Position numbers and translations under genes: made by a program. A stretch of 64,000 nucleotides of DNA from Calditrichales bacterium MX18-03 (GTDB lineage: Bacteria > Bacillota > Clostridia > Lutisporales > Lutisporaceae): NCBI GenBank assembly GCA_021083345.1, contig JAJGRE010000004.1:124001-188000 (forward strand). Direction: 5' to 3'. The notes below the pieces were generated by a model, which saw only the letters and a list, made by a program, of their open reading frames with translations, searched no databases and was not told where the DNA came from. Position 1 is the stretch's first letter. Each line of letters starts with the position of its first letter. Positions 1 through 64,000 of this stretch are shown one piece after another.

Positions 1-1155
1 CACAGTGGCCGGTGAATAGTATTGCAAGACCAGTTTATCCGCCAGCGACTGCATATTCTGAACCGTTGACCGCGGCTGGCTCGCTTCAGACTGAGCGGAG
101 ACATAGGAGGTGGGGAATTCCACAGACTCCGCCTGAAGTAGGGGTTGGAGCCGCTGGTAAAGCCGCGATTTGCTATCAAGTGGTTTAAAAAGATCGGTAT
201 AGTTTCCGACTGACTCCGCACTTCCCAAAAACAAAAATCCCCCAGGATTAAGACTGTAGTGAAAAAGAGGAATGAGCTTTTTCTGCATTTCCGGTGTCAG
301 GTAGATAAGCAGGTTGCGGCAGGCTAATATATCGATCTTTGTAAAAGGCGGATCCTTAATCATGTTTTGCTGAGCAAAGATGACCATGTCCCGAATAGTT
401 TTGACAACCTGATAGCCAAGATCCACCTTCACGAAATACCGATTCAAACGCTCGGTCGACATATCTTCCGCGATGTTGGCCGAGAATACCCCTTCGCGGG
501 CTTTATCAATCGCTTCACGATCCAGATCGGTGGCGAAAATCTGCATGGAAAAGTCTTGGGAAGGTTTTAATTGGTTCAGCACCTCTTTGAAGATAATAGC
601 TAAAGAGTAAGCCTCTTCTCCGGTGGAACAGCCGGATACCCAGACCCGGAGCGTATCACTGGGTGCCCGTTCAGCCAAGAGGGCCGGTATAACTTTGTCC
701 TTTAACAATTCCCACTCCATCGGTTCGCGAAAGAAACTGGTAACCCCGATTAAAAATTCCTTAAACAGCAATTCCAGTTCTTGAGGGTTCTCCTGCAAAA
801 AACGGACATAGGCGTCAATCTTGTCAATTTGGTGTATATCCATACGCCGCTCAATCCTACGGTTTACAGTGCTTTTTTTATAGGACGAAAAATCATGACC
901 TGTCTGTGACCGTAACAGAGTCATAATATTGTCGAAGTGGCTCATGCGCTCGTCCCCCTGTTCCTTGTCAGTCCCGCCTGTAAGCCGCTTGTGCTTAAGA
1001 TATGAAATAATCTCTGAAGGCAAAGCCTCCGCGCCGCCTTCGGAAGCGCCTGTGCCAACGATGGGAAAGCCTGCATTTGCGGCATCCGCTTTGGGAACAT
1101 TGCCCTCGGAATATTTAGCCCTTACGTTGGTGTCTAACTGCTTCTTCTCTTTCAT
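1..1155 (-). CDS. CheR-type methyltransferase with vestigial CheB stub (3' end outside window)
   Basis: The frame stays open for 385 codons and runs off the left edge. A GGAG at 1163-1166 favours the second of two tandem ATGs (1155 over 1158). The C-terminal two thirds is an S-adenosylmethionine-dependent CheR domain, with SGCSTGEEAYSLA in the cofactor loop, FATDLD, and DILACRNLLIYL near the end. Known CheR proteins methylate glutamates of chemoreceptors. Residues about 30-55 read FPIVGTGASEGGAEALPS followed by ISYLKHK. The first part matches the start of a CheB methylesterase domain and the second resembles its end, with the catalytic middle missing. The gene therefore looks like a CheB-CheR fusion that lost its esterase. 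The kinase gene upstream resembles the C-terminal half of such fusions. The domain call is firm; the CheB-loss interpretation is inference. Confidence 0.88.
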   Translation of the reverse strand, partial: MKEKKQLDTNVRAKYSEGNVPKADAANAGFPIVGTGASEGGAEALPSEIISYLKHKRLTGGTDKEQGDERMSHFDNIMTLLRSQTGHDFSSYKKSTVNRRIERRMDIHQIDKIDAYVRFLQENPQELELLFKEFLIGVTSFFREPMEWELLKDKVIPALLAERAPSDTLRVWVSGCSTGEEAYSLAIIFKEVLNQLKPSQDFSMQIFATDLDREAIDKAREGVFSANIAEDMSTERLNRYFVKVDLGYQVVKTIRDMVIFAQQNMIKDPPFTKIDILACRNLLIYLTPEMQKKLIPLFHYSLNPGGFLFLGSAESVGNYTDLFKPLDSKSRLYQRLQPLLQAESVEFPTSYVSAQSEASQPRSTVQNMQSLADKLVLQYYSPATV

Positions 1156-1284
1156 CATAGATCTCCATTCATTAATTGCTGCCTATATCATTTTATCTTC
1201 TTATTATAACAAATTGTTTTAACCAGAATATAATCATTTATAAATTTCTGTAGGATAATGACTATGTCGAATATGTGAGCCTTC

Positions 1285-3162
1285 TTAATTAAGTGAATAG
1301 ATATCAGAAAACTCAATATGTATTCTATCAATTCTTTCTTGCGACTCAGCTTCAATTGCGCCACATAGGCCATTCCCTTCAGGCAATATGATTACTGGAA
1401 GTTCAATGATAAACTCTGTTCCTTTGCCGTATTCACTCAATACGGAAATTTTACCCCCATGCAGCTCGACGAGGGACTTTACAATGGACAATCCAATACC
1501 ACTGCCTTCCTGTTTTCGTGTAAGTGATTTATCTACCTGTCTAAAGCGATCAAAAATAATACCTAACTTATCTTTTGGAATGCCTATCCCTGTATCTTTT
1601 ATAGATATGATAATATTTTCTCCTTTGTCATATATATTGACGGTCATACTACCGCCTTGCTTTGTGAACTTTATTGAATTTGATAATAGGTTTAATATCA
1701 CTCTTTCAATCTTATCTGGGTCACAGGCTATAATACACTCCTCTATTTCCGTATCAAAAACCAATTCAATTGATTTATTTTTGATATACTCAGATACTGA
1801 GAGCGTAACGTTCTCAATAACACTGACAATATTACAGTTCTGTAAATTTAGCTCAACATAGCCTGCATCAAGCTTTGTAATATCGATCATGTTATTGACA
1901 AGTCTTAATTGCCTATAACAATTCTGTTTCATTATGTTAGTGTACTTTTTAAATTCTCTTTCTTTATCGTGAAAGCCACTACCATTTGTAAACATGTCCA
2001 ATAGCTGCAAAGTACTTAAAATGACATTGAGAGGCGTTCTTAGCTCATGAGACAGGTTGCTGAAAAACTCTGTTTTTAAAGTCTCTGATAGAATTGTTTC
2101 ATCCAATAATTTCTTACTTCTTTCATTTTCGCTGCTTAAATACTTTTCTTTTAAGCGAAAAGATATATCTCTTACCAATAATAGCACCGCTGTTCTCCCA
2201 TCAAAGAGAAGCGGTATTGCTGATATTTCCACCAAGAGGACAGTCCCATCGGACAGAGTAATGCGATCCTCTTTTGGCATGATCGTTTTTCCTTGCATTT
2301 GAAAGCTATTAACACCAAAATCGATTAGTTCTTGCTCATTAATATTGAAGTAATCCCCGAAATGTCTGGACATTAGTTCATTCAGCTCTTTTACATTCAA
2401 CAATTTTAGTCCTGCTGAATTTGAAAAGTAGAACCTGCCGTTTTGTATGATATAAATAGCATAAGGAGAATGTTCAACCAATTGCTCATACCTTTCTTTA
2501 CTCCTGACCAGTTCTATCTCAGCGTGCTTGCGACTGGTTATATCTACCAGGGATATGACGACCCCTTTAAACGGATTCTCAAGTATACGGTATGGCGCGC
2601 ATTTCAATAAATACCAGCTTCCATTTTTACTTTGGATTTCCTTCTCAGATGGCAAGAGGCTATGCACTACTTCGGTGACACCCTTGTATAATTCATCATG
2701 GATCAGGTTATGGGTGATGTGATGCATTGGGCGGCCAATATCCTGCGCCTTAAGGTTTATCTCCTTGGTAATGCTCGGTGTAAACTTTCTAATGCAAAGA
2801 TTTGCATCAAGAAAAACAGTACCAATATTTATACTGTTCAAAACGTTTGTCATATCATTGTCCAGATCAGCCAGTTCTTGAATCTTATGTTGATACTGGG
2901 TGTTGGTAATCATCAATTCCTCATTCAGTGATTGAAGCTCTTCGTTAGTACTCTGCAATTCTTCATTGAAATTAAGAAGCTTTCTATTTGCTGACTGCAA
3001 TTCTATTCTCGAAATCTCACCCTCCTCTATTGCTGTTTGGAGGCAGCCCTTGGTATACATAAGCTCCTTTTCAAGGTCTAGCATCCTTTCTTTCAATTTG
3101 TTTTCTAAATCATGTTTCTCTACCCATTCATTTTTATCAACATGATCTGCCTTATAATCCAT
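1285..3162 (-). CDS. PAS-PAS sensor histidine kinase resembling the C-terminal half of CheB/CheR fusions
   Basis: This 625-residue protein has no membrane segment. Residues 10-90 form a coiled coil with repeated NEELQSTNEELQSLNEEL-type heptads, the linker that normally follows CheR in CheB-CheR-PAS proteins. A first PAS domain (about 95-205) and a second (about 215-340) follow, then HisKA with SNLSHELRTPLN (His372) and a HATPase with DTGIGIP and GSGIGLSIVKSL. It probably autophosphorylates and passes phosphate to a regulator not seen in this window. It lies upstream of the CheR gene on the same strand, separated by 126 bp. Its base composition is visibly more A+T rich than CheR. The strong ribosome site upstream (AAGGAGA, 3200-3207) is about 40 bases away and aligns with short out-of-frame ATGs, so the true 5' end is uncertain. 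Confidence 0.88.
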   Translation of the reverse strand: MDYKADHVDKNEWVEKHDLENKLKERMLDLEKELMYTKGCLQTAIEEGEISRIELQSANRKLLNFNEELQSTNEELQSLNEELMITNTQYQHKIQELADLDNDMTNVLNSINIGTVFLDANLCIRKFTPSITKEINLKAQDIGRPMHHITHNLIHDELYKGVTEVVHSLLPSEKEIQSKNGSWYLLKCAPYRILENPFKGVVISLVDITSRKHAEIELVRSKERYEQLVEHSPYAIYIIQNGRFYFSNSAGLKLLNVKELNELMSRHFGDYFNINEQELIDFGVNSFQMQGKTIMPKEDRITLSDGTVLLVEISAIPLLFDGRTAVLLLVRDISFRLKEKYLSSENERSKKLLDETILSETLKTEFFSNLSHELRTPLNVILSTLQLLDMFTNGSGFHDKEREFKKYTNIMKQNCYRQLRLVNNMIDITKLDAGYVELNLQNCNIVSVIENVTLSVSEYIKNKSIELVFDTEIEECIIACDPDKIERVILNLLSNSIKFTKQGGSMTVNIYDKGENIIISIKDTGIGIPKDKLGIIFDRFRQVDKSLTRKQEGSGIGLSIVKSLVELHGGKISVLSEYGKGTEFIIELPVIILPEGNGLCGAIEAESQERIDRIHIEFSDIYSLN

Positions 3163-3520
3163 ATTTAATACCAGGCATTAAAATTTCCATAGTGCATATC
3201 TCCTTTTGTTTAATTATATAAATAATGGCTTTAATTATATGATCAATCATTGGGTCACTCCATCTATCTTAAAACTATATATTTCTACAAATATTCACAA
3301 TCTTCCTTTAATTATTGAGTATTTAGCACGATAATCCGTTCGCAACTTTCAACAAATTCTGCATCGAATATGGAAACAACATATGAGCCAAATCCTTATA
3401 AAAAAAGCATCCCAATCAGGAATGCTTACTTAAATCATCTTTCGATGTGTGGATTCATATCATCCAGTCACGAGCAACAGGGTTAAGACCAGCCTTGTCT
3501 GCAGTATCCGTTTTTCTACT
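3163..3520. other. Intergenic stretch: kinase leader and terminator
   Basis: This 358-bp A+T-rich gap holds the kinase leader on its left and the terminator of the giant secreted-protein gene on its right. The leader has a strong Shine-Dalgarno followed by a 12-codon ORF (3152-3190, reading MEILMPGIKYGL) that overlaps the kinase start out of frame. Next to the terminator is a perfect small hairpin, CATC-GAAA-GATG on the minus strand, at 3436-3447. No further gene is visible. Confidence 0.6.
3400..3428 (-). terminator. Rho-independent terminator of the giant secreted-protein gene
   Basis: Read on the minus strand, AAGCATTCC pairs with GGGATGCTT across a five-base loop and is followed by a T run. 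It lies about 95 bases past the stop codon. A near copy, with the same preceding CATCGAAAGATG hairpin, follows the kinase gene at 11112-11159. Confidence 0.8.
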
Positions 3521-6500
3521 CTATTGCAGATAGTACTGCTTTAGTATTCTAATATCTGCGTCATTTACCGCTTCATCCCCGTTCAGATCCGCGCTTTCGT
3601 TCCACAACGCGTCACCTTTTCTGCTGCCATATGCTTGTGTTACAATCATAAGGTCGTCAATGTCTGTCTTCCCATCTCCATTACAGTCTTTCCGGATTAC
3701 GATAACTCGGCATACGGCATATTTCGAGCTGTCCTGGTTGCTTGAAGCTTTGATTTCCGCAATACCCGGCCTTACCGCAGTTACCGTACCGTACTGGTCA
3801 ACACTTGCTACACTGGAATTTCCGGATAACCATGCGACCGTATGATCCAATACGTTCTCAGGGCTTACGGTCGATTCAAGCTTTTCGGTCTGCCCCTCAA
3901 GGATTGTTGTCGTACTTTTGTTCAACGTGACCTCGGATACAGCCGGTCCAGCTGCCCTGTTGACTGTTACTACATAATACAGTGTTGTATTGTCATGTGC
4001 CATCACCTTGATATACACAACGGTTCCTCCGCCCAAGGCCAGGCTCACATCGCCTGTTGCCGGAGAGGTAAATGTATTGTCCGTTCCATAGAAGGTTACA
4101 GTTGCTCTTGCATCAGCCCCTTCAACTGAACCGGCAGCTACTGTTGCCACTGTATCTTCAACGTTTATTGAGGCAGTCTTCGGCTCTGTTATTGTTCCCG
4201 CCTCCGTACCTGCCGATACCGTCTGTCCTGCCACTGCCGCCAAGCCTGCATTGCTGCTCTGCACTGTCACGGTAAGCTTATAATACTTCTTTGCAATGCC
4301 ATCCTGTGCTGTTACCTGCAGCCAGATGGTATCACCGTCGGCCGCATTTATTTTCGTTGAGCCGCCTGCTACGTACAAATCTGTGTACGACACTGCCGAA
4401 TCCTCTGTCGGTTGTGTCCCTTTAACATATCTGACAGTTGAATTCGAGTTACCCCTTACCAATCCCAGTGTCGCGTTTGTCCCTTGTGTCTCCGGAATCG
4501 TTACTGTCAATGGCGAGCTGTTTTCAATCTCTGCTGCACCATAAAAATCACCGGAAATCGCAATGCCTGCCAACGAGCCTGAGGTAATTGTGGCATCAGC
4601 AGTCGGTACCTTCACCACGGTTTTATAGTAGCCCACAGTTTCTGCATCTTCTGCTGTTACCTTAACGATGAAGAAATCATTGTTTGATATCGCATCATTT
4701 GAGTACGCTGCGTCGGTTTCAAACGTTGAGGTATCTGCGCCGGCTGAATACTTAACGGCTTTTGCACTTGCGCCTATACTATACGTTATGAACGACGTGA
4801 TATATGCTCCGTCATTCGATGTATCTGCCGCCTGGGCCGAGGTTAGTGTAAGAGACCCGGGACTGGTGAGTCCGGCCAGTGTTGAACTTTTCCAACCCAA
4901 ACCAAATGATTCCAGTGCCTTCCCTTTTATGGTCGAATTTGTGATCAGATTGGTATGATTGCTTGACGTTGCTCCCGGTGTCATTGGCATCGCATGTCCG
5001 GAATATGTTGTCGTGTTGCCTGCCGCATCCATTAATAAAATATATACATCATATCTTGTTGAATGAGCCGGAAGATTGTTTGTTATGATTCGCTCTACTG
5101 TGTTGGCAGTTATGTAAACACTCCCTTTGTCTAATGCATCGTCGTTGTATATATCTTTGCCATTCAATAATTGTGTATTGCTTGGTGCTGATGAGCCAAA
5201 CGGCAGTACGACATAGTAGGCGGTAGCCGGTTCATTTGCACTGACAAGCACTTCCGCTCTTTTTGTACCTCCGGCCTGCAGCTGCCCCTCCCGTGGATAG
5301 CCGGATATGAAGCTTGGTGCTGTCCCATCTACGGTTACCACCACTTTGTAGTAGTTCACGGTCGTCATGTCTGTAGCAGTCACCTTCACAATGAAGAAGT
5401 CATTGTCTGATATTGCCTGATCTGCATATGCCGCATCTGTTGCGAAATTTTCTGTTGCTGCACCCGCTGCGTACTTCACGACTTTGATGGCTGCTCCCAG
5501 ATAACTCTTCTCAAACAATGTTCTATACGGTTCTGTATTCGATGTATTTGCAGCCTTTACTGGTGTTATCGTCACCGCTCCCGCTGATACAATTTCCGAT
5601 ATTACAGGAGCCGGGGTTCCCAAGCTTGAAATTTGCTGTCCTTTTACCTTCGAGCTTGCTTTTAAACCAGCATCATTGCTTCTAACCGATGTAACAATCC
5701 TATAGTACCCTTTTGTTATGCCATCCTGTGCCGTTACCATCAGCCAGATGATATCATTGTGAGCTACTGTCATAGCTGTTCCGGGCTCGTACGTGAAGGT
5801 ATAGTCGGCATCCGACATTGGCCAGGATTCCTGTTTGACATACTTAATTGCCGAATTTGTATTGCTCTTTGTTAAAACCAATACGGCATCGGTCTTCTCA
5901 GTATCGTTGACTGTCACATTTAACAAATTGCTGTTGCCTATGATATTACCCGGATAAAAGTAGTTGGTTGAAGTCAGCGGCTTGCCTGCAAGGGAGCCTC
6001 CACTGATTGCTGCATTGCTGCTCAATACCGTTACCGTGATTTTATAGTATCGTTTTGTAACGGCATCCTGAGCTGTTACCTTCAGCCAGATGGTATCACC
6101 GTCGGTCACTGTCATGTAGGCGGGACCGTCGTAAGTTGACCAATAGTCGCTGTCGGATGTTGGTTGTGATGCGCGCTTTATATACTTGATTGATGAGTGA
6201 CCTTCGCTCCTTGCTATTAAAAGTGCGGCATTTATCCTATTACTCTCAGCTATTGTCACCGTAATCGGCGTACTATTCGGTATATCAGCTCCGCCGCCAA
6301 AAGTCCCAGCTACCGGTACGCCTGCAAGCGAACCGCCGGAGATGGTCGCATCGTCGCTTGCAACCGTTACAACTACTTTGTAGTATTTTGTCGTGCTGCC
6401 GTCCGAAGAGATTACCCTCACAATGAAGAAGTCGCCGTTTGATATATACTGGTTTGCATATGACTCAGCTGTGTCAAAGCCGGTTGTTGCTGCTCCGCTG

Positions 6501-9500
6501 GCATACTTGACTGCCTTTACTGTCGCCCCTGCCCTGTTAGAAGCGAATATGGTGGCCAACGACCCGCCGCTGTATGCCTGGATTGTATTCAATGCTATCC
6601 TCCCCGGCAGCATTCCTGATATCGTTGTGCCCGGTGTTCCCAAGTCTGCTATGACTTTTCCCTTTATAGTTGATGTTGCTTTCAATGTCGCATCATCGTT
6701 CGGTATGATTACAACGATTTTGTAATATCGTGTGTCAACTCCGTTCTCTGCCGTTACCTTCACAATGAAGAAATCGCCATTTGCTATGGCCTCATTACTG
6801 TAGGCCGTGTCGGTTTCAAAATCCGCTGTAGAAGCCCCCTCCGCATACTTGACTGCCTTCACGTCCGCGTTTACATGGTTCTTTTCGAACAGGGTCATGA
6901 AGGGCTCCGTGTCGGATGTGTCGGCTGCCTGAATTGAATTGATTCTTACAGTCCCTGCCGATACAATACCGTTTAATGTTGAGGCTGATGCTCCCAAGCC
7001 GGATGCATTGACCCGCTCCCCTTTGATCGTCGAATAGGAGCTTAGAGCTGCATCGTTGCTTGGACCTGCTGATGGTGTTTCTATAGCAGCCGGATATATT
7101 GGTGACAAATTGCCGGCTTCATCCTTGATAATCAAATACACATCATAGATCGTGCTGAGGTTGGGCAGATCTCTTATTTTGATACGCTCGACGGTATTGC
7201 CCGCTATCTTTATGCTGCCGGAAGCACTCGCTGCATTATTGCTTGCGTCTTTACCAGCCAGCACTTGTTCTACAGACGGGCTGAGGCCACTGCCGATCAT
7301 GACTGCTGCATAATATACCGTGCCTGATTCATTCGTCTTGACCAGTACTTCTCCATCCGTCGTGTATGCCGCTTGTATTTGTCCGGTTCTGGGGTAGTTC
7401 GTTACAAAGGAGGGTGACGTACCGTCTACTTTTACAATGATTTTGTAGTATCTGACTGTGGCAGAATCGGCTGCCGTTACCTTCACAACAAAAAAGTCGT
7501 TGTCCGCTATTGCTTGATGGTTGTATTCCGCATCTGTTTCAAAGCTCTCGGCAGAAGCACCTGCAGAGTACTTGACCACCTTGACGGCAGTATCCAGGCA
7601 ATTCCTATCGAACAGGGTTATATAGGAGCCGGCATTGGATGTATTTGCCGCTCTTACCTGGGTTATCGACACCTCTCCAGCAGTAACGCCTTCAATCGTA
7701 TCAGCCGGAACTCCCAGGTTTGATACCTGCTGTCCTTTTATTGTGGAAGTTCCTTTCAAGCCTGCATCACCGCTGGCTGCTGTTATAATGATAGTGTATA
7801 ACCTCAGTGTCACGCTATCTTCTGCCAGTACTGCCAGACTGTCACCGTCCGACAGGGTATCGGTTCCCGCCGTGCCCACCGTATTCTTAAAATCTGCTGC
7901 GCCGGCCACCGCTGTTCCTGCAGCTATGACCTTCCAATCCGCTCCGCCGGCTTTCGTGAGATTGCTTAGGAAGCTACTCACAGTTGTGGCAGTTGTGATG
8001 GGCATCGTGTTTGCAGCGATGGTATTGGCTGCGTCCTCCACAGTATAGTATGCTGATATGGCTTTTACAGCCGCATCGTTGCTTGCAGCTCTATTGATCC
8101 TCACAACATAGTACCTTTCTACCGTTTCATCCTGTGAGGTTACCCTGACATATACTGTTGTACTTCCTACCGCAAGCGGTCTGTTATGAGTCCCCTTGAT
8201 CTCGGTTATAAAGTCACTGTAATAATACAGATTTTTTGTTGCATTCTCCGATACGGCTATATCATTCAGACCCAACTCCGTTTTTTCATAGGGTACATTT
8301 ACATCCCAAACGATCGCATCGTCACCGATTGCCCCACTTTGTGTCCCCGGTTCGGCAGCCGTCTGCCCGGCTACACTTACCAAGCCTGCACCACAGTCTT
8401 CTATATCCATTCTGTAGTAACGAACATCTGATCCATTCTCTGCCGTCACCCGCACGATAAAGAAGTCCCCATATGCGATGGCTTGATTTTCATATGCTTC
8501 ATCTGAAGCAAAGTTCTCTGCTGATGCCCCTCTTTCATACTTGACAGCCTTTACGGCTGCATTCACATTATTTGGCTTGAACAGCGTGACATAGGCTCCG
8601 GCGTTGGAAGTGTCCAATGCTCTTACCCTGGGTATATCTATAGTCCCGGGTGCCGCCGCTTCCATTGCTGCAGCCGGCGTTCCAAGACCTTCCGCCTTCA
8701 GAGGCTGCCCTTTTATTATTGAATAGACCTGCAGCGTTGCATCACTGCTTTGCGCTTCACCCGGCGTCCTGATATCTGCCCTATAAGGCGATGACATATT
8801 GCCTGCCGTATCAGCCACCACCACATAAACAGCATAGTCTGTCGAATAGGCAAGAAGATTCTCAATCATGATACTGCGTTCCGTACCAGCTGATATTGCT
8901 GCACTGCCTGAAGCTATAGCCGTCGCATTGTTCGCGTTTCTGCCTGCAGTTACATTTGCCTGAGTTGGTGCATTCATAGTACTTGTCTGTACGACATAAA
9001 AGGCTGTCCCTGTTTCATTTGAGTTTACAAGCACTTCCGCTTTCTTCGTACCCGCTCCCTGTACCTGCCCTGCTCTGGGATAACCCGTTGTAGAAAACGG
9101 TGCTGTATTGTCAATCGTAACGACTATCTTGTAGTAATTCACCGTAGTTTTGTCTCCGGATGTCACGCGCACAATGAAGAAATCATTGTTGGATATCTTT
9201 GAATATTGTGAGTAACTTGGGTCAGTAGAAAAATTCGCTGTCGATGCTCCTTTTGCATACTTGACTGCCTTTATCTCTACTTTGGGGTTGTAGTTTCTAA
9301 ACAATGTTAAGTAGGGGAAGGAGCCCAATGTGTTTTCCGCTCTAGCCGTTGTTAATGATACAGCCCCTGCTTTTACATCTTCTATAGCAGCAGCCGGTAT
9401 TCCCAGGTTAGTTATTTGCAACCCCTTAATCTTTGATTCAATGTGATCTAATGTTGCATTACTGTTTACAAATATTACATCTACTTTATAGTAATTGACT

Positions 9501-10243
9501 GTGTATCCATTCTCCGCCGTCACTTTAACAATGAAGCAGTCATAATTTGATATGGCCTCATTGTTATAGGCTGTAGCTTGCGCAAACATTGATTCAGTTA
9601 CCAAACCCTCTGGAAACTTAACCACCATTACCTTAGCATTTGCATCAGTCGGTTCGAACAAAGTCACAAATGATCCGGTATTTGATGTATCGGCAGCCTG
9701 AGTTGCATTAAGATATACCTTGCCATAGCTCACAGATGTAAATGTGGAGTTTGGTGTCCCCAAACTTTCTGGTTGTACACCTTTTACTTTTGAAGTGGCT
9801 TTTAATGTAGCAACACTTCCCCCGGCCGCTCTGTTGATTTTTACTCTGTAGTACCTTACTGTCGTATTATCCTGTGCCGTTACTTTGACATAGACACTCG
9901 TCGTGCTGCCTGGAGAAAGTCCCATGAAGGATGACGTTGATATCCTTGATGTGAAACTACTGTCCAGATACAGGTCGCAGGTTGCATCAGGTGCAACGAC
10001 GACGTCACTGTACCATACCTTCGTTGTTGTAAATGGTACATTGATCGACCATATGATTTTATTGTTTATGTCTGCTCCACTATAGGACCCCTCTACAGTT
10101 CCTGTCAATCCATATACGCTTACCAAACTGGCATCATCATTTCCTTCGGCATCCACATTTATCGGGCAATACAAGCCAGCAATTGTAACGATGAGGATTA
10201 TAGAAATAAGCCTCCTAAACGCAAATCCCCTTATAGTTTTCAT
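3521..10243 (-). CDS. Giant secreted modular protein: cadherin-like repeats, Big_2 domain, C-terminal dockerin
   Basis: The start at 10243 is chosen because GAAGGAGGG precedes this ATG and a signal peptide (RRLISIILIVTIAGLY) follows at once. The 2240-residue product is built of repeats. There are three VxGxT-type cadherin-like sandwiches, eight units opening with variants of ATLKATSxIKG and closing with FFIVKVTAENG and a YYK motif, and three GYPRxGQxQ fibronectin-like units with a conserved GKD motif. There are also three ISGGSLAG units. A Big_2 Ig-like domain (VTLNKSTTTILEGQ) comes next, then a dockerin with two calcium loops (DCNGDGKTDIDDL and DLNGDEAVNDADI). No catalytic domain is visible. 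It is probably a cell-surface or matrix scaffold or adhesin, docked through a cohesin not encoded here. A second dockerin remnant lies at 14.2 kb. Confidence 0.85.
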   Translation of the reverse strand: MKTIRGFAFRRLISIILIVTIAGLYCPINVDAEGNDDASLVSVYGLTGTVEGSYSGADINNKIIWSINVPFTTTKVWYSDVVVAPDATCDLYLDSSFTSRISTSSFMGLSPGSTTSVYVKVTAQDNTTVRYYRVKINRAAGGSVATLKATSKVKGVQPESLGTPNSTFTSVSYGKVYLNATQAADTSNTGSFVTLFEPTDANAKVMVVKFPEGLVTESMFAQATAYNNEAISNYDCFIVKVTAENGYTVNYYKVDVIFVNSNATLDHIESKIKGLQITNLGIPAAAIEDVKAGAVSLTTARAENTLGSFPYLTLFRNYNPKVEIKAVKYAKGASTANFSTDPSYSQYSKISNNDFFIVRVTSGDKTTVNYYKIVVTIDNTAPFSTTGYPRAGQVQGAGTKKAEVLVNSNETGTAFYVVQTSTMNAPTQANVTAGRNANNATAIASGSAAISAGTERSIMIENLLAYSTDYAVYVVVADTAGNMSSPYRADIRTPGEAQSSDATLQVYSIIKGQPLKAEGLGTPAAAMEAAAPGTIDIPRVRALDTSNAGAYVTLFKPNNVNAAVKAVKYERGASAENFASDEAYENQAIAYGDFFIVRVTAENGSDVRYYRMDIEDCGAGLVSVAGQTAAEPGTQSGAIGDDAIVWDVNVPYEKTELGLNDIAVSENATKNLYYYSDFITEIKGTHNRPLAVGSTTVYVRVTSQDETVERYYVVRINRAASNDAAVKAISAYYTVEDAANTIAANTMPITTATTVSSFLSNLTKAGGADWKVIAAGTAVAGAADFKNTVGTAGTDTLSDGDSLAVLAEDSVTLRLYTIIITAASGDAGLKGTSTIKGQQVSNLGVPADTIEGVTAGEVSITQVRAANTSNAGSYITLFDRNCLDTAVKVVKYSAGASAESFETDAEYNHQAIADNDFFVVKVTAADSATVRYYKIIVKVDGTSPSFVTNYPRTGQIQAAYTTDGEVLVKTNESGTVYYAAVMIGSGLSPSVEQVLAGKDASNNAASASGSIKIAGNTVERIKIRDLPNLSTIYDVYLIIKDEAGNLSPIYPAAIETPSAGPSNDAALSSYSTIKGERVNASGLGASASTLNGIVSAGTVRINSIQAADTSDTEPFMTLFEKNHVNADVKAVKYAEGASTADFETDTAYSNEAIANGDFFIVKVTAENGVDTRYYKIVVIIPNDDATLKATSTIKGKVIADLGTPGTTISGMLPGRIALNTIQAYSGGSLATIFASNRAGATVKAVKYASGAATTGFDTAESYANQYISNGDFFIVRVISSDGSTTKYYKVVVTVASDDATISGGSLAGVPVAGTFGGGADIPNSTPITVTIAESNRINAALLIARSEGHSSIKYIKRASQPTSDSDYWSTYDGPAYMTVTDGDTIWLKVTAQDAVTKRYYKITVTVLSSNAAISGGSLAGKPLTSTNYFYPGNIIGNSNLLNVTVNDTEKTDAVLVLTKSNTNSAIKYVKQESWPMSDADYTFTYEPGTAMTVAHNDIIWLMVTAQDGITKGYYRIVTSVRSNDAGLKASSKVKGQQISSLGTPAPVISEIVSAGAVTITPVKAANTSNTEPYRTLFEKSYLGAAIKVVKYAAGAATENFATDAAYADQAISDNDFFIVKVTATDMTTVNYYKVVVTVDGTAPSFISGYPREGQLQAGGTKRAEVLVSANEPATAYYVVLPFGSSAPSNTQLLNGKDIYNDDALDKGSVYITANTVERIITNNLPAHSTRYDVYILLMDAAGNTTTYSGHAMPMTPGATSSNHTNLITNSTIKGKALESFGLGWKSSTLAGLTSPGSLTLTSAQAADTSNDGAYITSFITYSIGASAKAVKYSAGADTSTFETDAAYSNDAISNNDFFIVKVTAEDAETVGYYKTVVKVPTADATITSGSLAGIAISGDFYGAAEIENSSPLTVTIPETQGTNATLGLVRGNSNSTVRYVKGTQPTEDSAVSYTDLYVAGGSTKINAADGDTIWLQVTAQDGIAKKYYKLTVTVQSSNAGLAAVAGQTVSAGTEAGTITEPKTASINVEDTVATVAAGSVEGADARATVTFYGTDNTFTSPATGDVSLALGGGTVVYIKVMAHDNTTLYYVVTVNRAAGPAVSEVTLNKSTTTILEGQTEKLESTVSPENVLDHTVAWLSGNSSVASVDQYGTVTAVRPGIAEIKASSNQDSSKYAVCRVIVIRKDCNGDGKTDIDDLMIVTQAYGSRKGDALWNESADLNGDEAVNDADIRILKQYYLQ

Positions 10244-10576
10244 TTGAGTCCCTCCTTCAATATCTGAGCAAAACCAATGGTCCAATATTTTTCAAATCAA
10301 CAAAACCGCTTTACCCCAGCAATAGCAAACCCTTTCCAATTTTTCCCGTTGTACGTATCGAATTTTATCAAAAATAGTAAAAATATAAAATGTCCTAAAG
10401 GACAATTTTTGTGGCAAAAAAAATATACCGGCATATTCGTTGAATACACCGGCTATTTTTCTTGATTTTGCGACTTTCTCTATCGGAATAAAATGACTCA
10501 AGAATAGACATGTCTACGCCTAAGCTTTATGCACACGGCCATTCCGGTGTAACGGATAGCAACATCTTAGGAGGCC
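10244..10576. other. Intergenic stretch with two hairpins
   Basis: This 333-bp gap precedes the giant gene. On the minus strand, a stem made of TATTC and GAATA flanked by GCCGGT motifs (about 10422-10455) is followed by a long T run and may terminate transcription from the right. An inverted repeat TGTCC-TAAA-GGACA lies at 10391-10404. I found no coding signal and no riboswitch I could name. Confidence 0.5.
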
Positions 10577-11034
10577 TTACTCCACCGCCTCCGTAGCAAA
10601 CGGTAACGCTTTTTCGTATATGTCTTTGCTGATTTCCATAATGGATTGGTATGGCTGCTCAACATAAAATTTCCCGCCGTTTTCATAAATGTAGTACTTT
10701 TCTTCACGAATACGCAATACCTTGCACTTGCCATTGTTGGGCATATCCTGCACGCTTTGCCGCTTGCTTGCCTTGCCATCAAGCCATGTACCGAACTCAA
10801 CGCCTGAAAGAGGAATTCCGCTGCCAGAGCCTGCCCTCAGAATGAGGTTTTGCTGCTCCCTGGATGATGATACAACTTTCTGCACATCTAAAAAGAAAAA
10901 TCCCCCTCATCGAACGGTGCTTTTGACACCAATATGGATCCTGCCGCTATAATTACGAGCACAGCAGCAGCAACCAGCCAAAAATCAGGCCTCCTGCATT
11001 TCAAAACCTTCTTGATTCGCCCAATGTTATTCAT
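10577..11034 (-). pseudogene. Small membrane-anchored protein split by a one-base frameshift (M56/BlaR-tail or DUF5301-like)
   Basis: The first frame starts at 11034 (GAGGGGG eight bases upstream) and encodes NNIGRIKKVLKCRRPDFW, then a hydrophobic segment, and stops at 10888-10890. The second frame continues the protein from LDVQKVVSSSREQQN to the stop at 10577. Adding one T to the run at about 10889-10893 joins them into a 152-residue protein: short basic N-terminus, one membrane helix, extracellular C-terminal domain ending in KFYVEQPYQSIMEI. The N-terminus resembles the anchors of M56/BlaR-associated proteins, and the tail resembles DUF5301 as I remember it. The one-T loss in a T run could be a base-calling error, a real lesion, or slippage. 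Confidence 0.6.
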
Positions 11035-11111
11035 GCTCATATCCCCCTCTAGCTGTCAATCAACTTATATGCTTAAAGCCTATCTTCATAGACTCCATTT
11101 GTCAAGAAAGC

Positions 11112-11145
11112 AAAAAAAAAGCACTCCAACCGGAATGCTTTTTTT
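11112..11145 (-). terminator. Rho-independent terminator of the hybrid kinase gene
   Basis: On the minus strand AAAGCATTCC pairs with GGAGTGCTTT across GGTT and is followed by nine T. It lies about 65 bases after the kinase stop. The CATC-GAAA-GATG hairpin at 11148-11159 precedes it, as in the copy near 3.4 kb. Confidence 0.85.
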
Positions 11146-11208
11146 ATCATCTTTCGATGCATTAATTCGTATGGTACACCAAAAGGGCGTCTGAACCCAT
11201 TGCCTTCA

Positions 11209-14019
11209 CTAATTTAGCTTTCCATACTTTCTGATGAGCGCCATTAGTGTTTGAGAAGCAGCTGGCTTGCTGAGATAATCATCCATTCCTGCCTCCAGAC
11301 ATCTGTCACGGTCTCCTGTCATTGCATATGCAGTCATGGCAATGATCACCGTATGTCTTTTATTTGCTTCGTATTCCCGTATTTTTCTTGTTGCATCGAA
11401 ACCGTTCATGATGGGCATTTGGCAATCCATGAAAATGATATCATAATCTGTTTGCAGGCAAACATCGACTGCTTCCTTCCCGTTGACTGCGATATCGCAA
11501 TTCAAACCGTTATATTTCAATAGCTTGGTAAAGTATGTTTTGCTGATATGGTCATCCTCCACCAACAGAATTCTTGGTTTCAGCGCGTCCTCCGGATCCA
11601 TAACAACCTCATTTGTTATTAGCTTTTCCGGTTTTGATCCATTATTCATGCCTGATATTACAGCAGCAATACCGCTTAAGAGATCATTCTTCTTGATAGG
11701 CTTCGTCAAATAGCCTGCGAAGTTGTTCACTTTTGCCTGACTGTTTGTTCCTTGCCCTGCTACAGAAGTAAGCAGAATTATTGGAATGTCCTTAATAACA
11801 GGCAGCATTTTGATAGCGCCGGCGATATCATAGCCATTCATCTCCGGCATTTGATAATCCAGAAGAATAGCATCAAAAAAATTATATTTCACAGTCAAGC
11901 TGTTTATAGCTGCCAAAGCGCTTTTCGCTTCTTCGATATTGCAGCCGACTTCCTCCAGATATATCCTGATTACTTTCCGGTTCATGTCATTGTTATCTAT
12001 GACCATAATGTTTTTCCCGCTGAGGGTCGAATAGTCAATGCTGTGTTTTAACGGGGATTCTTTTGTTTTATTCATGCAAACGGTAAAATAGAATCTGCTG
12101 CCCACTCCTGGATCACTTTCAAACCAGATATCACCGTTCATCAAATTAACAATTCTCTTGCAAATATTGAGCCCCAGACCGGAACCGCCATACTTGCGGG
12201 TATCCGAGGAATCGATCTGTGAAAAAGGCTTGAACAGCCGGTCAGCATGTTCCTTTGAAATTCCTATCCCGGTATCTTCTACGCTGAGCAAGAGCTCAAC
12301 ATGCCCACTCTCATCCTTATTCAGTCTGACCCCTATGAATATCCCACCGGAATGGGTGAATTTGATGGCATTGTTTATGAGATTGGTAAGCACCTGTCTG
12401 AGCCGCATCGAGTCTCCTTCAAGCTGCTCAGGAACATTGGAATATATCAGTAGATCGATCTCAAGCCCCTTTTCCCTGGACTTTGGGGCATAAAGAGAGA
12501 CAACGTCCTCTACCACCGAGCGGATATTGAAGACTTCACTGTTAAGCTCGACTCTGCCTGCTTCGATTCTTGACAGATCCAAAATATCGTTCAGGACTGA
12601 CAGAAGAGACTCCGTGGAGTTCTTGATATACTGCATGTATTCATACTGCTCCCGGTCAAGAGTGGTTCTCTCAAGGAGACTGAGGAAACCGATGATTCCA
12701 TTCATGGGTGTTCTGATTTCATGGGACATATTGGCCAGAAATTGCGTTTTTGCGATGTTTGCAGCTTCTGCCTTGTTTCTTGAATTAACCAACTCCTCTT
12801 CTACTCTCATCCGCAGAACAGACTTCCATATGTTCTCCATGATGATCATGAGCTGGTAAACATCATGCTGACCGTAGTCCTTGTCTCTGTTGGCGATTCC
12901 TACTACTGCTACGATCCGATCGCCGTCGAAGACCGGAATGGAGAGGAATTTACTAATCCTGACATGTCCTTCGGGTGTGCCTTTCTGATAGGTACATTGG
13001 GCAAAATCATTTATTATGATGGGTTTCCTCCGGCGTACCACTTCACCCCATGCACCGGTCTTCTCAAGCTGATAAACGGTTTGCTTGTCTCTCACCCCGC
13101 ATTCCGGCATTACCTGCTTGGACCAGGTATTCAGTGTGAATTCCTGTTTTTCCTCGTCATAAAGATAGATGTAGCCGAATTTGCTGTCCGTAATTTCTAC
13201 AATTTCCTCCAAAACGTTATCCAAATAGTTTTCTACAGAATCTGCTCTATACTGGAGCAATCTGATAATGCTTTCGTTCCGTTGTTCACTTAGCAGCAGT
13301 TTTTCTTCCATGGCCTGACGGTCGGTGATGTCCCTTGCCGTAGCGTAAACCCTGCCCCCTGCCGAATAGGTGTTCCACTCGAGCAGTTTGTAGCTGCCGT
13401 CTTTTGACAGATAACGGTTTACGAAGCTAACGACATTTTCACTGCGGTCAATCTTGTTTTCCGGATGCATTGAGACGGCGGTATCCATAGGATGCAGAAA
13501 ATCAATATGGCTCCTGCCTTCAAGCTCACCAGGTGAATAACCCAGGACATTCTCCCAGGATCTGCTGACTTTTAAAAAATGGCCCTGCGTGTCCGATATG
13601 CTTAATAAGTCAACACTAAGGTCGAAAAAGCTGTTGAGCTCCGACAGCATGAATTTTTCGGTGCTGATGTCTTCAAAAACCGTTATGAAATAACCCTTTT
13701 CATATGAAGCTGCTTTCACCCGGTACCATCTGCCAAGCGCCTCGGAATATTGCTCAAATGACTTGGTCCCGCCATTCAAGGCGATATCCCCATAGAGCCT
13801 GATCCAGTCGAAGCTGTCGTTTCCGATACCGGGGAAAACTTCAGTAAGCCTTTTGTTGATATAATCTTTTCCTTCCAAGCCTGTCATCTTTTCAAAAGCC
13901 GGATTGGCTTCGAGAAACTCATAATCAGTCGGGACGCCTGAATCGTCAAGGATAATCCGGTGATAGGAATAAGCTGAAGAAGAAGAGAACACAAGTTGTT
14001 TGTAGAAATGAACATCCAT
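11209..14019 (-). CDS. Hybrid sensor histidine kinase (PAS-PAS-GAF-HisKA-HATPase-REC-REC)
   Basis: The start follows GGAGGTAGAAACC. The 936-residue protein has no signal peptide or membrane segments, so sensing is probably cytoplasmic. PAS domains occupy about 1-125 and 128-245 and a GAF domain about 265-405. HisKA has MSHEIRTPMNG (His433), and the HATPase has DTGIGIS and GGSGLGLNICKRIV. Two receiver domains follow, with phospho-accepting aspartates in LLDYQMPEMNG (Asp721) and FMDCQMPIMNG (Asp865). Known enzymes of this layout pass phosphate internally, then to an Hpt protein or a separate regulator. No Hpt domain or partner regulator is seen nearby, so the output is unknown. The gene appears monocistronic, with its own terminator. 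Confidence 0.93.
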   Translation of the reverse strand: MDVHFYKQLVFSSSSAYSYHRIILDDSGVPTDYEFLEANPAFEKMTGLEGKDYINKRLTEVFPGIGNDSFDWIRLYGDIALNGGTKSFEQYSEALGRWYRVKAASYEKGYFITVFEDISTEKFMLSELNSFFDLSVDLLSISDTQGHFLKVSRSWENVLGYSPGELEGRSHIDFLHPMDTAVSMHPENKIDRSENVVSFVNRYLSKDGSYKLLEWNTYSAGGRVYATARDITDRQAMEEKLLLSEQRNESIIRLLQYRADSVENYLDNVLEEIVEITDSKFGYIYLYDEEKQEFTLNTWSKQVMPECGVRDKQTVYQLEKTGAWGEVVRRRKPIIINDFAQCTYQKGTPEGHVRISKFLSIPVFDGDRIVAVVGIANRDKDYGQHDVYQLMIIMENIWKSVLRMRVEEELVNSRNKAEAANIAKTQFLANMSHEIRTPMNGIIGFLSLLERTTLDREQYEYMQYIKNSTESLLSVLNDILDLSRIEAGRVELNSEVFNIRSVVEDVVSLYAPKSREKGLEIDLLIYSNVPEQLEGDSMRLRQVLTNLINNAIKFTHSGGIFIGVRLNKDESGHVELLLSVEDTGIGISKEHADRLFKPFSQIDSSDTRKYGGSGLGLNICKRIVNLMNGDIWFESDPGVGSRFYFTVCMNKTKESPLKHSIDYSTLSGKNIMVIDNNDMNRKVIRIYLEEVGCNIEEAKSALAAINSLTVKYNFFDAILLDYQMPEMNGYDIAGAIKMLPVIKDIPIILLTSVAGQGTNSQAKVNNFAGYLTKPIKKNDLLSGIAAVISGMNNGSKPEKLITNEVVMDPEDALKPRILLVEDDHISKTYFTKLLKYNGLNCDIAVNGKEAVDVCLQTDYDIIFMDCQMPIMNGFDATRKIREYEANKRHTVIIAMTAYAMTGDRDRCLEAGMDDYLSKPAASQTLMALIRKYGKLN

Positions 14020-14141
14020 GGTTTCTACCTCCTTTGTTTGTCAGAGCTGAAAAATAGACATTGGTTTGATGTGGGATAATATCTATTATAGCAGTTCTGT
14101 GATCACTTATCCAGCTTGGAAGGGAGTAGACCTAACCACTG

Positions 14142-14171
14142 AAAAAAAACACCGCAATTCATTGCGGTGTC
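14142..14171 (-). terminator. Terminator downstream of the dockerin remnant
   Basis: CACCGCAA and TTGCGGTG form the stem, followed on the minus strand by eight T. The terminator and its flank (ATTTCAATATGG) are repeated almost exactly after the displaced tRNA-Arg end at 16775-16816. Confidence 0.8.
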
Positions 14172-14218
14172 TGCATTTCAATATGGCAAAACTGTTACCT
14201 GAACCCATTTGCTAAGCA

Positions 14219-14385
14219 TTATGGTTTTATTCCATAAGTATTCTTCAGTATGGACAAATCCTTTTCATTGATTAACCCATCTGCATTAAGATCGGCTCTT
14301 GGCTCCCATTTCACATCCCCCGGCGCACTGCCATATGCCAATGAAATAATGACGAGGTCATCAATATCGACTGTCATGGAATGCC
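14219..14385 (-). pseudogene. Remnant of a dockerin-ended gene cut by an IS element
   Basis: The minus strand encodes VDIDDLVIISLAYGS, then DLNADGLINEKDLSILK and a stop at 14219. This is most of a type I dockerin with the second calcium loop and its helix intact. The usual first loop (DxNGDG) is missing, because the frame runs into the end of the IS3-family element at 14385. The rest of the gene would be expected beyond 16.7 kb, but I could not recognise a coding continuation in the short stretch before the tRNA terminator. The remnant is close in sequence to the dockerin of the giant protein, so both products may have used the same cohesin partner. Confidence 0.7.
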
Positions 14386-14435
14386 CTGAAAAAAGTAGAG
14401 TCTCCTAGAAATAGTAAATAGTCACTTGAATACAA

Positions 14436-14970
14436 TTATATCAATACACTTAAGCACTTGCAAATTTCTGCCGGTGCGTTATCGTAGCAGTTACCTCTGC
14501 GACTCATGCCGCCTCTTATTTTAAATCTTCTCAACAATTCCCGGTATTCTTCGCTGGCGTACTGTACACCCTGATCGGAATGGCAAATAAGACCTTCGCC
14601 TGGCTTTCGGTCTGTTACAGCTCTATTCAATGATTTAATAACTATGTCTCTCTTTAAGCTTTCTGACATCGCCATTCCAACAACCTTGCGGTCAAACAGG
14701 TCAATATGGGTAGCAAGATATAACCACCCCTCATCCGTCGCTACATATGTAATGTCAGAAACCCACACCTGATTCGGCACTGTAGCACAAAAATCTTGCT
14801 GCAGAAGAATCTCATAGACCGGCAGTCCATGCCTTGAATTCGTTGTGGCTGTGTATTTGCGCTCTCGCCTCTGTCTCTCCATTTGTAAAATCCACTTTCG
14901 GACACCTTAAAACCTGGCACAGCTTCTTGATCCGAAAGATGCTCTTATGTTGTTCAATGAACTCATACTT
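14436..14970 (-). pseudogene. IS3-family orfB remnant (DDE transposase, broken)
   Basis: Three parts of an IS3 OrfB are recognisable. KYEFIEQHKSIFRIKKLCQV begins at 14970, just past the orfA stop and in the -1 frame, as expected for programmed frameshifting. VSESGFYKWRDRGES continues in a different frame. From 14882 the frame with TTNSRHGLPVYE, VWVSDITYVATDEGWLYLA and HSDQGVQYAS holds the first two catalytic aspartates. The stretch between the second and third parts (about 70 residues) is missing. The C-terminus ends abruptly after NCYDNAPAE, before the rest of the usual SFFKTLK segment. The protein cannot be functional. Confidence 0.75.
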
Positions 14971-15278
14971 TAGCTGTTTTCAATTTTTGAGAAGATGTGC
15001 ACCGCTTTTTTTAATATCGCAATCTCTTCCTTCTTATCCCTTAGAAGCCTTTCTAGTTCCCTTATTCTCAACTTGTCTTCCTTGTTGACTTCTGGTTTGG
15101 GGGATGATAATACAGGGATACCCTTCCTCTTATTGTATTGACTGATCCATTTATAGACGCTGTTTTTGTTGATCCCAAGCTCCGTTGCAATCTGGTTGCC
15201 GCTTTTACCATCTTCGATGGTAGTGTCAAGAATCTTTCGCACATTTTTACGGATATCTCCAAGTAACTTCCGGCTCAT
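14970..15278 (-). CDS. IS3-family orfA 3' part, re-started from the IS256-type end
   Basis: The 102-residue frame holds the HTH of an IS3 OrfA (GKSGNQIATELGINKNSVYK) and a leucine-zipper-like C-terminus (LRIRELERLLRDKKEEIAIL). Its first 20 or so residues are encoded by the terminal sequence of the inserted IS256-type element (15220-15278). Its ATG overlaps the stop of that transposase as TAATG, so it could be translated by coupling as a hybrid OrfA. An A7G run precedes the end of the frame, as in IS3 frameshift windows. Whether the hybrid is made is unknown. Confidence 0.65.
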   Translation of the reverse strand: MSRKLLGDIRKNVRKILDTTIEDGKSGNQIATELGINKNSVYKWISQYNKRKGIPVLSSPKPEVNKEDKLRIRELERLLRDKKEEIAILKKAVHIFSKIENS

Positions 15279-16583
15279 TATCCGACATCGTGCTGATCGG
15301 CAGCCAGATTTCCGCCTATTAGTAGGTTCATATTAAGATAACGCTTTGTGCCCCAATTACTTGAGGCTACATGGCGCAGACGGGCACAGACAAGCATGAG
15401 CGCAGAGTTTCCATCAGGAAAGCTTCCGACGACGCGGGTCCGGCGGCGGATCTCTTTCATGATCCGTTCAATTCCATTGTTCGTCCGGATCCTGATCCAA
15501 TGCTCATTAGGGAAATGCATATAGGTAAGGGTTTCTTCTATGCTATTTTCAACCTTCTTTGCAGCCTCAGCCAGCTTCATACTGCGTAACTTTTCTGCAA
15601 CTGCCGCAGCTTTTTCCCGCGCACTTTCCAAGTCTTCTTGGGCATGGATTGCCTTAAGCATTGCTGCTACATCCCGCATTTTACCATGAGGGACGACGGA
15701 AAATACATTCCGATAGAAATGGACGATGCAGCGCTGATATTTGGCTGCCGGAAATACTTCGCCGATGGTTTCAACCAAACCAATACATTTGTCACCGACA
15801 AAGAGCTGAGTACCGGAAAGGCCTCGCTCTTTAAGGTTTCTAAGAAATTGAAGCCAGCTGGCTTTATCCTCACGACCGCCTTCGGCAGCACCAATGATCT
15901 CTCTGAAGCCCTCATTATCAACAGCAATAGCTACGAGAATAGAAACGTTTTCTACTTCGCCGCCCCAGCATCTCTTCAGGAAGATGCCATCCAGATAGAC
16001 ATAAGGATAAGTAGCCAATAGCGGTCTGTTTCGCCAGGCTTCAATATGACTATATGCTTTCTTATTAAGCTCGCTGATAGTGCCAGGGGATACCTTGGTC
16101 CCCCATAGAGCTTCGGTAATATCTTCGACTCTACGGACTGAAACGCCGGCAAGGTACATTTCTATCAATGCTTCTTCGATACTGCTTTCACGACGTTTAT
16201 AGCGCTCGATGATGGCAGTTTCGAAGGGAAGATGCCGCAGCTTTGGCACTTTAAGATCAACCTCTCCTGCTTTAGTTAGGAGCTTACGATTGTAGTAGCC
16301 GGCTCTCGTGTCTTTTCGGGCTTCGGTATGCTCATAGCGACTGGCATTGGTAAGCCTGTCCGCCTCCTGGTCGAGCAGGTTATTCAGGGTTTCCTCTACG
16401 GTGCCGCGCACCAATTCGCTAAGTTGGTTCTTTAACAGATTCTCATTCAGGTGTATAATGTTGTCAGACACGGATATTCCTCCTTTAGTGTTGGATTTTT
16501 GTCTCGCAACTTAAATTTACACTTGGAGTTATATCCGTGCAACTTTTTTGTTTTAAAATGTGCGCAATTTATTATACGTTATC
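15220..16583 (-). mobile_element. IS256-family insertion sequence, apparently intact
   Basis: The 1364-bp element carries one complete transposase gene. Its ends are imperfect inverted repeats sharing CGCACATTTT at about base 18-29, and a subterminal repeat of the form ACGGATAT, CTCCAAGT is also present at both ends. It is flanked by the 9-bp direct repeat TCTTCGATG at 15211-15219 and 16584-16592. This fits the 8-9 bp target duplications known for IS256. The insertion splits orfA of the surrounding IS3-family element. Confidence 0.85.
15278..16471 (-). CDS. IS256-family (mutator type) transposase
   Basis: The 397-residue length is normal for the family. The catalytic DDE residues lie in YVYLDGIFLKR, LFVGDKCIGL and NGIERIMKEIRRR, and the C/H signature is CIVHFYRN. 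The frame is uninterrupted. The start at 16471 is preceded by AGGAGG. The gene nearly fills its element. It catalyses cut-and-copy movement of the element; no accessory gene is present. Confidence 0.92.
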   Translation of the reverse strand: MSDNIIHLNENLLKNQLSELVRGTVEETLNNLLDQEADRLTNASRYEHTEARKDTRAGYYNRKLLTKAGEVDLKVPKLRHLPFETAIIERYKRRESSIEEALIEMYLAGVSVRRVEDITEALWGTKVSPGTISELNKKAYSHIEAWRNRPLLATYPYVYLDGIFLKRCWGGEVENVSILVAIAVDNEGFREIIGAAEGGREDKASWLQFLRNLKERGLSGTQLFVGDKCIGLVETIGEVFPAAKYQRCIVHFYRNVFSVVPHGKMRDVAAMLKAIHAQEDLESAREKAAAVAEKLRSMKLAEAAKKVENSIEETLTYMHFPNEHWIRIRTNNGIERIMKEIRRRTRVVGSFPDGNSALMLVCARLRHVASSNWGTKRYLNMNLLIGGNLAADQHDVG

Positions 16584-16645
16584 TCTTCGATGGACATCCA
16601 TGCTATTTGCTCTTGCTGTTCTAGATCGTATCTTTTAGCTGACAT
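16553..16645 (-). pseudogene. IS3-family orfA 5' fragment
   Basis: After AAGGGG the frame reads MSAKRYDLEQQEQIAWMSIE and then runs into the IS256-type end, stopping after ten more codons. Joined across the insertion at the shared CATCGAAGA, it continues directly into DGKSGNQIATELGIN of the 3' part, reconstituting a normal OrfA N-terminus. The fragment itself has no function. Confidence 0.7.
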
Positions 16646-16774
16646 AAAAACAACCCCTTTCAAGTAGTATAGTTGCCATTTTTGACTCTACTTTTTCAGG
16701 GGTAGTCCAGGTTTAGATATGACCGTGATTCCGCAGAAAGACAAAACCACTATGTGTCCCAAGATCAAAACAAA

Positions 16775-16804
16775 AAATAAAAACACCGCAAATCATTGCG
16801 GTGT
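16775..16804 (-). terminator. Original terminator of the tRNA-Arg gene
   Basis: ACACCGCAA pairs with TTGCGGTGT and a T run follows on the minus strand. It lies just beyond the displaced 3' end of tRNA-Arg. Before integration this hairpin would therefore have terminated the tRNA transcript. Confidence 0.75.
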
Positions 16805-16815
16805 TGATTTCAATA

Positions 16816-16864
16816 TGGTGCACCTAAAGGGAGTCGAACCCCCGACCTGCGGTTTAGGAAACCG
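16816..16864 (-). repeat. Left attachment site: displaced 3' part of tRNA-Arg (49-bp direct repeat)
   Basis: These 49 bases are identical to 30406-30454. They cover the anticodon arm, variable loop, T arm, acceptor 3' strand and CCA of tRNA-Arg. The 5' half of the tRNA is absent here, so this is the fragment left behind by site-specific integration and not a gene. Confidence 0.92.
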
Positions 16865-16875
16865 CTTAAATGGCG

Positions 16876-16996
16876 TTGGTGCATATTTGCACAGGTTTAA
16901 AGGCGTTGAAATTGCTTGATTATTATAGTAGTCTTATTGGTGCATATGGGCTTAAATTGGTGCGTGTTTTTAAAAAATGGCGCATAACTGGTGCAT
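16876..16996 (+). repeat. Cluster of five TTGGTGCAT-type repeats inside the left end
   Basis: Copies lie at 16876-16884 and 16937-16945 (TTGGTGCAT), 16957-16965 (TTGGTGCGT), 16977-16985 (ATGGCGCAT) and 16988-16996 (CTGGTGCAT). A related TTGGCGCAT is at 30337-30345 in the right end, and an inverted copy is at 27800-27808. The placement fits arm-type binding sites of a tyrosine integrase. Confidence 0.55.
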
Positions 16997-17104
16997 GTAC
17001 ATCAATACATGTATGTATCTTTACCAGCAATAGGCGGCTTGACGTAACCTTGCTTTAACCTTGCAGTTTCCTTTGTAGTCAATGTGATCCCGTTCATACT
17101 CGTG

Positions 17105-17142
17105 AGTGTTGCCAATGTTATTCTATTAGCCTCGGCAACACT
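17105..17142. other. Inverted repeat after the last leftward gene
   Basis: AGTGTTGCC (17105-17113) and GGCAACACT (17134-17142) form a perfect 9-bp stem with a 20-base loop, ten bases past the stop of the 17.2-kb gene. No T run follows, so it is a weak terminator at best and may stabilise the transcript end. Confidence 0.45.
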
Positions 17143-17152
17143 TCTCTATACT

Positions 17153-17521
17153 TTATCTCTTCTTCAATTTAGGCTTATAAGTGCCCTTTATAATCTTGCT
17201 AACCGTTGAATAATTAATACTGATATTATAATCTTTATAAAGCTTTGCAGCTATCTTCCGGCATGATAACGGTGGTAACGAATTATAGTGCAACATCATG
17301 ATTTTGCTTTTTGTATCCTCGTATATGTTAGAAGTTCTATAACATGGCTTTTGTTGCCGATTCTGTTGTTTTGACTTTGGCAACATTTTTTCTTTAGCAA
17401 GGGATGGCATGGCCTGTGCTAGATATAGTTGGGTGAATCTAAGCAAATCCTCATAGCCGTCATGTATTACTTTTTCCTCGTAATCTTTGTCCCAGTATTT
17501 CATAATACTAACGTGTTTCAT
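17153..17521 (-). CDS. Small HTH protein of unknown function
   Basis: The start at 17521 has GAGAGGGGG upstream. Of the 122 residues, the C-terminal third (SCRKIAAKLYKDYN, then STVSKIIKG) has the pattern of a helix-turn-helix, similar to those in phage and transposon regulators. The N-terminal half (MKHVSIMKYWDKDYEEKV) is not recognised. It is the last leftward gene before the left attachment site. A regulatory or DNA-binding role is inference. Confidence 0.6.
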   Translation of the reverse strand: MKHVSIMKYWDKDYEEKVIHDGYEDLLRFTQLYLAQAMPSLAKEKMLPKSKQQNRQQKPCYRTSNIYEDTKSKIMMLHYNSLPPLSCRKIAAKLYKDYNISINYSTVSKIIKGTYKPKLKKR

Positions 17522-17675
17522 TCTATTACCCCCTCTCACTTCCATGGTACACCCAATACAGCAAGCCGCACAAGAGCCTATACGCATTAGAATTATCCAT
17601 CAATAGTAGTAAACGACCCCTTGAATGCGAAAAGCCCTCACAATCCCTTGTAAAGGCTCATATTCCAAGCAGTAT

Positions 17676-18251
17676 TTATAAAACCGGATCAAGTACTGGG
17701 TGTTCCTCTATAAACTTCGCTCTTTGATTATGCAAAATCAGTACAAGTTCATCACCATCAATCAACTCCACTTGTATGCCTTGCGGGAGAGTCTTAGCAT
17801 AATCAATTGCTTCCTGAGAGTAACTACTTGAAGTTATTACAATTCCTCTAGTTACTTTATCATGGTAACATGCGCCTACAAGCTTTTGAATCACCGGCCT
17901 ACCAACCAAGTTATCTTCATGCCACAATTTACATTCAGCATAATACTCTATGCCGTCTTTTTCTGCTATTATGTCTTTTCCTCCATCGGCAACCGCTTCC
18001 GTCACCATAACATAGTTGTATCCCATAGTTTTAAGCAGCCCAGCACACCATGATTCAAATGCATCATAGCCTTCAGGCGTTTTCTGGTCTTTCATCTTCA
18101 TAAGCTCTTGTTTATTAATCAGCTTCAATGTATCGATTTTAATACGCCTTTCAAATAGGTCAAGTTCCCTTTTCTTACAATACGCTTTGTAAGACTTATC
18201 TAGCACCAAGGTAACCGTAATAATTGCAAGCATTGTAAATACATAACTCAT
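17676..18251 (-). CDS. Membrane-anchored Mrr-like restriction endonuclease domain protein
   Basis: This 191-residue protein has one N-terminal hydrophobic helix (about 5-18) and a basic segment. A PD-(D/E)xK nuclease domain of the Mrr type follows, with AVADGGKDIIAEKDG and YYAECKLW supplying the D and E-x-K residues, and RPVIQKLVGA after them. Mrr-type domains cleave DNA, often modified DNA. The membrane tether is seen in other small restriction-like proteins of mobile elements. No methyltransferase is encoded nearby, so it would act without a classical modification partner. A defence role against phages competing with the element is inference. Confidence 0.8.
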   Translation of the reverse strand: MSYVFTMLAIITVTLVLDKSYKAYCKKRELDLFERRIKIDTLKLINKQELMKMKDQKTPEGYDAFESWCAGLLKTMGYNYVMVTEAVADGGKDIIAEKDGIEYYAECKLWHEDNLVGRPVIQKLVGACYHDKVTRGIVITSSSYSQEAIDYAKTLPQGIQVELIDGDELVLILHNQRAKFIEEHPVLDPVL

Positions 18252-18311
18252 TGTACCAACTCCTTTGCATTAGTATGTGTAAGAATTGGTAAATTATGAG
18301 TGCTTAACGAT

Positions 18312-18515
18312 CTAGTCAGGAATGTATTCGAACAACTCCCCTAGCTGACAGTTAAATAATTTGCACAGCTTATTCATTGTGTCATAATCAACCCTTTTTA
18401 CACTCTCGTGATACAAGTTAGAAATTGTATTTCGATTTAAGCCGGTTTTTTCATGTACATCCTGGATTGTAAGTTTGTTGATTCCCATTTGTTTTGATAA
18501 ATTACACTTTATCAT
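18312..18515 (-). CDS. Cro/CI-type HTH regulator
   Basis: The start at 18515 follows AAAAGGGG. The 67-residue protein is a single XRE-family HTH (LTIQDVHEKTGLNRNTIS, then CKLFNCQLGELFEYIPD), the size of a Cro-like protein. It is transcribed away from a small gene at 18680. The gap between them holds a 13-bp inverted repeat over a good promoter. It probably binds there and controls both directions; this is inference from layout. Confidence 0.8.
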   Translation of the reverse strand: MIKCNLSKQMGINKLTIQDVHEKTGLNRNTISNLYHESVKRVDYDTMNKLCKLFNCQLGELFEYIPD

Positions 18516-18595
18516 AGTTACACCCCTTTTAATTATTATGTTAATTAAAATAATATACATGTATTATAAAATAGTCAATATATTATATGATTCAC

Positions 18596-18648
18596 TTGAC
18601 TATTTGATTAACTTGCATTACAATATACTTAACATGTTAATCAAATAG
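18596..18648 (+). promoter_or_regulatory. Sigma-A promoter within a 13-bp inverted-repeat operator
   Basis: TTGACT (18596-18601) and TACAAT (18619-18624) are 17 bp apart and point to the small gene at 18680. CTATTTGATTAAC (18600-18612) and GTTAATCAAATAG (18636-18648) are perfect inverted repeats that bracket the -10 box and likely start site. This is a textbook repression layout for the divergent HTH protein. Confidence 0.75.
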
Positions 18649-18679
18649 CTTGAGAAAACATTTTTAAGGAGGGGTATAA

Positions 18680-18832
18680 ATGAATAGTTCTGAACAAAAT
18701 ACTACATCGAATACAGACAATACAGTGTTTACTGACTTCATAAAATGTATTAATTCAATAGTAGTCGGAGGTCAAGTATATAGCATTAAAGATTTATCAT
18801 CGCAACAAAAAGCAAGTAAGAGTGAGGGATGA
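18680..18832 (+). CDS. Small 50-residue protein of unknown function
   Basis: AAGGAGGGG precedes the ATG by seven bases and a strong promoter lies upstream. The product (MNSSEQNTTSNTDNTVFTDF at its start) is polar, with a short hydrophobic patch IVVGG, and has no recognised domain. The stop codon falls in the loop of a strong terminator, so this is a self-contained transcription unit. It is the only rightward gene in the cargo part of the element. It could be an anti-repressor, antitoxin or inhibitor, but nothing in the sequence decides. Confidence 0.65.
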   Translation: MNSSEQNTTSNTDNTVFTDFIKCINSIVVGGQVYSIKDLSSQQKASKSEG

Positions 18833-18846
18833 CCTCACTCTTTTCT
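18818..18846 (+). terminator. Terminator of the 50-residue gene
   Basis: GAGTGAGG (18820-18827) pairs with CCTCACTC (18833-18840), and TTTTCT follows. The stop codon of the small gene lies in the loop. Confidence 0.85.
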
Positions 18847-18882
18847 ATTCAATCAACTTTAATTCGCTACATACACACTGGA

Positions 18883-19476
18883 TTAGCAATTAACTGATGC
18901 ATCTTTATCAATATTTTGTTCTGCACAACCCATCATTGTATTGTCAGCCTTACACTGTACCTTAACCCATTCACCATACTCTTCCTCTGTACATACTTTT
19001 ACAGCGCATAATGCTATATAGTATTCATTTCCCTTTTTATATATATCGGTAAAACACTCAAAATTGAACTCTTCCTCCTTTAAGGCATCCAAATTTTGGT
19101 CCAAAAAAGACTTGAACGTGTGTTTATAATAATATTCACCTGTAAGTTGAGTGTCTTCAGCAATCTTTCTTATTATTGAATGATAATCTGGATATAAACA
19201 CATGCTCTTCATTTCAATTGTTTCTAAGTCGACTTTAAAAAACTCCTTGGTCTGGCTGATTCTATATTCTTTCAGAGCTTCATGCATTAATTTTTCTGCT
19301 CTTTCCACATCAAGCGCATAAAAACTGAACTCTTCTTTAAATGGCATAGGTATACTTGTTGATCTTGATAATTCTTCTATTCTTCCTTTTACAGATTTAG
19401 TGGTATATCCAACTTTATATATATCAGGCATGCACTCATTACTTAAAACATATACAAATCCTTCCACTAAATTCAC
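18883..19476 (-). CDS. T5orf172/MUG113-type GIY-YIG nuclease domain protein
   Basis: The 197-residue protein starts with GFVYVLSN, then YKVGYTTKSVKGRIEEL and ERAEKLMHEAL. These are the GIY-YIG core with its catalytic Tyr, Arg and Glu as in the T5orf172 and MUG113 families, which occur mainly in phages and mobile elements. The C-terminal 100 residues are not recognised. The gene starts 20 bp after the stop of the DnaJ-RDD gene and is probably co-transcribed with it. A DNA-cutting role against invading or competing DNA is plausible but not shown. Confidence 0.75.
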   Translation of the reverse strand: MNLVEGFVYVLSNECMPDIYKVGYTTKSVKGRIEELSRSTSIPMPFKEEFSFYALDVERAEKLMHEALKEYRISQTKEFFKVDLETIEMKSMCLYPDYHSIIRKIAEDTQLTGEYYYKHTFKSFLDQNLDALKEEEFNFECFTDIYKKGNEYYIALCAVKVCTEEEYGEWVKVQCKADNTMMGCAEQNIDKDASVNC

Positions 19477-19496
19477 CCGCAGTTCAGTTTTGATTA

Positions 19497-20594
19497 TTAT
19501 TGTTTACTAAGCTTATTATTATATTCTTCGATTGACTTATTGTGCAGCACTCTTCTTTTTTCAAATTCCTCAAGCTTCGAGTTATAATCCTCTATCATTT
19601 GCTCATATACATAATAGTTTTCATCATACTTATCCGGGTCACTGTCAAGCCACACTTTCATCTGATCTTCAAATTCTACGAATTTCTGATAATCGGAATC
19701 TATTTCGTTTTGCATATTAGTTAATGCCGCTTCCTCTTTCTCTATCTGCAAATATACTTCGTCCATTTGCTGGGCGAATGCTTGTTGCTGCCTTTTTAAT
19801 TCATCCTGGTGAATATTGAGATATATTAGTCCTGCGAATAAAGCTATGACTATTACTGTTGACAATACAATTTTGGGTGTGCTGTTCTTCTTTGATATAG
19901 TAACCGTACCACAGTCCAAATCCCAGCTTGTAAATATATTTGAAGTTAGTTTACCATATGCTTTTATTGACGTAAACAATGCCACTATTGGGATTCCTAG
20001 CCCTAGCCCCCTATACAGTACTAAAAAGCTTCTTTTCAAAGCTAAACTATAATTCAGTTTATTACCCTCCCTATCTAATACATATAAATTAAACAACCAT
20101 TTACCAGGGGTCGTTCCGAACATAGAAACTATTAACGCTTCGACAAAAAGCCAAATACCATACAGAACTCCTGTCAGAAGATATTCATAAACATATTCAA
20201 CTAATGCACTATATGAAGAAGGATGGATGTAACTCCAACTATATGCTACAATAAAGCAACCTATTAGAATATCAATACTTCTAGCCCAATATCTTAGCCA
20301 TGGGCGGGGCTTAAGCATTTCAGCTGCGTCTTGGCTTATAGCATCGTCATTAATGGGCTGGTCATACTCGGTTGTATGATAAGTATCAAACCCCGCGTCA
20401 TATTGCCTTCTTTTATCAGCATCAATTAGTGTCTCATATGCTACGTTTAAAGCCTTCATTAATTCTTCACATCTTGGCCGCTCTGCCGGAGGGTTAACAT
20501 CAGGGTGATATTTCTTTGCCAATACTCTATATGCCTTTTCGATGACTTCTTTTGATGCATGTGGGCTAACTTCGAGTATGTCATAGTAGGTCAT
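19497..20594 (-). CDS. DnaJ-domain protein with RDD membrane domain and C-terminal coiled coil
   Basis: The 365 residues contain a J domain at about 2-68 (YHPDVNPPAE with the HPD motif). An RDD-type membrane region follows at about 95-230, with RYWARSIDILIGCF and the GTTPGKWLFNLYV signature. Then come a further hydrophobic helix (about 243-260) and a long acidic coiled coil (265-365). J domains stimulate Hsp70 ATPase, and RDD domains are membrane modules of unclear role. The combination suggests a membrane-bound recruiter of DnaK. It sits in the cargo part of the element next to a GIY-YIG nuclease gene. I do not know a characterised protein of this layout. Confidence 0.75.
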   Translation of the reverse strand: MTYYDILEVSPHASKEVIEKAYRVLAKKYHPDVNPPAERPRCEELMKALNVAYETLIDADKRRQYDAGFDTYHTTEYDQPINDDAISQDAAEMLKPRPWLRYWARSIDILIGCFIVAYSWSYIHPSSYSALVEYVYEYLLTGVLYGIWLFVEALIVSMFGTTPGKWLFNLYVLDREGNKLNYSLALKRSFLVLYRGLGLGIPIVALFTSIKAYGKLTSNIFTSWDLDCGTVTISKKNSTPKIVLSTVIVIALFAGLIYLNIHQDELKRQQQAFAQQMDEVYLQIEKEEAALTNMQNEIDSDYQKFVEFEDQMKVWLDSDPDKYDENYYVYEQMIEDYNSKLEEFEKRRVLHNKSIEEYNNKLSKQ

Positions 20595-20660
20595 TATAAT
20601 ATCCCCCTTGTATGTTAATATTTTACTTTAATAGTATCACTATGGGAATTGCTTGTCTAA

Positions 20661-20687
20661 TAAAAAAGGAAGCGGTATTCGCTTCCG
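20661..20687 (-). terminator. Terminator of the Ntn-hydrolase/polyvalent gene
   Basis: GGAAGCG and CGCTTCC form the stem with a five-base loop, and six T follow on the minus strand, about 20 bases past the stop. It ends the long leftward operon before the DnaJ-RDD gene. Confidence 0.85.
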
Positions 20688-20705
20688 TAGGACTGATCTA
20701 TATTT

Positions 20706-23700
20706 TTATCTCAATATTTTGGGTAGCAAAAGGTTTTTCTTTGCTTCCTGGTTAATCTCGGTTAAGATGCCCTGTAATTTCTTAGCCTGTAATTCAGGCT
20801 TCTGATTTCTAAACGCCGGGCTTAAAGCCAATTTATCAAATCTTTTTGCGGTTTCTTCCCCTAGGTACTTTTGTAGTTCCGTCACCTGTTCCGGAGTCAA
20901 ATCAATACGTTTGCCCTGATGCATAATATATGTGCTGGCAGTCCTGGGAAATTGAATCTTCTCACCAGACTTTTCGTATATATCAAGCACCATTTCTGCA
21001 GCAGGAGTGGGATTGTTTTTCGATACATTAGCCGGATTTAGAAGCACGTTCAACAGGTTGTTACTACCACCCGGATATACTTCTTTCTCTTTACCTAGCG
21101 TAGTTATACGTGGTTGGAGTCCCTTGGATGATACCGGTAGTCTTCCTTTAACCATATTAACCGCTTCTTTACCAAAACTAGGATTATATGTACTTCTAGC
21201 AGTGTTATCAGATAGCTGCCTTAACTGGTTTCCTAGTGTTGGCGTAAATGATGCGGGTGTACCTTGAAGGGTATTTGCTATATTCTTTACCGGGTCATAA
21301 CCGCCTGTAAGCTTCTTAACTCCCGTCAATAATGGCTGCTCAACTAAAGTACTTAATCCACTAACAGAAGCGTCCATCAGTGTGGTTAATAAATCAGCTG
21401 TATTACCTCTATTTTGCGCTACATTTGCGCCTACACCTAGCATAATGCTTGTAGGAGCTGCCCAATCCCAGCTTACGAAAGTATCACCGTTCTTTGCTTT
21501 GGCATCTTCCGGATTCCCACTGCCAATAAACCGATTTAGAGCTGTAGTATTTAACCGATATTCACCTTGGCCGATATCACGCTTTAAATTTGCCACGTCC
21601 ATATCTTTATCTGCTGCTCCGGTGATAAGCCCCATTCTATTAAGCTGATACCCTAGCAATATTAGTCCGGTTCCTGTTGTTCCTCTCGATAAAGCATCAA
21701 CAAATTCCTTTTGGTTAAATACCTTGCCCCTTAATGGCTTTGTAGCCTCATTAATTGCCTTTATAGCTGATACCGGAGAATAATCAATCCCTCTTGCCAG
21801 AATGTTCGCCGGTGTTTTACTGTATTTGAGAACCAAATCTCCAAGTCCCCATTCAGAAGAGCCTGTAAAGAAACTGGATAATTTATTCAGTCCATCCTTA
21901 ATGCGCTTAAAGCCTTCACTCAATCCATTACTATCCTGGAAGGTTCTGTACTTGGCAATACGGTCCGCAATCTCTATCATCCCCGGTGTAGGTTCGGTAG
22001 CCCCTGATATTATCATCTGCTGCCTTAAGCTTTCCGCTCTAGCTGCTTCCGAAAATGCCGAATCTGTAGCCTTCAATCCAACGTTCAAGCCAGTTTCAAG
22101 CTTCCCTAAAAGCGTGCCCTTCTTAAATGTATTACCGGTTCCAAGTTCAAATTTTGTTCCCATGCCTTTTGTATCAATACCCTGTAATGCATCCTCAACT
22201 GCTTCTACAAATCCTTTTGAGCCTTCCTCGATCTGTGTTTTTACACTCGGCAGTATGGTTGTCCTCTGACCGGTTATCCTACTAACAGCTGTATCCAGCG
22301 GCGTTCCCAGTACATTACTGATATTTTCAAGCCCTCCGAATATTGCGTTTCCGACTGTGTTTCTAATCATCGTTTTAGGGTTCAAGAGCTGCGCCAAAGT
22401 CTGTATCGTTGAAACCTTTCGCCATATAGTTTTCGGAAGCTGCTCGTCTATATCTCTTAGAACCTTTGCAATTTCAATAGTCTTTTCTCTGCTGTCCGGC
22501 ATGGCATTTACTTTGTTCATTCTTTCCGTAATGTTCTTTGCAAAGTCTTCCGACAGTTTTAGCCTCTTGGTAAGCTTATCCCCATCTTTGAACATCTGAT
22601 CATTGGCTTTATCAAACAATTTCTGAGTGTATTTCAGCATACCTTCCGGTGTAAGCCTTCCCCACATTGATAGAGCTTGTATGGCTTGTCCGCTTTCTGT
22701 GGCCTTCTTACTTATGTCTTCAATAATGTCTATAGCTTCATTATATCGGTTTTCCCCTTGGAGTTTTCTTACGAGTTCCATCCCTAAAGCATTATTCTCT
22801 GCTGTTACCGGACCGTCCTTTACTCTCCTTATAGCTTCGTCATAGTTGCTATTAATAATCTTTCTAACATTCTCTAACGTTCCCTGGTTTGTTATAGGAT
22901 CATAACTATAGTCTGTTTTGCTTAATGATGCTTTCAATTCCGGATTAGCAACCTCGCTGTTAAGTATAGAGCTCGGCAAGCTTCTAGTAGCCTTCCCCTC
23001 GACTGTAGGGAGCTTTATAAGAGGTTTTTCAACCTTCGGTGTTGCAATACTGCCCAATGGCTTAAATTCGTTTATAAGAGGTTTTGGAGCGTCCTTCTTT
23101 GATATTGGTTGTGTTATCTTTGGCAGCTCCTTAACCCCTGCTGCATTTGCCAGGTTTCTTTGTGCTCCTATCCTCTTAAGGTCGATACCCTTTTCAGCAG
23201 TTTCTATGTTTTTAATTATGCTGTTAAGATCAATACCTAACTCTGATTTAATCCTAACCATTTCTTCCTCTCTTAATTGGTTGGTCTTGAAATGGTTCTG
23301 TATAGTTTCAATAGCTGTATTATATTCATTTATCGCATTGTCTAAGGCTGTGTTCTTAACTTTGTATGTACCTGTGCTTTTAATCAGCGTCGGCTTAAGA
23401 GATTTTGCAGTATTATCCATTGTCGCTGCTGCTTCTATGGGGATCTTATCGAATTTTCCAGCTATGACATTATCTACAACCAGCCTACCTACTTTATTTA
23501 ATCCCGTAAGCCCGATATCTGCCAGAATACCTATGCCAAACCTTATATGCTGCGTTAATCCTTTAAACCTTTCCATATGTTTATTTACTGCTGCGATGTA
23601 TTCCTCCGGTGCCCTCAGCACTTCCATCCTGTCTATTATCTTTTCTTGTCTTAAAAGAGTTATGTCATTTTTACTGTCTATCAAATAGATAGATAAAGTA

Positions 23701-24266
23701 CCGCCAGCATAATTACCGGAACAGCGACCGTACACCTCTGTTATAATATCTTCTAAACTGCCATATCTTTCGTCTTCTGCGAGCTCTTCCATATGATTTT
23801 GGATTATCGGAATATCTTTACCCAGTATTAAAAGTGCACCTTCTTCTACAGTTTTTCTTAATTCATATCCTGTTTTATGCGACATGTAATATACTGTAGG
23901 GATTCCTTCCTCTACACAGGCTGCAGCTATGTTTAATTGTGTGAATTCCTCTAAGCGCTTTTGGTCTTCCTCATTTTCCTGTACTCCCAATTCCCTAAAA
24001 TAACCTTCCCATTCAGCTACCAACCCCTTTACTATGTCCTGAAAGGTTTCCATGCTATCCCCTTCGGCTTTTTCAAATTGGTTCAACATTTCATGGTACA
24101 GGGCACAGGTACCAGCACCAAAGAACATTTTACCTTTGACTTGTCTTAACTTATCTATTTCCATGCCTGTATCATAAATTGTTCCATCATGCCCTTTTGT
24201 ACTCATTCTAGAATCTCCAGCCATTATAATACCGTTATTATCGGTTATGATTATACACATACTCAT
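20706..24266 (-). CDS. Proteasome-like Ntn hydrolase fused to a phage large polyvalent protein
   Basis: AAAGGGGG precedes the start. Residues 1-230 resemble a proteasome/HslV-type Ntn hydrolase. GIIMAGDSRMS and EIDKLRQVKGKMFFGAGT supply the Asp and Lys expected at positions 17 and 33 of the fold, and CSGNYAGGTLSIYLID supplies a C-terminal strand. The nucleophile is unclear, because the protein starts MSMC and not with Met-Thr. Residues 300-430 are a lysine/proline-rich linker. From about 450 on, the protein is helical and carries LNPKTMIRNTVGN and related segments typical of large polyvalent proteins of phages and plasmids. Such proteins may enter the host with DNA. It occupies the place where portal and capsid genes would be in a phage, directly after the small terminase operon. 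Confidence 0.7.
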   Translation of the reverse strand: MSMCIIITDNNGIIMAGDSRMSTKGHDGTIYDTGMEIDKLRQVKGKMFFGAGTCALYHEMLNQFEKAEGDSMETFQDIVKGLVAEWEGYFRELGVQENEEDQKRLEEFTQLNIAAACVEEGIPTVYYMSHKTGYELRKTVEEGALLILGKDIPIIQNHMEELAEDERYGSLEDIITEVYGRCSGNYAGGTLSIYLIDSKNDITLLRQEKIIDRMEVLRAPEEYIAAVNKHMERFKGLTQHIRFGIGILADIGLTGLNKVGRLVVDNVIAGKFDKIPIEAAATMDNTAKSLKPTLIKSTGTYKVKNTALDNAINEYNTAIETIQNHFKTNQLREEEMVRIKSELGIDLNSIIKNIETAEKGIDLKRIGAQRNLANAAGVKELPKITQPISKKDAPKPLINEFKPLGSIATPKVEKPLIKLPTVEGKATRSLPSSILNSEVANPELKASLSKTDYSYDPITNQGTLENVRKIINSNYDEAIRRVKDGPVTAENNALGMELVRKLQGENRYNEAIDIIEDISKKATESGQAIQALSMWGRLTPEGMLKYTQKLFDKANDQMFKDGDKLTKRLKLSEDFAKNITERMNKVNAMPDSREKTIEIAKVLRDIDEQLPKTIWRKVSTIQTLAQLLNPKTMIRNTVGNAIFGGLENISNVLGTPLDTAVSRITGQRTTILPSVKTQIEEGSKGFVEAVEDALQGIDTKGMGTKFELGTGNTFKKGTLLGKLETGLNVGLKATDSAFSEAARAESLRQQMIISGATEPTPGMIEIADRIAKYRTFQDSNGLSEGFKRIKDGLNKLSSFFTGSSEWGLGDLVLKYSKTPANILARGIDYSPVSAIKAINEATKPLRGKVFNQKEFVDALSRGTTGTGLILLGYQLNRMGLITGAADKDMDVANLKRDIGQGEYRLNTTALNRFIGSGNPEDAKAKNGDTFVSWDWAAPTSIMLGVGANVAQNRGNTADLLTTLMDASVSGLSTLVEQPLLTGVKKLTGGYDPVKNIANTLQGTPASFTPTLGNQLRQLSDNTARSTYNPSFGKEAVNMVKGRLPVSSKGLQPRITTLGKEKEVYPGGSNNLLNVLLNPANVSKNNPTPAAEMVLDIYEKSGEKIQFPRTASTYIMHQGKRIDLTPEQVTELQKYLGEETAKRFDKLALSPAFRNQKPELQAKKLQGILTEINQEAKKNLLLPKILR

Positions 24267-24269
24267 AGT

Positions 24270-24614
24270 TTAATCCCCCTTTCGCTCATTAGCTTCTATT
24301 TCATTAATTCGCTCCTTAGCCCACTCAAGATTCCCATGGAGTATTTTCAATGAGTAAACAAGTTGCTGATCGTAGGACATGTTTTTAATCTCTGCAAGCA
24401 ATTCTTCATAGCTCAGTTCCTTGATAGTACCATTCTCAATATTCTCTATTTGTTCCCGCCACCAGTTCGGCCTTGCTTGCATGTCATCTAATTGAAACTT
24501 TCGTATCTCTCTCAATCTTAGCTCTTCCGACATATTCTCAATATCTCGCGCATTGTTTGCTCTTAACGCCTCTATTTCCTTCTGTAATTTCGTCAACTCA
24601 GTTCTGATACTCAT
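24270..24614 (-). CDS. Coiled-coil protein between TerS and the polyvalent protein
   Basis: The 114-residue product is charged and helical (TELTKLQKEIEALRANNARD), with no recognised domain. It overlaps the TerS stop by four bases (ATGA) and ends three bases before the polyvalent gene, so all three are one transcriptional unit. By position it could be an adaptor for packaging or for the large protein; this is a guess. Confidence 0.7.
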   Translation of the reverse strand: MSIRTELTKLQKEIEALRANNARDIENMSEELRLREIRKFQLDDMQARPNWWREQIENIENGTIKELSYEELLAEIKNMSYDQQLVYSLKILHGNLEWAKERINEIEANERKGD

Positions 24615-25156
24615 TTTTTCTCGCCTCCTATGCTTTGTTTTAACTCTTCAATTTCTGTCCTTAATTGGTCAATCAGCTTTTGAATTTCAGGGCTTTCAAA
24701 TAAGCCTAGATGTTTTCCTAGCATCTCTATGGCTTTTAGCTTGTCATAAGCTTTTATCGATACAGTTCCCCTAGAGTTTTTTATTTCCTGTATCAGTGAG
24801 GTATCAACCGAATCACTGTCTTTCAGGTCTATTACCTGCTGATAGCCTATAACGGGCTGACCTCCTTCATCATAACCATCTATGGCTTTTACGGTCTTGT
24901 AATTTATGTAGCAACCGATATCGAACTTTATGATCTTCAATAGCTCCTGGACTAACATGTTCTGTGTCACTTCTGCTTGCTCTGCAAGCTTTTGCTGCCG
25001 CTTTCTAATCTCTTCCTGTATGCCGACATTTGCCGACAGTCTAGCAGCTTGGTTATGTGCATCTTTAGGGCTATATCCAGCCCTAATAGCTGCCTGTGTG
25101 GCATTACAATCCTTCAGGTACTCATCTACAAACCGCTGTTGCTTATCCGTAAGCAA
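24611..25156 (-). CDS. terS: Phage terminase small subunit
   Basis: The 181 residues begin LTDKQQRFVDEYLKDCNATQ and AAIRAGYSPKDAHNQAARL, the HTH of the Terminase_2 family. A central oligomerisation region and a coiled coil follow. TerS recognises pac or cos DNA and loads the large terminase. No large terminase is encoded in the element. In SaPI-type satellites a lone TerS redirects packaging by a helper phage's large terminase toward satellite DNA, and the same is inferred here. Confidence 0.88.
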   Translation of the reverse strand: MLTDKQQRFVDEYLKDCNATQAAIRAGYSPKDAHNQAARLSANVGIQEEIRKRQQKLAEQAEVTQNMLVQELLKIIKFDIGCYINYKTVKAIDGYDEGGQPVIGYQQVIDLKDSDSVDTSLIQEIKNSRGTVSIKAYDKLKAIEMLGKHLGLFESPEIQKLIDQLRTEIEELKQSIGGEKK

Positions 25157-25207
25157 TATACATCACCACCTTTCATTTTTCCAACAAAGCCAACATTTTA
25201 ACTTAAC

Positions 25208-26512
25208 CTAATATTTATTCTTATTAATATATTTTGTCAGTTGCCCAACCCACACTAACTCTACGGTGCCGGTCTGCCCGTTTCGATTCTTAGCAGTAAT
25301 GATTTCACCAATATTCTTCTTGTCTGTGTCCGGATTGTAGTATTCATCTCGATAAAGAAATATTACAACGTCTGCATCTTGTTCTATAGCACCTGAATCT
25401 CTTAAATCCGATAAAACGGGACGTTTATTTGTTCTTTGCTCGCATGATCGATTTAACTGAACAAGCAGCACAACTGCAATATTCAATTGTTTTGCCATTG
25501 TTTTTAATGCCTTTGTTATTTCGCTAATCTGCTGCACCCGGTTTTCTGTCTTGCTCTCATGTGCAATGAAGTCAAGGTAGTCAATGAAAATGACATCAAG
25601 ACCTTTAATCTCTTTACACTTATTTTTTATCTGTGTTACTGTCTGCGGCGTTGTATCGTCTATGTATAATCCAGCGTTGTTAATAACATTTGTTATCTTA
25701 GCAATGTTAGTCCAATCGGCTTCCTCTAACTGCCCCGTCTTTAGTTTCATACTATCAATATGTGTTAGCTGTGATATTAAGCGTTGCATCACTAATTCTT
25801 TACTCATTTCCATGCTGAAAATTGCTGCTGTAGTATTATTTTTTATAGTCATACTTTCAGCCACATTCAGCATAAAAGCAGTTTTCCCCATTGAGGGCCT
25901 AGCGGCAACTATTGTCAACTCGCCTTTGGTAACACCAGATAATTTATTATCTAGATCGGTGAATCCTGTAGGTATAGCCCCAACACATCCACCATTATTC
26001 TGGTTATTCTCAATAATCGTCAATGTGGTATCTAGCAATTCTCCTGCTCTGTGGGCTTGTCCTTTTGAATTTCCAGGAACACGAGTTATAACATTTTCTA
26101 TCTCTTGTATCTCCTGAAAATAATCACCTTCATATGCTTTGTTTAAAAGCGCTGTAGTGGCTTTTATTGTGTCCCTTCTGTGTTTGTAGTCTTTTAATAT
26201 TTTTGCGTGATGTATGACGTTTGCAGCTGATGTCGCAGGTGTCGCATCCATTAATTCAGCCAGAAAAACTGGTGTGATAATATCTCTACTATCTTTCATT
26301 GCATCAAGTAATGTTAATATGTCTACCGGCTTTTCATCTTCGTCTAATTGAATGATAACGGTGCAAAGCTCCTTATGAATCTCCTTGTAAAAATCCTCAG
26401 GTTGTAGTAAACTTTTTATTAGTTGAATATTTTCTTTTTTAATTAGCATTGTGCCTAGCAATGCTTTTTCTATTTCCTCATTGTGTGGGGGTATCCTCAA
26501 AACACTAGTCAT
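25208..26512 (-). CDS. DnaB-type replicative helicase
   Basis: The 434 residues have a DnaB N-terminal domain (NEEIEKALLGTML) and a RecA-like core. ARPSMGKT is Walker A (about residue 205), DVIFIDYLD is Walker B, and VQLNRSCEQRTNKRPVLSDL is the DNA-binding and arginine-finger region. It unwinds the fork during element replication. It overlaps the loader gene by eight bases. Together with the initiator-like gene upstream this makes a self-sufficient replication module. Confidence 0.93.
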   Translation of the reverse strand: MTSVLRIPPHNEEIEKALLGTMLIKKENIQLIKSLLQPEDFYKEIHKELCTVIIQLDEDEKPVDILTLLDAMKDSRDIITPVFLAELMDATPATSAANVIHHAKILKDYKHRRDTIKATTALLNKAYEGDYFQEIQEIENVITRVPGNSKGQAHRAGELLDTTLTIIENNQNNGGCVGAIPTGFTDLDNKLSGVTKGELTIVAARPSMGKTAFMLNVAESMTIKNNTTAAIFSMEMSKELVMQRLISQLTHIDSMKLKTGQLEEADWTNIAKITNVINNAGLYIDDTTPQTVTQIKNKCKEIKGLDVIFIDYLDFIAHESKTENRVQQISEITKALKTMAKQLNIAVVLLVQLNRSCEQRTNKRPVLSDLRDSGAIEQDADVVIFLYRDEYYNPDTDKKNIGEIITAKNRNGQTGTVELVWVGQLTKYINKNKY

Positions 26513-26930
26513 AAAGCACCTCCGTGTATGCTTTCATGAATGCTTTCTGTGCTTCACCCTGATCCATCGCCCCCAAATAACTGATTCTAAATTTCTTCGC
26601 AGCCTCTAACACTTTGCCGCTTAAATGTTCATATATGTTGTTGCCGTATGCACCTAATGCCTTATCGATTATTTGCCAGGCTTCGGCCGGCGTTGGGTTA
26701 TCTCTTTTGATCAGTTCAGCTTTCAATTCCGCTATCGTGGGAGCATACTTCGATTTCTTGACATGCATTTTCAAAGCAGTTGCAACACTTTCAAATGACT
26801 CCGCAATAAAACTGTCTGCCCAAATTTCAATAAGTTCTTTTACATCATCATCGCTGATAGGTGAACTATTGAATTGAGGGTAAAGAATTTCAATTCGCTT
26901 TAAAATCTTTGCTGCTTCAGTTGTGTTCAT
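26505..26930 (-). CDS. Phage-type helicase loader/inhibitor (G39P-like)
   Basis: The 141-residue protein is all-helical. It has an N-terminal segment (EAAKILKRIEILYPQF) and a central KSKYAPTIAELKAEL like loaders of the SPP1 G39P family, which hold the hexameric helicase and deliver it to the origin. It lies directly before the helicase gene, with an eight-base overlap, and overlaps the initiator-like gene by four bases (ATGA). Confidence 0.75.
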   Translation of the reverse strand: MNTTEAAKILKRIEILYPQFNSSPISDDDVKELIEIWADSFIAESFESVATALKMHVKKSKYAPTIAELKAELIKRDNPTPAEAWQIIDKALGAYGNNIYEHLSGKVLEAAKKFRISYLGAMDQGEAQKAFMKAYTEVLYD

Positions 26931-27667
26931 CGACTTTCACCACCATTTATAAATTTATCGAACTTGCTTATTGGACTGAGCTTGTCCGGTTTACCAATGT
27001 TTCCAGTATAGTCAAGGTAACCAGCGTATTCCTGCTTTTGACCCATAAAATTTGTTGATCGCACGTAAAACTTGGAATCAACCTTATTTTCCTTTAGATA
27101 TTGAATATAGTTGTTTGTGGCTTTCATTATGTCTTCTGCTAAAACTCCTTTTTTTAACAAAGCACACCAATTTCTATAACTTTGTGGTTTATTGAATGCA
27201 TTCGGATAAATTGAATAAAATGCTTCAAACTCAGCAGTATATATATTCTTTTTTTCTTTTTTATCTTTTTTATCTTTCTTGTTTGTGTCGGCTTGTTGTT
27301 GCTTTGCTGTTGCTTTGTTGTTGGATTTGTTGTCGGTTTCTTCCATATCCAATTGGTACAATGCCCAATTTTCAACGGTTATAACTGAAAACTTGTTGTT
27401 GGATTTTATGTTGATAATTTGAAGTCTATTTAATGTGTGCATATGGTCATTGAGTGTTGATGGCTTAATCTTCAATTCTTGAGCTGCTTTAAGCCGACCG
27501 TAAACGAATTGCCCTGGCTGCAATTTAACACATTGAAGTCCCACTAATATATCCCGTTCCTTATATGTAGCTTTTAGGAGACACCATATAAAGACTTTTA
27601 ATAACCTCTCATTTTGGAATACGGGATTATCCAATATCTTTCTGTATAATCTGATGTATCCATCCAC
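26927..27667 (-). CDS. Winged-helix replication initiator/DnaD-like protein
   Basis: The 246-residue protein opens with GYIRLYRKILDNPVFQNERL and continues as a winged helix (LKIKPSTLNDHMHTLNRLQI), as in phage replisome organisers and DnaD N-domains. A lysine/aspartate-rich linker (DTNKKDKKDKKEKKN) leads to a DnaD/DnaB-like C-terminal region (YSIYPNAFNKPQSYRNW). It probably binds the element's origin and recruits the loader and helicase encoded after it. The 5' side (27668-27817) holds possible origin repeats. Confidence 0.8.
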   Translation of the reverse strand: MDGYIRLYRKILDNPVFQNERLLKVFIWCLLKATYKERDILVGLQCVKLQPGQFVYGRLKAAQELKIKPSTLNDHMHTLNRLQIINIKSNNKFSVITVENWALYQLDMEETDNKSNNKATAKQQQADTNKKDKKDKKEKKNIYTAEFEAFYSIYPNAFNKPQSYRNWCALLKKGVLAEDIMKATNNYIQYLKENKVDSKFYVRSTNFMGQKQEYAGYLDYTGNIGKPDKLSPISKFDKFINGGESR

Positions 27668-27820
27668 ATTTCACATCCTCCTATTCATTCTTTAAGTTCA
27701 CTTTTTAACGAAAGTTTACCGTGCAACGGATATGCAAACCGTCGTTATTGATTTATAAGGCGTTGAAATTACTACGTTCTCCGTCACAGCCGTTTGTTTA
27801 TGCGCCAAAACGTGCACCTA
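27668..27820. promoter_or_regulatory. Spacer with candidate origin/excision sites
   Basis: The gap between the excisionase-like gene and the initiator gene holds CCGTGCAACGG (a small inverted repeat) and AAGGCGTTGAAATT, which recurs near the left end at 16899-16912. It also holds an inverted copy (27799-27820) of the right-end segment 30326-30346. Shared sites at both ends and beside the excisionase-like gene suggest integrase/excisionase binding. An origin here is only a possibility. Confidence 0.4.
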
Positions 27821-28039
27821 ACCGCTAATTTTTCGTAGTTTTTGAGGCTCATTACACATACTTTGAGATTGAAGATTGTCTAACCAAAGCTGTATTTTTT
27901 CTGTATCATATAGGTATAATCGTTTTCCTATCGTTATATGTGGAATCAATTTTTTTCTCCGCAAATCATTTATTGTCCACGCCGTTAATTTTTCCCCTGA
28001 CCATTCTACTAATTCTTTACAATTAAGCAGCTTACCCAT
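27818..28039 (-). CDS. Excisionase-like small HTH protein
   Basis: The 73 residues read LLNCKELVEWSGEKLTAWTI, then LIPHITIGKRLYLYDTEKIQ. This is the MerR-like winged HTH of excisionases and related helix-turn-helix_17 proteins. It lies two bases after the preceding XRE gene and next to possible integrase sites. An excision role fits the position (xis in satellites), but a plain regulator is possible. Confidence 0.7.
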   Translation of the reverse strand: MGKLLNCKELVEWSGEKLTAWTINDLRRKKLIPHITIGKRLYLYDTEKIQLWLDNLQSQSMCNEPQKLRKISG

Positions 28040-28041
28040 GG

Positions 28042-28257
28042 TTAGGCCCCCTTCTCTATAATTTCGAAAAGATCATCAAATTGTTTTTTAAGAAAATCAC
28101 ATAATTTTTTTGCTGTTTTAGGTCTTAGACTAGCTTTTCCGTTCTCAATTTGGCTGTATGTAGCAATATTCAAGCCTGTTCCTATACATACATCCGATTG
28201 ATTATAACCTTGTTCGATTCTTGCCTTTTTGATATTACCAGTTCTAACCTTAATCAT
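28042..28257 (-). CDS. XRE-family HTH protein, first gene of the leftward operon
   Basis: This 71-residue single HTH (IKKARIEQGYNQSDVCIGTG, then YSQIENGKASLRPKTAKKL) is transcribed divergently from the CI-like repressor. In satellites the first gene opposite the master repressor is often a Cro-like or Str regulator. The shared 190-bp gap holds four operator-like palindromes, so the pair probably forms the lysogeny switch. Confidence 0.82.
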   Translation of the reverse strand: MIKVRTGNIKKARIEQGYNQSDVCIGTGLNIATYSQIENGKASLRPKTAKKLCDFLKKQFDDLFEIIEKGA

Positions 28258-28274
28258 ATCTTACACCTCCATTC

Positions 28275-28384
28275 CACTAATAGTGTACATACTATTTTTA
28301 TACATTCACTTAAAGTGTATATATTTGCCTTTAATATACAACACTATTTGTGTTAATTCAACTATTATTATTCCACTATTAGTG
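28275..28384. promoter_or_regulatory. Four palindromic operators between divergent regulators
   Basis: CACTAATAGTG (28275-28285), CACTTAAAGTG (28307-28317), CACTATTTGTG (28342-28352) and CACTATTAGTG (28374-28384) start 32, 35 and 32 bp apart, about three helical turns. The last abuts the -35 box of the repressor promoter and the first lies near the start of the leftward operon. They are the likely binding sites of the CI-like repressor. Confidence 0.8.
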
Positions 28385-28413
28385 TTGACATTGTGTTTTC
28401 TATGTGTTATATT
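28385..28413 (+). promoter_or_regulatory. Sigma-A promoter of the repressor-integrase operon
   Basis: TTGACA (28385-28390) and TATATT (28408-28413) are separated by 17 bp and precede the repressor start by 33 bp. Operator 28374-28384 directly adjoins the -35 box, which suggests autoregulation. Confidence 0.8.
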
Positions 28414-28446
28414 TAGCTTAATTAATTACTTGGAAGGAGTATTTTT

Positions 28447-29034
28447 ATGAGCCAAGCATCCGATAAAAAGGCCGGGTTAATAGAACTGGGTAAAAAATTA
28501 AGAGAATTACGTGATAATAAAGGAAAAAGTCAAAAAGAAGCTGCTGGGGACTTAGATTTAAAGCCATCAGTTCTTTCAAGTTACGAAATAGGAGACAGAG
28601 AGCCTTCCATTATTACTTTAAATAAAATTGCTAGGTATTATAACGTAACTGTTGATTATCTTACAGACAATAGCCCCTATAAGACTTCAGAGCACAAATT
28701 ACTTGAAAACAGCAATATCCTCAGTAAAGAAGCAATAAATAGAATATTAAATTTAAACCCTAGTACAATTACTTTTTTAGATAAATTATTATGTACTAGC
28801 GAATTTAGTAATTTTATTGACACATTAAACTTTTATAAATATTTTCCGCATGAAAAATTTCAGCAGATGGCAGAGAAAATGATAAATGAAGATATGCCTG
28901 CTTATAAATTAGGGGTGCTAATAACTGCTAATAGGTTAAGAGAGGATTACCTAAGAAAATTTGTAGATGAATCACTTGATAAGTTACTTACAGATATTAA
29001 GATGATAGATATTGAGAAAGAAATGGAGGAGTAA
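28447..29034 (+). CDS. CI/Stl-like master repressor
   Basis: GGAAGGAG precedes the ATG. The 195 residues have an N-terminal XRE HTH (LGKKLRELRDNKGKSQKEAA, SSYEIGDREPSIITLN, then VDYLTD) and a helical C-terminal half with no peptidase residues. It is therefore not a LexA-type self-cleaving repressor. In SaPIs a repressor without cleavage (Stl) is released by a helper-phage protein, and the same is possible here. It ends four bases before the integrase start. Confidence 0.82.
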   Translation: MSQASDKKAGLIELGKKLRELRDNKGKSQKEAAGDLDLKPSVLSSYEIGDREPSIITLNKIARYYNVTVDYLTDNSPYKTSEHKLLENSNILSKEAINRILNLNPSTITFLDKLLCTSEFSNFIDTLNFYKYFPHEKFQQMAEKMINEDMPAYKLGVLITANRLREDYLRKFVDESLDKLLTDIKMIDIEKEMEE

Positions 29035-29037
29035 CCC

Positions 29038-30285
29038 ATGTCACAGGAAAAGCGAAGGAGTGCCGGATCGTATAGGCTTTTACCTTCAGGCAAATATCAA
29101 TTGGCTGTATCGGCTGGGACTGATTCAAAAGGTCAACGACAACGCCATTATAAAACCATCGAAGCAAGAAACGACAGGGAAGCAGAAAAGGCTTTGGCTG
29201 CTTTTATTACAGAGGTTGAGGGCGGTACATATATAGAGCCGGTAAAAATGAGTTTTGAAGATGTTTTTAAGAAATGGATTGCATCACACCAGGGCGAAAA
29301 AGAACTTGCTCCAAAAACTAAAGCCAGATATGAGCAATTGTTTGATCTTCGAATTAAAGACTATTTTAACCGCTACAAACTTGAAAAAATCAATGCAACA
29401 ATGATTGATGATTTCTTTACAGAATTAAGAAACATGGACCGATTAGACAGGAGAAAAGGAAAACTAAGCGAGCAGACAGTAAAACATCATTACAGGCTCA
29501 TCAATGCAGTATTTGCCTATGCATACCGTAAAGGGTTAATAAAATCTAACCCTATGGAGAAGACCGAACCGGTTTCAGTTCAAAAGAAGGAAATTCATTG
29601 CTTTAACGAAGAACAGATCACAATATTATTGGAAGCACTTGAAACGGCAGAAACAAAGTTTAAAACAACTATACATATCGCTTTAAACGGCCTTAGACTG
29701 GGCGAAGTTATGGGACTTGAATGGTCGGATGTGGATTATAAAAACAATACTATAAGAATTGAACGAACTAGCCAGTACATAGCCGGTAAAGGCATTATCA
29801 CAAAGAAACCTAAGACTAAGAAGTCTACGCGTACTATATCAATGCCTGAAGAAGTAATGAACCTGATCCGTCAGCATGAAATTGAACAGAAACAACAGAG
29901 AATGAAAGTCGCAAATAAATGGGAAAACAGCAATCGATTATTTACAACAGAACTAGGCGCACCAATGTTCCCGGAGACACCTTCAAAATGGTTCAACGAA
30001 TTTATTAAATGTCACAACGAGAAAATAAAGAGTGATCCGGATATACAAGAAGATAATAAACCCCTGCACATGCTTCCGGAGGATGTAACGTTCCACGGCC
30101 TGCGGCATACAAGCGTTAGTTACTTGATCGCAAACGGTGAGGACGTGGCAACAATAGCGCAAAGGCACGGACACAGTAACGCGAACACAACATTATCTAT
30201 TTATGCTCACTCATTTAAAAAGCGTGATGAAGCTGCAGCCGATAAAATGTCGGGGCTGTTTAAGAAGAAAACAGCAGTAAAATAA
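29038..30285 (+). CDS. int: Tyrosine recombinase (integrase) of the tRNA-Arg element
   Basis: The 415 residues hold an N-terminal arm-binding domain (GSYRLLPSGKYQLAVSAG), a SAM-like core-binding domain (about 65-170) and the catalytic domain. LNGLRLGEVMGLEW gives the first Arg, HGLRHTSVSYL gives His-x-x-Arg, GHSNANTTLSIYAH gives His and the nucleophilic Tyr, and KPKTKKSTRTI gives the Lys. It joins and excises the element at tRNA-Arg. It lies 120 bp from the right attachment site. Its ribosome site GGAGGAG is inside the end of the repressor gene, so the two are coupled. Confidence 0.95.
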   Translation: MSQEKRRSAGSYRLLPSGKYQLAVSAGTDSKGQRQRHYKTIEARNDREAEKALAAFITEVEGGTYIEPVKMSFEDVFKKWIASHQGEKELAPKTKARYEQLFDLRIKDYFNRYKLEKINATMIDDFFTELRNMDRLDRRKGKLSEQTVKHHYRLINAVFAYAYRKGLIKSNPMEKTEPVSVQKKEIHCFNEEQITILLEALETAETKFKTTIHIALNGLRLGEVMGLEWSDVDYKNNTIRIERTSQYIAGKGIITKKPKTKKSTRTISMPEEVMNLIRQHEIEQKQQRMKVANKWENSNRLFTTELGAPMFPETPSKWFNEFIKCHNEKIKSDPDIQEDNKPLHMLPEDVTFHGLRHTSVSYLIANGEDVATIAQRHGHSNANTTLSIYAHSFKKRDEAAADKMSGLFKKKTAVK

Positions 30286-30287
30286 TA

Positions 30288-30318
30288 GGTCGGATTTAAT
30301 ATCCGATCTTTCTCTTTT
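30288..30318 (+). terminator. Integrase terminator
   Basis: GGTCGGAT (30288-30295) pairs with ATCCGATC (30301-30308), and TTTCTCTTTT follows directly after the integrase stop. Confidence 0.75.
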
Positions 30319-30325
30319 ATCAAAT

Positions 30326-30346
30326 TAGGTGCACGTTTGGCGCATA
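30326..30346 (+). repeat. Right-end arm site, inverted copy near the excisionase-like gene
   Basis: The segment contains AGGTGCACG and TTGGCGCAT. Its reverse complement recurs with one extra base at 27799-27820. It also resembles the acceptor end of the tRNA. Binding by integrase or excisionase is inference. Confidence 0.5.
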
Positions 30347-30405
30347 GAACGATTTTAAAATAAAAAAGTTGTAAAGCTTTAAGCCTTACAACCTAGTGTT
30401 TTCAG

Positions 30406-30454
30406 TGGTGCACCTAAAGGGAGTCGAACCCCCGACCTGCGGTTTAGGAAACCG
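30406..30454 (-). repeat. Right attachment site (49-bp repeat within tRNA-Arg)
   Basis: These 49 bases are identical to 16816-16864. Here they complete a full tRNA, so the element brought in a 3' half that restores the gene. Confidence 0.92.
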
Positions 30455-30482
30455 TCGCTCTATCCTGCTGAGCTATAGGTGC
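30406..30482 (-). tRNA. tRNA-Arg, anticodon CCU, with encoded CCA
   Basis: On the minus strand the acceptor stem is GCACCTA with TAGGTGC, followed by A and CCA. The D arm has TAGCTCAGCAGGATAGAGC, the anticodon arm is CGGTTTCCTAAACCG (loop anticodon CCT), and the T arm has GGGTTCGACTCCC. Length is 74 without CCA. It is the integration target of the adjacent element and is intact after integration. Confidence 0.95.
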
Positions 30483-30500
30483 ACATTTATTACACATAAC

Positions 30501-30529
30501 ATGATATAATGGAATGCCGGTTTTGTCAA
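30501..30529 (-). promoter_or_regulatory. Promoter of tRNA-Arg
   Basis: On the minus strand TTGACA (30524-30529) and TATCAT (30501-30506) are 17 bp apart, about 20 bases upstream of the tRNA 5' end. It belongs to the chromosome and is unaffected by integration. Confidence 0.8.
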
Positions 30530-30677
30530 CCCATAAAACACGACAGAACTACCAAGTTATGTTTTATGTTCATGTTGAAGGACCCTTTAATATTATTTGC
30601 ATGAATTTCATCAATTATTAATTCTAAATACTTTTTCCTTAAATCTGATTTACCCATGATGCAAGTCCGAATAAATC

Positions 30678-32786
30678 TTAGACCAGTACATTTTCTTGCC
30701 CGCCGGATGCCACAAAAAGCACGCTTCCGGAAGCGTTCCCTATAATATTGGCCAGATGCTCATACTGCATTGGCATTCCCACAATGCTTATATCTGCCGA
30801 TACTTCTTTAAAAATTTCAAAAAAATCGCCTGAGAAAATTTCAATCCTGGTATTGACCGGCAAACGAGCCTCTTCAATAAAGCTTTGCAGTTCCTTCCTT
30901 ACCTTCTCTTTATGCCTTTCATTGCTGGCAACACGACAAAGATGCAGCTCCGCTCCCATATTGCGGACCATCTGCAGTGCACAGAGCACAGCCAGATCAT
31001 TATTGGGGCTCTTGTCTCTCAGCCATATATTGATTTTGCGTTCAAGACCCAAATTGTATTTCGGATGCAGCCACAGGCACATTGCAGCAATATTCAGAGG
31101 CCGGATTTCTGCCAAAACGTTTTTCAGTTTTATCTGTTTTTCATTATCATCACTGACAGTAAACAAAATGGCATTGGGAGGTAAAAAGCTGCTGGTCAGA
31201 CATTGCAAAGCCGGATACAGGATTGAGCTGAAAGCTTCCGACCTTAGAGATATCTTCTGGGCAAATACCCGCTCCTCCTTCAAAGGTGCCAAGGCTTCGT
31301 TTATCTGGCCTTCACCAACAGCATCCATACCTTCTTCGGGGTGAACCGTCAGGTAATACATCCGGCCCGAGGGATAAATCAAACTGCGCACAAACCGGGA
31401 TATCCGCCTGAAATCCTCCGGTCTTTCAACCGGGATCACCACAGACGGCTTCCACAGCCGGGGATGGTATGGCGTATTCATAGCCTTCTGTGCAGCCCAT
31501 TCTGCAATAGATATGAAAACACCGCCGCGGACATCACCCCATGGGGAAGTCAGGTTTCTTTTTTTCAGGAATGAGTAGATGCATAGGATGGTTAGCAGCG
31601 TCACGCCGGTAAAAAGCGGATTGATCAGCAGCATCACGGAAAGACTGCCCAATGTACCGATGATAGGTACAATGATGGACATCGACAAGGTTGGCCTGAA
31701 GCTCGTGATTCCGATTCCCTGTTCCAGTAGAACCACCAGATTGATCATGCCATAGGTGGTCAGAAAGAACATTGTAAGCAGCTCCGCCAGGCTGTCCAGG
31801 TTACCGGCATAAATAACTGCCAGTGATATCAGGGAGGAGAACACAATAGCAATTTGTGGCTCTCCTTTTTTATCCTTTTTCGCAAAGAACCCGGAGAAGG
31901 GGATCACTCGGTTTTCTCCGAGGGCTGCCAAAGTCCTGGGAGCACTGACTAAAGTAGAAAGGGCTGAGGATAAAACGGCTCCCATAAGCCCCGCAATGAT
32001 CAACAGCTTAACGCTGCCCAGTTTCAAAATGACAGAAGTATCAGAAAGAAGCATCTCTTGAGTCACCTGTCGTGCAAACCAGATTGCTATCGTCAAATAG
32101 ACGGCAAGACCTGTGAAAACCGCCGCCAGTGTTCCTCGTATAATGCTTTTCCTGGGGTCTTCCAATTCCCCGGACATGGTTGCCCCGGTAAGAACGCCGG
32201 TTACAGCCGGAAAAAATATGGCAAAAGTAGCCCAGAAACCTGCCTCCGGCATGGTACCCGTCATGACCATGGTCCCCGGATTCAAGCTGGGACCGGTTAG
32301 GAACGAGATAACGGATAGTGCAACTGCAGCCAGTATGAAATACTGCACACGGAATGCTACCCGCACACTGATCATGGAAATAGCCGTCAGGATCAACCAG
32401 GTAATAAAACCCACCAACTTGATGGAGTGGTCCGGAAAAAATGCAATCCAAAGCTCGCCAAAGCCGGTGGTGTAGAATGCCACGGAAACAGCCTGGGAGA
32501 GATAGAGCGGAATGCCGATAGCGCCGCCCATTTCCAGCCCCAGAGAGCGGGTTATGATGGCATAGGCACCGCCAGGACCTATGCGTATGTTTGTCAGCAT
32601 TGATGACATGGAAAGCGCAGTACATATGGTAATGACATGAGCCATCATAATGATCAGCAAAGTATTCCAAAGGCCGACGTTTCCCACGACCCATCCCAGC
32701 CGCAGATACATAATAACGCCCAGTATTGTCAGAAGAGTCGGAATATAGACACCCTCTATCGTTCCAAGTCCTTTCGCTTTACTCAT
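30678..32786 (-). CDS. SLC12-like (cation-chloride cotransporter/APC) membrane transporter
   Basis: TTAGGAGG precedes the start. The 702-residue protein has 12 hydrophobic segments to about residue 440. It opens with GTIEGVYIPTLLTILGVIMY and has IGPGGAYAIITRSLGLEMGG, as in SLC12-type members of the APC superfamily, then GATMSGELEDPRKSI. The last 250 residues form a soluble cytoplasmic domain ending in VGMPMQYE, like the regulatory tail of these transporters. Substrate may be K/Cl or amino acids; the sequence does not decide. It seems monocistronic, with an inverted repeat upstream at 32852-32879. Confidence 0.82.
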   Translation of the reverse strand: MSKAKGLGTIEGVYIPTLLTILGVIMYLRLGWVVGNVGLWNTLLIIMMAHVITICTALSMSSMLTNIRIGPGGAYAIITRSLGLEMGGAIGIPLYLSQAVSVAFYTTGFGELWIAFFPDHSIKLVGFITWLILTAISMISVRVAFRVQYFILAAVALSVISFLTGPSLNPGTMVMTGTMPEAGFWATFAIFFPAVTGVLTGATMSGELEDPRKSIIRGTLAAVFTGLAVYLTIAIWFARQVTQEMLLSDTSVILKLGSVKLLIIAGLMGAVLSSALSTLVSAPRTLAALGENRVIPFSGFFAKKDKKGEPQIAIVFSSLISLAVIYAGNLDSLAELLTMFFLTTYGMINLVVLLEQGIGITSFRPTLSMSIIVPIIGTLGSLSVMLLINPLFTGVTLLTILCIYSFLKKRNLTSPWGDVRGGVFISIAEWAAQKAMNTPYHPRLWKPSVVIPVERPEDFRRISRFVRSLIYPSGRMYYLTVHPEEGMDAVGEGQINEALAPLKEERVFAQKISLRSEAFSSILYPALQCLTSSFLPPNAILFTVSDDNEKQIKLKNVLAEIRPLNIAAMCLWLHPKYNLGLERKINIWLRDKSPNNDLAVLCALQMVRNMGAELHLCRVASNERHKEKVRKELQSFIEEARLPVNTRIEIFSGDFFEIFKEVSADISIVGMPMQYEHLANIIGNASGSVLFVASGGQENVLV

Positions 32787-32851
32787 TTCGCACGCCTCCT
32801 AAAGTATGTCAGTCCTTATCATGCTTCTGAATCTTAAAAATCTTCTTTACG

Positions 32852-32879
32852 CTTACTATATAAAAAATTCTATAGTAAG
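32852..32879. promoter_or_regulatory. Perfect 9-bp inverted repeat upstream of the transporter
   Basis: CTTACTATA (32852-32860) and TATAGTAAG (32871-32879) are separated by 10 bp, 66 bp before the transporter start. It could be an operator or an RNA hairpin. The rest of 32787-33057 shows nothing further. Confidence 0.5.
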
Positions 32880-33057
32880 TTAAGTGACTATTCAATACAT
32901 CTTTCAAAATATTGCCCATTGGCAAGCTGATGATGTCGTTTTTCAAAAGCATTCAGGAACCAAACTTTTTCAAACCCTCCATTAATACACCACTTCAAGA
33001 TGAGAGCTTAGAATTAAGCTGAACAGAAAAAAGTGCAAATTAATGCGGAGGTGTTAC

Positions 33058-34269
33058 ATGATGGAAAAAAATTTGAAGCTGGAGCAGATCAAAACGGATC
33101 TGACCGAATTGTGTGTCAAGCTGAGGGATCGGCATGTAGGCAGCGAAGGAAACAAGAAGGCTGCCAGGTATGCGGCTGATAGGATGATGGCTGCAGGCTT
33201 TACGGTATCCCAGCCTGAATTCGATTGTATCGATTGGGAATACGGACCGGCTGTTTTGAGAGTTGGTGATGAACAGCTGGAAGCTTATATCAGTCCTTAC
33301 TCTCTTTCTTGCGAATTTCAGGGTGTCTTCGAAACGGCAAGTACGCTGAAGGAGCTGCAAGGAAAGGACTTTGAGGGGAAAGCAGCCGTATTGCACGGCG
33401 AGTTGTGCAAAGAGCAGCTTATGCCGAAAAACTTTGTATTCTATAATCCCGAAGAGCACCAACAGATCATACGTCTGCTGGAAGAGAAGAAACCGGCGGC
33501 AATCGTTGCCATCACAACCAGGAATCCGGAAATGGCAGGCGCTTTATATCCCTTCCCTTTGCTCGAAGACGGCGACTTTGATATTCCGTCCGTTTACCTG
33601 ACAGCGGACGAAGGCAGGAAGCTGCTCGCTAGTGCTGCTTCTCAACTGTACCTGAAAATTGACTCCAACCGGATCCCTTCTAAAGGGTCAAATGTCATCG
33701 GAGCAAAAGACGGGCAAGATCTAAAAAGGATCGTGATATGTGCGCATATCGATACCAAGAAAGGGACGACCGGTGCTTTGGACAATGGAACAGGCGTCGC
33801 TGTTTTGCTTGCCCTGGCCGACATGCTGAAGGATTACAGAGGCAAATACGGTGTCGAGCTTCTCGCGTTCAACGGCGAGGATTATTATGCCGCTTCGGGG
33901 CAAATGCAATATCTGGCGTTAAACGAAGGTAAGCTTGATCAAATCGCATTTGCAGTCAATATTGACGGGGCGGGGTGTGTCGGGTATAAAACCTCCTTCT
34001 GCTGCTTCAACTGCGAGGAAGATCACTTACAGTTGGTGCAGCAGGTTTTCGAAGAAGGCAAGAGCGTGCAGATCGACCCCTGGTATCAGGGAGACCACAT
34101 GCTGTTTGTGATGAACCAGATTCCTTCCGTGGCAGTCTCCAGCGAGAATTTATTTGATATTTCCGCCGAAATAGCCCACACGCCAAAAGACACGATTAAA
34201 AACGTAGATATGAACAAAGTACTGGAAATCGCAGAAACGCTCAAGGATTTGATCTATCATATCAAATAA
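33058..34269 (+). CDS. M28-family zinc aminopeptidase-like protein
   Basis: The start at 33058 is chosen because GGAGGTG lies six bases upstream. The 403-residue protein has no signal peptide. Metal and catalytic residues are seen in ICAHIDTKKGTTGALDNGTG, LAFNGEDYYAASG, FAVNIDGAG and the late IAHTPKDT. The middle (about 70-200) is an inserted PA-like domain. It probably removes N-terminal residues from peptides in the cytoplasm. It stands alone, without operon partners. Confidence 0.85.
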   Translation: MMEKNLKLEQIKTDLTELCVKLRDRHVGSEGNKKAARYAADRMMAAGFTVSQPEFDCIDWEYGPAVLRVGDEQLEAYISPYSLSCEFQGVFETASTLKELQGKDFEGKAAVLHGELCKEQLMPKNFVFYNPEEHQQIIRLLEEKKPAAIVAITTRNPEMAGALYPFPLLEDGDFDIPSVYLTADEGRKLLASAASQLYLKIDSNRIPSKGSNVIGAKDGQDLKRIVICAHIDTKKGTTGALDNGTGVAVLLALADMLKDYRGKYGVELLAFNGEDYYAASGQMQYLALNEGKLDQIAFAVNIDGAGCVGYKTSFCCFNCEEDHLQLVQQVFEEGKSVQIDPWYQGDHMLFVMNQIPSVAVSSENLFDISAEIAHTPKDTIKNVDMNKVLEIAETLKDLIYHIK

Positions 34270-34418
34270 TACTCCGTTCTCAAGGAAACTATATACTCTA
34301 TGCATGTATTCCTAGCGGGCTTGAGATCCTTCACTGTATTCAGAATGAAAGAAGGGTCAAGCCCCTTTATTTTTTCCTTTATATGGTTTAAACTGGAGGC
34401 AGAATGATTGTGAAGTGA

Positions 34419-35198
34419 GTGATGCGCATGAGTACCGCAACCTACTCCACCAAGCAACTTGCTGACATGGCCGGCGTGCACCCCAATACCGTCAGACTGT
34501 ATGAGGAATGGGGCTATCTATCGGAAGCTGTGCGAAAGCAGAACAATTACAGGGTTTTCACCGAAAAGCACCTGTATGAGATGCAGCTTGCGCGCGCAGC
34601 CTTGCCTGGCCCATACCCCATTGACGGGAGGCTGGTGCACGGCTTAGTGAAGAAATTTGCAGCCGGTGAAATTGACATAGCAGGCCAAATGGCAGCAGAA
34701 TACCTCAAGCGGGTGGATAACGAGTGGAAAAGGGCGTTGGCGGCTTTGGAAGTGCTTGACAAGTGGTATGCGGACAGACCCGGGGACCGCCACACGGTTG
34801 TCTGCACGACCAGAAAGCAGGCAGCAGCCCGGTTGGGTTTGACAATAGACACGCTGCGGACCTGGGAAAGGAATGAGCTTCTGTTCGTCAACAAGGACGA
34901 GAAGGGAAGAGTGTACTTCTCAGAGTGGGACATGGAAAAGATCATGATCGTCCGGCTCTTGAGAAACTGCGGCTACACCATCGCTGCTCTCAACCGCGTG
35001 CTGGCTGCCGGGGCCGATCTCTCGGCTAAACCGTCGGAAATACTGAAATCCCCCGAGCTGGACTCCGATATCAACTACGTGACCGATCAATATCTGGACT
35101 TCCTATCCAATCATAGTAAGCGTGCTCAGGGGATTATTCAAATGATTTCCGACTATTCGGCCCTGCCTGCTAAAACAGCAGGAGGCTTACAGCCATAA
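34419..35198 (+). CDS. MerR-family regulator with two MerR-type HTH regions
   Basis: The frame starts at GTG 34419 or ATG 34422/34428. An in-frame TGA at 34416-34418 closes a four-codon ORF (ATG 34404) that carries the good GGAGG site, so translation may restart at the TGAGTGATG overlap. The first HTH is TYSTKQLADMAGVHPNTVRL with NNYRVFTEKHL. A second MerR-like HTH (TTRKQAAARLGLTIDTLRTW, then KGRVYFSEWDMEKI) follows at about 130-200. No metal-binding cysteines are seen. Its end overlaps the convergent ZIP transporter gene by 29 bp. Confidence 0.8.
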   Translation: MMRMSTATYSTKQLADMAGVHPNTVRLYEEWGYLSEAVRKQNNYRVFTEKHLYEMQLARAALPGPYPIDGRLVHGLVKKFAAGEIDIAGQMAAEYLKRVDNEWKRALAALEVLDKWYADRPGDRHTVVCTTRKQAAARLGLTIDTLRTWERNELLFVNKDEKGRVYFSEWDMEKIMIVRLLRNCGYTIAALNRVLAAGADLSAKPSEILKSPELDSDINYVTDQYLDFLSNHSKRAQGIIQMISDYSALPAKTAGGLQP

Positions 35199-35988
35199 CC
35201 GCCATACCGCCCACCAGGCCGTATGTGGATAAATGAGGCTCTCCGTATTCCCTGGCAGTAGGCAGCAGCTCATCCAGTGATATGAATACCATAATGCCCG
35301 CCACCAGTGCGAACATGATGCCGAACAGCTCTTCACTGAGAACCGGCATCAGGAATAGATACGCCAGTATAGCACCCAAAGGCTCCGATAGACCCGACAT
35401 GAAGGAGTACCACAATGCCTTCTTCCGGCTTCCGGTAGCGCAGAATATGGGTATCGACACGGCAATTCCCTCAGGAATATTGTGAATGGCAATGGCGATA
35501 GCGATGGCTACGCCTATCTTCGGTTCCCGCAGTGCGGCAATAAATGTTGCAATCCCCTCCGGGAAGTTATGGATGGCTATCGCTGCCGCAGTCAGAATAC
35601 CCATTTTCATCAGTTTTCTTGCATGATGCTTTTCCATGACGCCCGCTGCTATATCCATATCTTCTACTTTGTGTATCTCATGGGGGTTTTCAATAGACGG
35701 AATCAGTTTGTCAATGACACCGATCAAGGCAATCCCGGCAAAAAACGAGATCACCGCCACCCACATGCCTCTTTTCATCCCCATTGAGGCTGTCAGAATA
35801 CGGTTTGCTTCGTGCAGAATCTCCACAAGGGATACGTATATCATGACACCGGCAGAAAAACCCAGTACCATCGATAGCGCTTTTGTATTTGTCCGTTTGG
35901 TGAAAAAAGCCAGTAAGCTTCCCACACCGGTTGAGAGGCCTGCAATGAGCGTTAAGCCGAAGGCGTACAGCAATTCGTGCGAAAACAT
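35170..35988 (-). CDS. zupT: ZIP-family divalent metal (zinc) transporter, ZupT-like
   Basis: The 272-residue protein has eight hydrophobic segments. The metal-binding helices are visible in AIAIHNFPEGIATFIA and AIAIAIHNIPEGIAVS (HNxPEG twice), with a histidine-bearing cytoplasmic loop (MEKHHARKL) between helices 3 and 4. ZIP proteins bring Zn, Fe or Mn into the cytoplasm. The convergent 29-bp overlap with the MerR regulator suggests local interference between the two transcripts, but not that MerR regulates it. Confidence 0.9.
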   Translation of the reverse strand: MFSHELLYAFGLTLIAGLSTGVGSLLAFFTKRTNTKALSMVLGFSAGVMIYVSLVEILHEANRILTASMGMKRGMWVAVISFFAGIALIGVIDKLIPSIENPHEIHKVEDMDIAAGVMEKHHARKLMKMGILTAAAIAIHNFPEGIATFIAALREPKIGVAIAIAIAIHNIPEGIAVSIPIFCATGSRKKALWYSFMSGLSEPLGAILAYLFLMPVLSEELFGIMFALVAGIMVFISLDELLPTAREYGEPHLSTYGLVGGMAVMAVSLLLF

Positions 35989-36155
35989 ACGATTACCCCT
36001 AACCCGGCAGCAGCCGGAAATAGTATTTGGTTGTACAGTTTCCCCTTATATGACAAGTATTTCTACTACCATTATAGTGACAACCATTCGCTTTATCAAC
36101 TTGTCCCACAAACAAAATTATACCGGGACTGCCTCTTCTCTTCCCGCTACGACAC

Positions 36156-36183
36156 GAAAAAACCGCCCTACTGAGCGGTTTTA
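36156..36183. terminator. Terminator overlapping the end of the FMN-binding gene
   Basis: AAACCGC and GCGGTTT form the stem, with T on both strands. The last codons of the FMN-binding protein (KTAQ and stop) lie inside the hairpin. Confidence 0.8.
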
Positions 36184-36584
36184 CTATTCAATGCATTTTC
36201 TATTGCTTTCAGTATTACTTTGCTGCTGGATGTTACTCCAGAAATAACATCAACCTGAAGAGACTGTTTTTCCACTACGTGCTGAGGGATAACCTCCGCC
36301 GGTTTTCCTCGTCCGTTCTTGTGGCTGACCAACCGGATACCGGTAATCCTGTGGTCTTTGACCGAGACTTCCACATCAGCGGCAACCCATATGGCTTCAC
36401 AGTGGCCTGTATAAATCCCATCCGCTGTTTTAGAAAGATCCACATCCTGAATGGTCATTTCCGAAATTATCTGGCGGTACTCCCGCAGCGTCATAAGCTC
36501 CTTGACCATTTTCACTGCGAATAGTCCAGCCAGGATAACGACCACAAGCACAACGGCCATAATCAGCTTTCTTTTCTTTTTCAT
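36168..36584 (-). CDS. Membrane-anchored FMN-binding domain protein
   Basis: The 138 residues start with a basic stretch and one membrane helix (LIMAVVLVVVILAGLF). An FMN_bind domain follows with DGIYTGHCEAIWVAADVEV and the flavin-attachment motif SGVTSSSK. In the family, ApbE links FMN to a Ser/Thr of this motif outside the cytoplasm. It probably takes part in electron transfer at the membrane surface. No Rnf, Nqr or ApbE genes are seen close by. Confidence 0.85.
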   Translation of the reverse strand: MKKKRKLIMAVVLVVVILAGLFAVKMVKELMTLREYRQIISEMTIQDVDLSKTADGIYTGHCEAIWVAADVEVSVKDHRITGIRLVSHKNGRGKPAEVIPQHVVEKQSLQVDVISGVTSSSKVILKAIENALNSKTAQ

Positions 36585-36883
36585 CCTATCTACCCCCTAT
36601 CGGTTTCATGATAACTTGCCTTTAAGCTTTTATACGTATTCCTTATGAATTTGTTTCCATAAATGCCATATTCCGATGCGAGCAGGCAGATTTTATTTCT
36701 TGATTTTTTCCTATCCATGCCCTATAATAGAAAAAATTGTCGCAGAGTGACACATGAAATTAACGTGAACATAATACGTATTTTTAGTCACAATGTTATA
36801 ATGAACTCAATATAATTTAGTAAGCCCCAAATACGCAATCGTACAAGCTCCGATTCCAAACCATTTGATGCTGGAGGTATACT

Positions 36884-38269
36884 ATGATAAAAAGCTACGT
36901 TCTTGATACCAACGTTCTCGTCCACGATCCCCGTTGTTTCTACAACTTCAAGGACAATAACGTCATTATCCCCATCATGGTCATTGAAGAGCTGGACAGC
37001 TTGAAAAAAAGGGACGGCATGATCGGCTTTCACGCCAGAAACGCAGCCCGGGAAATCAACAGGCTTAGGGAATACGGCAGCCTCAGCGAAGGCATCCGAC
37101 TGCCGGAAGGCGGCATGGTCAAAATAGAGCTGGACCATATGGATGAGCTCATCCTTCCGGACGGTCTGAATATATCCAAGGTGGACAACAAGATCCTGGT
37201 GCTGACAAAGAATCTGCAGATTGAAAACGGAGAGCAGCCTACCATTCTGGTGACCAAGGACCTGTACATGTCCATCAAGGCGGACAGCCTGGGCATTATC
37301 GTACAGGATTATGAAAACGATAAAGTAACGGTTGAGGAGATCTATAAAGGCTACACCGAAATGCTGCTGCCATCTGCAGATATCGAAAAGATATTCAAGG
37401 GAGACGGCCTCCGCGCACCGCTTTATACCGATGAAGCCCTATACCCCAATGAGTTTGTTCATATCAAGAGCGCCGACAAGGCGGGCCATGAGGTTCTGAC
37501 CATCTATAACGGCGACAGGATCGTCCCGCTTCGTTATGCCAATAGCTCAGCCTGGGGACTCACACCCATCAACCGGGAGCAGAAAATGGCCTATGAGTTA
37601 TTGATGGATAACAATATCCATTTCGTCACGCTGGCAGGCGGTGCCGGCTCAGGAAAAACCATCCTGTCCACAGCGGTGGCACTGCAGAAGGTCATTGAAG
37701 AAGAAATCTTCAGGAAGCTGATCTTTGTCAAGCCCGTTGTGCCGGCCGGCAATGATATCGGGTATCTGCCGGGTACGGAGGAAGAAAAGCTCAAGCCCTG
37801 GATGGGTTCCTTCTATGATGCCATCGACAACCTCTTCGGCAACAAGTACCGCAAGAAGGAGAAAGAGAAGGAAAAAGAAAAGGGCGGCACCCGCGACAAT
37901 TTCTCCAAGCCCTCCTTTACGGTAGACTCCTTTATCGAGGATTACAGGCAGCACGGCATTATTGAGACTAAAACCTTTACCTATATGCGGGGCAGGACGC
38001 TGTCCGACGCATTGGTCATCGTGGATGAAGCGCAGGAAATCACGCCCCACCTGGCCAAGATGATGCTGACCCGTGCCGGTTTCGGATCCAAGTTCGTATT
38101 CCTTGGGGATCCGACAGACAGCCAGATAGACAACGTCCTGGTGGATGAACGTTCAAACGGTTTGGTTTATACCATTGAAAAAATGAAGCCCTTCAACATT
38201 ACGGGGCATGTGACGCTGAACAAGGTGGAAAGAAGTCCTCTGGCTCAGATTGCAGAAAAGCATATGTGA
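36884..38269 (+). CDS. PIN-domain PhoH-family ATPase
   Basis: GGAGGTATACT precedes the ATG; a TATAAT box lies at 36797-36802 without a clear -35. The 461 residues hold a PIN ribonuclease domain (YVLDTNVLVHDP, VIEELDSLKK, about 1-140) and a PhoH ATPase domain with GGAGSGKT (252-259) and LVIVDEAQEI. A lysine/glutamate run (KKEKEKEKEKGG) is inserted after the Walker A part. Known PIN-PhoH proteins unwind and cleave RNA. The length is usual for the family. Confidence 0.9.
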   Translation: MIKSYVLDTNVLVHDPRCFYNFKDNNVIIPIMVIEELDSLKKRDGMIGFHARNAAREINRLREYGSLSEGIRLPEGGMVKIELDHMDELILPDGLNISKVDNKILVLTKNLQIENGEQPTILVTKDLYMSIKADSLGIIVQDYENDKVTVEEIYKGYTEMLLPSADIEKIFKGDGLRAPLYTDEALYPNEFVHIKSADKAGHEVLTIYNGDRIVPLRYANSSAWGLTPINREQKMAYELLMDNNIHFVTLAGGAGSGKTILSTAVALQKVIEEEIFRKLIFVKPVVPAGNDIGYLPGTEEEKLKPWMGSFYDAIDNLFGNKYRKKEKEKEKEKGGTRDNFSKPSFTVDSFIEDYRQHGIIETKTFTYMRGRTLSDALVIVDEAQEITPHLAKMMLTRAGFGSKFVFLGDPTDSQIDNVLVDERSNGLVYTIEKMKPFNITGHVTLNKVERSPLAQIAEKHM

Positions 38270-38275
38270 AATATG

Positions 38276-38315
38276 GCATCCGATGGCTGTAAAACCATTG
38301 GATGCTTTTATTTTG
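38276..38315 (+). terminator. Terminator of the PhoH gene
   Basis: GCATCCGATGG pairs with CCATTGGATGC, and TTTTATTTT follows. Confidence 0.85.
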
Positions 38316-38399
38316 AGAGTTTGCGTACAAACTCTATGAAGCAGTGGGTGCTTGATAAATCTTCCATAGTCCTTTATCATTAAGAAAAGGAGGTGCGAC

Positions 38400-39824
38400 A
38401 TGAACTACAAACGCTTGTTGGAGCTGATACTTCTGAACCTGGATGAAGGTATCATCGTAACGGATGCTCATGCCAACATTACCTTTTATAAAGAGCCGGC
38501 CACCAATATCAGCGGCATCGACAACAAAACCGCTGCCGGCAAGAACATTCTGGAGGTCTTTCCCGACCTGACGCCGGAAACCAGCACCTTCTATACCGTG
38601 ATTCGGAACAAGAAGCCGTTGATTGAGCATATCCAGCACTATACCAACTACCAGGGAAAGAAGGTATCAACTGTCACCTCTACTATTCCTATCTTCGAAA
38701 ACGGGGAGCTGGTGGGCTGCTTTGAGATTTTTAAGGACCTGACCCAGGTCATGGAGCTGTCGGAAAAGATTATACGTCTGCAGGAGCAGCTGTATCAGAA
38801 GAAAACGGAGGATAAAAAAGCGGAGGGCAGCGATGCCCGCTACTCCTTTGACAGCATTGTGGGAAAGAGCAAAGCGATACAAAGCCTGAAGGACAAAGCA
38901 AGAAAAATAGCCGGAAGCGCTTCTCCCATCCTGATTTATGGAGAAACCGGAACCGGCAAGGAGCTTTTGGTGCAGGCCATCCACAATGCCAATGTCAAGC
39001 GGAAGTGCAAGCCCTTTATTGCACAGAACTGTGCGGCACTGCCCTTCAACCTGCTGGAATCCATCCTTTTCGGCACCGCCTCCGGCAGCTTTACGGGTGC
39101 CAAGGATAATCCGGGATTGTTTGAGCTGGCAGACGGCGGCACACTTTTTCTGGATGAAATCAATGCCTTGGACATTGAGCTGCAGGCCAAACTGCTGAGA
39201 GTCCTGCAGGATGGTGTGGTCAGGCGGGTCGGGAGCACCAGGACCAAGTCCGTGGATGTGCGGATCATTGCCGCTACCAACGTAGATCCTGTCCTGCTGG
39301 TGCAGAAAAGGCTGCTGCGTCAGGACCTTTACTACAGGCTCAATGTCATCTATCTGGAGGTTCCGCCTCTCCGGGAACGGAAAGAGGATATCCTCCTCTT
39401 GGCCGAGCATTTCATCGAGAAGAACAACGAAAAGCTGGGCAAATCCGTCAAGGGCCTGTCCCAGGAGGTCCGTCAGGCGCTGGTGGAATACCCCTGGCCG
39501 GGAAATGTGCGGGAGCTGGAGCATTGGATAGAAAGCGCCATGAACCTGGTGGAGAAGGACATCATCACCATGGATGCCGTCCAATACCATTTTGATAAGC
39601 GGATCGCTCTGTCAAACGGGCAGGTTCAGAAAACCGAAGCCGCTGACGGACCGGTTGATCTCTCCTTGGCCGTCAGCCAGTTTGAAAAGGAGCTGATTGT
39701 CAAAGCCTTGAAGGATACCAACGGCAACATCTCAAAGGCGGCAAGAGCGTTGAATCTGCCGAAGCAGACGCTTCACAACAAAATAAAAAAGCACGATATC
39801 CGGACCGAGGTAGAAGTTTATTGA
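38400..39824 (+). CDS. PAS-domain sigma-54-dependent activator (RocR/NtrC type)
   Basis: AAAGGAGG precedes the start. The 474 residues contain a PAS domain (about 8-120), a short coiled coil, an AAA+ domain with GETGTGKE (about 181) and the sigma-54 contact loop GSFTGA, then a Fis-type HTH (ISKAARALNLPKQTLHNKIK). The PAS domain probably senses a small molecule, since no receiver domain is present. A sigma-54 promoter lies 146 bp downstream, before the glycyl radical operon, so this protein is its likely activator. Confidence 0.93.
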   Translation: MNYKRLLELILLNLDEGIIVTDAHANITFYKEPATNISGIDNKTAAGKNILEVFPDLTPETSTFYTVIRNKKPLIEHIQHYTNYQGKKVSTVTSTIPIFENGELVGCFEIFKDLTQVMELSEKIIRLQEQLYQKKTEDKKAEGSDARYSFDSIVGKSKAIQSLKDKARKIAGSASPILIYGETGTGKELLVQAIHNANVKRKCKPFIAQNCAALPFNLLESILFGTASGSFTGAKDNPGLFELADGGTLFLDEINALDIELQAKLLRVLQDGVVRRVGSTRTKSVDVRIIAATNVDPVLLVQKRLLRQDLYYRLNVIYLEVPPLRERKEDILLLAEHFIEKNNEKLGKSVKGLSQEVRQALVEYPWPGNVRELEHWIESAMNLVEKDIITMDAVQYHFDKRIALSNGQVQKTEAADGPVDLSLAVSQFEKELIVKALKDTNGNISKAARALNLPKQTLHNKIKKHDIRTEVEVY

Positions 39825-39830
39825 TATGAC

Positions 39831-39888
39831 GTACCATATTTGAGACACATCTCCTATTTAGGGACGATTTTTGTACCAAATCTGGTAC
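39831..39888 (+). promoter_or_regulatory. Candidate upstream activator sites
   Basis: GTACCAAATCTGGTAC (39873-39888) is a perfect inverted repeat. A related GTACCATATTTGAG begins at 39831, 42 bp away, about four turns. They lie about 80-140 bp before the sigma-54 promoter, the usual place for enhancer sites. Confidence 0.6.
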
Positions 39889-39969
39889 TTATTATTTTTG
39901 CCCACTTCCCGCTTTCTCAAAACGGCTCACAAGCTGCTACAGCAACTTTCTGGCGTCCTCTACCAATGC

Positions 39970-39985
39970 TGGCATACATATTGCT
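39970..39985 (+). promoter_or_regulatory. Sigma-54 promoter of the glycyl radical operon
   Basis: TGGCATACATATTGCT fits the -24/-12 consensus, with GG and GC ten bases apart. It lies 45 bp upstream of the activase start. Confidence 0.82.
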
Positions 39986-40029
39986 TAATATGTAGTTGCA
40001 AACATACTGCAAAATAACGAGGTGATATT

Positions 40030-40935
40030 TTGTGTAACGGCAACATCTTCAATATACAGCGCTATGCCCTCCACGACGGACCCGGCATCCGCACCACCGT
40101 ATTCCTGAAGGGCTGCCCCCTTCGGTGCACCTGGTGCCACAACCCTGAGAGCCAGGCCTTTTCTCCTGAGCTGCTTTTTTACGGCAAACGGTGCATTGGC
40201 TGCGGTCTTTGCCTGAAAGTCTGCAAGAGCGGTGCAATTGCAGCAGAGAGCAGTACAGCACCCACCGACAGAAACAAGTGCAGCCTGTGCGGCAGGTGTG
40301 CCGGCCTATGTCCCACCAAGGCAAGGGAAATGGCAGGCGAGCAGGTCACCGCTGATTATGTGATCAGCCAGCTGGAGAGGGACCGGATTTTTTATGATGA
40401 GTCCAAAGGCGGCGCGACCTTTTCAGGTGGTGAGCCCCTGTCACAGCCAGAATTCCTTCTGGCACTCCTCGTGAAATGCAAAGCGGGGGATATCCACACG
40501 ACTGTGGACACCTGCGGGTTCGCACCCACAGAGGTCATCCAATCAGTCAGTGCCTATACGGACCTGTTCCTTTATGATCTCAAGCTTGCGGATGATGCAA
40601 AGCACCAGCAATATACCGGTGTTTCCAACAGGCAGATCATCGACAACCTCGCAGCCCTGCTGAGCCTTGGCAAACGTGTGTTCCTAAGGCTTCCGATGAT
40701 TCCGGGAATCAATGACAGCCCGGAGGACATTCGCGCTATGGCTGAATTGATCCGCAAGCTGCCAGCTGCCGAGCAGATCAACCTGCTGCCTTACCACAAC
40801 ACCGGCAATGAAAAATACAAGCGTCTCAATAAGCCGGAAGTTTTTCCGGATATACAGGTGCCCTCGGCGGGACAAGTCAAGCAGATAGCGGACCAGTACC
40901 TTTCCTACGGTATAAATGTAAAAATAGGAGGTTGA
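40030..40935 (+). CDS. Glycyl radical enzyme activating protein (radical SAM)
   Basis: The start is TTG with GAGGTGAT upstream. In the 301 residues, GCPLRCTWCHNPES holds the radical SAM cluster cysteines (29, 33, 36). Two ferredoxin-like clusters follow (CIGCGLCLKVC and CSLCGRCAGLCP), as in activases of dehydratase-type glycyl radical enzymes. GGATFSGGEPL binds the methionine part of SAM. It abstracts hydrogen from the glycine of the enzyme encoded four bases downstream. By partner it would be the HypD activase. Confidence 0.93.
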   Translation: MCNGNIFNIQRYALHDGPGIRTTVFLKGCPLRCTWCHNPESQAFSPELLFYGKRCIGCGLCLKVCKSGAIAAESSTAPTDRNKCSLCGRCAGLCPTKAREMAGEQVTADYVISQLERDRIFYDESKGGATFSGGEPLSQPEFLLALLVKCKAGDIHTTVDTCGFAPTEVIQSVSAYTDLFLYDLKLADDAKHQQYTGVSNRQIIDNLAALLSLGKRVFLRLPMIPGINDSPEDIRAMAELIRKLPAAEQINLLPYHNTGNEKYKRLNKPEVFPDIQVPSAGQVKQIADQYLSYGINVKIGG

Positions 40936-40939
40936 AAAA

Positions 40940-43300
40940 ATGAATGACCGAGTAGCCGGACTGCGGCAGCAAAGCCTGGACCAAGTGCCCACCCTCACCA
41001 TCGAGCGTGCAAAAATCGTTACCGATACGTATAAGAAAGTTGCCGGAACCGTATCCATCCCGGTGCTGCGGGCTATGACCTTCAAAGCACTGATGGAGAA
41101 TAAGGCCATCTGCATCAACGACGGTGAGTTGATTGTGGGTGAAAGAGGCGCAGCGCCCAAGGCCACACCCACCTATCCGGAGCTTTGCTGCCATTCCCTG
41201 GAGGATTTTGATGTCATCGACAAGCGGGAGAAGATTTTTTTCAGGGTAAGCGACGATGCAAAGCGGATTCAAACCGAAGAGATCATCCCCTATTGGCGTG
41301 GAAAGTCCATGCGGGAATTGATCTTCTCCCAGATGTCCCAGGAGTGGAAGGATTGCTACAACGCCGGCATTTTTACCGAGTTCATGGAGCAAAGGGCACC
41401 GGGGCATACGGTAGGCGATGACAAGATCTATCGAAAAGGTTTTATCCAGTTCAAAGAGGATATAAAGAGAGAGCTGAATGCGTTGGATTATATCAACGAC
41501 ATGGATGCCTATACCAAGCAGGAAGAGCTGAAGGCCATGCTGATCTGCTGTGATGCCATTATGATCTACGCAAAGCGTCATGCGGAAAAGGCCTTGGAGC
41601 TTGCCAGTACGGAGAAGAATCCTGCAAGGAAAGCGGAGCTGCTGAAGATTGCAGAGGTCTGCAGCCATGTGCCGGCAAACCCGCCCCGCACCTTCTGGGA
41701 AGCACTGCAGGCATACTGGTTCGTGCACCTGGGTGTCATCACCGAGCTCAATACCTGGGATGCCTATTGCCCAGGCCGCTTGGACCAGCACTTGCACCCC
41801 TTCTACAAGAAGGAGCTTGAGGCAGGCACTTTGACGCCGGAGCAGGCAAAAGAGCTGCTGCAGCTTTTCTGGATCAAATTCAACAACCAGCCGGCACCGC
41901 CCAAGGTGGGCATCACATTGAAGGAAAGCGGCACCTATACCGATTTTGCCAATATCAACAGCGGCGGCCTGAAAGCCGACGGCTCCGATGGTGTCAACGA
42001 TGTCACCTACATGGTGCTGGATGTCATTGATGAGATGCGTCTGCTGCAGCCCAGCTCCAACATACAGCTCAGCAAAAAGAACCCTGACCGCTTCCTGAAG
42101 CGGACCGCCGACATCATCAAGAAGGGCTGGGGGCAGCCCTCCATCTTCAATGCCGACTCGGTCATCGAGGAACTGGTGCGGCAGGGCAAGCGCATTGAGG
42201 ACGCCCGCTGCGGCGGCACCAGCGGCTGTGTCGAGGCGGGTGCTTTCGGCAAGGAAGCTTACATCCTGACCGGCTATTTCAACCTTGTCAAGGTAATGGA
42301 AATAACCCTTCACAATGGAACGGACCCCCGGACAGGTGAAAAGCTCGGAATCGAGACCGGCGACCCCAAGGGCTTTGAAAGCTTCGAAGCTTTGCTGGAA
42401 GCCTACAAGAAGCAGCTGCACCACTTTATTGAGATCAAGATCCGGGGCAACAACCTGATCGAAAAGCTATACGCCGATCTGATGCCGTCCCCCTTCCTGT
42501 CGATCCTGACCGATGACTGCATCAAGAAGGGCAAGGACTACAATGCCGGCGGCGCCAGGTATAACTCCAACTACATCCAGGGTGTGGGGATCGGTACGCT
42601 GACCGACAGCTTCGCAGCCATCAAGCTCCATATTTTTGACAGCAAGACCCTCTCGATGGAAGCCCTGCTGAAATGCCTTGAAGAAGATTATGAGGGGCAA
42701 GAAGCATACCGGCAGCTTTTCCTGAACAGGACGCCCAAATACGGCAACGATGATGATTATGCCGACGATATTATGAAAACACTGTTTGATATTTACTATA
42801 ACGAGGTAAACGGCAGAAAAACCGTGAAAGGCGGCACCTACCGTATCGACATGCTCCCCACGACCTGCCATGTATACTTCGGCTCCGTTACAGGCGCTAC
42901 ACCGGACGGCCGCAAGGCATGGCAGCCGCAGTCCGAGGGTATTTCTCCCGTGCAGGGCACCGACACCGGCGGACCTACCTCAGTGGTCAAGTCCGCTGCC
43001 AAGATGGACCATATCCGTACCGGCGGCACACTGCTGAACCTGAAGTTCACGCCGGGACTTTTGCAGGACGAAGAAGGCATCAGCAAGCTGACGCATTTGG
43101 TCCGCAGCTACTTCAAGCTGGACGGCCACCACATCCAGTTCAATGTGGTCAATGCAGATACCCTGAGGAAGGCGCAAAAGAATCCTGAAGCTTACAAGGA
43201 CCTGATCGTCCGTGTTGCAGGCTACAGCGACTACTTCTGCGACCTGGGCGAAGCATTGCAGGAAGAGATCATTACCCGTACCGAGCATAAGACATTCTAG
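40940..43300 (+). CDS. hypD: Glycyl radical dehydratase, HypD-like (trans-4-hydroxy-L-proline dehydratase)
   Basis: AGGAGG precedes the ATG. The 786-residue protein has the radical site RVAGYSDYF (Gly761) and thiyl cysteine in GGTSGCVE (Cys430, with Glu432), the signature of dehydratases and not of pyruvate formate-lyase. His156 (APGHTV) and Asp274 (NTWDAY) also fit. All these positions are four lower than the C. difficile HypD residues as I remember them. HypD removes water from 4-hydroxyproline to give pyrroline-5-carboxylate, which ProC reduces to proline. No proC lies in this window. A related dehydratase with another substrate is still possible. Confidence 0.82.
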   Translation: MNDRVAGLRQQSLDQVPTLTIERAKIVTDTYKKVAGTVSIPVLRAMTFKALMENKAICINDGELIVGERGAAPKATPTYPELCCHSLEDFDVIDKREKIFFRVSDDAKRIQTEEIIPYWRGKSMRELIFSQMSQEWKDCYNAGIFTEFMEQRAPGHTVGDDKIYRKGFIQFKEDIKRELNALDYINDMDAYTKQEELKAMLICCDAIMIYAKRHAEKALELASTEKNPARKAELLKIAEVCSHVPANPPRTFWEALQAYWFVHLGVITELNTWDAYCPGRLDQHLHPFYKKELEAGTLTPEQAKELLQLFWIKFNNQPAPPKVGITLKESGTYTDFANINSGGLKADGSDGVNDVTYMVLDVIDEMRLLQPSSNIQLSKKNPDRFLKRTADIIKKGWGQPSIFNADSVIEELVRQGKRIEDARCGGTSGCVEAGAFGKEAYILTGYFNLVKVMEITLHNGTDPRTGEKLGIETGDPKGFESFEALLEAYKKQLHHFIEIKIRGNNLIEKLYADLMPSPFLSILTDDCIKKGKDYNAGGARYNSNYIQGVGIGTLTDSFAAIKLHIFDSKTLSMEALLKCLEEDYEGQEAYRQLFLNRTPKYGNDDDYADDIMKTLFDIYYNEVNGRKTVKGGTYRIDMLPTTCHVYFGSVTGATPDGRKAWQPQSEGISPVQGTDTGGPTSVVKSAAKMDHIRTGGTLLNLKFTPGLLQDEEGISKLTHLVRSYFKLDGHHIQFNVVNADTLRKAQKNPEAYKDLIVRVAGYSDYFCDLGEALQEEIITRTEHKTF

Positions 43301-43325
43301 CGTATGTCATCCTAAAGTAAAATTT

Positions 43326-43358
43326 AAGGCTGCCCTGAATCACTCAGGGCAGCCTTTG
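43326..43358. terminator. Bidirectional terminator between convergent operons
   Basis: A 13-bp perfect stem (AAGGCTGCCCTGA with its complement) has a five-base loop and T-rich flanks. It serves the hypD-like gene and the RbsD-like gene. Confidence 0.88.
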
Positions 43359-43367
43359 TTCATTTGC

Positions 43368-43847
43368 TTAATACTTCTCTATATATTCAGCTCTGCTCTT
43401 GTAATAATCCGGTGTGACCACCCCGTCCTTCTTGAACCACTCATGGGCGTCTATGCCGGATATCAGGATCAGATTGCCCCAAGGCTCAAAAGAGCCGGTA
43501 CGGACTATGACACTTGCTTTAGCAGAATATACTTCCAGGATTTCAGCATGCGGTACGGTCTCCACCGCACATTTGCACTCTATGACACTGCTGATTTTTT
43601 CAAACAGCAGTGGGTTGTTTTGCTTTTGTTCTTCTGCTACAATACATTTTTCGAATATAAGGTCTCCCACCACCAGCTTTAGCATGGTGAAAACATCCGG
43701 ATAATCCTTTGCAATAGCCAGGTCTATCCGTCTGGGGCATTTGTCGGGAATGGGAAAGCCTGCGTCAACAATCATCAGAAGCTGCCCGTGGCCTATTCCT
43801 GCGATTGCCTCACTCAGTTCCCTGTTGAGGATGCCGCTTCTTTTCAT
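43368..43847 (-). CDS. RbsD/FucU-type sugar mutarotase
   Basis: The ATG at 43847 has GAGGTG upstream; an in-frame GTG at 43856 is less well placed. The 159 residues contain IAGIGHGQLLMIVDAGFPIP, the RbsD/FucU signature with its His and Asp, and a C-terminal TGSFEPWGNLILISG. These proteins interconvert sugar anomers for transport or kinase steps. It is the last gene of the sugar ABC operon. Confidence 0.83.
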   Translation of the reverse strand: MKRSGILNRELSEAIAGIGHGQLLMIVDAGFPIPDKCPRRIDLAIAKDYPDVFTMLKLVVGDLIFEKCIVAEEQKQNNPLLFEKISSVIECKCAVETVPHAEILEVYSAKASVIVRTGSFEPWGNLILISGIDAHEWFKKDGVVTPDYYKSRAEYIEKY

Positions 43848-43865
43848 AGCACTCACCTCACCGGT

Positions 43866-45011
43866 TTAGTATTTGCTGAATTCGGCAAAGGCCTCAAGCA
43901 TTGCCATCAGATTCTGCGGCGGCACATCGGACTGAATATTGTGAACGGTGTTGAATACAAATCCGCCTCCAGGCGCAAGCACCTCAAGCTGCCGCTTGAC
44001 ACAGTCCTTTATCTCCTGCACTGAACCATTTGGCAGTATGCGCTGCGTATCAACGCCGCCGCCCCAGAACACCAGATCTTTGCCAAAGTCCTTCTTCAGC
44101 ATGACGCTCTCCATGCCCTTGGCATTGAACTGTACCGGATTGAGTATGTCCAGGCCAACCTCTACGAGATCCGGAAGGACATCCCGGAAGCTTCCGCAGG
44201 AATGCATGAATATTTTGGCATCCGTTCTGCTGTGGATGAAATCAAACAATTCCTTATGTCTTGGCTTTACATACTTGCGATACATATCGGGCGAAATCAG
44301 CATGGTGTTCTGGCTTCCCAGATCATCTGCCTCCTGCACCACATCGATCAGATCCCCTGCTTGATCAAGAACCTTCTCCCAGTACTTTATTTTCATTTCC
44401 AACGCCTTGTCCATTACCTTACAGGCCATGCCCGGATCCGCTGCCAGATCTGCATAGAAATCCGCATAGCCGCGCATCCAGCCGCCCAGCTCAAATATGC
44501 CTGCCGAGAGGCTGGACATAACGACACCATAACCCCTGTCCCGGATCTCCTGAGCTTTTTCCCGTATACCCGTATAGCGTACCTCATCGGATGCATCGGG
44601 AAATTCATAGCTCTCGATATCCGCTTCTTCCATAGCTGAAGATAGCGGATGCTCTACCATATCATAATAAAAACCCTTGTGCTTCGGCATCTTCCATTTG
44701 ATACCGAATTGGTCTATAAAAACGTTATAATTGCCTTCTTCCTGAATCACCAAGTGCCAGTTGGACGGATTGTTGGGCGATACATTTCTGACATCAATGT
44801 CAAATCTTTTCAGAAAGGCCTCGCTGGGCACCGCCAGCTGCTGGACAATATCAAAAAAACGAACATCCTCCTGCGGCATCCCAAGGTAATCAATGAACCT
44901 CTCATAAGCGGTTTTTGATATGCCTGTAATGAGTGATGCCCCAATATCTATCGGTACCCGGTCCGCTTCCTTGTGGTTCAAGGCAGCCAGCAACCGTTCT
45001 CTGTTGTTCAT
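43866..45011 (-). CDS. Uroporphyrinogen-decarboxylase-like protein
   Basis: The 381 residues have the URO-D fold markers NNRERLLAALNHKEADRVP, SLSAGIFELGGWMRG and a late KIFMHSCGSFRDVLPDL. Such paralogues include corrinoid methyltransferases (MtaA type), but many in sugar operons have unknown roles. It overlaps the ABC ATPase gene by four bases (ATGA). No heme-synthesis genes are near, so a role in sugar or methyl metabolism is more likely than heme synthesis. Confidence 0.8.
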   Translation of the reverse strand: MNNRERLLAALNHKEADRVPIDIGASLITGISKTAYERFIDYLGMPQEDVRFFDIVQQLAVPSEAFLKRFDIDVRNVSPNNPSNWHLVIQEEGNYNVFIDQFGIKWKMPKHKGFYYDMVEHPLSSAMEEADIESYEFPDASDEVRYTGIREKAQEIRDRGYGVVMSSLSAGIFELGGWMRGYADFYADLAADPGMACKVMDKALEMKIKYWEKVLDQAGDLIDVVQEADDLGSQNTMLISPDMYRKYVKPRHKELFDFIHSRTDAKIFMHSCGSFRDVLPDLVEVGLDILNPVQFNAKGMESVMLKKDFGKDLVFWGGGVDTQRILPNGSVQEIKDCVKRQLEVLAPGGGFVFNTVHNIQSDVPPQNLMAMLEAFAEFSKY

Positions 45012-46531
45012 TGTTCCATCCCCTTGTTCATTTGATTTGTAGCGTATTCCATAATGATTTCCTGGTTTGCGTTTTCCCGTGAAAGCTCACCGGCAATGCG
45101 GCCGTTTTGCATGACCAATATCCGGTCCGCAAGTGTCAGGACCTCCGGCAGCTCGGATGAGATCAGTACGATCCCCACGCCTTCATTTGCCAGGCTATTA
45201 ATAATTTCATATATTTCAGACTTGGCTCCCACATCGACACCATGGGTGGGCTCATCCAGGAACAAAACCTTCGGACTATTCAACAGCCATCGCGCGATAA
45301 TGGTTTTCTGCTGGTTTCCGCCGCTGAGATATTGAACCTGCTGTTCAATACCCGGCGTCTTGATCCGCAGCCTGGCCACATAGTCCTCCGCTTTTTTGAT
45401 TTCCTCCGTCTTCCTTATAAACTGCATGCTGCAGATTTGAGGAAGGTTTGTAATGGTAATATTGTCCCTGACCTTCATCTTCAGGAATAAGCCCTGGGTC
45501 TTTCTCCCTTCCGGCACCAGGCCCATTCCCAGCCCTATGGTTTCTGTCGGTGTCCTTGCCTCAATTTCTTTGCCGTTGAAAATGATCTGCCCTTTATCCT
45601 TTCTGGTAACGCCAAATAGAGTCTGCACCACTTCCGACCGGCCCGCCCCAACCAATCCGGTCAAGGCAAGGATTTCGCCGGGATAAAGCTTAAAGCTTAC
45701 ATCCTTCACCTTTTTACCATATGACAAGCCCTTTACTTCAAGGACTGGTTTCTCATCTTCTCGAACCTTGCGCACTTCCCGGTTGAATGCCCGGTTGAAT
45801 TCTCTTCCGACCATCAATGAAACGATTTCCTTTGGCGTTGTGTCAATACTTTTCAATGTTTTGATATAGGTTCCGTCTCTCAATACCGTAATGTTGTCTG
45901 CTATCTCAAAAATTTCTTCCATCCTATGGGATATGTAGAGAATAGATACGCCCCTTTGCTTCAGGCTTCTGATGGCTGCAAAGAGCATCTCCGTCTCTTT
46001 CTTCGTGATGGAGGACGTAGGCTCATCCATGATGATCAGCCTTGCATTCAGCGACAGTGCTTTGGCGATTTCCACCATTTGCATCTGTGATACGCTGAGG
46101 TCCTTGATCAGCATATCCGGTTCAATATCGTTAACCCCCAGGCACTCCAATTCGTTCCTGCACATTTTGTACATTTGCTTATAGTCAACGAGTCCCAGCT
46201 TATTCCTTTTCAATCTACCCAGAAAAATATTCTCCATGACACTCAGATGGTTTGCCAGCGAAAGCTCCTGGTGAATCATTGCGATGCCGTTCTCCTGGGC
46301 ATGTCTGGGGTCTTTGAAATGTATCTCTTTTTCATCAAGACAAAGAATGCCTGTATCAGGGGCATAGACACCCGACAGGATATTCATCAGTGTCGATTTC
46401 CCAGCGCCGTTCTCCCCAACCACTGCATGGACTTCACCTTTTCCAACCTCAAAAGCTACATGATCCAAAGCCTTGACTCCCGGAAAACTCTTGGATATAC
46501 CGTCTATTTTGAGTAAAACATACTCTATCAA
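45008..46531 (-). CDS. Sugar ABC transporter ATPase with two cassettes (RbsA/MglA type)
   Basis: The start is the TTG at 46531, nine bases after GGAGG; the longer upstream frame lacks a ribosome site. The 507 residues hold two ABC cassettes. The first has VVGENGAGKSTLM and a signature read as LSVSQMQMVEIAKAL; the second has GLVGAGRSEVVQTLFG and YLSGGNQQKTIIARWL. The second Walker A is degenerate, as is normal in RbsA/MglA. It energises uptake of a monosaccharide with the permease and binding protein of the operon. Confidence 0.92.
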   Translation of the reverse strand: MIEYVLLKIDGISKSFPGVKALDHVAFEVGKGEVHAVVGENGAGKSTLMNILSGVYAPDTGILCLDEKEIHFKDPRHAQENGIAMIHQELSLANHLSVMENIFLGRLKRNKLGLVDYKQMYKMCRNELECLGVNDIEPDMLIKDLSVSQMQMVEIAKALSLNARLIIMDEPTSSITKKETEMLFAAIRSLKQRGVSILYISHRMEEIFEIADNITVLRDGTYIKTLKSIDTTPKEIVSLMVGREFNRAFNREVRKVREDEKPVLEVKGLSYGKKVKDVSFKLYPGEILALTGLVGAGRSEVVQTLFGVTRKDKGQIIFNGKEIEARTPTETIGLGMGLVPEGRKTQGLFLKMKVRDNITITNLPQICSMQFIRKTEEIKKAEDYVARLRIKTPGIEQQVQYLSGGNQQKTIIARWLLNSPKVLFLDEPTHGVDVGAKSEIYEIINSLANEGVGIVLISSELPEVLTLADRILVMQNGRIAGELSRENANQEIIMEYATNQMNKGMEQ

Positions 46532-46557
46532 AATCCTTACCTCCGATATAAGTTTGC

Positions 46558-46584
46558 TTGGAGATAGGAAAATCCTACCTCCAA
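46558..46584. other. Intergenic hairpin between binding-protein and ATPase genes
   Basis: TTGGAGATAGGA and TCCTACCTCCAA form a stem with one mismatch, in the 166-bp gap before the ATPase. Hairpins at this place commonly keep binding-protein mRNA more abundant than that of the downstream genes. Confidence 0.6.
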
Positions 46585-46697
46585 ACAATTAAATATGGAC
46601 AACTCGGTTCCAATTTGCAATAATTAGTATCAGGAACCTTTGCAGGTACTTTAGCTCAAACGATTCTGGCGGAATCTGCTTAAATACTTGCTGGGTT

Positions 46698-47762
46698 CTA
46701 TTTTTCCGGGTATAACGTATTAACGTTTTCAGGAGTCAGCACATCCAATCTTACCGGAATGAAATCTTTTTCCGGCTTCTGTCCGGCTGCCAGGTAATTG
46801 TACAAGTAGACGCAGGAGTCAAAGCCCTGTCCGAAGGGATCCTGTGCAATGGCTGCAACAACTTCTCCTGACCTTACATACTGGATGTTTTCCGGGATAT
46901 GGTCATAGCATACGACACCGACCTTGCCTGTCAGCTTCAGGTCCTGTATGGCTTTTGCTGCGCCGAAGGGGCCGCCTGCCGTTACATATACAACCTTGAG
47001 ATCCGGGTTTGCAGTAAGCATGTCTTTTGTCAGTGTATAAGCTGTTTCTGCCTTATCTTTGTTTTCGTATTTGCCTACGACCTGAACGCCGGGAACCTTA
47101 TCCTTCAAGTAGTCCAGCGCGCCGTTCATTCTGTTTTCATGCTGTGTTGCACCGAAGTAGCCTGTGATAACACCCACTTTTCCGCTGCCTCCGGTAATCT
47201 TTTCAATGGTCTGGCCTGCAAGCTGGCCTGCCGCATAAGCATCCTGGCCGAGGAAAGCGATTCTCTTGCTTGGCTTGGAACCTTCAGCAATGAAGTTGAA
47301 TACAGGGATTCCGGCAGCTGTCGCCTTATCTATGACGTTTTCTGTTCCGTCGAATATCGGTACCACCGCAATGGCATCATACTGCTTTGCAATAGCGGTT
47401 TCCATCGCTGCAACCACTCTGTCCGCTGTCAGGTCATCGCCCATAACGATGTAGTCCACTGTGGTATTGTAGTTCTTCAGATAATCCTTGGCTGCGTTGG
47501 CGCCATCTCTTACCGGGAACCAGAAAGGATTGTTCTGGAAGGAAAGGAACGCTATTCTCAAGGGCTTTGAGGGCAGCTGATCCACTGCTTTGACATTTCC
47601 GCCCTTGGGCACTTCCACAACAGGCACCTTGGCTTCTTCTTTCTTCTCCTCTGTTGGAGCCGGTTGCTGCGCAGCTGCATCACTGGTGTTTTTTACTGTA
47701 CAAGCCGTAAATACCATGGTTAGAGTTAGAATCACGCTGATTAATACTAAAATACGCTTCAT
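46698..47762 (-). CDS. Sugar ABC transporter substrate-binding lipoprotein (RbsB type)
   Basis: The start at 47762 has GAGGAGG upstream. The 354 residues begin with a signal peptide and a lipobox-like VFTAC, a proline/glutamate-rich spacer and a periplasmic-binding type 1 fold (RIAFLSFQNNPFWFPVRDGA, TGYFGATQHENRMNGALDYL, CYDHIPENIQYV). It captures a monosaccharide outside the cell. The substrate is not identifiable; the RbsD-like partner points to a pyranose/furanose sugar. Confidence 0.92.
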   Translation of the reverse strand: MKRILVLISVILTLTMVFTACTVKNTSDAAAQQPAPTEEKKEEAKVPVVEVPKGGNVKAVDQLPSKPLRIAFLSFQNNPFWFPVRDGANAAKDYLKNYNTTVDYIVMGDDLTADRVVAAMETAIAKQYDAIAVVPIFDGTENVIDKATAAGIPVFNFIAEGSKPSKRIAFLGQDAYAAGQLAGQTIEKITGGSGKVGVITGYFGATQHENRMNGALDYLKDKVPGVQVVGKYENKDKAETAYTLTKDMLTANPDLKVVYVTAGGPFGAAKAIQDLKLTGKVGVVCYDHIPENIQYVRSGEVVAAIAQDPFGQGFDSCVYLYNYLAAGQKPEKDFIPVRLDVLTPENVNTLYPEK

Positions 47763-47876
47763 ATAAACCCTCCTCAATTTTTGGATGTACATATTGTGTA
47801 ATCATAGCCTGATGTTCTACATCCCCTTCTTTCCAGGCAAAATTATGAGTACGTGGCAAAATCCTTAGTAAAGGAT

Positions 47877-48875
47877 TTAATCCCTCTTGTTTTTCAGACT
47901 GTCCAAAGCCACTGCACCGATGGTCACCACGCCAATGGCGACAATCTGCCAGTATGCTGAGACACCCAGCAGCACGAAGCTGTTTCTTAAAACACCCATG
48001 ATGGCTGCACCCAGTATGACGCCGACGATGGAGCCTTCGCCCCCTGCCAGACTTGTCCCACCGATAACCACCGCAGCTATGACGTCCATTTCATAGCCCG
48101 CTCCTGCGGAAGGCTCTGCCGTCTTCAGCGTTCCGGAAACAATCATGCCTGATAAGGCACAAAGCGCGCCCATGATCATAAAGACCATGACCTTCACCTT
48201 ATCCACCCGGATTCCCGATAGCTTGGCAGCTCTTTCATTGTTGCCCACCGCATAGATGTTTCTTCCCGCCAGAGTCTTTGTGGAAAAAACATGCCCCGCT
48301 ATGGCGACGATGAACATGATGATGACCGGCACCGGCACGACGCCTATATAACCGCTGCCCAGAAATGTAATGTCATTTTCAATGGAGATCGGCATGCCGC
48401 CTGTGATCAACAGCGACGCACCTCTGGCGATGCTCATCATGCCCAGGGTTACAATAAAAGGATTGATTCTTGCCTTTGTGACCAGCAGCCCATTGATGGA
48501 TGCCACCATAGCTCCCAGCAGGATCGTCAATACAAAGACCGCTGCCGGCGGAAGCCCCAGTCCGGCCAGCAAAGCTGCAACGACGCCCATCAAGCCCAGG
48601 ACGGATCCCACAGAAAGATCGATGCCTGATGTGATGATGATCAGGGCCTGTCCTACGGCAAGAATACCGATTACCGAGAATTGCCTCAACACGTTGAAAA
48701 TATTCTGAACCCCCAGGAAGTAAGGGCTAAGCAGCGAAACAACCGTGCAAAGCAGCACCAGTGCCACAAATACTGAAAACTCCTTTTGCTTCACCATTTT
48801 CAAGAGTGCATTGCGTACACCGGCATCTTTTGCAGCTGCATCCTTTGCCGGTTTGGGTAAACCATTTGAAGTCAA
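47877..48875 (-). CDS. Sugar ABC transporter permease (RbsC type)
   Basis: The start is TTG after AAGGGGG. The 332 residues have about nine hydrophobic helices, a cytoplasmic N-terminus, ITSGIDLSVGSVLGL, TLGMMSIARGASLLITGG and GGTSLAGGEGSIVGV, as in the BPD_transp_2 family. It forms the membrane channel as a homodimer. It is 12 bases after the LacI-fusion gene. Confidence 0.92.
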   Translation of the reverse strand: MTSNGLPKPAKDAAAKDAGVRNALLKMVKQKEFSVFVALVLLCTVVSLLSPYFLGVQNIFNVLRQFSVIGILAVGQALIIITSGIDLSVGSVLGLMGVVAALLAGLGLPPAAVFVLTILLGAMVASINGLLVTKARINPFIVTLGMMSIARGASLLITGGMPISIENDITFLGSGYIGVVPVPVIIMFIVAIAGHVFSTKTLAGRNIYAVGNNERAAKLSGIRVDKVKVMVFMIMGALCALSGMIVSGTLKTAEPSAGAGYEMDVIAAVVIGGTSLAGGEGSIVGVILGAAIMGVLRNSFVLLGVSAYWQIVAIGVVTIGAVALDSLKNKRD

Positions 48876-48887
48876 AGATATTCCCCC

Positions 48888-51143
48888 TTAAATAGAATTA
48901 TTATCCAACAATGCCTGAAACTTTGCTGCAGCGGCATTTACTGCATCCTGAGGCGTCAATTGGCCTTTTATGGCTTTATAGACCGCTTCGCCCAAAACCT
49001 CTTCATACTGCCTTTCAGAGATCACAAGCTCGCTGATGGATCTTGGCATGACACGCTTGCGGCTGATGCTGAAGCTCTCAAGGGCTTTGTTCAGCCAGGG
49101 ATAAACCGACAGTAATTCCGAGTTCTTGTATAGGTTGACGCAGGGCGTTGATCCGCCGAGGATGGTATAGGGTATTGCCAGTTCCTTGCAGCATGCCCAG
49201 CTTATGAACTTGAATGCCAGGTTCTTTTTGCTGCTGTTGCTGTTGATGCCCAGAGACCAGCCCCCCAAAAGCGGATTATCTCCCGGAACCACATCGTAGC
49301 CGATCTTGCCGACCACCTTTGACTTTTTCCTGTCGGTAATATCTGTGGCATGTGACATGAAAAGCATCATCATGGCGGCTTTCCCTTGGCTGAATTCCTC
49401 GATCTGTTCCTCCCACCAATGCTCCGGGGATGTGGGAGAAGCATATTTGAAGCTTTCGCAGTAGTTGTTCAGCGCCTTGACAGTCTCCTTGCTGCTTAAT
49501 ACCACTTTCCCATTGTCGTCGAAGGTCCTTCCCCCATAAGCCCATTTCCGTGGCAGGAATTCGCAGACGGCTCCGCTGGAGTTCTTGCCGCCCAGGGTAG
49601 TTCCATATAGCGTCGGCGAATCGGGATTGTATTCTTTGGTGAAGAATTTTGCGATAGCGTTAAATTCAGCCCAGTTCTTGGGCGGCTTCAGCTCCACATG
49701 GTATTGCTCATAGAACAGGCGCTGGTACTTGCTGTCCTCAAACAAGTCCTTTCTATAATAGAGCAATTGGGTGCCGTACATATACGGCAATACGTAGAAC
49801 CTGTCGTCATATTTTGCATAGGCATCCAGAATGCCCGGTATGAGCTCCTTGATGGATTGAGAATTCTCATCAATGAATTCGTTGAGACCGCTCAAGATGC
49901 CCCGCTCGACAAACTCAGGCAGCCAAGGGATGTCTACCTCGTAGACGTCATAATTCCCCAAAGGCTTGTCATCCTTTATGGCGTTGTACAGCTCCTGGTA
50001 GCTCAGCATATCAATCTCTACGTTGACACCCTCCCTGCGCTTGAAATCCGTAAGCAGCGAATACGTCGCATACGAAGCGGAACTGCCAAGCATGAGGACC
50101 TTCAATGTACCTTTATTGCCTGCCTGCCAGTGAGGAGCTGGCTGAGCATGATCATGCCGGATATCTAACGGCAGGTTATCAAGCAGCACGCTTCTGGCCT
50201 CAAAAAAAGCCGAGCTGTTTATGTGGGACAGAAGCATCTCTGCAGACATTTCTCCGGTCATCATGGCTTGCCTGGGTAGTTTCAGTATATTGGGGAAGTC
50301 AATATTCGTCCATGAGTCTTCACTCAGGCTCACCAACAGCGGCTTCTTGATCAGGTTGTCTTCGCAAATGCTGATTGCTTTGGCAACTCCCTCTGCTATT
50401 TGCGTCGATGATGCAATGACCACCTCTGGCACCTCACCCAGCTGCAATAGCCTGAATGCAGCCTTGAAGGAACTTTCCTTGTCTAGGTTGGTGATTTCTA
50501 TGAGCTTGGTATTTGCCTGGATACCGAGCTTCCGCAATGCCTCCATGTATCCGTCGATGCACTGCCTCTCGCTTGAATACTCCTCGGGTCCCACAGCCAG
50601 GGCAACGGATTTGTAGCCCTTGGAAAACAGCTGGGACGTCACGTTGTAAATCGTGCTCTTATTATTAAAGCCAACAAAGGAGTAATCTTTGTTCTCGACT
50701 TCTCTCTCGACAAATACAATCTTCACGCCGGCCTGGTTCAGGTTTTCAAACAGACCTGCATTTTGAGGCTGGCAGGTTGCTATGATAATGCCGTCCATCC
50801 TTTGTCGCTGGATCTGCCTGAGGATCTTCCGCTCGTTTGCCGGGACCTCCGAGGTAATGTACAGGCTGGCTGTATACTGGTTGTCCCTCAGAACACGTTC
50901 AATTCCCGTAAAAAGTTGCGAGAAGCATGGGTCGGTAATATTCGGCAAAACGACGCCCACATGCATCGTCTTGCTTGTTTTCAAACTTCTTGCGGTTGCA
51001 TCCGGCTGGTATCCAAGCTCCCGCATCGCGGCTTCAACTTTTTTGACCTTATCCAGGCTAACACCCCTGAAACCCTTCAGAACATTGGATACGGTGCCGT
51101 GGGAAACCCCGGCCAGCTTTGCAACATCTTTTATTGTAGACAT
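48888..51143 (-). CDS. LacI-family regulator fused to a family 1 extracellular solute-binding domain
   Basis: The 751-residue protein starts with a LacI HTH (TIKDVAKLAGVSHGTVSNVL) and a LacI effector domain to about residue 335 (HVGVVLPNITDPCFSQLFTG). From about 350 it continues as a second solute-binding fold (LKVLMLGSSASYATYSLLTD, YVLPYMYGTQLLYYRKDLFE, KIGYDVVPGDNPLLGGWSLG), normally found outside the cell. There is no signal peptide, so all parts are cytoplasmic. It heads the sugar operon and probably binds TTGGAACGTTCAA just upstream. It may sense two ligands or a larger one. The frame is continuous, so this is not an annotation join. Confidence 0.88.
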   Translation of the reverse strand: MSTIKDVAKLAGVSHGTVSNVLKGFRGVSLDKVKKVEAAMRELGYQPDATARSLKTSKTMHVGVVLPNITDPCFSQLFTGIERVLRDNQYTASLYITSEVPANERKILRQIQRQRMDGIIIATCQPQNAGLFENLNQAGVKIVFVEREVENKDYSFVGFNNKSTIYNVTSQLFSKGYKSVALAVGPEEYSSERQCIDGYMEALRKLGIQANTKLIEITNLDKESSFKAAFRLLQLGEVPEVVIASSTQIAEGVAKAISICEDNLIKKPLLVSLSEDSWTNIDFPNILKLPRQAMMTGEMSAEMLLSHINSSAFFEARSVLLDNLPLDIRHDHAQPAPHWQAGNKGTLKVLMLGSSASYATYSLLTDFKRREGVNVEIDMLSYQELYNAIKDDKPLGNYDVYEVDIPWLPEFVERGILSGLNEFIDENSQSIKELIPGILDAYAKYDDRFYVLPYMYGTQLLYYRKDLFEDSKYQRLFYEQYHVELKPPKNWAEFNAIAKFFTKEYNPDSPTLYGTTLGGKNSSGAVCEFLPRKWAYGGRTFDDNGKVVLSSKETVKALNNYCESFKYASPTSPEHWWEEQIEEFSQGKAAMMMLFMSHATDITDRKKSKVVGKIGYDVVPGDNPLLGGWSLGINSNSSKKNLAFKFISWACCKELAIPYTILGGSTPCVNLYKNSELLSVYPWLNKALESFSISRKRVMPRSISELVISERQYEEVLGEAVYKAIKGQLTPQDAVNAAAAKFQALLDNNSI

Positions 51144-51166
51144 TTGATCATCGCTCCTTCATAATT

Positions 51167-51179
51167 TTGGAACGTTCAA
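51167..51179. promoter_or_regulatory. Candidate LacI-type operator
   Basis: TTGGAACGTTCAA is a near-palindrome with central CG, the form favoured by LacI-family repressors. It lies 24 bp before the regulator's start and suggests autoregulation of the operon. Confidence 0.65.
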
Positions 51180-51284
51180 ATTTTCGTTTCAAGACGTATA
51201 ATTCTACATGATTTTTCGAATTCCTTCTTACTGAGAGAATTTTTAGAAATTTATTTATTGCTTGGCAACTTGCTTGGATGGTAA

Positions 51285-51322
51285 AGCAAAGCTGCCTCAA
51301 AATGACTTGAGACAGCTCTTTT
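51285..51322 (-). terminator. Terminator downstream of the HAD gene
   Basis: AGCTGTCTCA pairs with TGAGGCAGCT (one wobble) on the minus strand, and TTTGCTTT follows. It lies about 30 bases past the ancestral stop codon at 51351. Confidence 0.7.
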
Positions 51323-51350
51323 CATCCGATACTTAAATTTTCATTGTCTG

Positions 51351-52052
51351 CTAACCTCGCAAACCCAGCAGGCCAAGCAGCTCTGTAGGATGGTGTATGA
51401 CTTGTGCCATGGCACTGTCCGGACAGGGCTCATTCCTCCGGTTGAACCAGAAGCTGCGGATACCCAGTCAGTGAGCACCGACGATATCCGTTTCCCATGC
51501 ATCCCCCACCATGATGGTTTCCTCGGTTGTGGCGCCGCACCGCCGCATCGCTTCATTATAGATCGCCTCTTCAGGTTTTTTCACCCCGACTTCTTCGGAA
51601 GTGACCAGATAGTCGATATGTGCCTCCAGCTTGCAGGCCTTGATTTTGCCGAGCTGCATTTCGATGAAGCCGTTTGTCAGTACGACAATCTGATAGCCGT
51701 TTTCCCGCAAGCACTGCAGCACCTCCGGCATCCCCACCACCGGCCTGATGGACTCATTATAAACCAGCTTATAGAGCTCCGACAGCTCCTCCAGCCGCTC
51801 TACCGGCGGTACAGCATTGCAGAACTCAAACAGCTTCGCAATCCGGTTGATCCTGGCCTGATCCACCGTCAGCTTACCGGCAAGTACATCCATATAGTTG
51901 TCGTTCAGGACCTGCCAAAAATGGTCCTCCAATTCCTCCAGCGTCTTGCCGCACAGCGCCGGGAACCGCCGGCACATGGCCGCCAGCCCCATTCTGGAGC
52001 TGTTTTGGTGGTCAAACAGCGTCTCGTCCAGATCGATCAGAGCACATTTCAT
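51351..52052 (-). pseudogene. HAD-superfamily hydrolase broken by an in-frame TGA
   Basis: The start at 52052 overlaps the upstream gene by four bases (ATGA) and has GGAGGG in front. CALIDLDETLFDH is HAD motif I, VVLTNG motif II, KKPEEAI motif III and MVGDAWETDIVGAH motif IV. A TGA at 51468-51470 then stops the frame. The same frame continues for 38 codons with LGIRSFWFNRRNEPCPDSAM, the expected C-terminal strand, to TAG at 51351. One base change therefore truncates a YjjG-like phosphatase of about 232 residues. All catalytic motifs precede the stop, so the short form might keep some activity. A sequencing error is possible. Confidence 0.75.
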
Positions 52053-52768
52053 TTTTTCCCTCCATAAGTCACACCTGATGCCTCCAGGAATTTTTTCGTC
52101 CACGGGCATACCAATATGCACATGCCGCATAAAGTCGCGTCAAGACCAATCTTAGCCGATCTCTCCTTTGCAGTCTTGCGGCACTCGAAAGCATTATAAT
52201 ACTCGCCCCGCTGCTTTCCTACCGACCACTGCTCTCCGCTGACCGCCTCACCCGGGCATGCCTCCCGACACTTGGTGCAGGTGCCGCACCTTGAGCTGTC
52301 TATGGGCTCAGCCGCTTCTACGGGCGCATCGGTCAGCACCGATGATATGCGCACAGCAGAGCCATACTCCGGCGTCACCAGCAGCGCACACTTGCCGATC
52401 CAGCCCAGGCCCGCCCGTGTTGCTACCGTCTTGTGCGGCAGAAGCGTGCTTCGCGTCTCTTCATCAATGACCACATTGGCCCGGGTTTTCGGTATCGCCT
52501 TATATCCCCGACTGGTCAGAAAGTCAGCAGCCAGCTGATCCAGCTCATCTAAAAGGTTGTTCAGGCGGTCGTACTCCTGGTGGTAAACCGTTGTGGGCCC
52601 TTCCCACAGATTATTGATAACCTCTGGTTTCTGAGGCACTGCGATGGCGATTCCAAAGGGCATACCCGCCCTTTGCTCCTCCGGAATGTGTCCGAGATCG
52701 GCAAAGCCTACAAGGCATGCGCCTTTCTCCAGCAGCATACTTCTCAGTTCATCGTTTAAACTGCTCAT
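52049..52768 (-). CDS. Epoxyqueuosine reductase-like double 4Fe-4S protein
   Basis: The start at 52768 follows GGAGGGTGAGGAA. The 239 residues hold ATRAGLGWIGKCALLVTPEYG, as in QueG, and two cluster motifs, CGTCTKCREACPG and CGMCILVCP. QueG's C-terminal HEAT part is absent, so it is a QueG-like reductase and not certainly QueG. QueT with a preQ1 riboswitch lies 1.2 kb away on the same strand, so a queuosine link is possible. It is coupled to the HAD gene. Confidence 0.78.
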   Translation of the reverse strand: MSSLNDELRSMLLEKGACLVGFADLGHIPEEQRAGMPFGIAIAVPQKPEVINNLWEGPTTVYHQEYDRLNNLLDELDQLAADFLTSRGYKAIPKTRANVVIDEETRSTLLPHKTVATRAGLGWIGKCALLVTPEYGSAVRISSVLTDAPVEAAEPIDSSRCGTCTKCREACPGEAVSGEQWSVGKQRGEYYNAFECRKTAKERSAKIGLDATLCGMCILVCPWTKKFLEASGVTYGGKK

Positions 52769-52975
52769 TTCCTCACCCTCCGCTCTCATTATTGATTCAT
52801 TCTATTCACATTTACTACTGAATAGTTCTACGGATATGGCTCAAATCCTTCAAAGGCTTTGTCAATCTTCTTATATTGCATTGTCTGGTAACTCTTGGTA
52901 TGCTTAACTAAGGTATGGTATTTGGAGCTTGTGTTTTAGATATCTGCAATTTTCTTTATGTGAGGAGGTATAAAA

Positions 52976-53919
52976 TTGATAACCAGTGCCTTTTTGGCTG
53001 CATCAAAGGTTTTTCCAGTTATTCTTCTCATTTTACTGGGAAACTTGCTGCAAAGAATCCAGTTTATAAAAGAAGAGACCGTCGCTGAACTGAAAAAAAT
53101 CGTTGTCAGCCTGTCTTTGCCGGCCTTACTTTTTATGGCATTTGCTGAAATCAGGTTTGAAAGCAGGTTCCTACTTGTATTTATTGCTGTATTCGGGGTT
53201 TGTCTCCTGATGTTGGTGTTTGGGAATCTCCTTAGCAGCCTGCTGAGATTTGACAATGTTTATTTCCAACGCTTTTCAGTGGTTTTGAAACGGGTATGAT
53301 GGGCTATTCCTTATTCGTAGCGGTATACGGCACAGCCAATATGTATAAGCTGGCCATTGTAGACCTGGGACAGGTCACCTTCGTATTCTTCATACTGCTA
53401 AGCTATTTAAAAAAGCTGAACGGAAAGGCGGTAGGCGGCAAAGCGTTGATCCTGTCTTTTGCAAGGTCTCCAGTTATTCTGTCCATCATCGCAGGAATAG
53501 TGTTTGGTGCCACAGGCACCATCCATATCGTCAGGGAATTTCCGTTGTTTGAATCATTTTGGGAAACCTTCCGACTGGTTTCCAGTCTTACAGTACCCGT
53601 TATCTGCATCGTAATCGGCTACGAGCTGCGCCTTAGTGCGGGCAGCCTGAGGGCTCCCCTTTTTACGGCTTCAGCCAGGATTGCCTTGCTCTTTATACTT
53701 GCATTTTTAGTTAACAACCTCCTGCTAAACAGGATTCTGCACTTGGACAGAACCTTCCAGATTGCATTATATACACTCTTTATACTTCCTCCGCCTTTTG
53801 TCATTCCGATTTTTATGGAGGATTGCGGAGAAAGCAGCAAACAATTTGTCCTGAATACGATTTCGATCCATATCATTTTATCTTTGTTTGCTTACCTAGC
53901 AATAATCATCGTCCTATAA
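52976..53919 (+). pseudogene. AEC-family (auxin efflux carrier-like) transporter with a frameshift
   Basis: TTG at 52976 follows GAGGAGG. The first frame (FPVILLILLGNLLQRIQFIK, SLPALLFMAF) ends at 53299, and the second resumes in another frame with PTLFSGFETGMMGYSLFVAV and runs to 53919. Adding one T to TATTTCC (53261-53267) gives a single protein of about 314 residues and ten membrane helices, the normal AEC size. Such carriers export or import organic anions such as malate. The lesion could be real or a base-calling error. Confidence 0.8.
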
Positions 53920-53959
53920 AAAATCTCCCGCAAGCTGATAAGCTGCGAGAGATTTTTTT
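53918..53959. terminator. Bidirectional terminator between the AEC and QueT genes
   Basis: TCTCCCGCAAGCT pairs with AGCTGCGAGAGA across GATA, with T-rich flanks on both strands. Confidence 0.85.
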
Positions 53960-54422
53960 ATCTGAATATCTTGTCTTTATATTTTTCCAGTGCCAGCATC
54001 AAGGGATAACCGATTGCGTAACAGGCGATCAGCTCGCCCAACGCCACCCAGCCCATGGTGATCAGAAGTGGAAGGTCATAAAGGTAATTCAGTATGAAGC
54101 CCACGACGATCCCGTTTGCCACGATCGGCGGTATCGGCACAAGCCACTTCTTGGGCATCTTGTAGGACAGGTACGCTGCAGCCAATGTTGCCAAGCTGCC
54201 GAATACCATATCGATCACACCACCACCGCCAAACATGTTGGCGATCAAGCAGCCCACCGCAAGTCCCGGTATGGCAGCCGGCGTAAAGAAAGGCAGTACG
54301 GTAAGGGCTTCAGCGAAACGGACCTGGATCTGTCCGTAGCTGAGGGGTGCGAATGCAACGGTCAGCGTTGCATAGACGGCTGCAATCAGCGCCGCCTGAA
54401 CCATGAATCTGACATTTTTCAT
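53958..54422 (-). CDS. queT: QueT-family queuosine precursor transporter
   Basis: The 154-residue protein has five or six hydrophobic helices. It contains ALIAAVYATLTVAFAPLSYG and QVRFAEALTVLPFFTPAAIP, the QueT signature of the substrate-binding (S component) ECF type. It imports preQ1 or a related base for queuosine in tRNA. The preQ1-I riboswitch immediately upstream confirms the ligand class. The gene stands alone. Confidence 0.93.
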   Translation of the reverse strand: MKNVRFMVQAALIAAVYATLTVAFAPLSYGQIQVRFAEALTVLPFFTPAAIPGLAVGCLIANMFGGGGVIDMVFGSLATLAAAYLSYKMPKKWLVPIPPIVANGIVVGFILNYLYDLPLLITMGWVALGELIACYAIGYPLMLALEKYKDKIFR

Positions 54423-54431
54423 TTTTTAATA

Positions 54432-54474
54432 CCTCCGTAGTTTTGTTTTAAGTCAGGATGGTCTCGAACTGACT
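54432..54474 (-). promoter_or_regulatory. preQ1-I riboswitch controlling queT
   Basis: On the minus strand, stem GTCAG/CTGAC (54469-54473 with 54452-54456) closes a 12-base loop TTCGAGACCATC. An A-rich tail, AAAACAAAACTA, then runs into the ribosome site CGGAGG. Loop length, the TTC and AG positions, and the A-rich tail with CTA match the known preQ1-I aptamer. Ligand binding would hide the ribosome site and lower QueT synthesis. Confidence 0.85.
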
Positions 54475-54641
54475 GTAATAACATACTGAACTATTGTAAT
54501 GCCTGGACACGCTGCTTGTCAAGAGTCATCTGCCGCCGCTTCCTCCAGCCTCCCGTTCATAAATTGTTTACATTTTGAACACAATCCCGTCACATTGACG
54601 GGATAGAATAAAAACATAAAATATGAAGGGAGGTGAATGCA

Positions 54642-55469
54642 GTGAATAAAAGAAAGTTAATCATCATTCTAACCGTCATGACAATCATCGCAATACCCTG
54701 CATCGTCTTTGCGGCGGCATCCGATGATCCGGCAGCGCAGAACATCCGCGGCTTCTTTGGCCTGGACGCTTCCAAGCTGACTGAGCAGCAGAAAGCCGAT
54801 GTGACGGAGTACTCTCAGAAAATGCAGGCGCTTCGGAAGGCTTTCATCGATAAAATGGTTGCCAACGGTGCCCTGACCAAGGAGCAAGGTGAGGCAGCCA
54901 GCAAGCGTCTGGAGGAAATGCCGAAGGACGGCCTTGGGGATGGCTTCATGTTTGGTATGGGCGGCAAAGGAAGACGGCATGGCTTCGATATGCAAAAAAT
55001 CGATGCATCAAAACTAACAGACCAGCAGAAAGCAGGGCTGGCCGATACTTATACAAAAATGGTCAACCTTCATAAGGAACATATCAATAAGCTGGCCGCA
55101 GACGGATTGATGACTAAGGAACAGGCGGCTGCAGCCATAACAAAGATCGAAGCGATGTTGAAGGATATTCAGGAGATCGGGCTGTCCAGTGGTATGATGT
55201 TCTTTAAGGGCGGCTTCGGACCTATCGGTATGAAGGGTATGGATCAAGCGACGCTGACCGACAAGCAGAAGACTGATTTGGAGGCCTACTCAGATAAGAT
55301 GGCCGAACTGCAAAAAGAGATGATCAATAAGGCTGTCTCCTACGGCTTGCTGACGCAGGACCAAGGTGATGCCATGATCAAGAGAATGGATGAAATGAAG
55401 GATTTTAGGGGAAAGGGGTTCCCGGGCGGCATGCGGATGCGGAACGCCACCCCTGTCCCATCCATATAA
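54642..55469 (+). CDS. Secreted protein with three DUF2680-like repeats
   Basis: GTG at 54642 lies after GGGAGGTG. The 275 residues start with a signal peptide (IIILTVMTIIAIPCIVFAA). Three similar 45-60-residue units follow, each with SKLTEQQKADVTEYSQKM-like and ALTKEQGEAASKRLEEM-like segments, separated by glycine/methionine-rich stretches (GFMFGMGGKGRRHGF, GGFGPIGMKGM). The units resemble DUF2680 (YckD). The role is unknown; an extracytoplasmic binding or stress function is possible. The spacers are rich in Met, Gly and Phe. Confidence 0.72.
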   Translation: MNKRKLIIILTVMTIIAIPCIVFAAASDDPAAQNIRGFFGLDASKLTEQQKADVTEYSQKMQALRKAFIDKMVANGALTKEQGEAASKRLEEMPKDGLGDGFMFGMGGKGRRHGFDMQKIDASKLTDQQKAGLADTYTKMVNLHKEHINKLAADGLMTKEQAAAAITKIEAMLKDIQEIGLSSGMMFFKGGFGPIGMKGMDQATLTDKQKTDLEAYSDKMAELQKEMINKAVSYGLLTQDQGDAMIKRMDEMKDFRGKGFPGGMRMRNATPVPSI

Positions 55470-55528
55470 CCGGGTTTGAGATACGCATCGGGAATCACCC
55501 TCCAAAAACTTATGTAATTCCCGGTATC

Positions 55529-55568
55529 TAAAAAGAACTTGAACTGCTGCCTGTTCAAGTTCTTTTTG
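55529..55568. terminator. Bidirectional terminator between convergent genes
   Basis: A 15-bp perfect stem (AAAAAGAACTTGAAC with its complement) has an eight-base loop. It serves the DUF2680-like gene and the beta-lactamase-like gene. Confidence 0.9.
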
Positions 55569-56696
55569 TCATTTTGCTATTCTTCCTTTCATAAATTCAT
55601 AGACTTCTCTGGCAAGGCTGCGGTACATTGCCTGGACGCTTGACCCACTGCCCCTGCTCATTACCACCATGATGTACGGATTCCCCTCCAGATAAATGAT
55701 GCCGGCATCATTATACACGCCGTCCCCTGGACTGGTACCGGTCTTGTGCCCCACAGGCGAACGGTATCCGATGCCCAGCGGGAGGCGGTTGGAGTAGACA
55801 TTGGCTTTCAGCGAGTCGGCAAACCGCTTGTCGTTCTCAGCACCGAAGGTCTTCCCTTCATGGAGGAGCTGCAGGATATGCGCCAGATCCTTGGGCGTCG
55901 TGCGGGGTGCCCTGGCGATACCGTAACGCTGCAAATTGGCCTTGCTGGAGGTATACGGCGCCGGGCTTATTTCGCTATAGGCAAAACTGTTCGCCGTCCC
56001 TAGTTCCTGCAGGATTTCATTGATTTTTTTATTGCCCAGATGCCTTAGCGTTATGTTGAAATATTCATTAACGGAATGGCTGATCATGGTGTATAGAAGG
56101 GATTTCAGGTTATAGCTTTTTTTGCTTACCGGATCCTTATAGCTTTTATCCAGCTCCAATTCATTCTTGTTGTTCATATAGTACATGACGGCTGCCGAAA
56201 GCAGCTTACAGGTTGATGCTGTCTTGAAATACCCTTCACCGGAGGTATCGCTTTCGGTCTTGACTTCGTTGTAGCCGTATGCCAGACCGCTACCCAGTTC
56301 CTGAATGTAGATGCCGATAGTACCCTTTCCGCCTGCCTTATAGTATGCGTCAATCCGTTTCTTCACTATCTTTTCCAGAGTCTCGCGAAACAGTGCTGCT
56401 TCTTTTTCCTTTCTTTCCTTTTCCGTCTTCTCCTGTTGTTCCTTCAAAACTTGTTCCTGCATAGCTTGCAGCTTATCCGCTTCATCCTCTGTTTGTTCAG
56501 CTGGAGCCGCTTCCGGGGTCGGCGACACCAGCGGAGTCGCTTTGCTTTCGGATGCTCCTTCCGGGGTCGGCGACACTAGCGGAGCTGCCGTTGCAGCTTC
56601 CGGGGTCGGCATCGTTTCTTCAGCCCATCCTATAAGGCCGATGCATAAGGTAAGGATCAATAGGATTGCTATCTGTTTATGCGGCTGTTTCTGCAT
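55569..56696 (-). CDS. Exported beta-lactamase-fold serine hydrolase
   Basis: The ATG at 56696 has GGGGG six bases upstream. The 375 residues have a signal peptide, a low-complexity linker with a repeated PLVSPTPE motif and a coiled, charged segment. A class A beta-lactamase-type domain then carries TASTCKLLSA (Ser-x-x-Lys), SHSVNEYF and GHKTGTSPGDG (the KTG box). Such domains can be beta-lactamases or peptidoglycan peptidases. The usual class A Glu166 loop is not obvious to me, so hydrolysis of antibiotics is uncertain. Confidence 0.83.
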   Translation of the reverse strand: MQKQPHKQIAILLILTLCIGLIGWAEETMPTPEAATAAPLVSPTPEGASESKATPLVSPTPEAAPAEQTEDEADKLQAMQEQVLKEQQEKTEKERKEKEAALFRETLEKIVKKRIDAYYKAGGKGTIGIYIQELGSGLAYGYNEVKTESDTSGEGYFKTASTCKLLSAAVMYYMNNKNELELDKSYKDPVSKKSYNLKSLLYTMISHSVNEYFNITLRHLGNKKINEILQELGTANSFAYSEISPAPYTSSKANLQRYGIARAPRTTPKDLAHILQLLHEGKTFGAENDKRFADSLKANVYSNRLPLGIGYRSPVGHKTGTSPGDGVYNDAGIIYLEGNPYIMVVMSRGSGSSVQAMYRSLAREVYEFMKGRIAK

Positions 56697-56880
56697 GCAT
56701 AACCCCCATTCCATTTACAAAATGAGCCGGTTACTATAGATATATGCGTGCAGACTTGTCAAATAAAGGTTTTCCATGCAAAAAAGCAGTCTGTGGGTCT
56801 ACCTTCATTATTTTCATAAATAATGCTATAATGGAATTGGGTAAGATAAATAGGATAAGTTTCCGAAGGGAGTGGTCGAT

Positions 56881-57420
56881 ATGATCAAAAGAATCAAGGT
56901 GAATCTGGAAGCAATCGAAGCGCTGCTTTACTTCTGGCAGGCCGTCAACGACCGGGAAGCCATATCCGAACTGTTTATTTATGACGTGGCCGCCATGCCG
57001 AGCCTGGCACTGGTTTATGAAGAAGAGTTCAACGAAGAATCGGTACGCCGCGCCTTGAGCGCCATCAAGAACCGTGAGATTTTCTCCAGAAGCAGCAAGA
57101 AGGAGGGCCGGTTCTACAACAATAACCTCTGGATGATGGAAGACGTGAGCTATGCTCATGCCATGACGGCACCGTTGAAAAAGCTGAACCTGGATGCTTT
57201 GGTGCCGGGGCTGAATTCCAAATTCCCCAATACTCCCCACGAGGAGCTGGAGGTACTGTTTTCCCCCCTGCATACCGATGAATACCTGCTTCAGGGCAAT
57301 AAGCTGATCGTCAACTTCTTCAGAGTCAAGCCCGGAGATGCTGATGACGATACCTATGTAGGCGATCAGGACTTGAAAGCATATATCACTGAAAAGCTGG
57401 AAGAGCTGCTTTCCAAATAA
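56881..57420 (+). CDS. Conserved hypothetical protein of 179 residues
   Basis: ATG at 56881 follows AAGGGAG. The product is soluble and acidic (IKVNLEAIEALLYFWQAVND, MEDVSYAHAMTAPLKKLNLD, ending ITEKLEELLSK), with no domain I can name with confidence. Its regular codon use, good ribosome site and own terminator mark it as a real gene. It is monocistronic. Confidence 0.75.
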   Translation: MIKRIKVNLEAIEALLYFWQAVNDREAISELFIYDVAAMPSLALVYEEEFNEESVRRALSAIKNREIFSRSSKKEGRFYNNNLWMMEDVSYAHAMTAPLKKLNLDALVPGLNSKFPNTPHEELEVLFSPLHTDEYLLQGNKLIVNFFRVKPGDADDDTYVGDQDLKAYITEKLEELLSK

Positions 57421-57434
57421 CAAGTCAAGAAACG

Positions 57435-57470
57435 AAACCGGTACAGCGCTGTGTCTGTACCGGTTTTTTG
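57435..57470 (+). terminator. Terminator of the 179-residue gene
   Basis: AAACCGGTACAG pairs with CTGTACCGGTTT, and further T follow on the plus strand. Confidence 0.88.
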
Positions 57471-57473
57471 CTG

Positions 57474-58514
57474 TTACTTTTCACTTGCGATTTTGACCAG
57501 TTCTTCATTGATGATATTCCCGGCAGCGTCTGTCAAGCCGAAATCCATGCTTTTGTATGTCCAGACTGTCCTGCCTATCTTGTATGCCTTCATCAGATCT
57601 ATAAAATCCCTATGCCAGTTGATTCTGCTCTGCATGGGCGCATTTTCGATGACACCGTATTCGCCGCAGTACACAGGCCTGCCGGTCTTTTCCACAAACG
57701 CCAGCACTGGCTCAAGCTCCCTGGCCATCAGTGCCTTATCCTGCCTTACGCCAATATACCTTTCAAATGCCTTGCGGTACTCCATGTTCTGCTCCAGAAA
57801 TGCTTCCAGCCCTGTAAACTCGCCGGGATAAGCCAGCTCCTGGCCGTATTTGACGAAAATTTCATTCCAGTATGCTTTCTGATGCGTAAAGAGATGGGAC
57901 TCATAGAAGTGGAATGTATATATGATATTGGGGTCATCAAGCACATCCAGCTCATTCAGGGTATAAACGCTGCTGTAGTGATTACTTCCCACTATGATTT
58001 TTCTATCGCTGTCAATTTCCCGGATGACCTGCACCGCTTTCCTTGCCAAAGCATTCCATCGGCTGCTGTCCGGCTCTACAATCTCATTCAGCAGATCAAA
58101 CACCACATGCTCCCGCTCATGGATCAGCGTTTCGGCAAGCATCCGCCATATGCTCAGAAATCTCAGCTGCGCCTGTTGATCGTCAAACAGCGAATTGGCT
58201 GCCAGTGTCGCATGGCTGTAACCGGCAGTCCTGTGCAGGTCAAGCACTACATTCAGACCGTATTTCCTGCACCAGCCGATACAGTTCCCAATGTAGGCAA
58301 CCCCATCCGCCTTATACTCAAATGGCGCGGCATCATCCTCGATGATGGGATAATCCACCGGCAGCCGTACATGGTCCATTCCCCATTCTGCTATCCGTTT
58401 GATATCCGCTTCCACAATAAAAGTATCCAGATGCTCCTTCTGCAGCTCTGCCCCGTATTGCGACAGCCAGCCTCCCAGGTTAACCCCTGCCTGGTAGTTT
58501 TTCATCATTTCCAT
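57474..58514 (-). CDS. GH5-family glycosidase without signal peptide
   Basis: The 346 residues begin YQAGVNLGGWLSQYG. The GH5 acid/base is in FDLLNEIVEP (Glu144) and the nucleophile in VYCGEYGVIE (Glu285). Supporting motifs are DHVRLPVDYP, LDLHRTAGYS and YTFHFYESHLFTHQ. No signal peptide or dockerin is present, so it acts inside the cell, probably on imported oligosaccharides. Members of this type include glucanases and glucosidases; the substrate is not known. Confidence 0.88.
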   Translation of the reverse strand: MEMMKNYQAGVNLGGWLSQYGAELQKEHLDTFIVEADIKRIAEWGMDHVRLPVDYPIIEDDAAPFEYKADGVAYIGNCIGWCRKYGLNVVLDLHRTAGYSHATLAANSLFDDQQAQLRFLSIWRMLAETLIHEREHVVFDLLNEIVEPDSSRWNALARKAVQVIREIDSDRKIIVGSNHYSSVYTLNELDVLDDPNIIYTFHFYESHLFTHQKAYWNEIFVKYGQELAYPGEFTGLEAFLEQNMEYRKAFERYIGVRQDKALMARELEPVLAFVEKTGRPVYCGEYGVIENAPMQSRINWHRDFIDLMKAYKIGRTVWTYKSMDFGLTDAAGNIINEELVKIASEK

Positions 58515-58543
58515 TAGTCTACCCCACTTTACTCATTCTTTCC

Positions 58544-59329
58544 TTATCTCTTTATCTCACACGCTGCAAAGCTTCCAAATGCCTTGAAACCCAGCTTTTT
58601 ATAGCAGCTTATGGCCGGCTGGTTGTTTGCTCTTACATTCAGACCAATATATCCAATCTTATCCTTCAAGTCCTTCAGCAGCTCTGCCACAACCGCTTCC
58701 CCATGCCCCTTCTTCCTATGATCCGGATGGGTCGTGACATGCGCAACTGCCGCAACCTGATACTTCCTTGAAAATGCGTGTATGCCTGCAAAGCTGATCA
58801 GCTTGCTGTCTGCGTATATCCCAAAGTTTTCGCCCAGCTTAACCAGTTCATCATCCAGCCAGGCATCGGGATAGCTTGCCTCCAGCAGTTCCTTTATATC
58901 TTGCAGATCCTTCCATCCAAGCCTCACTGCTTCGCCTGTCGGCCTTCCTGCCATTGCAGTTTGATCGCATAAGCCCATGTTCATATAGTCTTCCTTGCCA
59001 TGGATCTCCGACTTCGAAAATACAGTTATAAGGGTTGTATGATCCATATGGGTATAGAACTCCGGTGGAAGATATTTTTTGATACCGCTTATAAGTTCAA
59101 TATTTAATTCCACGTTGTCATAGCAGGCTGCAAGCAAAACCGGCACACGGTAGTTCATATTCAGCATGGCAATTTCCTTCAGACCGGTGCCGCTGTATAA
59201 ACCGAAGCAGACTACATTTTCCCAGAGCTTTGGCTCCAGATTGTTGAACTGATAGATATAGTCATGCCTTGCTCTGTCTTTTATGAGTTCATATACTTCT
59301 TCGGCATGATGTACACATTTGACTTTCAT
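58544..59329 (-). CDS. GNAT-family N-acetyltransferase
   Basis: The 261 residues end in a GNAT domain with VAHVTTHPDHRKKGHGEAVV, where RKKGHG is the acetyl-CoA pyrophosphate loop, and NNQPAISCYKKLGFKAFGSF. The N-terminal half (MKVKCVHHAEEVYELIKDRA) is unlike classical GNATs and may be a degenerate second domain. The substrate is unknown. It starts about 30 bases upstream of the GH5 gene on the same strand and may be co-transcribed. Confidence 0.85.
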   Translation of the reverse strand: MKVKCVHHAEEVYELIKDRARHDYIYQFNNLEPKLWENVVCFGLYSGTGLKEIAMLNMNYRVPVLLAACYDNVELNIELISGIKKYLPPEFYTHMDHTTLITVFSKSEIHGKEDYMNMGLCDQTAMAGRPTGEAVRLGWKDLQDIKELLEASYPDAWLDDELVKLGENFGIYADSKLISFAGIHAFSRKYQVAAVAHVTTHPDHRKKGHGEAVVAELLKDLKDKIGYIGLNVRANNQPAISCYKKLGFKAFGSFAACEIKR

Positions 59330-59420
59330 ACTACACCTCTGAACCGTATTTTCCCTAATCTTTCCTAATAATACAATATATTTCTGAACCGGTCAATCTT
59401 GCCGTACGTCCCGTCTTCAT

Positions 59421-59446
59421 GAAAAAACCGCCGGTACGCGGCGGCA
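59421..59446 (-). terminator. Terminator of the MEDS gene
   Basis: On the minus strand CCGCCG pairs with CGGCGG across CGTAC, and TTTTTT follows, 28 bases after the stop. Confidence 0.85.
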
Positions 59447-59473
59447 TGACTGCGGTAATATATGTCCTTCATA

Positions 59474-60025
59474 TCATCTCAGCTTCATATACTTGTTACA
59501 ATACAGCCTGTATCCATGGGTTCTGGCCGAGCTGTTGATTATTTCCTCATCTATAGTCTTTTGCTGGCTCATATAGTCCCAGAAGTCGTAAACGCATATC
59601 AGCGCCGCATTCGTACCCTTTATTGCTTTTGTCAGGTCGTTCTCCAGATTCAGAAAATCCTGCTTTGAGGTTTCATGGATGGCAAAGGAAGCCTGCAGGA
59701 TCCAACGGATACCCTTACAGCCTTTTTCTTCAGCCGCTGTCGACAGGCTTTGCGCCATTTGCTTCAAGCCGAATACGCCTGATTCCTTGTGGGATTCTAT
59801 CAGCGCCTTGGCATGGACGCAGCCGACCCGCTCGGTATTGATCCCAATTTTCCGGATCAGCGACAAAAGCGACTGACTGCTGCTGTCTTCCATGGACACA
59901 ATTACTGCCTCATTTTGCGTCACACCCTCCAATATAAAATTAAGCATATTTATCATCAAATGATCCGAGCCATAATAATAAAAACATGCATGTGTCCCGG
60001 TAATTTTTCCTTTGTGCTCTCTCAC
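59474..60025 (-). CDS. MEDS-domain (DcmR-type) sensor protein
   Basis: The 183 residues match the MEDS fold (THACFYYYGSDHLMINMLNF, VIVSMEDSSS, ALICVYDFWDY). MEDS domains, named after methanogens and the methylotroph regulator DcmR, are RecA/KaiC-like sensors often linked to anti-anti-sigma or kinase circuits. No HTH or kinase is fused here. It lies 24 bases from a Spo0E-like gene on the same strand, so a link to sporulation phosphorelay control is suggested. Confidence 0.78.
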   Translation of the reverse strand: MREHKGKITGTHACFYYYGSDHLMINMLNFILEGVTQNEAVIVSMEDSSSQSLLSLIRKIGINTERVGCVHAKALIESHKESGVFGLKQMAQSLSTAAEEKGCKGIRWILQASFAIHETSKQDFLNLENDLTKAIKGTNAALICVYDFWDYMSQQKTIDEEIINSSARTHGYRLYCNKYMKLR

Positions 60026-60049
60026 AAATCATACCTCCGCCTCTGAGCT

Positions 60050-60229
60050 TTAACGTCTGCAAATCGGCTTTTCCATATGCCGGTCAATGAGCCTGTCGAT
60101 TTCACCGCCAAGGCGCTTCACCTCGCTGTCTTCGGGCTCCTTTCTATTGATATGCATCAGTTCAGACAGCTTCATCCTGTATGCTTCCAGCTCAAAGTTC
60201 AACCGCTCGTCACGATCCTTACAAGCCAT
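60050..60229 (-). CDS. Spo0E-like aspartyl-phosphate phosphatase
   Basis: ATG at 60229 follows GGGGGAAGAAGC. The 59 residues form two helices with RMKLSELMHINRKEPEDSEV and GGEIDRLIDRHM, the Spo0E signature with its acidic pair. Spo0E proteins dephosphorylate Spo0A and delay sporulation. It leads a two-gene unit with the MEDS gene. Confidence 0.85.
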   Translation of the reverse strand: MACKDRDERLNFELEAYRMKLSELMHINRKEPEDSEVKRLGGEIDRLIDRHMEKPICRR

Positions 60230-60325
60230 GCTTCTTCCCCCTCCACTGAGCAAACCTGCATCCGGTATAGTCTGCTGTTTTGAAAAGTCATTTGAGTTTT
60301 ATATCGGAAAATGAAAAAAGAAACT

Positions 60326-60772
60326 TTAGCCGTTTTGTGCCTTATCTTTCCACCAACTAGGACGATTTCCCGCTCTTAATGCCGAATAGGACAACCCCTC
60401 CGTCATTTCGAAATGGGGCTTGTCGATGAAGTTTTTCCAATCGCCTCCCCACTTGAAGCCCAGCCGTTTTCCCTCCTCCGCAATGACCTGCCACTTGGCG
60501 TTGTCATTCCAAAGTATCTTCTTCCCATCACTGGTAACCGGCGCTATATCATAAGCCAGACCAAAACCGTGAGCCCCTATCAGCTTCACTTTTGTAACAA
60601 TTTTCCCTGGTCTTGTCCTGCCTTGAGCATATAAATAATTTTGGTATTCCTGATCACGCAGCGTCGAGGTTATAATGATCCTGACGCCTCGCTTTGCGCA
60701 TGCTTTGATATGCTTTCTGCAAAGTTCCTGTATCTTGGGGTGTAAATCTTCTATCTTGCGGCTGTTAATCAT
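60326..60772 (-). CDS. M15-type D-Ala/L-Ala-D-Glu peptidoglycan peptidase (CwlK-like)
   Basis: ATG at 60772 lies eight bases after GGAGG. The 148 residues have zinc ligands in GAHGFGLAYDIAP (His and Asp) and DKPHFEMTEG (His), as in CwlK/VanY-type M15 peptidases. No signal peptide is visible, as in phage endolysin relatives. It may be released during lysis or spore processes. No phage genes surround it. Confidence 0.87.
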   Translation of the reverse strand: MINSRKIEDLHPKIQELCRKHIKACAKRGVRIIITSTLRDQEYQNYLYAQGRTRPGKIVTKVKLIGAHGFGLAYDIAPVTSDGKKILWNDNAKWQVIAEEGKRLGFKWGGDWKNFIDKPHFEMTEGLSYSALRAGNRPSWWKDKAQNG

Positions 60773-60977
60773 ATATTCCGCCTCCTTCACCAACATGTTA
60801 TGCATACAAGCCCGCCTTTGCCAGCAAGTCAGATTTCCCTTTTCCAGCTAATGTTCAAAAAACAAAAAAACGGATTAAAAAGTTAATCCATTCTTAATAC
60901 GAAAATTGACACGCTACACCTTATAATAAGTATGATTGCATTATGTTTACCGGCATCAACCTATTGAAGGAGGAAAA

Positions 60978-63428
60978 ATGAAACCGGCATATTCAAAAAA
61001 AATGATCGCATTTGCCTTGGCAATCCTCACTTTTTTGTTTGCATTTTCATTTGTTGCAGCTGCCGGTCCTGACGAGCTCAGCGGACATTGGGTCCAGCGG
61101 ATTATGGAGGATTGGATCAGACGCCGCCTCATAACCGGCTTTCCGGATGGCACTTATAAACCGGACAAGACCTTGACCCGGTCAGAGTTCATCGCTCTGG
61201 TGAACCGTTTATGCAGCTTTGGCAATACAGCTCAGGTCCGCTTTACCGATGTGCAGGGCAACAAATGGTTATCAGGGGAAGTATCGAAAGCTGCTGCAGC
61301 CGGTTACATTTCCGGCTATTCGGATAATACTTTCAGGCCTTACAAGGAAATCAGCCGCCTGGATGCTGCAGTGGCAATTTCTAAAATTATGAAAATCGAC
61401 ACATTAAAAACCGCGGATAAAACCTGCCAATTCAAGGATGCAGCCCGGATCCCCAAATCGGCTTGGAACGCTGTCAATGCGGTTGTAGCAAAGGGCTATA
61501 TGGTAGGAACGCCCGATAAATATTTCTATCCTGAAAAACCCTTGACGAGAGCAGAGATGGTGGCACTTCTGGACAGATCCATAGGGCCTGACGGGCTGAT
61601 GCCTTTGGCCAATTATTCCGGCAAGGTCGGAAATACGGCTGCGAACTTAGCCAGTGAAGGCAACCGGATCATAAAAGGCGGCTACATCTATACGTCTGGT
61701 TACGGAATTGAAAAAAGGTACCTGTCCACCGGCAATTACGCGGCGGATATCACCTTTGGTTCCAGCGGCCTGATGAATGTAACAGATCAATATGTGTTTT
61801 ATGTTCAAGCTTCGGAAAACAGCATCTGGCGGGCCAATTTGGACGGCTCCGGCACCAAGTGTTTGTACAATAAGGATGCTGTTGACTATATGATTGTATA
61901 CGGCAACTATATCTTTTTTTCCAGTCCAAAGAACGGCGGCGGAATTTACAGGATGAACCTGGACGGATCAGGCAGGCTGAAACTCGGCGAATACGGAAAA
62001 AACTTAAGCGTAACGGCGGATTCGGTATATTATAAAAGAATTGAAGACGACCGTGGAAATGGCCGTGTCTATCGAATGAATAAGGATGGGACCAACCGGC
62101 GCATGATATCGGCTTCTTCTGTTGATAATTTTGTGACATGGGGCTCCTCCATCTATTTTACAGAAGCCATTTCTAGGAACCTCTATAGGATGAATTTGGA
62201 CGGAACTTCTGTTACGGCTATGAATGATGATGAAAGCTACCACTTGAATATCGCAGGCAACACGATATACTATTCCAACGCCGATGACGGCTATAAAATG
62301 TATAAAATAAAAACAAACGGTACGGGAAGAAGCAGGGTCAATGACAGCCACTCTGTCAGTATAACGATTACAGGAGGCAGGATCTATTTTTACAACTCGG
62401 AAGACGGTTGGGATTACATTCTATTGCCACCTGAAAATAATGAAATAGAAAAAACTTATAAAAACCAATACGGCAATGTTTCGCGAAATATACAAAACGG
62501 CGCCTTCATCCTTGAAAACGGCGGCTACTTATATCTGGCAGACAGAACAAATGCAGAAACCTATCGTTTCAAAACCGACGGTACCGGGAGGAGGATGATT
62601 CATGACAGACCTATGCACAACATGAACATCCAGGGCGACTGGATTTATTATTCATACACCACGGATGAAACCAGCCGTTACTCCTCCACAACCGGCTTCA
62701 TATACCGGATAAAAAAAGATGGCTCCAGCGGCCCCGTGGAGCTTGCACGCTATAACATCCTGGAAATGGTCGTATATGGCGACTGGATCTACAGCACGAT
62801 CAATGTACATGATTCCGACATGATTGGCGGAGGACTCCTCTATAAGGTCAGGACGGATGGGACAGGCGGCTCCTTTATTGAGCGCGGCCACTCCGACTAT
62901 GGCAAAAACCTTGCCGTGGCCGAAGATTGGATCTACTATGTCAATACAAAAGACAACCACCGCTTGTACAAGATCAGGACAAACGGAACCGGAAGGACGA
63001 AACTGACGGACTATGCAGTGGCTGAGGTCAGTATTGCAGCTGACAGCATTTATTTTACAAAGCCCATTGAGAAAACACCTTATGGCGATATTATGAAAAT
63101 GAATCTGGACGGCAGCAATATGACTGCGCTCAACGGGCAGATGGGAAAGAGCCTGTATATCGTCGACAACAGATTCCTTTACGTTGAAAATGGCACACTT
63201 TATAGCAGCAGTATGGACGGTGCGGAGAAAAAAGTTCTGCTGAGTGATATACGCGAACCGCTGTATTACAACGACCCGCTCCCGATTAATCTTTCAGGAG
63301 ATTATCTCTATCAATACGAGGACGTATATGGAGTTTACAAGACACAGCCAGCATCCTTGTTTGAGTATCCGCAGACGGGTGAAGACGGTTATCATTACAA
63401 AATTGTCAAGCGATACAAAGTTCGGTAA
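60978..63428 (+). CDS. SLH-domain surface protein with DUF5050-like propeller repeats
   Basis: ATG at 60978 follows AAGGAGG. The 816 residues begin with a signal peptide (MIAFALAILTFLFAFSFVAA) and three SLH domains (about 28-205; WIRRRLITGFPDGTYKPDKT is typical). Eight to ten propeller-like units follow, with motifs such as IYRMNLDGSG, VYRMNKDGTN and LYKIRTNGTG, as in DUF5050. SLH domains bind pyruvylated cell-wall polymers, and the propeller is probably a surface ligand-binding or structural part. The next gene is another SLH protein. Confidence 0.88.
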   Translation: MKPAYSKKMIAFALAILTFLFAFSFVAAAGPDELSGHWVQRIMEDWIRRRLITGFPDGTYKPDKTLTRSEFIALVNRLCSFGNTAQVRFTDVQGNKWLSGEVSKAAAAGYISGYSDNTFRPYKEISRLDAAVAISKIMKIDTLKTADKTCQFKDAARIPKSAWNAVNAVVAKGYMVGTPDKYFYPEKPLTRAEMVALLDRSIGPDGLMPLANYSGKVGNTAANLASEGNRIIKGGYIYTSGYGIEKRYLSTGNYAADITFGSSGLMNVTDQYVFYVQASENSIWRANLDGSGTKCLYNKDAVDYMIVYGNYIFFSSPKNGGGIYRMNLDGSGRLKLGEYGKNLSVTADSVYYKRIEDDRGNGRVYRMNKDGTNRRMISASSVDNFVTWGSSIYFTEAISRNLYRMNLDGTSVTAMNDDESYHLNIAGNTIYYSNADDGYKMYKIKTNGTGRSRVNDSHSVSITITGGRIYFYNSEDGWDYILLPPENNEIEKTYKNQYGNVSRNIQNGAFILENGGYLYLADRTNAETYRFKTDGTGRRMIHDRPMHNMNIQGDWIYYSYTTDETSRYSSTTGFIYRIKKDGSSGPVELARYNILEMVVYGDWIYSTINVHDSDMIGGGLLYKVRTDGTGGSFIERGHSDYGKNLAVAEDWIYYVNTKDNHRLYKIRTNGTGRTKLTDYAVAEVSIAADSIYFTKPIEKTPYGDIMKMNLDGSNMTALNGQMGKSLYIVDNRFLYVENGTLYSSSMDGAEKKVLLSDIREPLYYNDPLPINLSGDYLYQYEDVYGVYKTQPASLFEYPQTGEDGYHYKIVKRYKVR

Positions 63429-63467
63429 GATCGCTGAGCTGAAACCCGATAGAAAGGATAAGAAAAA

Positions 63468-64000
63468 TTGAAAACGCGGTTATTTGTTTTTTTAGTGGCT
63501 GCCATGTTTTTGCTGAGCATAATGCAGACCTACGCCTCAATAAAGGATGTCAACAGCTGCTCTGGTTTTGCCAAAGAGGCAGTGAAAGCACTTTACGAAG
63601 AGAACATCATCAAAGGTGACAACAAGGGAAATTTCCATCCAAAAAAAGAAATCACCCGGGCAGAGTTTTTAAAAATGCTGATCGAAGCTGCCGGTATCAA
63701 CACCACACAGTACGAGAAGGGCTTTGGCAATGTGTTTAAAGATGTACCGGAAAGCCATTGGGCAAAAAAATACATTATGGCCGCACACGCCGGAATGATT
63801 GTGAACGGCGTCACCAGTGATACCTTTTCCCCAAATGAAAAAATAACCCGAGAGCAGATGGCGACCCTTTTCTTCAGAACCATTGTCCCTCCCACTGACT
63901 GGCTGTTCTATGGAAACTATGACCATGTGGAAAAATTCAAGGATAAGGGTCAGATTTCTTCCTGGGCCAAAAAAGGCATAGAAATCATGCGGGTTGTCAA
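63468..64000 (+). CDS. SLH-domain protein, incomplete at right edge
   Basis: TTG at 63468 lies after AAAGGATAAG. A signal peptide (LFVFLVAAMFLLSIMQTYA) is followed by SLH domains (AVKALYEENIIKGDNKGNFH, KEITRAEFLKMLIEAAG, AHAGMIVNGVTSDTFSPNEK). The gene continues past the window. It starts 39 bases after the first SLH gene and may be in the same operon. Confidence 0.85.
   Translation, partial: MKTRLFVFLVAAMFLLSIMQTYASIKDVNSCSGFAKEAVKALYEENIIKGDNKGNFHPKKEITRAEFLKMLIEAAGINTTQYEKGFGNVFKDVPESHWAKKYIMAAHAGMIVNGVTSDTFSPNEKITREQMATLFFRTIVPPTDWLFYGNYDHVEKFKDKGQISSWAKKGIEIMRVV

Follow-up and report, generated by a model that had tools for sequence, protein, structure and literature searches.

Does the 13.6-kb element integrated at a tRNA-Arg gene in the window, the 64-kb stretch of DNA analysed here, depend on another phage for its particle, or is it the remnant of a deleted prophage? 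The original prediction favoured a clostridial satellite, and this is the reading that our analysis supports best, in a modified form. With a probability of roughly 0.62, the element is an integrated clostridial variant of the phage-inducible chromosomal islands (PICIs) that carries its own virion-entry protein, and it probably copies its own DNA and tags it for packing into the shell of another phage. The sequence evidence comprises the att repeats, the genes present with their order and overlaps, the operators, a terminator-like hairpin, homologies and a modelled Ntn fold.

Integration site, gene order and replication module

As predicted, two identical 49-bp repeats spaced 13590 bp apart bound the element, and the right copy forms the 3′ portion of tRNA-Arg(CCU) (Table 1). 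All ORFs between these perfect repeats are intact, and the G+C content within the element is 30-43%, against 41-50% for the flanking kilobases that were sampled. Pfam and PHROGs matches upheld the predicted integrase, repressor, initiator-like protein, loader, DnaB and TerS and, more weakly, the xis-like gene. The integrase, master regulator and replication module stand in the conserved divergent PICI order, with int-repressor facing xis-replication-terS, in agreement with the layout first proposed. The motif CACTAWTAGTG occurs exactly twice in the 64 kb, both times in the divergent intergenic region 28258-28446 and against 0.01 occurrences expected from shuffles, which bears out the predicted repressor operators.

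Table 1. Coordinates of the features in the element, as positions in the window
Feature	Position	Strand	Remarks
Distal att copy	16816..16864	.	49 bp, tRNA-Arg 3′ fragment; identical to 30406-30454
Cargo: HTH-like protein	17153..17587	-	Pfam
Cargo: Mrr-type endonuclease	17676..18251	-	N-terminal hydrophobic segment
Cargo: HTH_26 regulator	18312..18560	-	Pfam
Cargo: T5orf172/GIY-YIG-like protein	18883..19476	-	PADLOC candidate PDC-S57
Cargo: DnaJ-RDD membrane protein	19497..20594	-	Pfam
Terminator-like hairpin	20668..20686	-	Directly after p1186
p1186	20706..24266	-	1186 aa; N-terminal proteasome-like Ntn domain (modelled), C-terminal podovirus structural-cluster domain
p114, possibly coiled-coil	24270..24614	-	Overlaps terS end
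Small terminase subunit TerS (Terminase_2)	24611..25156	-	Terminase_2 3.5e-40; phrog_51 3e-38
DnaB/G40P-type replicative helicase	25208..26512	-	DnaB_C 5e-97, DnaB_N 6e-22; both domains, Walker motifs intact
G39P-type helicase loader	26505..26930	-	PF11417, 1e-8; 45% to L152, 40% to L046
DnaD-like/G38P-like initiator	26927..27667	-	phrog_2514, 2e-34; 38% to L152
Candidate replication origin in initiator gene (tentative)	27230..27411	.	AAC-rich repeats beside A/T-rich tract
Xis-like HTH protein (weak)	27818..28039	-	phrog_66, E 0.003
Cro-like HTH protein	28042..28257	-	Pfam/PHROGs
Operator-like palindrome CACTAATAGTG	28275..28285	.	
Operator-like palindrome CACTATTAGTG	28374..28384	.	
Promoter-like TTGACA-17-TATATT before repressor	28385..28413	+	11/12 matches
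CI/Stl-like HTH repressor	28447..29034	+	Pfam/PHROGs
Tyrosine integrase, 415 aa	29038..30285	+	phrog_1, 5e-70
Int-proximal att copy	30406..30454	.	Inside intact tRNA-Arg(CCU)
tRNA-Arg (anticodon CCU), integration target	30406..30482	-	

The contiguous initiator, G39P loader and DnaB genes overlap at their ends and form an SPP1-type trio, which also occurs in two other elements, L152 (same family, other genus) and L046 (an IMG/VR fragment of only 6.4 kb). In phage SPP1, genes 38-39-40 encode a replisome organiser, a helicase loader and a DnaB-type helicase (PMC5615212). The original remark that a full helicase is notable was a fair one: the element DnaB is 44% identical to the host DnaB and 62-67% identical to the proteins of the two other elements (L152 67%, L046 62%), and in a tree the element DnaBs form a single 100/100 clade separate from the host DnaBs, indicating that the protein is, by its sequence, a member of an element-specific lineage. 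Recent capture of the host dnaB was rejected by this tree. With the lineage common to the three elements as a sequence probe, this replicon family could be tracked down where searches built on VapE/Pri-Rep primases may overlook it.

A packaging redirection gene is present as a Terminase_2 TerS without TerL in the element. It begins 51 bp after DnaB and overlaps p114, which lies 3 bp from p1186; given these overlaps and short gaps, and the terminator-like hairpin behind p1186, the gene run from initiator to hairpin is coherent rather than a scar. No TerL was detected in this genome in searches with PF03354, PF03237, PF04466 and phrog_2. A TerS search of the 22 genomes of the family matched in the window only, and in a collection of genome contigs it gave four distant partial matches. 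Relatives of p114 were searched for and none found. For the cargo genes, Padloc returned generic nuclease/MTase matches and nothing beyond.

A giant protein with an Ntn-like head

The original prediction held that TerL, portal, capsid, tail and lysis genes are lacking. Indeed, no such family matched inside the element (Pfam/PHROGs), but that account overlooked p1186, the largest gene of the element, located two genes past TerS in the same run. The protein gave no Pfam or PHROGs match and, as a single query, no match in IMG/VR, phages or plasmids; its relatives were reached by whole-genome and profile searches. Its C-terminal ~750 residues align in full with, and are homologous to, the large protein that comes last in the structural cluster of podovirus-like prophages, with homologues in full prophages of G599, G520, G062, G201 and G714. 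These homologues are normally among the last genes of their podovirus-like structural cluster and precede genes for lysis or integrase.

The N-terminus was modelled with AF2 from a 3-row alignment (pTM 0.64, mean pLDDT 63), and the PDB matches shown by Foldseek for this model were proteasome subunits (best E 3e-7, probability 1.00), suggesting a 20S-proteasome/HslV-type Ntn-hydrolase fold. Ser2, Asp18 and Lys39 are invariant in 3 sequences and resemble proteasome-type catalytic residues (Asp17/Lys33-like); Ser2 is missing from one related Ntn protein, the first copy in G176. The domain was not seen in the p1186 homologues inspected, an Ntn profile had no match in IMG/VR, and PDB sequence searches gave no useful match. 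The AF2 model of the C-terminus (pLDDT 42) was too poor for fold comparison.

Relatives and competing explanations

By integrase (41% identity) and replication genes, L152 is the closest relative of the element. Its distal end bears a tRNA-Arg(CCU)-like 3′ fragment, its cargo is of restriction-modification type (PLD/methyltransferase), TerS is absent and no structural genes were recognisable in it. The fragment L046, the sole match of a G39P profile search, contains xis, an O/DnaD-like initiator, the loader and DnaB, followed by a 127-aa TerS-candidate protein and then by a Prophage_tail protein. Phage homologues of the 127-aa protein are encoded immediately upstream of terL-portal; in L046, neither TerL nor portal separates the two genes. 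The G330 element (16.9 kb, 59-bp att at tRNA-Ser), whose integrase is 37% identical to that of the window element, contains VapE and TerS (phrog_57) and, two genes past TerS, a tail-tip-like Ntn protein, the C-terminus of which matches a Paenibacillus phage PG1 protein encoded two genes after the tape measure. Since the window element, L046 and the G330 element each show one version, replication genes plus TerS plus one virion-tip or internal protein, without TerL, portal or capsid, appear to recur as a combination built from unrelated parts. The 17.6-kb contig L153 also has DnaD, DnaB and a tape-measure gene, but was left out of this comparison as a more distant, plasmid-like element. Weighing against the satellite reading, no second copy of the exact gene set was found in 22 family genomes, 391 of the class or IMG/VR; L152 keeps int, initiator, loader and DnaB.

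An internal deletion of terL through the tail genes in a podovirus-like prophage, leaving replication genes, TerS and the last structural gene, is an unlikely origin, even though a terS-to-p1186 deletion would broadly give the observed layout, p1186 homologues being late in the structural clusters of full prophages. Beyond the window element, p1186 is known in this analysis from such full prophages, and in the phage fragment L216 a Terminase_2-like terS and then terL come immediately after a p1186-like gene. This pairing weakens the idea that TerS and p1186 necessarily came from different phage lineages, and both could share one phage source. Nevertheless, the order in L216 is p1186-terS-terL instead of terS-p1186, and the intact ORFs and the overlapping or 3-bp TerS-p114-p1186 junctions do not look like the product of decay. 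TerL, portal or capsid genes in related full prophages of matching synteny had been named as the mark of a deleted prophage; in the p1186-bearing prophages, TerS is of phrog_2538/24579 and not Terminase_2 in 4/4 examined, and the ones studied in more detail differ in replication genes (primase-helicases) and in gene order. Together with the Ntn head, not shared by those homologues, and with L152 as the same replicon lacking recognisable structural genes, the relatives favour, at the sequence level, a satellite over a decayed prophage.

L152, with restriction-modification/PLD cargo alone and no TerS, and the Mrr and GIY-YIG-like cargo of the window element would also suit a replicating integrative defence or cargo island on an SPP1-type replicon, moved by transduction or transformation, in which TerS and p1186 are passengers and TerS packages nothing. 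We consider this quite improbable: both genes are intact and sit in the gene run before the hairpin, not amid the cargo, in L046 this replicon goes with another TerS and a tail protein, and the G330 element has TerS with an Ntn-tail-tip protein. Satellites often encode interference factors, and within the satellite reading p1186 might act on the helper or the host, for instance as an Ntn protease joined to a decoy that mimics a structural protein of the helper, and not as a virion part. This overlaps with our explanation and does not exclude satellite status. The catalytic-like residues on the modelled fold agree with such a role, which is nevertheless doubtful: the phage protein matches the C-terminal 750 residues from end to end, beyond the needs of a decoy, and Ser2 is lost in the G176 copy.

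Proposed life cycle and comparison with known systems

For the satellite with its own virion-entry protein, the following cycle could be envisaged. The repressor would silence the leftward gene run from its CACTAWTAGTG operators until a helper phage lifts repression, whereupon Cro, Xis and Int would cut the element out at its 49-bp tRNA core. An origin would then be bound by the initiator, G39P would load the element DnaB, and host primase and polymerase would copy the DNA following the SPP1 scheme. TerS could then steer the helper large terminase to element DNA so that helper capsids are filled, while p1186, the product of the last gene of the run, would be built into the particles (probably podovirus-like) and enter the next cell with the DNA; a protein of the helper or the host may be processed by its Ntn domain. 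No helper phage was identified.

Taken with the two others, built from unrelated parts, the window element points to satellites that retain a packaging selector and one entry protein. A tentative extension, possible though improbable on balance, is a Bacillota satellite class that borrows helper capsid, portal and motor and supplies its own TerS together with a single exchangeable protein, of virion-tip or internal type, that controls entry, the Ntn domain being a particle-borne protease or hydrolase. The entry proteins under this reading comprise a podovirus internal protein, a tail protein and an Ntn-headed tail-tip protein. Were this true, a satellite would set its own delivery and could alter DNA delivery by the helper particle, and its one virion gene could hint at the kind of phage that serves as helper.

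No described satellite with the same gene set was found in the open-access literature, which covers part of the journals. Gram-positive PICIs are defined by the divergent int-regulator-replication order, a size of about 12-15 kb, a unique att site not used by prophages and no structural genes (PMC6092414). They are further recognised by induction that depends on a phage and by packaging into particles at high frequency. The element resembles TerS-encoding Gram-positive PICIs/SaPIs in its divergent arrangement, about 14 kb in size, and in its lack of TerL, portal and capsid (PMC6092414); no lysis gene was found either. It differs in using the SPP1-type initiator-loader-DnaB trio, not a VapE/Pri-Rep module, and in having no recognisable capsid-redirection or interference gene: families for these functions and PICI-exclusive orthologues had no match among its genes (Pfam/PHROGs), and p114 and p144 have no family assignment. 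It also carries p1186, the virion-type protein unseen in the original prediction, which strains the exclusion of structural genes.

Phage SPP1 has the same replisome organiser, loader and helicase (PMC5615212) but is a lytic 44-kb phage, whereas here the trio would drive a 13.6-kb integrated element. As a lead, PMC11318856 describes very large proteins at the end of the cluster, at the genome end, in phi1/phi4 of Clostridium clostridioforme LM41; these Bacillota podovirus-like prophages are full prophages, and the Ntn head of p1186 was not seen in them. The cf-PICIs likewise supply part of the particle, but, as PMC10690885 summarises, they encode capsid, portal and the two terminase subunits themselves and take only their tails from another phage; among these the window element has TerS alone, with no capsid, portal, protease or TerL of the cf-PICI kind among its genes (Pfam/PHROGs). 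The Streptomyces satellites Mulch and Flayer also carry virion genes (PMC10690885), yet they have retained genes for packaging and capsid and are missing key genes for replication, a split of tasks that is the reverse of the one proposed here.

Boundaries and gene organization

The element is bounded by the 49-bp direct repeats of the original prediction, whose two copies are identical, and the gene identities proposed there were upheld by Pfam and PHROGs. Its G+C content is 30-43%, against 41-50% in the flanking kilobases sampled. Two operator-like palindromes (CACTAWTAGTG; 0.01 expected) are both confined to the repressor/cro intergenic region, one of them adjoining a promoter-like TTGACA-17-TATATT upstream of the repressor. 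The sequence TGGCGCATA is present near both element ends.

The minus-strand genes run in the order cro-like, xis-like, DnaD-like initiator, G39P loader, DnaB, TerS, p114 (a small ORF) and p1186 (an ORF of 1186 aa). A gap of ~150 bp lies upstream of the initiator, the initiator/loader, loader/DnaB and TerS/p114 pairs overlap, TerS begins 51 bp beyond DnaB, and p114 and p1186 are spaced by 3 bp. The genes past the terminator-like hairpin (DnaJ-RDD, GIY-YIG-like, HTH, Mrr and p144) look like cargo. A 50-aa ORF shows weak baseplate-protein similarity (PF12322, E 2e-4; phrog_150, E 0.005) and might be a fragment of, or might mimic, a tail protein of the helper, the phage whose particles a satellite would use.

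Features in and around the element (window positions)
Feature	Position	Strand	Remark
Transposase-like ORFs	14436-16471	-	left flank, adjoining distal att copy; IS3-type and mutator-type by eye
(T)TGGTGCAT	16876-16998		several copies close to distal att copy; might be arm sites of the integrase
50-aa ORF	18680-18832	+	with ribosome-binding-site-like sequence
10-bp hairpin	18818-18842		with the 50-aa ORF
Terminator-like hairpin with T-run	20686-20668		directly 3' of p1186
p1186	20706-24266	-
tRNA-Arg(CCU)	30406-30482		its 3' part is the right-hand 49-bp copy

The large protein p1186

Queried as a single sequence against Pfam, PHROGs, phages and plasmids, the p1186 ORF, which makes up 26% of the element, gave no match. 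In whole-genome searches, its C-terminal ~750 residues turned up in large proteins from elsewhere in the class and phylum, and a profile of this region matched 80 IMG/VR loci. Where context was read (genomes G201, G062, G599, G520, G714 and G104), the homologues lie in podovirus-like structural clusters that also hold TerL, portal and capsid genes, usually among the last cluster genes, ahead of lysis or integrase genes; residues about 290-420 are common to the G201 protein too. The picture is different for the N-terminal 220 residues: the PDB matches displayed for their AlphaFold2 model (pTM 0.64, shallow alignment) were subunits of the proteasome, the best of them at E 3e-7 with probability 1.00. 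Ser2, Asp18 and Lys39 are unchanged across three homologues and, in our reading of the alignment rather than by superposition, would resemble proteasome-subunit Thr1/Asp17/Lys33 if Met1 were removed.

Ntn proteins were also seen at other loci. A phage fragment in a genome of the same bacterial family (L038, G364:C440) has a 370-aa Ntn protein close behind a major head protein (phrog_1328), which places the domain in an ordinary phage cluster as well. A 24.6-kb element (L255/L257, G176:C4:15782-40395) flanked by 45-bp tRNA-Cys repeats holds primase genes together with two HslV/Ntn-like proteins in tandem, whose C-termini look fibre-like by eye; no TerL, portal or capsid was noticed in it, and it may form a tandem pair with a separate phage end just outside, which has a similar integrase.

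Relatives and competing readings

In the DnaB tree, the element and the loci L152 and L046 form one clade (100/100), separate from the DnaBs of the host family (100/99). L152, from another genus of that family (genome G132), shares 41% identity in integrase, 38% in initiator, 45% in loader and 67% in DnaB; PLD-type proteins and two DNA methyltransferases follow its DnaB, and no TerS, portal or capsid was recognised in it. The 20-bp repeat TTGGTGTTTATTTGGTGTTT is found at both its ends and may represent arm sites of the integrase. A tRNA-Arg(CCU)-like 3' fragment is present at the distal end and the int-proximal end has no tRNA, which implies either a rearrangement of the contig at the latter end or a different site. 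Elsewhere in this genome (L154, G132:C177), two such fragments (150-161 and 13470-13481) lie 13.3 kb apart, separated by ordinary metabolic genes; no intact tRNA-Arg(CCU) was found at this locus. A 17647-bp IMG/VR sequence (L153, IMGVR_UViG_2883073253_000001) carries DnaD (52% in the N-terminal part), DnaB (33%) and a gene for a tape measure that overruns both contig ends, as a circular molecule would give; no TerL was noticed in it.

L046, a 6.4-kb IMG/VR locus (loader 40%, DnaB 62% identity), is ordered xis-like, O/DnaD-like initiator, loader, DnaB, a 127-aa protein and a Prophage_tail protein (PF06605, 9e-36). In Butyrivibrio phage Arawn and Caldibacillus phage CBP1, homologues of the 127-aa protein stand directly upstream of terL-portal, which makes it a TerS by position. 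The G330 element (16.9 kb, 59-bp repeats at tRNA-Ser(GCU), integrase 37%) has VapE, a sigma factor, TerS (phrog_57), two genes and an Ntn protein, the last matched by an Ntn profile that itself includes it. At its C-terminus this Ntn protein resembles PANG_00015 from Paenibacillus phage PG1, located two genes past the tape measure.

We consider the element a phage satellite, with a probability of about 0.6. A common plan, in which replication genes and TerS are joined by a single virion-tip or internal protein and TerL, portal and capsid are missing, recurs in three elements whose TerS and virion genes are non-homologous. A prophage remnant, which would need chance deletion to reach this same outcome three times, is unlikely, although L216, a phage fragment where TerL and a Terminase_2-like TerS adjoin a p1186-like gene, counts against certainty in the satellite reading, as do the fragmentary state of L046 and the lack of a second copy of the exact gene set among 22 family genomes, 391 class genomes and IMG/VR. 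That the element is an island that is not packaged seems improbable. Within the satellite reading, and overlapping its probability, it is a separate question whether p1186 is an interference factor instead of a particle component, which we find doubtful.

Proposed helper dependence and comparison with PICIs

In phage SPP1, origin binding is the task of the organiser G38P; G39P then brings in the G40P helicase, which in turn recruits host DnaG (PMC5615212). By analogy, the element might replicate in this way, with repeats adjoining an A-rich tract within the initiator gene as a possible origin, after which its TerS would direct the TerL of the helper. Since neither TerL (four models, one of which matches in 11 of 14 control genomes) nor a second p1186 was found in the host genome, a helper would probably be an infecting phage, and it would be podovirus-like if p1186 works as the position of its homologues suggests.

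The element has the layout, size and TerS of PICIs (PMC6092414), is equivocal as to their absence of structural genes, and it is not a cf-PICI. It is therefore not a confirmed PICI but PICI-like, a new variant.
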